IMG/VR virus record: IMGVR_UViG_3300037093_000303
Span: 1 to 21,996 of that record
DNA from: a virus
Strand: one strand, 5' to 3'
Length of the DNA: 21,996 nt
The position numbers were made by a program, and so were the translations under genes. The notes beneath the pieces are model-generated. The model made no database searches. It had not been told where the DNA came from and saw nothing but the letters and a program-made list of their open reading frames with translations. Below, one piece after another: positions 1 through 21,996 of the stretch (positions are counted from its first letter, which is position 1; each line of letters begins with the position of its first letter).

Positions 1-14
1 ACTAACCGTGGACA

Positions 15-584
15 TTATGTGACTCCGGGGAGGTTGACATCAACGAGAATCAGGTTGCCCGAGCCAGGAAGGACCTGGCGGTTCTTCAGGTGACCGATAC
101 CGGTGCAAACTTCGGTGCCCGCGCCAGCGGACGCGCCGGCGTCCGTGAACTTGCCTCGGTTCGTGGTCACGGTCGAAGACGAGTAAACGTTGGGGCTGCT
201 GAAAGCGGACTGCGTAGTGCCCGACCACTCGGCGTAGATTCGTCCGCGCAAGAGCACGGGGACCATCTCACCGACCTGGTAGGGAAGACCGCCTTGACCG
301 TAAGGCGTAATTCCGTAAGAGCCTTGGCCTTCGCGAGCGCTATTGAGGACCGACACGCCGAGGGTCGTAGTCGGAAGCGTTGACGAGGACGGCGTCTGCA
401 CTTGCTGGACGGACAGCCCGTCAGAGGCAATCATCACGGCGCGCCCGGGATTGATAACCTCGGCCGCGGGGAAGGACGCGATTTCGTTATAGGTGAGGTC
501 CGCGAGCTGGCCCGGTTGGGCTGCATCCGGAACAAGATTCACGGCCGTTTGGCCGATGGCCAATGCCGAGTTCAAGACGGTCAT
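15..584 (-). CDS. Capsid cement/decoration-like structural protein
   Basis: A 189-residue protein that probably decorates or cements the phage capsid. It is rich in Ala, Gly, Ser, Thr and Val and has no signal peptide or membrane segment. The N-terminal part (Pro-Gly-Gln-Leu-Ala-Asp around residue 25, then Pro-Gly-Arg-Ala-Val around 46) and a later Val-Pro-Val-Leu-Leu-Arg-Gly stretch resemble the phage structural-cement/DUF2190-like family; this is family recognition by eye. Its ATG shares ATGA with the TGA of the protease/scaffold gene upstream, so the two are translationally coupled. The major capsid gene is expected next, beyond the left edge. The position between prohead protease and presumed capsid gene is the strongest support. 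Confidence 0.7.
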   Translation of the reverse strand: MTVLNSALAIGQTAVNLVPDAAQPGQLADLTYNEIASFPAAEVINPGRAVMIASDGLSVQQVQTPSSSTLPTTTLGVSVLNSAREGQGSYGITPYGQGGLPYQVGEMVPVLLRGRIYAEWSGTTQSAFSSPNVYSSSTVTTNRGKFTDAGASAGAGTEVCTGIGHLKNRQVLPGSGNLILVDVNLPGVT

Positions 585-1117
585 TTATCTGCTCCTAGTA
601 CGCCGTGGCTCTTTTTCCACGCCGAGTGTGTTTTTTCGAGGGCGTCCGCACGAATCTGCGAAATTGATTTCACCTTCGGGGCTGCGTCTTCGCGCGCCGG
701 GGGCGGGGCATGCACCGCGACAGCGGCGACCATCGAAGGGTGCGGCTGCGCCTTGTATACGGCCAGAAGGGTGTCTAGGGTCTCCTCCGACAGGGAGTCG
801 GCTCGCTCGGCCAGTTCCGGCGTGCGCTTGACGACGATGGCGCGCTTGATGGCGATGTTCGTTCCCTCGGGTTTGACATCCGAGTCCTTGGCCAGCGCCA
901 GGACAGCGATTCGGTCCGCCACAAGGGCGTCGAGGCGCTCTTGGGGGATGACCGCAGCTCGCTGAACGGCTTCCGTCGAGTCCTGGCGAACCTTCGTAAG
1001 CTCGCTCTGAAGGACGGTGATTTGCGCTCGCAACGACTCTACATCCGCCTTGCGGAGAGTCGCCAGTTCTGCTTCAAGAGCGTCGACGCGCTCCTGTAAA
1101 GGGTTGATATCGGGCAT
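581..1117 (-). CDS. Nested internal-start scaffold protein (C-terminal part of the DUF2213 gene)
   Basis: An in-frame ATG at 1117 within the protease/scaffold gene is preceded by GCTAAAAT and a 5-nt spacer (CGTAC). This is the same arrangement seen before the portal, sheath and baseplate-wedge genes. Initiation there would give a 178-residue protein starting just before the coiled-coil region and lacking the protease domain. Known parallels are lambda Nu3 within C and other phages in which protease and scaffold share a reading frame. The octamer falls on codons for Glu-Leu-Lys-Ser-Tyr-Met, so it could have arisen by coding chance. The coincidence of motif, spacing, frame and domain boundary argues against that. 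Separate expression is inferred, not shown. Confidence 0.6.
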   Translation of the reverse strand: MPDINPLQERVDALEAELATLRKADVESLRAQITVLQSELTKVRQDSTEAVQRAAVIPQERLDALVADRIAVLALAKDSDVKPEGTNIAIKRAIVVKRTPELAERADSLSEETLDTLLAVYKAQPHPSMVAAVAVHAPPPAREDAAPKVKSISQIRADALEKTHSAWKKSHGVLGADK

Positions 1118-1690
1118 GTACGATTTTAGCTCGAACACTTCATCGCCAGTTGCATCTAATCGCAAAGAGCAAGAATCTCCGCCTCGAGGCGCTTTGTCTT
1201 TGGGGAGCAGGGCGACGTGATTGCCTCGTATCTTTCTTTGCACACCATCGTAGCGTTCGCCTTTAGCCGTGACCCCCGGTGTGGGGTCATAGTCCACAAG
1301 GTAACCGCACGATATATGTCGCAGGTCTCCGCCCTTTATTCGCCCGATTGCGTCGGCGTCTCTAATAAGGAGGTCGGCCAGCACGTGACTCCCGTCTTTT
1401 CGAGGCGTGCCGACGACATGCCCGATAGCATCTTTTCGCCATGTACTGGCGGAGACCCGGCGACCGGGATGCCCCACGGTGACCGTGGCGTGCGCAAAGG
1501 AGTTCAGGGAATCGCCGCTCATCACCTCTTCTTCGGGTCGGTACTCTACCCGAGTGGTGCCGTCCGGGTTGCGGTAAGGGAAAAGACCCGTGTGCGTCAG
1601 CGCCCCCGTGACTAGGATAGAACCGTCGTCCAACACCTTTATAGAGGAGGCATCTAGGCGCAAGTCGTCGTAGCGGATATTTGAGGCCAC
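581..1690 (-). CDS. Prohead protease-scaffold polyprotein, DUF2213 family
   Basis: Head maturation protein of 369 residues from the GTG at 1690. The N-terminal half (to about residue 180) matches DUF2213 by its pattern: an early Gly-Ala-Leu-Thr-His-Thr-Gly segment, Val-Gly-His-Pro (about 73-76), Ser-Cys-Gly-Tyr (about 127-130) and Gly-Asn-His-Val-Ala-Leu (about 156-161). The C-terminal part, from about residue 192, is a charged heptad-like coiled coil (Leu-Gln-Glu-Arg-Val-Asp-Ala-Leu-Glu-Ala-Glu-Leu) typical of an internal scaffold. An in-frame TTG at 1696 would extend it by two codons. I prefer GTG 1690 because the TTG overlaps the last base of the TAAAAT box, whereas the GTG lies 5 nt after it, as at the other leaderless genes. 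The last TGA overlaps the cement gene start. Confidence 0.85.
   Translation of the reverse strand: MASNIRYDDLRLDASSIKVLDDGSILVTGALTHTGLFPYRNPDGTTRVEYRPEEEVMSGDSLNSFAHATVTVGHPGRRVSASTWRKDAIGHVVGTPRKDGSHVLADLLIRDADAIGRIKGGDLRHISCGYLVDYDPTPGVTAKGERYDGVQRKIRGNHVALLPKDKAPRGGDSCSLRLDATGDEVFELKSYMPDINPLQERVDALEAELATLRKADVESLRAQITVLQSELTKVRQDSTEAVQRAAVIPQERLDALVADRIAVLALAKDSDVKPEGTNIAIKRAIVVKRTPELAERADSLSEETLDTLLAVYKAQPHPSMVAAVAVHAPPPAREDAAPKVKSISQIRADALEKTHSAWKKSHGVLGADK
1118..1130 (-). promoter_or_regulatory. Internal late-type promoter GCTAAAAT for the nested scaffold
   Basis: On the minus strand GCTAAAAT (1130-1123) is followed by CGTAC and then ATG at 1117. The -10 to start-codon distance of 5 nt puts the transcription start at or next to the ATG. 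There is no -35-like hexamer 16-18 bp upstream. Confidence 0.6.
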
Positions 1691-1703
1691 GAACAATTTT
1701 AGT
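1691..1703 (-). promoter_or_regulatory. Leftward half of a bidirectional late-type promoter (ACTAAAAT)
   Basis: On the minus strand ACTAAAAT (1703-1696) is followed by TGTTC and GTG at 1690. It is the only one of the six sites with A in place of the first G. It forms an inverted repeat with the rightward site: ATTTTAG at 1696-1702 and CTAAAAT at 1709-1715, with 6 nt between. No -35-like hexamer was seen. Confidence 0.65.
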
Positions 1704-1707
1704 CTCG

Positions 1708-1721
1708 GCTAAAATGATTGC
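1708..1721 (+). promoter_or_regulatory. Rightward half of a bidirectional late-type promoter (GCTAAAAT)
   Basis: GCTAAAAT at 1708-1715 is followed by GATTGC and the ATG of the sheath gene at 1722, a 6-nt spacer. There is no Shine-Dalgarno sequence between the box and the ATG, so a leaderless transcript is expected. The box is shared back-to-back with the leftward promoter, so one polymerase would occlude the other. Confidence 0.7.
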
Positions 1722-3110
1722 ATGGGCATCGCTGACCTTTTGACAGTCAATATCACGGTCGCTGGGGCCTCCCCTCAAGGGGCGGGTTTCGGCGAGCCCC
1801 TTATCGCGTCCTATCACACCCACTACACGGACCTCGTCCGGGAATACACGTCTTTGACCGGAATGGTCTCGGACGGATTCTCCACGCACGATCCGGCGTA
1901 CGTCGCGGCTTCATCGGTGTTTGCGCAGAACCCGGCCCCGTCGGCGGTGAAGATCGGTCGCCGAGCTTTCGCGCTGACGCAGACGCTCCAAGTGGTGGCC
2001 ACGTCGGCATCAGCGAGCGACGTCTATCAGATGTTCGTCGCGCTTCCCGGGGGTCCGAAGGTGGCCGTCGGAGGCAATGTCACCTTGCCATCCGGTAAGG
2101 TGGTAGTCGGTGTGCAATCGACGGGAACCCCGGCAACGGACGGGCCTACCTTGGCCACCGCGCTGAACACGGCTATCGCCACCCTGGAAACGACGGCGCG
2201 ATCGCACGCGACCGCGTCCGGGGCAACGATTACGCTGGCTGCGACCACGGCAGGTCTTCTCTTAGACTTTTACCCGGATCGCGCACACACTACTTTCTCC
2301 GACGTGACTACGGATGCCGCAGGGCATCTCACCGCGGACTTGAACGCCATTCTCGCGGCGGACTCCGGTTGGTACGGCCTGCTATTGGATTCGCAGTCGG
2401 TCACGGAAATATCGGAGGCAGCGGCCTGGACGCAGTCGGCGGGCAAGCTCTTCGTCTGGAACAATTCGGACGACCAGAACAAGGTCCTCCCGGCGTCGGA
2501 TAGCACATCGGCCTTCGCCCTCACCATGGCCAACTCGGATTCACGCTCCCCCGGTCTTCATGCGGAGACGCAGCTCTTGTGCTACTCCGCAGCCGCGTGG
2601 ATGGGCGTTCTTTTCACTACCGTAGCCGGGTCGGAGAACTGGGCTTTCAAGACTCTTCTTGGGGTCCCTGTCGATACCATCGCCGACGGGTACATCCACA
2701 ACATCGAGAACAAGAACGGCTCCGTCTACACGCGCGTCCTGGGCGTCGCGCTTACGCAGTTCGGCAAGACACCGGACGGGGAGTGGATCGACATCATCCG
2801 AGGTCGCGATTCTTTGATCAACGCCCTGCAAGTGCAGATTGTCGCTCTTCAGGCCAACACGCTCAAGGTGCCCTACACGGATGCCGGTATCTCCCAGTTC
2901 TACTCGATCATCGATTCGACGCTGAAGCAGTTCGTGTCTATCGGCTTCTTGGCCGCAAACCCTGCCTACACCATCACCGTGCCGAAGGTTGCACAGATAC
3001 CGAGCACCAACCGAGCGGGTCGGACGATCCCGGCAGGTTACATCACCTTCCAGGCGCAGCTCGCGGGCGCTATCAACAATCTTTCGATCTCCGGCACGCT
3101 CACGGCGTAA
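1722..3110 (+). CDS. Tail sheath protein (DUF3383-like)
   Basis: A 462-residue contractile tail sheath subunit. The N-terminal segment, with Ala-Ala-Ser-Ser-Val-Phe-Ala-Gln-Asn-Pro-Ala-Pro followed by Val-Lys-Ile-Gly-Arg-Arg (about residues 60-82), matches the 'FsQnPrP...vyIGRr' signature of DUF3383 sheath-like proteins. A central Tyr-Gly-Leu-Leu and a C-terminal Asn-Arg-Ala-Gly-Arg-Thr-Ile-Pro (about 426-434) fit the fold's conserved tail region. It is the first gene of the long plus-strand tail operon and is followed 13 nt later by the tube gene, the classic sheath-tube order. Translation starts 6 nt after a TAAAAT box, so its message is probably leaderless. Confidence 0.88.
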   Translation: MGIADLLTVNITVAGASPQGAGFGEPLIASYHTHYTDLVREYTSLTGMVSDGFSTHDPAYVAASSVFAQNPAPSAVKIGRRAFALTQTLQVVATSASASDVYQMFVALPGGPKVAVGGNVTLPSGKVVVGVQSTGTPATDGPTLATALNTAIATLETTARSHATASGATITLAATTAGLLLDFYPDRAHTTFSDVTTDAAGHLTADLNAILAADSGWYGLLLDSQSVTEISEAAAWTQSAGKLFVWNNSDDQNKVLPASDSTSAFALTMANSDSRSPGLHAETQLLCYSAAAWMGVLFTTVAGSENWAFKTLLGVPVDTIADGYIHNIENKNGSVYTRVLGVALTQFGKTPDGEWIDIIRGRDSLINALQVQIVALQANTLKVPYTDAGISQFYSIIDSTLKQFVSIGFLAANPAYTITVPKVAQIPSTNRAGRTIPAGYITFQAQLAGAINNLSISGTLTA

Positions 3111-3123
3111 GGGAATACACACC

Positions 3124-3567
3124 ATGGCCATCGGCGGATTCAAGCAGTACGACGCGTCGCAAGTCGATATCGTCATCTCGGGTATCCTTATCAACTCCGG
3201 CTTCGCATCCGGGGAGTTCCTTACGATCAAGCAATCCGCGCCGGATTACAAGAAGTACGTGGGCTCGGACGGCGAAGTCGCCCGATCGCGTACTAACGAC
3301 AGGTCCGGAGAGCTTGAGATTAAGTTGGCGCAGACGTCGTCCGGAAACAGTTTTCTCACCGCGTTATCGAACTTGGACATCCTATCCAAGAACGGCGCCG
3401 GCGTCGGGGCCATGCTCATTCGAGACAAGGTTTCCGGCACGTGCATCTACACGGCCGGCAAGGTGTGGATAGCCAAGCCACCGGATGTTACCTACGACGC
3501 GGACGTGACGACCCGGACGTGGCTGCTGGAATTTGCGGACCTCACGCGCGTAGACGCCGGCTCGTGA
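3124..3567 (+). CDS. Tail tube protein (DUF3277-like)
   Basis: A 147-residue inner tail tube protein. I chose the ATG at 3124 (Met-Ala-Ile-Gly-Gly-Phe-Lys-Gln-Tyr-Asp) over more upstream starts, because those overlap the sheath gene in another frame and because an AAGGGA Shine-Dalgarno sequence precedes this ATG. The opening, with Tyr-Asp-Ala-Ser-Gln-Val-Asp-Ile-Val-Ile-Ser-Gly and Gly-Phe-Ala-Ser-Gly-Glu-Phe-Leu, and a mid-protein Gly-Ser-Asp-Gly-Glu-Val-Ala-Arg-Ser matching the 'GsdGevtRs' of DUF3277, identify the family. The end, Val-Thr-Thr-Arg-Thr-Trp-Leu-Leu-Glu, also fits. Its TGA overlaps a GTG that opens a possible 48-residue ORF. Confidence 0.85.
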   Translation: MAIGGFKQYDASQVDIVISGILINSGFASGEFLTIKQSAPDYKKYVGSDGEVARSRTNDRSGELEIKLAQTSSGNSFLTALSNLDILSKNGAGVGAMLIRDKVSGTCIYTAGKVWIAKPPDVTYDADVTTRTWLLEFADLTRVDAGS

Positions 3568-3710
3568 TAGCCGTCCTGCTATCCGGCTTTCTCTCTTACA
3601 AGGACCCCGTACCCATACCCATGTATGCGTACGGGGACTTGTGCGTAGAGATAGCGATCACGGCGCAGCCCCCGGGGGCCATAAGCGTGCTCGTGTCCGT
3701 GCTGTTCTAG
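3564..3710 (+). CDS. Possible small 48-aa protein overlapping the tube gene (GTGA)
   Basis: A GTG at 3564 shares GTGA with the tube stop codon and opens a 49-codon frame to TAG at 3708-3710, filling most of the gap before the tail chaperone. Third codon positions are mostly G or C, as in neighbouring genes. The predicted peptide is hydrophobic (starting Met-Ile-Ala-Val-Leu-Leu-Ser-Gly-Phe-Leu and ending Val-Leu-Val-Ser-Val-Leu-Phe) and Pro-rich in the middle. I do not recognise it. The frame also contains the 3605-3636 hairpin, so the region could instead be a structured untranslated leader. No strong Shine-Dalgarno site is evident; translation would depend on coupling. Confidence 0.4.
   Translation: MIAVLLSGFLSYKDPVPIPMYAYGDLCVEIAITAQPPGAISVLVSVLF
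3605..3636 (+). promoter_or_regulatory. Two-tier RNA hairpin between tube and chaperone genes
   Basis: CCCCGTAC (3605-3612) pairs with GTACGGGG (3629-3636). Inside, CATAC (3614-3618) pairs with GTATG (3623-3627), separated by a single C/C mismatch, with a 4-nt CCAT loop. No U-tract follows, so it is not a textbook intrinsic terminator. It could act as a processing, stability or attenuation element reducing expression after the abundant sheath and tube genes. Confidence 0.5.
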
Positions 3711-3732
3711 CCTTATATCAGAGAGGGCACCC

Positions 3733-4176
3733 ATGCGACAAGCTTTAGACTACACGATCCAGGGCGAGAGTTTCACGATTGAGCAGCTAGGCGCACGCGA
3801 GGGCAGCAAAGTTCTGGCGCGCCTCACGAAGGCTGTTGCGCCGGTGGCTGCCATGGCTTCGGCTGATACGACGACAGAGGAGCTGCTGGCCAAACTGCTA
3901 GAGTCGGTGAAAGAAGAAGACCTGGACTACCTGATCACGGTGTTCTCTAAGACCACGCGGGTGAATCTGTCTTCCGGCAAGAGTCTTCCGCTCGGAGACC
4001 AGTTCGATGAGTACTTCGCGGGCAAGTACGGGCTCTTGATGCAGTGGCTATACAAATGCCTCGACGCAAACTTCGCTAGTTTTTTAGCCGAGCTAGGGGT
4101 AAACCTGGCCGAGCTATCCGCCGAAGCGGGGAAGGCCATGCAAAAAGTGACGACGTCGACTGCCCCGATTGGCTGA
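3733..4176 (+). CDS. Tail assembly chaperone, short (unshifted) form
   Basis: A 147-residue, largely helical, acidic protein placed between tail tube and tape measure, the standard site of tail assembly chaperones, which bind the tape measure during tail assembly. The Shine-Dalgarno sequence GAGAGGG lies 7 nt before the ATG. The end of the gene has the lambda G/GT-type feature: an A-run at 4142-4146 after which the -1 frame is open for another 61 codons up to the tape measure start. The protein has no recognised catalytic motif. The assignment rests on position, size and the frameshift arrangement rather than on sequence identity. Confidence 0.75.
   Translation: MRQALDYTIQGESFTIEQLGAREGSKVLARLTKAVAPVAAMASADTTTEELLAKLLESVKEEDLDYLITVFSKTTRVNLSSGKSLPLGDQFDEYFAGKYGLLMQWLYKCLDANFASFLAELGVNLAELSAEAGKAMQKVTTSTAPIG
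4141..4149 (+). other. Candidate programmed -1 frameshift site (CAAAAAGTG)
   Basis: In the zero frame the codons are CAA AAA GTG. A tRNA-Lys on AAA (4144-4146) can slip back one base onto AAA (4143-4145) and continue AGT GAC GAC in the -1 frame. The site is not a perfect X-XXY-YYZ heptamer because of the C at 4141, so slippage would mainly involve one tRNA. The following CGACGTCG is self-complementary and may add a weak structure. Confidence 0.55.
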
Positions 4177-4331
4177 TCTGGCGGCCCGTCTTCAAGCACT
4201 TGGCCTCTCTCCAAGAGGTCGAAATCCATTGGTCCTTGGACGACCTTCTAGAGGCCCACGAGCTTTTGAACATAGTCGAGGACGAGGAACAACGAGCCCT
4301 AAAATCTCAAGAGTACCATGGCGCTCCGTGA
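4146..4331 (+). CDS. Tail assembly chaperone -1 frameshift extension (T-like domain)
   Basis: The -1 frame from 4146 is open for 61 codons to TGA at 4329-4331, overlapping the tape measure start by 14 nt. Joined to the first 138 codons of the upstream gene it would give a protein of about 199 residues. The extension reads like a genuine T domain: Asp-Trp-Leu-Ile-Trp-Arg-Pro-Val-Phe, then Trp-Ser-Leu-Asp-Asp-Leu-Leu-Glu-Ala-His-Glu-Leu-Leu-Asn-Ile, then an acidic, Gln-rich helix. 'LxDLxEAxExLxI' is common in phage chaperone T-type products. No ATG lies in this frame before the tape measure start, which favours frameshifting over separate initiation. Confidence 0.65.
   Translation, partial: SDDVDCPDWLIWRPVFKHLASLQEVEIHWSLDDLLEAHELLNIVEDEEQRALKSQEYHGAP
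4298..4305 (+). promoter_or_regulatory. Weak candidate promoter box CCTAAAAT before the tape measure gene
   Basis: TAAAAT at 4300-4305 is preceded by CC rather than GC. The ATG is 12 nt downstream instead of 5-6, so a message from it would carry a very short leader. It lies inside the -1 frame extension of the chaperone. It may be fortuitous. Confidence 0.2.
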
Positions 4332-6153
4332 CATACTTGTAAAATTTGGCGTCCAAGTACAGGGCGTAGAAAAGATTACGGATGTCACCCGTAAGACGAA
4401 TGCGGCTACAGGCGCGCTGACTAGCCTCGGGGCCCGGTTGGGGTGGCTGGCACGTTTCACGGCTTTGGGTTACTTGGCGCGCACTGTGCGGGACTTCGTG
4501 TCGACTCAGATCGAGGCTGCCACGGCCCTCAAGTATCAGGCGGAGAAGCTGGGAATCTCTACCGGCGAGCTGAAAAAGTATCAGTACGTAGCCGCGCGTA
4601 TGAAAGTGCCGGTCAACGAGATGGCCGTGGCTATGCGTTTCTTCAACCGGGCTGCCGGAGAAGTGGCGCTGGGTACGAAAGGCACGACCAAGATATTCCA
4701 GCAAATGGGTCTGTCCGTAAAGGATGCCCACGGCAATATCAAGCCCACGGACCAACTACTTTTCGAGTTTTCGGATAAGCTTGCCGCTATACCGTCGCAA
4801 GCCGTGCGTACCGCTTTCGCCATGCGCGCCCTAGGTAGGGGCGGCTCGGCTTTATTGCCGGTCCTTCAGCACGGGTCGGAAGCTCTGAAGAAGCAGTTCG
4901 CCCTATACGAGGCGTTCACGGGCGGCCCGTCCGCGAAGGTCATACAGCTCTCCGACGAGATCAAGGGCAAGTTGATGCTCCAACAGTTGGGTTGGAAAGC
5001 CATCTACTCGACCCTTGCGGCCGAGGTCCTTCCTATCGTCAACAAGTGGCTGGACAAGTCCAACGAGAACATAAAGCGTATGGTCGACTTGGCCCAGAAC
5101 ACGTACGGTGTGGCCACGGCCCTTCGCTTTCTGGCCGTGGCGCTCCCCGTCGCGGCCATGGTGCTCTACACTACCAAGGCTCTGTTGGCGGGGGAAGCCA
5201 CCGAGAAAATCTTGGGCACCATGGCCATGTCCGGCGTAGTGGTAACGCTGGCCGCGGTCATAGGGACCTTGTACCTCGCCTTCGATCAGCTCTACTCTAC
5301 GCTGAGCGGAGCGGATACGTCTCTCGGGCAATTGCTCGATGATACCAAAGGCTTCGGGGCAGCCAAGCAATGGGTCGATGACTTCAAGGGTGCTTTGGAT
5401 GGCCTCGTCAAGGCTATTCTAGGCCCCGATGCACAGCTAGGTACGCTGTTAGAAGACGCTGAGTTCACCTTCGCCGATGCTTTACCTACCATAGTGCGAG
5501 TCTCCGTACAGGCTTTGACCGGCTTAGCTGCTACGATTGACACCATCATCACGGGCCTTCGGATGATGCTGGATCTTCTAAAGGCCGCGGACGCGCTGAG
5601 TACGAAGAATGCCGTGGCTTGGGCCCTTAGTAAAGTCCTGCCGAAGGGCGCCATGCGCGACGAAGCCGCGGGCATTGCGGGCAAGGCTGAGGGGGATATA
5701 AAAGGCGGTTTTCAGGATATCGGGGCTACGGGGGCGGGTTGGTCGAAGCGCATTGAGGAATACCAAAAAGTTTTCCACGTGGCCGGAGAGATACCTGATG
5801 CCCCCAAAGGGTATACTCGGCGGCTTCAAGCGCGCAGGGACGCCGAGCGAGTAGAAGAAGCCCGTAAGACGGGGGTCCCGTTGGACATGGATGTAACGCA
5901 CCCAAAGCACAAGCCTTACTCTAGCAGCGCTGTAGTGCCTGCGGAGGTGCCGGCACCGAGTAAGGTGTCCAACACGGTGCATAGTAACACTACCAATAAC
6001 ATACACGTGCATACGGCAAGCACGAACGCCACACCTAGGGAGATAGCCGATGTCGTGCAGAAAGCCGTCGCGAAGGCTCTAGCCGATCGCGATAGAGCCG
6101 TGTTTGCGACTACGACGACCGCTCAACCCGATCCCTTGGCACAATACCCATGA
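4318..6153 (+). CDS. Tail tape measure protein
   Basis: The longest plus-strand tail-operon gene (611 residues), directly after the chaperone. It starts Met-Ala-Leu-Arg-Asp-Ile-Leu-Val-Lys-Phe-Gly-Val, typical of tape measure N-termini. A helical region follows with Leu-Gly-Ile-Ser-Thr-Gly-Glu-Leu-Lys-Lys (about 80-90), a common tape measure motif. Two hydrophobic stretches near residues 267-292 and 300-325 could insert into the host inner membrane on ejection. The C-terminal third is Ala- and Thr-rich. By the usual rule of about 1.5 angstroms per residue the tail would be roughly 90 nm long. No lysozyme or peptidase motif was seen. Its TGA overlaps the next ATG (ATGA). Confidence 0.88.
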   Translation: MALRDILVKFGVQVQGVEKITDVTRKTNAATGALTSLGARLGWLARFTALGYLARTVRDFVSTQIEAATALKYQAEKLGISTGELKKYQYVAARMKVPVNEMAVAMRFFNRAAGEVALGTKGTTKIFQQMGLSVKDAHGNIKPTDQLLFEFSDKLAAIPSQAVRTAFAMRALGRGGSALLPVLQHGSEALKKQFALYEAFTGGPSAKVIQLSDEIKGKLMLQQLGWKAIYSTLAAEVLPIVNKWLDKSNENIKRMVDLAQNTYGVATALRFLAVALPVAAMVLYTTKALLAGEATEKILGTMAMSGVVVTLAAVIGTLYLAFDQLYSTLSGADTSLGQLLDDTKGFGAAKQWVDDFKGALDGLVKAILGPDAQLGTLLEDAEFTFADALPTIVRVSVQALTGLAATIDTIITGLRMMLDLLKAADALSTKNAVAWALSKVLPKGAMRDEAAGIAGKAEGDIKGGFQDIGATGAGWSKRIEEYQKVFHVAGEIPDAPKGYTRRLQARRDAERVEEARKTGVPLDMDVTHPKHKPYSSSAVVPAEVPAPSKVSNTVHSNTTNNIHVHTASTNATPREIADVVQKAVAKALADRDRAVFATTTTAQPDPLAQYP

Positions 6154-6953
6154 GTTTGTTAGACGCTATCGGTCTGGGCGCAGGGACTCAAGGAGTCCCG
6201 ACGGCCGACCAAATGAACGTTGTGTCATCGGCCCCGGGGCATGATGACTCGGTCCTTCCCGCTTATATCCAATGGGGCGATCCCTCGGCGCAGAACTTTC
6301 TCATATTCGACGCGGTCATGTCCGAGACGCATACGCGCGTGGCCACCGTCACGACGCATACGGTAGAGACGGGCGTGGCCGTGACGGACCATGTGCGCCC
6401 CGAGCCGGATGAGCTCGCACTCGAGGTCATCGTCTCTAACACGCCGCTCCCCAAGTCGAACGATCCGGACATGGTCGTAGGGCCGGTGACACTTACCATC
6501 CCACAACCGAACACGTTCTATTCGATATCGGGAGCTATCGACGCGCTGGCCACGGTGATTGGGTTGAAGCCGGCCTTCCCCACGACGCTGAATGCAATCG
6601 TGGCTTCTTACCCTTCCGATCACGACTACATAAAGCTGGCGCACTTCACTTTGACGAATCTCCGTAACAACGCGCTTCTTCTGACCGTGCGCTGCCCGCG
6701 GGCCGAGTACGACAACATGGTGCTCAAGAGCGTGGTCATGACCCGCGACCCTGAGTTAGGCACGGGCGCTGCCCGATTTCGACTCGAGATGGTGCAAATT
6801 CGCACGGTAGCGTCATCAGTCGGCGCGGCTCCCCAACCCACCGTAGCAGCCGCAGCACCAACCCAGAGCAACGGAAGCCAAGAAGCTAAAGACGACGACA
6901 ATACGCCGCATACGTATACGTCCGTGATAGACAGATTTCTAGGTGTACGATAA
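6150..6953 (+). CDS. Dit-like baseplate/tail protein
   Basis: A 267-residue protein at the position where simple contractile phages encode the first baseplate component after the tape measure. The central segment Thr-His-Thr-Val-Glu-Thr-Gly-Val-Ala-Val-Thr-Asp-His-Val (about residues 67-80), followed by Pro-Asp-Glu-Leu-Ala-Leu-Glu-Val, matches the conserved start of the Dit-like domain found in many phages ('H.vE.G..vtDHv...P..l.l'). The C-terminal 40 residues are Ala-, Gln- and Asp-rich and probably disordered. It would connect the tail tube to the baseplate hub. It is ATGA-coupled upstream and TAATG-coupled downstream. Confidence 0.72.
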   Translation: MSLLDAIGLGAGTQGVPTADQMNVVSSAPGHDDSVLPAYIQWGDPSAQNFLIFDAVMSETHTRVATVTTHTVETGVAVTDHVRPEPDELALEVIVSNTPLPKSNDPDMVVGPVTLTIPQPNTFYSISGAIDALATVIGLKPAFPTTLNAIVASYPSDHDYIKLAHFTLTNLRNNALLLTVRCPRAEYDNMVLKSVVMTRDPELGTGAARFRLEMVQIRTVASSVGAAPQPTVAAAAPTQSNGSQEAKDDDNTPHTYTSVIDRFLGVR

Positions 6954-7309
6954 TGGCGCTCAATATCCCGACCGATTCCGCCGCTCTTTTCTGGACGCAG
7001 ACTACGGCCCTCGACGGCGTCAGTTACGTGCTCACATTCCGGTACAACTCCCGGGAGCAGTGCTACTACCTGAGCATAGATTCTCAGGACGGCTCTACGA
7101 ACTACGTCAACGGGCTGAAGCTAGTGTCTAATTACTTGTTATTGCGAGAGGTTTCCACGCCTCCCGGAGAGCTGGTAGTCTTGGCCATAGGCGATGACTC
7201 CCCAGCCCGTGTCGGAGACTTCGGCGGCGGTAGGTGCGCTTTATACTACATAGCGCAAGCGGACGTCATAGCCTCGGGTGCCGAGCCTTGGCGTAACCCC
7301 TATGCTTGA
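6953..7309 (+). CDS. Baseplate plug-like protein (Pam3 gp18/DUF6983-like)
   Basis: A small beta-rich protein of 118 residues. The pattern Leu-Asp-Gly-Val-Ser-Tyr-Val-Leu-Thr-Phe-Arg-Tyr-Asn-Ser-Arg (about 20-34), then Tyr-Tyr-Leu-Ser-Ile and Gly-Leu-Lys-Leu-Val, matches the short 'baseplate plug' family (DUF6983, cyanophage Pam3 gp18-like), which sits in the hub channel. Family position agrees, since it lies between the Dit-like gene and the hub gene. It starts within the previous stop codon (TAATG). The assignment is from pattern and synteny, without any search. Confidence 0.65.
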   Translation: MALNIPTDSAALFWTQTTALDGVSYVLTFRYNSREQCYYLSIDSQDGSTNYVNGLKLVSNYLLLREVSTPPGELVVLAIGDDSPARVGDFGGGRCALYYIAQADVIASGAEPWRNPYA

Positions 7310-8234
7310 TCCTACGACCAAGCTCTTCGCCCGGCAGGTCAATCTCACCATCGGCATGCCCTCGGGGCCGTTATCGCTCCCCTTCAACGATGCTAATTCC
7401 ACGGGGCTGACGGTCGACGGTCTGGACATAGAGTTCGACGTAGAAAAGTCTTTGAAGTCGTCGGAGCCTAACAAGGCTCGGATAAAGGTGTGGAATCTCA
7501 CACGGGACCACATCAAGGCGATTGGCCAAGCTCAAGCGCTCACGGTGCGTCTAGAGGCCGGCTACGAGGGCAATACGGCGCAGGTTTACTACGGCGGGAT
7601 TCGCTCCGCGCATTCTACCCGAGAGGGCGACACGGACTTTGTCACCATATTGGAATCGGAAAACACGGTAGCAAAGCCCGGGATAGTGTCCGCCACGAAA
7701 AAAGTGACGACGTCGTCCTTCGTCAGCGTCCCGCAAGGCCCTCGGGTGTCTCTGTCGTCCGCGCTTAGCACGTTGGCCCCTATCCTGGGTGTGACGACAG
7801 GGGACTTGACGGCTGCTTTGGCCGGGAAAGAAGCCATCCTGATAAGCGGGTCGTCCTTGCACGGGAACGCGGCGCAGCGCATGACCGATATCTGTCGATC
7901 GGCAGGGCTGGAATGGTCGATACAGGACGAGGTCTTGCAACTCGTAGACATCGGCAAGGCGCTCACTACGACTACGGCGTTCAACATTTCCCCGGACACG
8001 GGCTTGGTAGGCTCCCCGACGTCCGACTCCCAAGGCGTCGTAGAGGCCACGGTCCTGCTGACCCCTGGCCTAGCGCCCGGCGTCCTAGTGAACTTCGTCG
8101 GCGCCGGGGACCCTAGCGGCTTGACACCGTGCATATTCGTCAATGGCGGCGGTTACCGTATCGACAAGATCCGAGCCCACGGTAGCACCTTCAGCAGGGA
8201 CTATTACCACTCCTTTACGGCGGTGAAATACTGA
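7302..8234 (+). CDS. Baseplate hub protein (gp27/gpD/gp44-like)
   Basis: A protein of about 310 residues from the ATG at 7302, which overlaps the previous stop by 8 nt. A GTG at 7278 would add eight residues; neither start has a clear Shine-Dalgarno sequence and the ATG gives the tighter junction. N-terminal beta segments include Leu-Asp-Ile-Glu-Phe-Asp-Val-Glu-Lys (about 41-49) and Ala-Arg-Ile-Lys-Val-Trp-Asn-Leu (about 57-64), a signature of phage hub proteins in which the 'n.a.i.IyNL' strand recurs. A mid-region with Leu-His-Gly-Asn-Ala-Ala-Gln-Arg-Met (about 187-195) corresponds to the domain where a helper motif organises the trimeric hub. The next gene encodes the spike, as expected for hub-spike pairs. 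Confidence 0.75.
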   Translation: MLDPTTKLFARQVNLTIGMPSGPLSLPFNDANSTGLTVDGLDIEFDVEKSLKSSEPNKARIKVWNLTRDHIKAIGQAQALTVRLEAGYEGNTAQVYYGGIRSAHSTREGDTDFVTILESENTVAKPGIVSATKKVTTSSFVSVPQGPRVSLSSALSTLAPILGVTTGDLTAALAGKEAILISGSSLHGNAAQRMTDICRSAGLEWSIQDEVLQLVDIGKALTTTTAFNISPDTGLVGSPTSDSQGVVEATVLLTPGLAPGVLVNFVGAGDPSGLTPCIFVNGGGYRIDKIRAHGSTFSRDYYHSFTAVKY

Positions 8235-8235
8235 C

Positions 8236-8955
8236 ATGCCCATACCTCGCACGTTACCGGAGATTCTGGGGGCGCACGCTGACGTTCTGAAGAGCGATAT
8301 CCGAAAGTGCATCCCGGCCACGGTTACCGCCGTGAACGCGGCGAAGATGACGGTGGATGTTCAAGTAGCCGTCAATGACGTGCTATTCGATCCGTTGGGT
8401 AACGCCTACTCCGTAGCAGCCCCGACGATTGCGGATGTACCGCTCGGCGTGGCCCGAGGGGGTAAGTTTTTCGTGTGGGTGCCGGTGTCGGTAGGGGATT
8501 CCGTTCTGCTCATATTCTCCGACCTATCGGCGGACTCGTGGCGTCTGGCATCCAGCGCGCCCACCCAAGGCGTGGACCCCGTGTTCCTGGGGCGGCACAC
8601 CCTTGACTCGGCGTTCGCGATCCCTATGTTCGCGCCCGACTCCCAGGCGTTAGCAGACCCCGCGCTCGACCCGACGAAAATTATCATAGGCCGGGACGGC
8701 GGGCCGGAGATCAAAGTCTCTCCGGCCGGGATAGAGCTTGGAGCGGCGGGCGCGACCCCGCCCTCCGATTACGTGGCCTTGGCATCTAAAGTTGAAACGG
8801 AATTGAACGCCATAAAGGCGAACATTACCGACATTCTAACGGCATTGGCTGCGGCTGTTTCTCTGCCTACGGGCGGCAAATTGACTTTTGCACCCTCTTT
8901 GCCTTCGCCCTATTCCCCCGGTCCCGTAGCTTCTTCCACCGTAAAATGCGCGTAG
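8236..8955 (+). CDS. Baseplate spike protein, Gp138-like (membrane-puncturing)
   Basis: A 239-residue protein with the N-terminal OB-like domain of Gp138-type spikes: Cys-Ile-Pro-Ala-Thr-Val-Thr-Ala-Val-Asn (about 24-33), Met-Thr-Val-Asp-Val-Gln-Val, Ile-Ala-Asp-Val-Pro-Leu (about 63-69) and Val-Gly-Asp-Ser-Val-Leu-Leu-Ile-Phe-Ser (about 89-98). These match the conserved pattern 'p..v..v.dvPv......f..p...Gd.vll.f'. After about residue 150, Ile-Lys-Val-Ser-Pro-Ala-Gly-Ile-Glu-Leu-Gly begins the beta-helical or apex part. It would form the trimeric needle tip at the end of the tail tube. The end of the gene precedes the next promoter. Confidence 0.78.
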   Translation: MPIPRTLPEILGAHADVLKSDIRKCIPATVTAVNAAKMTVDVQVAVNDVLFDPLGNAYSVAAPTIADVPLGVARGGKFFVWVPVSVGDSVLLIFSDLSADSWRLASSAPTQGVDPVFLGRHTLDSAFAIPMFAPDSQALADPALDPTKIIIGRDGGPEIKVSPAGIELGAAGATPPSDYVALASKVETELNAIKANITDILTALAAAVSLPTGGKLTFAPSLPSPYSPGPVASSTVKCA

Positions 8956-8968
8956 GCTAAAATTCACC
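8956..8968 (+). promoter_or_regulatory. Late-type promoter GCTAAAAT before the baseplate wedge gene
   Basis: GCTAAAAT (8956-8963) is followed by TCACC and GTG at 8969, a 5-nt spacer. No Shine-Dalgarno sequence precedes the GTG. A second TAAAAT (8942-8947, preceded by CG) lies 16 nt upstream and has no start codon at the right distance. The promoter sits inside the tail operon, so baseplate wedge genes would get extra leaderless transcription. Confidence 0.65.
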
Positions 8969-9355
8969 GTGTCCTGCTTTCTGATGACATCCTCTGGCGA
9001 TCTGGATTTCTCGACGGGCAATCTTTCGATAGTCCGCGGCGTGGCCCAGGTTACGGCTCAGAAACTTACAGCACTATACTCTATCGCACAAGGGGAGTGG
9101 TTCATCGACGGACGCCTAGGGGTCCCATACGTGACGCAAGTTTTGATCAAGAACCCGAGCCTTAGCAGCATCAGCACAATGCTCATAAACATCGCTCAGA
9201 AGTGCCCGGGCGTGGCAGCCGTGAGCAGCATCAAGATGAACTACACGCCGAACGTGCGCACGCTCGGGGCCACGCTCACGATAATCACGAATGATGGCGC
9301 CGTTCTCTCTGGGGGCCTTGGCCAACCTTTTATTGTCACGAGGCAAGCGACATGA
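8969..9355 (+). CDS. Baseplate wedge protein (gp25/gpW-like)
   Basis: A 128-residue protein. The opening Leu-Asp-Phe-Ser-Thr-Gly-Asn-Leu-Ser-Ile-Val-Arg-Gly (about 12-24), then Val-Thr-Ala-Gln-Lys-Leu-Thr-Ala-Leu-Tyr and Gly-Glu-Trp-Phe-Ile-Asp-Gly-Arg-Leu-Gly-Val-Pro-Tyr (about 42-54), match gp25/gpW and DUF2634-like wedge proteins ('L.l..G......l...L.t..GEw.lD...G.p'). The GTG start is supported by the promoter box 5 nt upstream. The downstream overlap (ATGA) with the J-like gene reproduces the usual W-J order of contractile phages. Confidence 0.82.
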   Translation: MSCFLMTSSGDLDFSTGNLSIVRGVAQVTAQKLTALYSIAQGEWFIDGRLGVPYVTQVLIKNPSLSSISTMLINIAQKCPGVAAVSSIKMNYTPNVRTLGATLTIITNDGAVLSGGLGQPFIVTRQAT

Positions 9356-10563
9356 GCATCAACAATCTGACGGCTTCGGGCTTTGTAGCCTCTACGGTGA
9401 CGGAAGAGGTTACCTACCTCAACGGCCAGGTACAGACCCTCATCGATCCGAACCTGGATGTCGACCCGGATCAACCCCTAGGGCAAATCATTGGCATCTT
9501 CGCCGCGGAGTTTGCAGCCGCGACCGAACTCTTGGCCACGGTTTACAATTCGATGAACCCTGCCGCGGCCGAGGGCACCTTGCTGGCGAACCTGGCTTCC
9601 CTCACGGGGACCTATCCGCAGGTCGCTACGTATTCCACGGTCCCTTGCAACCTCACGCTAAGCGCGGGCACCACGGTAGGGGCCGGTTCTACTATCTCGG
9701 TCCCCGGACAACCCACGTCTAATGTTTGGAGCTTGCTCACCGCCGTAACGGCGCCTAGCGGCGGGGGTGTCGTCCCCGGGTCCTTCCAAGCCACGGTGAC
9801 GGGGCCTCAGAACGTGACCTCGGGCACGAGCATGGTCATTTCGCCTACGATTACGGGTTGGTCCGCTTGCGTAACTACGGCGAATGCCACGCAAGGTCAA
9901 AACGCGGATACAGACACCACGCTTCGGACTCGGCGAATCGAAGAGCTCGGGGGCGAACAGTTCGGCACTACCGCCGCAATCCAAGCCGCTGTTCTGGCCG
10001 CGGTGACGCCTTACGCCGGGGGATCGCCATCAGGCGCTTGGTGCTACGAGAACACATCGTACGCCTCGGACGCGAGCGGCGTGCCCCCGCATAGCATCCA
10101 TGTGGTCTACTGGGCCGGGGCGTCAAACATAACGCCGTCGACAACCCTGGCAAACATCATAGCCCAAGCGATATGGTCGCACAAGGGTGCAGGCGTCGGC
10201 ACCTACGGAGCTTTGTCGGGCGTGGCCACGGATGCCTTAGGCAATAACTATACCATATACTTCGACGTGGGGACGGCGGTGCCTGTCTACGTGTCGCTGA
10301 ACACAACGCCCAACCCCGTCACCACGGCGCAGCGCGCGGCTATTGTGACCGAGCTGACGACCTTCACGGAGCAGACGTGGACCTTCGGGACGACCGTGAA
10401 GGTTATTCCTCTGCTGGCCAGCGTGCTAAATGGCGTCGCGGGTCTTGTCGACATTCCCACCTACGGCATCGGTCTCGCGCCTGCACCGGTGACTACGGGT
10501 AACATCGTCATGGGCCCCACGCAGATAGCAATCCTCAGTGGTATCCTAGTGAACGGAACATGA
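9352..10563 (+). CDS. Baseplate J-like wedge protein (gpJ/gp6 family)
   Basis: A 403-residue wedge protein. The N-terminal helix pair around Pro-Gly/Leu-Gly-Gln-Ile-Ile-Gly-Ile-Phe-Ala-Ala-Glu (about 42-52), Asn-Ser-Met-Asn-Pro-Ala-Ala-Ala-Glu-Gly-Thr-Leu-Leu-Ala-Asn-Leu-Ala (about 64-80), a beta stretch, then Gly-Gln-Asn-Ala-Asp-Thr-Asp-Thr-Thr-Leu-Arg-Thr-Arg-Arg (about 182-195) form the signature of the baseplate J family ('G.d.EtD..lr.R'). The middle and C-terminal parts hold the alpha/beta domain that joins wedges into the ring. ATGA overlaps are present at both ends. Confidence 0.87.
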   Translation: MSINNLTASGFVASTVTEEVTYLNGQVQTLIDPNLDVDPDQPLGQIIGIFAAEFAAATELLATVYNSMNPAAAEGTLLANLASLTGTYPQVATYSTVPCNLTLSAGTTVGAGSTISVPGQPTSNVWSLLTAVTAPSGGGVVPGSFQATVTGPQNVTSGTSMVISPTITGWSACVTTANATQGQNADTDTTLRTRRIEELGGEQFGTTAAIQAAVLAAVTPYAGGSPSGAWCYENTSYASDASGVPPHSIHVVYWAGASNITPSTTLANIIAQAIWSHKGAGVGTYGALSGVATDALGNNYTIYFDVGTAVPVYVSLNTTPNPVTTAQRAAIVTELTTFTEQTWTFGTTVKVIPLLASVLNGVAGLVDIPTYGIGLAPAPVTTGNIVMGPTQIAILSGILVNGT

Positions 10564-11132
10564 TCCCCGCTCAGAACTTTGACATCGCCACGGGCGGCAC
10601 GGCGCTGCTGACGTCGGCCTACGCGAACAAGCCCGGGATATCGGCGCTTGTGACGGCCTTCTCGAATCGCTTTCAGGTCTTGGAATCGCAAATGGGGTCC
10701 ATCCTGAACGGCATCAACCTGGCCAATCATCCCATGCCCGGGGGTCCTTGGGACGTGCTCGACAAGTACGGTCTAATCGTAGGGGAATCCCGGCAAGGTC
10801 GGAGCGACGCGGCTTATCTGCCCGCCCTGCGACTCCGCGTTTTGGTGAACAATTCCCACGGTTTGGTGTCGGACATAATCGCCGTTGCTAGCGCTATCTT
10901 GACCCCCGGCGGGTACACCTTCGTATACTCCGAGGCTCCGGACCAGACCTTCTTGATCACGGCCCTCGGAATACCGGACGCGGACATCGCGGCGCTTTTC
11001 CAGTACCTCCCTTTGGCTCGGGACGGCGGCGCCGACGCCCACATAATAGTTTCCAGCCCCGGAGACGACGTGCTGATCTGGGGTAACACTTGGGACGCTG
11101 CGACGACGCTCGCATCCGAAGAGGTAAAATGA
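10560..11132 (+). CDS. Baseplate/tail protein, DUF2612-like (gpI position)
   Basis: A 190-residue protein at the gpI position after the J gene. Leu-Asp-Lys-Tyr-Gly-Leu-Ile-Val-Gly-Glu-Ser-Arg-Gln-Gly-Arg-Ser-Asp-Ala-Ala-Tyr (about 67-86) followed by Leu-Arg-Leu-Arg-Val-Leu-Val-Asn-Asn-Ser-His-Gly (about 90-101) matches the DUF2612 pattern 'LD.lG..vG..R.g..D..yR..l...i..N.s.Gt'. It probably links baseplate wedges to tail fibres. The sequence end GAGGTAAAATGA also carries the Shine-Dalgarno sequence and ATG of the next short gene. Confidence 0.78.
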   Translation: MIPAQNFDIATGGTALLTSAYANKPGISALVTAFSNRFQVLESQMGSILNGINLANHPMPGGPWDVLDKYGLIVGESRQGRSDAAYLPALRLRVLVNNSHGLVSDIIAVASAILTPGGYTFVYSEAPDQTFLITALGIPDADIAALFQYLPLARDGGADAHIIVSSPGDDVLIWGNTWDAATTLASEEVK

Positions 11133-11230
11133 CGGCCTACATACGCGCATTGTGGTTACGCCTAAGCGCGGCCCCCTTCAAATGGGGTTGCCTATGGGGA
11201 AACAACATCTTTTTTGAAGGAGACGAGTAA
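11129..11230 (+). CDS. Small 33-aa protein between baseplate and fibre genes
   Basis: A 34-codon frame that starts at an ATG overlapping the previous stop (ATGA) and ends in TAA overlapping the next ATG (TAATG). A GAGG sequence lies 4 nt before its start. The peptide is rich in Trp, Leu and Arg at the start and ends Trp-Gly-Asn-Asn-Ile-Phe-Phe-Glu-Gly-Asp-Glu. Overlaps at both ends and high GC in third positions argue that it is translated. Tiny 'WG-n-fxw' proteins next to tail fibres occur in other contractile phages; I recognise no function. Confidence 0.6.
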   Translation: MTAYIRALWLRLSAAPFKWGCLWGNNIFFEGDE

Positions 11231-12438
11231 TGCTTTCCGTGACTTTCCCGTGGTCTTCTGCGGTCAACTATCCTTCCGGCCCGGATGTCGGTACGGCAAC
11301 GAAAGTGGTCCCCACCGCTAATCAGTTCATCCGAGGCACGCCGGCTACGGCGCAGACCTTCGACTATCTTCTGAACGAGCGCGACACCTTTGCGCAGAAC
11401 AGCAGCCCCTTGACTTGGCAAAGCCCGCTCCCTACCACGGGTTACTACAGCGGGGCCTGGTACGACTCCCTGCAAGGTGTTTGGCTCCTAGGCACTAACC
11501 CGACCGGCGGCGGAGCCACGGCCTTCCAGGCTCTTTGGAACCCCGGCACGGCATCCAATAACAGCGCGCCCATTACGGGTTCGACCTACGGCACGACGCA
11601 GCCTATGACTCTGAGTTACAATTCGGAGCACCCGGGGGCATACGCCGTCATCAGCACGGGCTCGCCCGGCTCGGCGGGCACGGCAGAGGTCTTCTACTTC
11701 GGGCCTGCGGGTACCGGTCTGACCCACGCTTACACTGTCACCCTTGTAACGTCTGTCACGTGCGCGGAGCTGGTATATGTGCCGAGTTGGCCAATGCTGT
11801 ACGCTATGGGCAGTTCCAGCGGTTGGTCTGTTCTGTCCGGTCTGGCATCGCCCTCTATCGTAGCTTCTAGCTCCGTGGCCAGCACACAAGTCATGGCGCG
11901 GAGTAGCGGCACCACGGCCATATTCGCTAGCAGCGTTGATCCGTCGTACGTCACGACCACGGACGGGCACACCTTCGTAACCCGAGCCTTCCCGTCCGCT
12001 ATGAACATAGGGCCGGGTACATTGCAATACCAGCTAGCAGGAATAACCTGGCACTCGTCCATACTTGGCTCCGTGTGGGTGGCTAATGTCGCCAAGGTGA
12101 ATACCAGTGCGATAAGTACCTGGATTTCTCTGGACGCTATCACGTGGACGCAACAGAGTTCCCTCGTCGTGGTGTCCACGCATATCGGTGCGGTCATAGA
12201 CCTGGCTTCGGCCGGGCATCACCTAGCGGCGGTGTGCGCTTTCGTGCCCTCCTACCCGCAGACCTGGAACACGACGCTATCCCGTATCCTTACGTCTGAG
12301 GACTTGGGCGTCACTTGGCACATGTCCCCGGGTGCTGTACTCGGCGACTTGAACCCCCGGATCTACTCGGGCAACGGGCAATTCTATGTCACCGGGGGCG
12401 GCAGTGCCGTGTTCTCCGATAAAGTGATCGAAGTCTAA
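11230..12438 (+). CDS. Tail fibre/receptor-binding protein with propeller-like repeats
   Basis: A 402-residue protein preceded by a strong GAAGGAG Shine-Dalgarno sequence. After an N-terminal attachment segment of about 70 residues it shows roughly seven recurrent short beta units, near residues 77, 128, 181, 221, 272, 323 and 377, spaced mostly 50-55 residues apart. Three contain Asp-box-like loops: Thr-Thr-Asp-Gly-His-Thr-Phe (about 243), Ser-Leu-Asp-Ala-Ile-Thr-Trp (about 300) and Ser-Glu-Asp-Leu-Gly-Val-Thr-Trp (about 356). This suggests a seven-bladed BNR-type propeller. Its place at the end of the baseplate operon makes it the likely host-recognition protein. It could also be an accessory fibre. 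It converges with the RuvC-like gene, overlapping it by 4 nt. Confidence 0.7.
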   Translation: MLSVTFPWSSAVNYPSGPDVGTATKVVPTANQFIRGTPATAQTFDYLLNERDTFAQNSSPLTWQSPLPTTGYYSGAWYDSLQGVWLLGTNPTGGGATAFQALWNPGTASNNSAPITGSTYGTTQPMTLSYNSEHPGAYAVISTGSPGSAGTAEVFYFGPAGTGLTHAYTVTLVTSVTCAELVYVPSWPMLYAMGSSSGWSVLSGLASPSIVASSSVASTQVMARSSGTTAIFASSVDPSYVTTTDGHTFVTRAFPSAMNIGPGTLQYQLAGITWHSSILGSVWVANVAKVNTSAISTWISLDAITWTQQSSLVVVSTHIGAVIDLASAGHHLAAVCAFVPSYPQTWNTTLSRILTSEDLGVTWHMSPGAVLGDLNPRIYSGNGQFYVTGGGSAVFSDKVIEV

Positions 12439-12875
12439 ATCGCGCCGCTGCGTATGCGGCCCCAGGGTTGCCGCAAAGACCACTGGCCAAGCCCAATAGC
12501 GTCGAGCATGTTGTGTTCGACGCTCTTGGTCATCTTCGGCAGCTGGTCTCGCGTGTCGGCCGATAGCGTGGCCTTGATGCGCGCGGCCATGATATCGCCG
12601 TCGATAGTGCCCTTCCACTCCCGCGGCTCCACTAGGCGAACGGTGTGGTCGGAGTATCGCTCCTGATACCGCCCCACGCACCTGGCTAGGTGTAATATGC
12701 TTGTGACCGTACCCTGCGAATAGATCCGGGCCGGACTCTCGATAACTACCAGGTAAGTCCTCGGGACGCTTACGGGTTCGTCCGGCGTTACGACCCCGGC
12801 CTTGACCAAGACGCCGAGGGTGAAAATAGCGTACCCTGTATGCAGACCGGGGTCTAGAGCGAGTATGTTTCCCAT
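12435..12875 (-). CDS. RuvC-like Holliday junction resolvase/nuclease
   Basis: A 146-residue RNase H-fold nuclease. It begins Ile-Leu-Ala-Leu-Asp-Pro-Gly-Leu-His-Thr-Gly-Tyr-Ala with catalytic Asp8, has Val-Val-Ile-Glu-Ser-Pro with Glu46, and near the end His-Asn-Met-Leu-Asp-Ala-Ile-Gly-Leu-Gly with His121 and Asp125, the expected D-E-D set with the RuvC-like spacing of a helix-borne final Asp. Phage RuvC-type resolvases trim branched DNA before packaging. A strong sigma-70-type promoter (TTGACG, 17 bp, CATAAT) ends 6 nt before the ATG, so its transcript is probably leaderless. It lies opposite to the flanking tail and portal genes. Confidence 0.85.
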   Translation of the reverse strand: MGNILALDPGLHTGYAIFTLGVLVKAGVVTPDEPVSVPRTYLVVIESPARIYSQGTVTSILHLARCVGRYQERYSDHTVRLVEPREWKGTIDGDIMAARIKATLSADTRDQLPKMTKSVEHNMLDAIGLGQWSLRQPWGRIRSGAI

Positions 12876-12910
12876 ACACGCATTATGGGACCCCGGGGAT
12901 GTTACGTCAA
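12876..12910 (-). promoter_or_regulatory. Canonical sigma-70-type promoter for the RuvC-like gene
   Basis: On the minus strand TTGACG (12910-12905) is followed by a 17-bp spacer containing CCCCGGGG and then CATAAT (12887-12882). GCGTGT (6 nt) separates it from the ATG at 12875. The -35 and -10 match the consensus at five of six bases each with optimal spacing. Expected transcription start is at or near the ATG, so a leaderless mRNA is likely. It overlaps the stop codon of the upstream minus-strand gene. Confidence 0.7.
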
Positions 12911-13306
12911 GGTCTTAGTCGCTAGGCGCTTCCACGTCTCGCGCTCCGCGGCCGTGAGCCGGGAGAAGTCCGCTAAACCCGTAGAGTCCTTCGGAGACCC
13001 GTCGACGCCTGCGCTAGGCTGCGGGGGTGGGGAATACTTGAGGACTAAATCCAGCAGGGCTATAATCTGCTTGGGGTCTAAAGGTCCTACAGCGTTCTCG
13101 TAGTCGGGATGCCGGCTAAGGCGAAGCCATTTCTCCACCTGCCCCGCGGCAAGCTCCAAGGCAGACGTCTGGAACTTGTTCAAAGCCACCGCTCGGCGGG
13201 CGCGCTCAAGAGCGGCTTGCCCTCGCGCTTCCTCCGTCTCCGCAAGAGCCGCAACTTCCGGCCGTTCCCTAGGCGGCACCCATTTCGCAATATGCTCTTT
13301 GGCCAT
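12902..13306 (-). CDS. Unknown 134-aa protein, possibly small terminase subunit
   Basis: A 134-residue protein divergent from the portal. The N-terminal half is helical and charged (Ala-Leu-Glu-Arg-Ala-Arg-Arg-Ala, then Leu-Ala-Ala-Gly-Gln-Val-Glu-Lys-Trp-Leu-Arg). The middle holds Leu-Asp-Pro-Lys-Gln-Ile-Ile-Ala-Leu-Leu-Asp-Leu (about 76-87), followed by a Pro/Gly-rich linker and a basic end. No small terminase gene is otherwise seen in the window, and helical proteins of this size near terL and portal are often TerS, so that is a guess from context. No DNA-binding motif is clear. It starts 5 nt after the leftward TAAAAT box and is probably leaderless. Confidence 0.6.
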   Translation of the reverse strand: MAKEHIAKWVPPRERPEVAALAETEEARGQAALERARRAVALNKFQTSALELAAGQVEKWLRLSRHPDYENAVGPLDPKQIIALLDLVLKYSPPPQPSAGVDGSPKDSTGLADFSRLTAAERETWKRLATKTLT

Positions 13307-13319
13307 GCTCTATTTTAGC
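13307..13319 (-). promoter_or_regulatory. Leftward half of palindromic late-type promoter
   Basis: On the minus strand GCTAAAAT (13319-13312) is followed by AGAGC and ATG at 13306. It forms one arm of the perfect 14-bp palindrome ATTTTAGCTAAAAT (13312-13325). No -35-like hexamer and no Shine-Dalgarno sequence were seen. Confidence 0.7.
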
Positions 13320-13330
13320 TAAAATGTCCC
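13318..13330 (+). promoter_or_regulatory. Rightward half of palindromic late-type promoter
   Basis: GCTAAAAT (13318-13325) is followed by GTCCC and the portal ATG at 13331. Its -10 core is immediately back-to-back with that of the leftward promoter, so polymerase can occupy only one orientation at a time. Confidence 0.7.
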
Positions 13331-15466
13331 ATGACTACCGGGATTGATAGCGTGGACGAGAGCATGAAACTACGGCAAGACGCCGCGAACGCAGAGGTAT
13401 CGGCGGCCGAGAAGGCCCTGGCCGCTAAAGCACAATATCATAAAGCTATTTCGCAAATTAGAGAAGACAACCTCCTAGACGGCCTTGTCGGAAATGGCCC
13501 CTCAGGGAGCGGCGGCGGGTGGGTGAACCCCGTCACTGGCCACGGTGTCTTCGGCCGCGACAAGGTGATGTTCGGGCGCTACGACGAAGCCTTCCGTATC
13601 GATGACACGCAACTCACGGCGCTCTTCAACGGCAATGACATCGCCAAGAAGATTGTCAAAGGCTTCCCGGACGAGATGTTCCGACGGGGCTGGACGCTGG
13701 TCATCCCGCAGGACGCCAGTGGGGGCGCGGGGAGCGCGGGAAGTGCGGGGCGCTTGGCTACGGACCAGCCCTCCGATGGCGAGGACGGCCCCGCAGCCCC
13801 GGGCAGCCCCCTGGTAGACCCTCTGGGCGCGCCCCCGGATAACGCTTCGGGCAAAGGCGACTACGCTAACCTGAACGGCGCCTCAAGCCGCCAGTTCGGC
13901 GAAGCAGCCCCCGGGGCGTCGGCGTCCTACGTCTCCGGCTCGGCGGACACCGTGCAATCGAAGGTTCGGCCTGGCGACCCTATGGGCGAACGACTGGCCG
14001 ACCCTGTTACGTTCCCGAAGGATAATCGCAAGGCTGTAAACGCAGGGCAGGATCAAGGGACGCGCGCCGAGCTGGCCATGGCTGTCGAGACCTACGCGAA
14101 CAAGCTTCAGCTACGCGGTAAGGCTAAGGAAGCGTCTGTCTTCGGCGGTCTCTATGGTGGGGGGCTGCTCATCGTAGGCGCCGACGATGGCCAAGACATG
14201 GCCATGCCTCTAGACGAAACCCGGATCCGAACCGTGCGTTATCTGTCATGGGTTGACCGTCGATTTGTCTTCGCTTCTACCTGGTACGCGGATATCGGCC
14301 CCCAGTTCGGCGAAGTGGAGACGTGGGAAATCATAAACCCGTTCGGAGGCCAAGCGAACACGCGCATTCACGAGTCCCGCGTGGTGCGCTTCGACGGCGC
14401 CCCCGTGGACTTCCTAATGCGCCGACGCCTGCTAGGGTGGACCCTCTCCGTGCTCCAAGCGCCTTACGACGTTATGCGCCAGTTCGATATGTCGTTCCAA
14501 TCGATCGCCAACCTGATGAGCGATCTGAGCCAGGCCGTCATGTCCGTGAATGGGTTGGCGCAGATGATCTCTAACGACCCCCAGACGCTCCAAACGCGCA
14601 TGGCCATGGTCGATATGTCGCGGTCCTCCGGGAAGATGATGTTCATCGACGCGGAGAACGAGAAGTTCCAGCGCACACCGACGCCGCTAAATGGCGTGGC
14701 GGAGACGCTGCATGCCATCATGCTGCGCATGTCGGCGGCATCCGAGTACCCCGTAGCCTTCCTGTTCGGCCGAGAGCCTTCGGGGTTGAACGCCACGGGC
14801 GACGCGGACTTCCGCCGATTCTACGACGTAATCTCGGGGAAGATTCAAGCGGACCTAGAGCCTAAGCTGCGCCGTCTGTATACGCTCATTCTTCTAGCCA
14901 AGGACGGCCCGACGCAAGGCTCGATCCCGAGCATGGGCATCCAGTTCGTTTGGCCAAAGCTGTACGAGCCGTCGGAGACCGAGCAAGCGCTGATTCGCTG
15001 GAACATGGCCCAGGCTGACTCTGCTTACGTCACGGCAAGTATCCTGCTCCCAGAAGAAGTAGCGGCGTCACGGTTCCGCGGTGGCGAACTTCACCTCGAG
15101 ACAGAGATCGATATGCGCCTCCGTAACGAAAAGAAAGCAACCGCCGAACTCCCCCCGAATCAGGCCGACAAGTACAAGGACGCCAAGCAAGCGGCCGAAG
15201 ACGCCAAGAACGCACCCCAACCCGTAGCCGCGGCTAAGCCCGCGCCGCAAGGCCGGAAAGACGCCGTAAGCATATCAGATATCGTCATGACCGGTTTCGC
15301 CAAGTGGCCAGGCGCTCAAGACTCGAACCTGGCCGCGCGAAAAAGTGACGACATTACGCTCCGAGAAGACGGCGGGTCGTACATCGTAGAAGAGGGTCAC
15401 GCGGCCGTGCTGGCCCATCGATGGTCGGGCGAGAAAAAAGTGACGGCCTTCATTCGGACTCCATAG
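13331..15466 (+). CDS. Portal protein, DUF1073 family, with low-complexity insert
   Basis: A 711-residue portal. Arg-Ile-Asp-Asp-Thr-Gln-Leu-Thr-Ala-Leu-Phe (about 89-99), then Ile-Ala-Lys-Lys-Ile-Val-Lys-Gly-Phe-Pro-Asp-Glu-Met-Phe-Arg-Arg-Gly-Trp (about 104-121), Arg-Arg-Arg-Leu-Leu-Gly-Trp-Thr-Leu-Ser (about 362-371) and Phe-Leu-Phe-Gly-Arg-Glu-Pro-Ser-Gly-Leu-Asn-Ala-Thr-Gly (about 477-490) are DUF1073 portal signatures. A Gly/Ala/Ser/Pro-rich insert of about 100 residues (about 130-235) interrupts the N-terminal region. The last 65 residues after a Lys/Ala/Pro-rich linker form an extra segment. Twelve portal subunits would form the DNA channel at the capsid vertex. It has no Shine-Dalgarno sequence and lies 5 nt after a TAAAAT box. 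Confidence 0.87.
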   Translation: MTTGIDSVDESMKLRQDAANAEVSAAEKALAAKAQYHKAISQIREDNLLDGLVGNGPSGSGGGWVNPVTGHGVFGRDKVMFGRYDEAFRIDDTQLTALFNGNDIAKKIVKGFPDEMFRRGWTLVIPQDASGGAGSAGSAGRLATDQPSDGEDGPAAPGSPLVDPLGAPPDNASGKGDYANLNGASSRQFGEAAPGASASYVSGSADTVQSKVRPGDPMGERLADPVTFPKDNRKAVNAGQDQGTRAELAMAVETYANKLQLRGKAKEASVFGGLYGGGLLIVGADDGQDMAMPLDETRIRTVRYLSWVDRRFVFASTWYADIGPQFGEVETWEIINPFGGQANTRIHESRVVRFDGAPVDFLMRRRLLGWTLSVLQAPYDVMRQFDMSFQSIANLMSDLSQAVMSVNGLAQMISNDPQTLQTRMAMVDMSRSSGKMMFIDAENEKFQRTPTPLNGVAETLHAIMLRMSAASEYPVAFLFGREPSGLNATGDADFRRFYDVISGKIQADLEPKLRRLYTLILLAKDGPTQGSIPSMGIQFVWPKLYEPSETEQALIRWNMAQADSAYVTASILLPEEVAASRFRGGELHLETEIDMRLRNEKKATAELPPNQADKYKDAKQAAEDAKNAPQPVAAAKPAPQGRKDAVSISDIVMTGFAKWPGAQDSNLAARKSDDITLREDGGSYIVEEGHAAVLAHRWSGEKKVTAFIRTP

Positions 15467-15704
15467 CCGCTTTGACGCGGTCCCATGCCCGGGCGGACTT
15501 ACCCGGGCATGGCCTTTCGCCTGCAAGAATGCGGGCCTGGATTTTCGCTTCACGCAATCTGCGTTCCGTGGAACGATCGCGGGCGCGTTTGGACTCGCCG
15601 CTATCCTCCTCAAGTCCTTGCGCCACGTCTCCCCAGTGCGCACGCTCCGCAAACTCCTCAAGTACGCCTTTATGTATGTCCGAACTCGTGAATGCCATAG
15701 GCAT
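15450..15704 (-). CDS. Unknown 84-aa charged protein downstream of terL
   Basis: A short, charged, Arg/Glu-rich and probably helical protein with Glu-Glu-Phe-Ala-Glu-Arg-Ala-His-Trp-Gly (about 16-25) and a run of Arg and Glu in the middle. I do not recognise it. It follows terL by 12 nt on the minus strand and overlaps the portal 3' end by 17 nt, tail to tail. An ATG at 15698, two codons later, is 6 nt after TAGCTT, a possible -10 (TANNNT), so a leaderless 82-residue version is possible. No Shine-Dalgarno sequence is visible for either start. Confidence 0.6.
   Translation of the reverse strand: MPMAFTSSDIHKGVLEEFAERAHWGDVAQGLEEDSGESKRARDRSTERRLREAKIQARILAGERPCPGKSARAWDRVKAAMESE
15483..15512. 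terminator. Strong 11-bp hairpin at portal/84-aa gene convergence
   Basis: CCATGCCCGGG (15483-15493) and CCCGGGCATGG (15502-15512) are perfect inverted repeats with an 8-nt loop, 17 nt after the portal stop codon. The plus strand continues CCTTTC, a poor U-tract. It is encoded inside the 84-aa gene, so it would act as a terminator mainly for the portal transcript. The symmetry also allows folding in the opposite transcript. Confidence 0.6.
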
Positions 15705-15716
15705 AAGCTAGCGCGG

Positions 15717-17162
15717 TTACACTTCGTGCGCAAGCCACTTCCGGACTTGCACCATGGCAGGTGCCAGCCACGACTCGTTTTGCTGTAAGTATAAAAGCGC
15801 TTGTGTAGTGGCATCCACCCTATCGTCATACGCGGAGCGGGGGAAAGTTAGAAGCTCCGTGATGTACCCTGCGACCCAAGGGTGCTTATCAGGGTCCGGC
15901 AAATGAACGTTACCCGCCTGGAACAGCCCCGAGCAAGCCGAGGCGCGGGAGAACTTGCCGCCGCGAGGGTCAACGGCTACGAGACCGGACAGCTTCGATT
16001 GCAGGACTTGCAGAACGGCCGCGCCGTTGGCTTTCTCCTCAATGAGCTTGGCCGTAGCTTGTGGCCATCGCTTGGCTTGATCCCGGATACGATCCAGCGC
16101 CGTCGAGAACGACATGCGATCCCAGGCTTGGTCGAGTAGATAGAAGTCCGCGCCCTTGCGGCCCCACACTTGGCCGCAAGCATAATCGGAGGACTCGCCG
16201 TCCTTGTAGGCCAGATCCCACGAGAGTATCACTTGATCGAACGCTTTAGGCGCTTCCGGATAGAACTTCAGCCACTCCCTTTGGAAGATCGCGCCGCCTT
16301 CGGGCACGGGCTGTTGATCCAACTGCGCAGCGGCGTTCATCGAGCCCAGGTTCCGGCGCAGCTTGTCTATCAGGTTTTGCGGCAACCTGTGGGGGTCTAA
16401 GAGCTCGCCCTCTTGAGTCCGCGGGTCGTAACCGTAAGGCGTACGGCAGCGTCTCTTCGGGTCGAAATTAGCCGGGAGCATCAAGTGCGTGGCGCCCCTG
16501 TCGAGAAACATCTGGGCCAAATCGGAGCAGTGTAGGCGCTGCATGATGCAGATCAGCCCCGTCTTTTGCGGAGGCTTCCTCCAGCGCGTCGACATCGTTC
16601 GCGCGTACCAATCGCGAATGTTCTGTAGGCCAACGGCTGACGCATCCTCGGGCTTGTTCGGGTCGTCAAGTATCTGGATGTTCGCGTGCAAGCCCGTGGC
16701 CTTACCCCCTGGCGTTGTGCCCAGTCGGAAACCCCCCTTATCGTTCACCACGTAATCGACGGCTGCCACCGTGGGCAGAGAGAAGCGGTCTCCCCAACGC
16801 GCCTGATACCATTTCGATCGCATCAAGTCTACGGTCTTATTCGAGTCCCGGCGGAAAATTAGCTCCGCATACGTGGCCATTATGAGGGCTAACGCAGGGT
16901 CCCGTATCCAAAGCCATGCGGGGAAAAGGACGCACGTTATGCAGGACTTCGACGAATTAGGGGGGATATTCACTACGAGCTCGTCAATTTCCCCTCGAAA
17001 GACGGCCTCGTAATGTTCCGCCATGAGCGGAATGTGCCAGTTATCCTGGAACGGGGAGTCCGCGTATACCTGCGACCACGCCATCTTGATGAAGTCGTAG
17101 AAGGAATCCTTTAGCCCTATCTCCCGATCGCAGGCTATGATCTCCTCAGAATCCTCAAGCAT
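15717..17162 (-). CDS. terL: Terminase large subunit
   Basis: A 481-residue packaging motor. The ATPase domain has a variant Walker A, Pro-Pro-Asn-Ser-Ser-Lys-Ser (67-73), in place of the usual Pro-Pro-Arg-x-x-Lys-Ser, and Walker B Ile-Leu-Asp-Asp-Pro (164-168). The nuclease domain has Ser-Trp-Asp-Leu-Ala-Tyr-Lys with Asp316, Ile-Glu-Glu-Lys-Ala-Asn-Gly (Glu375/376) and Asp-Asp-Arg-Val-Asp-Ala (446-451), the acidic triad of the RNase H-like headful or cos nuclease. Its ATG overlaps the sigma factor stop codon as TAATG, with a GGAAGG Shine-Dalgarno sequence, so terL is co-translated after the sigma factor. The family is clear; the packaging type is not determinable here. Confidence 0.92.
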   Translation of the reverse strand: MLEDSEEIIACDREIGLKDSFYDFIKMAWSQVYADSPFQDNWHIPLMAEHYEAVFRGEIDELVVNIPPNSSKSCITCVLFPAWLWIRDPALALIMATYAELIFRRDSNKTVDLMRSKWYQARWGDRFSLPTVAAVDYVVNDKGGFRLGTTPGGKATGLHANIQILDDPNKPEDASAVGLQNIRDWYARTMSTRWRKPPQKTGLICIMQRLHCSDLAQMFLDRGATHLMLPANFDPKRRCRTPYGYDPRTQEGELLDPHRLPQNLIDKLRRNLGSMNAAAQLDQQPVPEGGAIFQREWLKFYPEAPKAFDQVILSWDLAYKDGESSDYACGQVWGRKGADFYLLDQAWDRMSFSTALDRIRDQAKRWPQATAKLIEEKANGAAVLQVLQSKLSGLVAVDPRGGKFSRASACSGLFQAGNVHLPDPDKHPWVAGYITELLTFPRSAYDDRVDATTQALLYLQQNESWLAPAMVQVRKWLAHEV

Positions 17163-17773
17163 TACAGCGCCTTCCGGGCTTTGGCCAACGCCTCAGGCAT
17201 CCGTCTAAGCAAGGCTTTTTGCTCGCGGGCAGACAGCGACGCTATGTACTCGCGGAGAGAGTCCACGTCGTCGCAGTAGCCCTGGTCTTCGACCTCTGTC
17301 AGAGTGTTAGCGCACTCCGACGGTACGAAGGTGGGCTGGGCGCAGAGTGCGTTCTGCCAGGCCCGCTCGCTTATACCGAGCTCGTCTTTCGTAGCTTCCT
17401 CCCCCGTCTTAGCCAGCACGGCGCTCTGTCGCTCTTGAACGCGCTTGCTAAGGTGCGCGTTCTTACGAATAGTGATAGGTGTGGCATACTGTACAACGCG
17501 CTGCATTTCGCGTAGGACGCGCCACCAACAATGCGTCGAGAAAGCACCTTTGGCCGGATCGTAGTCTTCGATGCTCCGCCAGACGCCTATGCGGGCCGCT
17601 TGCAACAAGTCGTCCCGCATAGCGCTGGTGTAGTAGCTAGTGTTTTTTCGGAACCGGTAGACTAGGCTTTTGGCCAAGGGCTCATAAGCTTGCAAGAGCT
17701 TGTCCCGGGCAGCCAACTTACTAGTGCCTTCAGAGGAAAAAAAACACGACCACAATTCTTCGGATTTTGCCAC
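17162..17773 (-). CDS. Phage sigma-70-like factor lacking region 4 HTH
   Basis: A 203-residue sigma factor from a GTG start, 5 nt after the previous stop. Region 2 is clear: Tyr-Glu-Pro-Leu-Ala-Lys-Ser-Leu-Val (30-38), Asp-Asp-Leu-Leu-Gln-Ala-Ala-Arg-Ile-Gly-Val-Trp (54-65, core polymerase binding), Tyr-Asp-Pro-Ala-Lys-Gly-Ala-Phe-Ser-Thr (71-80) and Trp-Trp-Arg-Val-Leu-Arg-Glu-Met-Gln-Arg (83-92, -10 recognition helix). Region 3-like sequence follows, including Lys-Asp-Glu-Leu-Gly-Ile-Ser-Glu-Arg-Ala-Trp (129-139). Residues 172-192 resemble only the first helix of region 4, after which the protein ends, so the -35-binding helix-turn-helix is missing. This fits -10-only promoters as in T4 gp55. 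It may recognise GCTAAAAT; that is inference. Confidence 0.85.
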   Translation of the reverse strand: MAKSEELWSCFFSSEGTSKLAARDKLLQAYEPLAKSLVYRFRKNTSYYTSAMRDDLLQAARIGVWRSIEDYDPAKGAFSTHCWWRVLREMQRVVQYATPITIRKNAHLSKRVQERQSAVLAKTGEEATKDELGISERAWQNALCAQPTFVPSECANTLTEVEDQGYCDDVDSLREYIASLSAREQKALLRRMPEALAKARKAL

Positions 17774-17778
17774 TCTAC

Positions 17779-18315
17779 CTATAGGCTAGGGTTACGGCTC
17801 CGGGAGTACTCCGAAGCCATACCTGACGGCGCACGCCAAGCACTACCCGCCGTGGCGTAGGCCCGCGTCGAGCCTAAGATCCGCGCCGCGCCGCAGACGT
17901 CAGCCCAACCGAAGACCTCCGCCGAGTCGAAGACCTGCGCCGAGTCGTAGACCATCGCCCAGTCGTGCACCCGAGCCGATCCGCCGACCCAAGCCGAGCC
18001 ATAGACCCGCGCAGCGCCGTAGACCCGGGCCGCGCCGCATACTACAGCGTGACCGCACACCGTAGTGTGGTCGTAAACCTGCGCCTTATCTAAGACCTGC
18101 GCCGATCCTAAGACCCATGCAAGGTCATCGATCCGCGCAAAGTCGCACACCTTAGCCGAGCCGGAGACACACGCATTCGGGCCGACGAAGGCCGTATCGT
18201 TGACATCAGCCGTGTTGGCCACCCACCCGCCCCCGTTCACATGTCGGTGCGCGGGAACGGGGCCTTTGCCGTCCCCGAAATCGCACGTCGTCGTTGTCGT
18301 CGTCGTGTTGTTCAT
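17779..18315 (-). CDS. Hexapeptide-repeat (left-handed beta-helix) protein C
   Basis: A 178-residue protein starting at ATG 18315, which directly follows the phosphoesterase stop and has a GAGGT/GGGG Shine-Dalgarno region. Longer upstream starts are rejected because they overlap that gene. The N-terminus is Met-Asn-Asn followed by seven Thr, then a conserved Pro-Ala-His-Arg-His and Gly-Gly-Gly-Trp-Val-Ala segment. Most of the rest is hexapeptide-like repeats of the type Val-x-Gly-x-Ala-x (for example Val-Tyr-Gly-Ala-Ala-Arg), expected to coil as a left-handed beta helix. Catalytic His typical of acyltransferases is not evident. It is a diverged paralogue of the two genes at the right end. Function is unknown. 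Confidence 0.78.
   Translation of the reverse strand: MNNTTTTTTTCDFGDGKGPVPAHRHVNGGGWVANTADVNDTAFVGPNACVSGSAKVCDFARIDDLAWVLGSAQVLDKAQVYDHTTVCGHAVVCGAARVYGAARVYGSAWVGGSARVHDWAMVYDSAQVFDSAEVFGWADVCGAARILGSTRAYATAGSAWRAPSGMASEYSRSRNPSL
18286..18306 (-). repeat. Thr-codon microsatellite (ACG/ACA), 7 units
   Basis: Seven consecutive Thr codons (pattern ACG ACG ACG ACA ACG ACG ACG) follow the start of hexapeptide gene C. The same pattern with eleven units opens the paralogue at 21596. Confidence 0.85.
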
Positions 18316-18316
18316 G

Positions 18317-19093
18317 TTACCCCAGATACCTCGGCAGTAACGATCCGCCGCGAACGATTGGAACGTTGACGTGCATAAAGCGGCCCGAAGCGGCCACAAA
18401 CTGCAAACCGTAACCGTGCGCCCACGTGGTCGGCACGGTATGCTTGTATAGGGGTTGAAGCTTGCATAGGCATCCTGGGCACCAAGCCCCGTGACCCGAG
18501 GACGTAACCGTGCGCTCTACAACGGCCTGGGAGCGGTGCGTGTGGCCATACACTACGGAAGCTCCAAAAGCCCGAAGATGCTCCGAGGCAGCATGCTTCG
18601 CGTGGGATACGCCGTGAACAAAAAAGCACTGGCCAAGCCGAATAGCCCCAGGAATCGAAAGGCCCTGATAAAGCACGGACCTTCGATAGTAGCGGATTCC
18701 TCGAGACTTTAGACGCAGCGCAGCCCAAGGACCGTAAGCGTCGAGCAGCGTGTCGGCGTCGTCCTTGTTCAAGAAAGCGCGGGCAGCCCACCTTTCTACG
18801 TGCTGCTCATGATTGCCCTCGAGATAGTGGATCTTGGCCGAGGGGGCTACGGCTTGAAGCGTGTCCAAGAATGAGTTAGCGGCTTCCACGTCGGCAGAAT
18901 AGGACTCCGCAAGCTCGTTAGTGTAGGTCCTCTGATGCGTCGAGAAAACACCGCCGCAATCCAGCAAATCCCCGAGCAATACTATTTCCGACGGCGCCAG
19001 TCTTTTCACGTCCTGTAAACAGGCAGTGGTCGCGGGGCCGTCACCGTGATTACCATGAATGTCCGGAATGATAACCCTTGTTTTTTCGCTCAT
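18317..19093 (-). CDS. Calcineurin-like metallophosphoesterase
   Basis: A 258-residue metallophosphoesterase with the full set of motifs: Asp-Ile-His-Gly-Asn (11-15), Gly-Asp-Leu-Leu-Asp (41-45), Gly-Asn-His-Glu (93-96), a His in Phe-Val-His-Gly (160) and Gly-His-Thr-His (183-186). These bind two metal ions. A Cys-rich loop, Trp-Cys-Pro-Gly-Cys-Leu-Cys (204-210), is a family feature of some phage members. The substrate cannot be told from sequence; nucleic acid, phosphoprotein or cyclic nucleotide are possible. The Shine-Dalgarno sequence GAAGGA lies in the end of the preceding 52-aa gene, whose TGA overlaps this ATG. Confidence 0.88.
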   Translation of the reverse strand: MSEKTRVIIPDIHGNHGDGPATTACLQDVKRLAPSEIVLLGDLLDCGGVFSTHQRTYTNELAESYSADVEAANSFLDTLQAVAPSAKIHYLEGNHEQHVERWAARAFLNKDDADTLLDAYGPWAALRLKSRGIRYYRRSVLYQGLSIPGAIRLGQCFFVHGVSHAKHAASEHLRAFGASVVYGHTHRSQAVVERTVTSSGHGAWCPGCLCKLQPLYKHTVPTTWAHGYGLQFVAASGRFMHVNVPIVRGGSLLPRYLG

Positions 19094-19248
19094 GTTCGTG
19101 GTCCTTCGGAAGGCGTTGTCTTTTTCGCTCGGGTCTTTTTCTTAGGGCCGGGGGCTCTACCAGAAAATTCTGGCCAGTCCGAAAAAGGGTTTTCGTACTG
19201 CGCATCCGGGACGAGTCCGGGGTCTTCTAGCTTATCTTGCGTGCTCAT
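19090..19248 (-). CDS. Small 52-aa protein upstream of the phosphoesterase
   Basis: A 53-codon gene between the ADP-ribosyltransferase (2-nt gap) and the phosphoesterase (ATGA overlap). The peptide has an acidic, aromatic N-terminal half (Glu-Asn-Pro-Phe-Ser-Asp-Trp-Pro-Glu-Phe) and a basic Pro/Lys/Arg tail ending Ser-Glu-Gly-Pro-Arg-Thr. That ending resembles the Leu-Ser-Glu-Gly-Thr-Arg-Thr end of the hexapeptide proteins, because the same DNA encodes a GAAGGA ribosome binding site for the next gene. Tight packing on both sides supports it as a real gene. I recognise no function. Confidence 0.68.
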   Translation of the reverse strand: MSTQDKLEDPGLVPDAQYENPFSDWPEFSGRAPGPKKKTRAKKTTPSEGPRT

Positions 19249-19250
19249 AG

Positions 19251-19826
19251 TCAGTTCAATTGCCTCATGTGTAGGATATGAGTGCCCTCGAAAACAGCGT
19301 GTGCTTCTATCTTGAAGCGCCTTCCGGCCGGAAGCAAGATTTCTTTTTCGATACTGCCCAGAGGGCCTGCAAAATTCCGGACGTTCACACCCCGGGCATT
19401 GGCTATGTGAATGACGGTATTCCGCCCCCCGAACTCTTCGGCTACCTGGCTACCTTCGGAAGTGGAGAAAAAGTTACGCGCGCGAAAAGTCGTACCCGGT
19501 TGCAGGCCGGCCAGCGTCGCCTCCGGTAGGTGCATACCCCGCGTGACAGCCGTTCGCGTTTGAGGCGCCTCGAGAAGAGTCTTTTGCAATAGGCGAACGC
19601 GCTTCGCTACGTGCCTAGTGTAGGACAAGTCCCCCTTCACGCCTTTACCTCGTAGGAGATACGAGTTCATGCCGCTGGACGAGTTGCCCGTATAGTCGGA
19701 TACCAGTTCTGCGTTCGCCAAGCCCATGGCCAAAATAGCGGCCTCCGTAGCCTCGGCCGTGGGGTTGTTCCCTGCAAGCCCCTCGGGACCTGTAGCGTGC
19801 CCCCCGATGCCTGCGCCCTTGCTCAC
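19251..19826 (-). CDS. ADP-ribosyltransferase (R-S-E class, toxin/Alt-ModA-like)
   Basis: An NAD-dependent mono-ADP-ribosyltransferase, 191 residues from GTG 19826, which shares GTGA with the DUF4417 stop codon and has AAAGG 7 nt upstream. A TTG at 19889 and an ATG at 19865 are longer alternatives that overlap the previous gene. Motifs in order: Asp-Tyr-Thr-Gly (44-47) with a following Met-Asn-Ser-Tyr-Leu-Leu-Arg segment, Thr-Arg-Gly (95-97, catalytic-site Arg), Phe-Phe-Ser-Thr-Ser (119-123, STS) and Glu-Lys-Glu (160-162, the ExE pair usual for Arg-modifying enzymes). There is no signal peptide, so it acts in the host cytoplasm. T4 Alt/ModA/ModB modify RNA polymerase or ribosomal proteins; the target here is unknown. 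Confidence 0.83.
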   Translation of the reverse strand: MSKGAGIGGHATGPEGLAGNNPTAEATEAAILAMGLANAELVSDYTGNSSSGMNSYLLRGKGVKGDLSYTRHVAKRVRLLQKTLLEAPQTRTAVTRGMHLPEATLAGLQPGTTFRARNFFSTSEGSQVAEEFGGRNTVIHIANARGVNVRNFAGPLGSIEKEILLPAGRRFKIEAHAVFEGTHILHMRQLN

Positions 19827-20410
19827 GACGTGGCCTTTCTGGTCCCGTGCCACGAGGGCACCCATACGGCGCCGGGTAGGTCGCGGCAAATGTCCTGTAT
19901 AGGCTTACCGCCGCCCACAACGAGAAACAACAGCCCCGGGCGGTCCCTTACAAGCGCGTGCTCGGCGAGCAAGTCTTCGGGACGGGAGGCGTAGCCCCTA
20001 GTAGAGAACGCGCGCCAGCCCGCAGGCACGCCGATCAGATTGTCTTGGAAGCGCAGTTCCGGCACGTTCAAGTCCACGAATATCCGCAAACCCGCGCGCT
20101 GCCATAAACGTGCAACGTACCTCTTAGCGCCGATCTTGGCCAACGCCTCGAAGCGCGGCGTAGTGTCGTAAATCGAGATGTTGGGTTCCGTGGTCTGGGC
20201 CGCGCCGGAGTTGGCCACGGGGGTTGTGTTGGCGAGCAAGGCTCGGAAGCGAGCGTCGTCGACATAGAAGTGCCAAGTGCCTCCCGGGATGCGCATTGTA
20301 CGTGCCACGGAACCCCAGGCGACAACCGGCTCCGTAATCGCTTCCGCTTGAAGACCTATCAGCAGGTCGGGAATATCGAACTCGTTAGATGAAGGCAGAA
20401 TGTGAGCCAT
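19823..20410 (-). CDS. DUF4417-like protein of unknown function
   Basis: A 195-residue protein starting at ATG 20410, which overlaps the nucleotidase stop as TAATG and has GAAGGG upstream. Longer in-frame starts would run far into that gene and are rejected. The pattern His-Phe-Tyr-Val-Asp-Asp-Ala-Arg-Phe (47-55), Glu-Pro-Asn-Ile-Ser-Ile-Tyr-Asp (75-82), Leu-Trp-Gln-Arg-Ala-Gly-Leu-Arg-Ile-Phe-Val-Asp-Leu-Asn (102-115) and Ala-Phe-Ser-Thr-Arg-Gly (134-139) follows DUF4417 ('HFy.DD..Fe', 'sPDfSlY', 'wq..Gi.viP.v.w', 'vst.G'). DUF4417 is common in phages and mobile elements but its activity is not known to me. It ends at GTGA with the ADP-ribosyltransferase. Confidence 0.7.
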   Translation of the reverse strand: MAHILPSSNEFDIPDLLIGLQAEAITEPVVAWGSVARTMRIPGGTWHFYVDDARFRALLANTTPVANSGAAQTTEPNISIYDTTPRFEALAKIGAKRYVARLWQRAGLRIFVDLNVPELRFQDNLIGVPAGWRAFSTRGYASRPEDLLAEHALVRDRPGLLFLVVGGGKPIQDICRDLPGAVWVPSWHGTRKATS

Positions 20411-20979
20411 TAGTACACCCTTCTCTGAAGGGGCGAAAAACGTGCCATGTACCGTATGTGTTCCAAAGCAGTTCGGTAGTTGTATCGAGCGCCATCGTAA
20501 GCGCGGTTCCATGGCCTGTCGATCAAGACTCGCATACCGGGCCACTCGGCTATGTTATGCGCGGCATCGTCTATTAGCACGTCCGTGACCTCGGCGCAAA
20601 GCAGCGCCTTATCCGTGCATTGCACGATATCCTTAGGCGAGAAGCCTCGGGCCGCTAGCCACTCCGCCCGGCAGTAGACCCAATCGGATGCCCCGCGCAT
20701 GGGTGATGTCAAGCCCACCACACGGCCTATACCTCTTAGACCCTCCAAAAAGGCATCGGCGCCTCCACACGTAGAAAGCTCTCCGGCAAAACCCGGAGAA
20801 GCTAGCCGCCGATAGCACAACTCTTGCTCTTCGTGCGAAAGACCGGGGCACTTCCGAAAATCGAAATTCGTGATGTCCTCTTCGGTCGCGTAAGGCTGCG
20901 CCTTACGGACCTCGTTCACCGCCTTTAGCAGGTGCCCAACCGTGTTCGATAGAACGCCGTCGCAATCTATGAAAATCAT
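20410..20979 (-). CDS. 5'(3')-deoxyribonucleotidase-like HAD phosphatase
   Basis: A 189-residue HAD-superfamily phosphatase of the NT5C type. It starts Met-Ile-Phe-Ile-Asp-Cys-Asp-Gly-Val-Leu-Ser (nucleophile Asp5, acid/base Asp7), with motif II Leu-Thr-Ser-Pro-Met (90-94), motif III Lys124 and motif IV Val-Leu-Ile-Asp-Asp (134-138). It would dephosphorylate deoxynucleoside monophosphates, adjusting precursor pools during phage DNA synthesis. The real start at 20979 overlaps the previous stop as ATGA; longer starts fall inside the hexapeptide gene. The GAAGGA ribosome site lies in the upstream gene's final codons. Confidence 0.85.
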   Translation of the reverse strand: MIFIDCDGVLSNTVGHLLKAVNEVRKAQPYATEEDITNFDFRKCPGLSHEEQELCYRRLASPGFAGELSTCGGADAFLEGLRGIGRVVGLTSPMRGASDWVYCRAEWLAARGFSPKDIVQCTDKALLCAEVTDVLIDDAAHNIAEWPGMRVLIDRPWNRAYDGARYNYRTALEHIRYMARFSPLQRRVY

Positions 20980-21596
20980 GTGCGTGTTCCTTCTGAGAGT
21001 ACTTCGTCGTGTACCCGCGCCGTGTCGAAGACCCACGCCGATCCGGAGACCCGCGCCGATCCGTAGATGCGTGCCGAGCCGAAGACCGACGCCTGGCCGA
21101 AGATGCGCGCCGAGCCGTAGACCTCAGCCAGGCCGAAGACCCGCGCCTCGCCGAAGACCCAAGCCGCTCCGGAGACCGTCGCCTCGCCGTAGACCCAAGC
21201 CGCTCCGGAGACCGTCGCCTTGCCGAAGACCGCAGCCGAACCGAAGACCGCAGCCGAACTGAAGACCTCAGCCGAACCGAAGACCTGCGCCGAGTCGCAG
21301 ACCCGCGCCGATCCGTAGATGCGTGCCGAGCCGAAGACCGACGCCTTGCCGAAGACCCAAGCGTCTCCGAAGACCCAAGCGTCTTCGAAGACCCGCGCCT
21401 TGCCGAAGACACAAGCGTCTCCGAAGACCCGCGCCTTGCCGCAGACACGCGCATTCGGACCGACGTAGGCCGTATCTGCCACCGTAGCAGTGTCGGCCAC
21501 CCACCCGCCGCCGTTAGGGTGTCGGTGCGCGGGGACCAGACCGTACCCGAAATCGTGCGTCGTCGTTGTCGTCGTCGTTGTCGTCGTCGTGTTCAT
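20976..21596 (-). CDS. Hexapeptide-repeat (left-handed beta-helix) protein B
   Basis: A 206-residue protein starting at ATG 21596 with AAGGA upstream. Met-Asn is followed by eleven Thr, then His-Asp-Phe-Gly-Tyr-Gly-Leu-Val-Pro-Ala-His-Arg-His and Gly-Gly-Gly-Trp-Val-Ala-Asp-Thr-Ala. About 25 hexapeptides of type Val-Phe-Gly-x-Ala-x follow, encoded by an 18-bp-period repeat, ending Val-His-Asp-Glu-Val-Leu-Ser-Glu-Gly-Thr-Arg-Thr. A left-handed beta-helix is expected. Compared with the next copy its repeat region is 180 bp longer, ten hexapeptides. The last codons overlap the nucleotidase start. No catalytic residues are evident, so a structural or binding role is as likely as enzymatic activity. 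Confidence 0.8.
   Translation of the reverse strand: MNTTTTTTTTTTTHDFGYGLVPAHRHPNGGGWVADTATVADTAYVGPNARVCGKARVFGDACVFGKARVFEDAWVFGDAWVFGKASVFGSARIYGSARVCDSAQVFGSAEVFSSAAVFGSAAVFGKATVSGAAWVYGEATVSGAAWVFGEARVFGLAEVYGSARIFGQASVFGSARIYGSARVSGSAWVFDTARVHDEVLSEGTRT
21010..21440 (-). repeat. 18-bp-period coding minisatellite of hexapeptide gene B
   Basis: On the plus strand units such as GCCGAAGACC recur every 18 bp, each encoding one Val-Phe-Gly-x-Ala-x coil on the minus strand. The same unit continues in gene A (about 21640-21880). The low codon diversity suggests recent repeat expansion. Confidence 0.85.
21444..21559 (-). repeat. 116-bp direct repeat, copy 1 (hexapeptide gene B N-terminus)
   Basis: Identical base for base to 21881-21996, 437 bp away. 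It encodes the conserved region before the hexapeptide coils. The second copy is cut by the window end, so the repeat may be longer. Confidence 0.92.
21558..21590 (-). repeat. Thr-codon microsatellite (ACG/ACA), 11 units
   Basis: Eleven consecutive Thr codons in the order three ACG, ACA, three ACG, ACA, three ACG, right after the Met-Asn of hexapeptide gene B. Being a trinucleotide tract, slippage would change Thr number without changing frame. Confidence 0.9.
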
Positions 21597-21996
21597 GTTC
21601 GTGTTCCTTCTGAGAGTATTTCGTCGTGTACCCGTGCCGAGCCGCAAACCGCCGCCGTTCCGCAAACCGACGCCTTGCCGAAGACCCAAGCGTCTCCGAA
21701 GACCCGCGCCTTGCCGAAGACCCAAGCCGTGTCGAAGACCCGCGCCGATCCGTAGATGCGTGCCGAGCCGAAGACCGACGCCTTGCCGAAGACCCAAGCG
21801 TCTCCGAAGACCGTCGCCTTGCCGAAGACCCAAGCGTCTCCGAAGACCGTCGCCTTGCCGAAGACCGCAGCCGAGCCGAAGACACGCGCATTCGGACCGA
21901 CGTAGGCCGTATCTGCCACCGTAGCAGTGTCGGCCACCCACCCGCCGCCGTTAGGGTGTCGGTGCGCGGGGACCAGACCGTACCCGAAATCGTGCG
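21593..21996 (-). CDS. Hexapeptide-repeat protein A (start beyond window)
   Basis: The third paralogue, cut by the right edge just after the expected Thr tract. The visible 133 residues begin His-Asp-Phe-Gly-Tyr-Gly-Leu and are encoded for the first 116 bp by DNA identical to gene B. Hexapeptides Val-Phe-Gly-x-Ala-x follow, ending Val-His-Asp-Glu-Ile-Leu-Ser-Glu-Gly-Thr-Arg-Thr. Its TGA overlaps the ATG of gene B (ATGA). Near-identical ends and a shorter repeat region indicate recent tandem duplication followed by gain or loss of repeat units. Confidence 0.78.
   Translation of the reverse strand, partial: HDFGYGLVPAHRHPNGGGWVADTATVADTAYVGPNARVFGSAAVFGKATVFGDAWVFGKATVFGDAWVFGKASVFGSARIYGSARVFDTAWVFGKARVFGDAWVFGKASVCGTAAVCGSARVHDEILSEGTRT
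21881..21996 (-). repeat. 116-bp direct repeat, copy 2 (hexapeptide gene A N-terminus)
   Basis: Identical to 21444-21559; extends to the window edge. A second identical block, 77 bp, at 21299-21375 and 21736-21812, has the same 437-bp offset. Confidence 0.92.

Follow-up and report, generated by a model that had tools for sequence, protein, structure and literature searches.

The stretch of DNA analysed here, called the window, measures 21,996 nt and comes from an uncultured family of tailed phages that appears to turn on its virion genes through one short sequence box. The genes and box copies that bear on this box are collected in Table 1; the tape-measure gene (ATG at 4318) was likewise identified by family searches, while the same searches gave no family for the 134-aa gene. 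Elsewhere in the window, the protein encoded at 19251-19889 on the minus strand carries an ADP-ribosyltransferase domain (PF03496, E 1.1e-8), and long degenerate repeats (by eye, a pattern like AxVxG) form reading frames at 17779-18315 and 20976-21996, also on the minus strand.

Table 1. Box copies and genes of the window. N5 and N6 give the number of nucleotides between box and start codon.
Feature	Position	Strand	Remarks
Nested scaffold, 178 aa	581..1117	-	in-frame ATG within protease gene; weak PF06810 Phage_scaffold match, below cut-off
Head maturation protease, 369 aa	581..1690	-	PF09979, phrog_530
GCTAAAAT box	1123..1130	-	N5 before ATG 1117 of nested scaffold; inside protease gene
ACTAAAAT box	1696..1703	-	N5 before GTG 1690 of protease
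GCTAAAAT box	1708..1715	+	N6 before ATG 1722 of sheath
Tail sheath, 462 aa	1722..3110	+	phrog_205
CTAAAAT box	4299..4305	+	12 nt before tape-measure ATG 4318
GCTAAAAT box	8956..8963	+	N5 before GTG 8969 of baseplate wedge gene
Baseplate wedge subunit, 128 aa	8969..9355	+	phrog_120
134-aa gene	12902..13306	-	adjoins portal throughout family
GCTAAAAT box	13312..13319	-	N5 before ATG 13306 of 134-aa gene; back-to-back overlap with portal box
GCTAAAAT box	13318..13325	+	N5 before ATG 13331 of portal
Portal, 711 aa	13331..15466	+	PF06381, phrog_146
Terminase large subunit	15717..17162	-	PF17289, phrog_38; directly downstream of sigma gene; no own box
Phage sigma factor, 203 aa	17162..17773	-	PF04542 E 2.5e-11, phrog_351

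An earlier note on this DNA had described GCTAAAAT as a promoter class consisting of a -10 element only, placed for leaderless late messages. All five copies that it reported are present, where dinucleotide shuffles of the window lead one to expect 0.33, and none of 100 shuffles reached five. With the first base of the box free to vary (CTAAAAT), six sites of the form CTAAAAT-N4-8-RTG are found against 0.13 expected, including the ACTAAAAT variant. As the note had said, they lie 5 or 6 nt from an ATG or GTG (N5 at five sites and N6 at the sheath alone), and every one of these start codons is in frame with a real gene. This inventory of six sites stands, with the addition of a seventh CTAAAAT, ahead of the tape-measure gene, that had been overlooked.

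An out-of-sample test is provided by an overlapping contig, G001 (IMGVR_UViG_3300037099_000441, 37,990 bp), which matches positions 1-13693 of the window with 69 mismatches and contributes 24,297 bp of sequence outside it. This new sequence holds four copies of CTAAAAT, three of them exactly N5 before an ATG; 300 shuffles gave a mean of 0.09 such close sites and never more than 2. The genes so headed are a 511-aa tail-fibre-like gene, a 183-aa gene and a short gene. The replication half of the contig (polymerase, helicases, primase, clamp) has a single CTAAAAT, which does not stand at N5-6 before a called gene. G001 also encodes a DnaN-like sliding clamp (L054, 11955-13031, minus strand; TIGR00663, E 4.9e-22), the kind of protein that activates late transcription in T4.

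Over ten contigs, none of the 16,384 heptamers is as enriched as CTAAAAT at N5-6 before the in-frame RTG of called genes (19 of its 36 copies, p 4e-32), the genes having been called with a simple codon-usage scorer written for this analysis. Permuted heptamers occupy that place in 7 of 630 cases, and the box is thus not equally common away from start codons. Across the clade, spacing is N5-6 at 41 of 86 box copies, a count that is somewhat favourable in that the spacing table prefers 5 or 6 among alternative starts; the heptamer rankings, both pooled and per contig, are independent of this preference. Counted before any RTG, 43 of 99 box copies in the clade (354 kb) stand at N5-6. The pattern is lacking in an outgroup of 68 loci (973 kb, capsids 28-39% identical), where the figure is 7 of 108. 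A scan of IMG/VR for ATTTTAGCTAAAAT-N5-ATG returned 41 stretches; those beyond the near relatives were AT-rich contigs without related genes and were set aside as chance.

Relatives were found by query scans with the portal (44-68% identical) and the capsid (51-59% identical), and the box recurs across this clade at about 35-70% protein identity. In a survey of gene heads that used a degenerate pattern and a 200-nt zone, it was found before the orthologous portal, protease, nested scaffold, sheath and baseplate wedge genes, either unchanged or as CTAAACT or CTAAACC, with spacers that differ in sequence between orthologous sites. With near copies included, the box heads the wedge gene in each of the nine contigs where this gene occurs and the protease in 11 of 12. 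Most relatives carry the nested-scaffold box at the same place inside the protease gene, six (G007, G011, G012, G015, G018 and G019) have a divergent pair beside the portal, and in G007, G019 and G022 the tape-measure box lies 12-37 nt or more upstream of its gene. A further overlapping back-to-back pair, ATTTTAGCCGGCTAAAAT, occurs away from the portal at 40926-40962 of G017 (L098). The control genes (mcp, tube, terL, sigma, hub and second wedge) gave sporadic matches only, none at N5-6; the box is missing from most downstream operon genes, and the replication genes examined have no N5-6 box.

A correction to the earlier note is that the form of the box varies by lineage: CTAAAAT, CTAAACT in G014 and G022, CTAAACC in G024 and perhaps CTAGANT in G016, at similar places, with two forms mixed in G017. 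Single-contig tests agree, in that the top heptamer is CTAAAAT in G001, G019 and G025, CTAAACT in G014 and GCTAAAC/CTAAACC in G024; in G007, G017, G018 and G022, the box is among the top few or appears only at wider spacing. G016 lacks CTAAAAT and CTAAACT although the sigma gene is present, and only weak CTAGANT-like variants are seen. The heads of its portal and 134-aa genes (L089) read GCTAGACT-N4-GTG and GCTAGAGT-N9-ATG, and these may be this contig's form of the box. Capsid and terminase trees, against which box class was set, did not resolve their backbone and so gave no count of box changes.

The proposal of a promoter class is supported by these results, but the probable trans-acting factor, a 203-aa phage sigma encoded in the window itself, had been overlooked. 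This protein comprises sigma regions 2 and 3 and ends after a region-4.1-like helix. PF04542 (sigma-70 region 2) is found in all six orthologues, profile alignment of six sequences from five lineages to solved sigmas extends through regions 2-3 to the LSxxxRxxL start of region 4.1, soon after which the proteins end, and no region-4 family matched the orthologues at E up to 1. A structural model built from an alignment reached pLDDT 74 and superseded a poor single-sequence model (pLDDT 51); its best matches are sigma factors, with low TM-scores of about 0.4. Orthologues were found in six relatives. The gene lies between a phosphoesterase gene and terL in the window, G007, G014, G016, G017 and G022; in G025 it adjoins the phosphoesterase gene. 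The G019 contig includes the tail of the gene only, and a sigma of this kind is absent from four outgroup contigs of 44-58 kb. Named phages gave no match to the sigma at 1e-5 and only weak hits above that value, and a search for the host in a species-genome collection, by sigma and by portal alignment, returned no match. One stretch of the protein, ATPxSRPKxADLPRA, is common to the two CTAAACT lineages and absent in the others, which is a hint, from sequence comparison, that sigma and box may be matched. We infer that the 203-aa sigma is the probable reader of the box.

Our reading, to which we assign a probability of about three in four, is that GCTAAAAT is the -10 element of the family's late promoters, mostly leaderless, with the phage sigma as its reader. 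Host RNA polymerase carrying the sigma would recognise the box, region 2 would melt and hold it, and a -35 element would be dispensable for a protein that ends before region 4.2. At most sites initiation would fall on the first base of the start codon, A or G, and the resulting leaderless message would be translated without a Shine-Dalgarno sequence, later genes of the operon presumably depending on Shine-Dalgarno sequences or coupling. Where the box lies farther upstream, as it does in a minority of cases (tape measure, tail assembly chaperone and some sheath genes), it would yield a short leader, often with a Shine-Dalgarno sequence, and the box within the protease gene would allow the scaffold to be made separately. 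The start codon begins 6-7 bases past the box, which matches the start distance of 6-8 bp given for the phiEco32 sigma gp36 (PMC8948821). Against this, N5 is one base under the usual sigma-70 start distance, and under the 6-7 bp of Deinococcus (PMC12340547). The lack of both main box forms in G016, the mixture in G017 and the low TM-scores of the sigma model also weigh against the reading.

The most probable alternative is that a host rich in leaderless genes reads the box with its own sigma-A, as an ordinary -10 element of the TANNNT class, and that the phage sigma has some other role. Several phyla have many leaderless genes with a -10 element about 12 bp away (PMC3160421), and TATAAT-N6-ATG occurs at family genes outside the virion block, namely at two replication-half genes of G001 (L054 2876 and 3253, both minus), which share upstream sequence, and at two genes in G017. 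Leaderless expression is therefore probably normal in the host, and leaderless placement, which the earlier note had presented as a trait of the late class, holds for the virion genes but extends to those two replication-half genes. However, TATAAT and CTAAAAT head different sets of genes and are spaced differently (N6 for the former, mostly N5 for the latter), the phage sigma is conserved in the clade, and the drift to CTAAACT or CTAAACC, which takes in every orthologous site of a lineage, better fits a lineage-specific phage reader. On balance, we consider a host sigma-A promoter unlikely.

The anatomy of the sites bears on a second alternative, in which the box is a ribosome-bound signal for translation initiation and not a promoter. 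Among 64 pooled and aligned family sites, the box, a slight C/G excess just upstream and the start codon are the only conserved features; the -35 zone has no conspicuous position, in keeping with the original description, and the window sites do lack a Shine-Dalgarno sequence. More broadly, none is seen at N5-9 sites (median -3.0, the same as random 20-mers), the average for genes that lack a box is stronger (-5.2), and at N10-29 sites a strong one lies within the short gap in 9 of 17. Leaderless placement consequently applies to most sites but not to about a fifth, at which 10-29 nt separate box and start codon and frequently include a Shine-Dalgarno sequence. This contrast between near and far sites is the one expected of a promoter, whose RNA would lack a leader when the box is close and carry one when it is far; the Shine-Dalgarno sequences in the longer gaps argue that the box acts as a promoter and not as a ribosome signal. 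A ribosome signal would explain why most sites keep a fixed distance from the start codon, but in several lineages the box of the tape-measure and chaperone genes lies 12-40 nt off with a Shine-Dalgarno sequence between, and the box is a -10 look-alike missing from most genes inside operons. We have rejected it as very improbable.

The back-to-back pair between the portal and the 134-aa gene forms a perfect 14-bp palindrome, ATTTTAGCTAAAAT, at 13312-13325, as might the operator of a regulator. In relatives, however, its halves lie tens of bases apart, each at a constant distance from its own start codon, and most box sites are single; an operator was accordingly rejected as scarcely credible. 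Chance or shared descent of near-identical sequence has next to no likelihood: G002-G006 and G009 are indeed near-identical and thus no independent evidence, but the held-out sequence, shuffles, permuted heptamers and outgroup contradict it, and orthologous sites retain the box despite their different spacers.

Neither phage sigmas that read a single element nor leaderless genes are new in themselves; what is new here is the placement for leaderless messages, the scaffold promoter within another gene and the drift of the box. In the open-licence literature, of which coverage was partial, we found no phage late regulon that combines a single-element sigma with leaderless genes. A fuller version of the reading, in which a dedicated phage sigma that has lost its -35 reader controls a late regulon with leaderless operon heads as a built-in feature, with an intragenic scaffold promoter and a box and sigma that drift together, is put forward tentatively, at somewhat less than even odds. 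If it is true, the late switch would change promoter reading and translation initiation at once. The family comprises about a dozen lineages with orthologous promoters and a varying box, several with the presumed reader sigma, and thereby offers a natural data set for sigma/promoter co-evolution. In practical terms, the box helps to fix gene starts and indicates the nested scaffold start.

Transcripts of the Thermus phage P23-45 are reportedly leaderless. Its middle and late promoters are independent of a -35 element and of the extended -10 class, but they are served by host sigma-A with gp39 blocking region 4, and no phage sigma is involved (PMC7403470). Closer in kind is gp55 of T4, a diverged sigma with a region-2 fold that reads only a -10-like 8-bp box at late genes, the -35 region not being conserved; gp55, however, works with gp33 and the sliding clamp, whereas here the box is CTAAAAT, set against the start codon (PMC2988020, PMC7892883). 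The sigma gp36 of phiEco32 similarly lacks region 4 and uses single-element tAATGTAtA promoters without a -35 element at middle and late genes, with starts 6-8 bp downstream. Its promoter sequence is different, leaderless placement is not described in the portion of its account consulted (PMC8948821), and the search of named phages detected no sequence relationship between gp36 and the sigma of the window. In Deinococcus-Thermus and Actinobacteria, leaderless genes carry TANNNT 6-7 bp before the ORF and no Shine-Dalgarno sequence (PMC12340547, PMC3160421), and thus share with the phage sites a -10 element adjoining the start codon; in those bacteria TANNNT is read by the host sigma, whereas here one specific box at N5 before virion genes would be read by a phage sigma. 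By analogy, then, the phage system would work like phiEco32 gp36 and T4 gp55, while being placed like the leaderless genes of bacteria.
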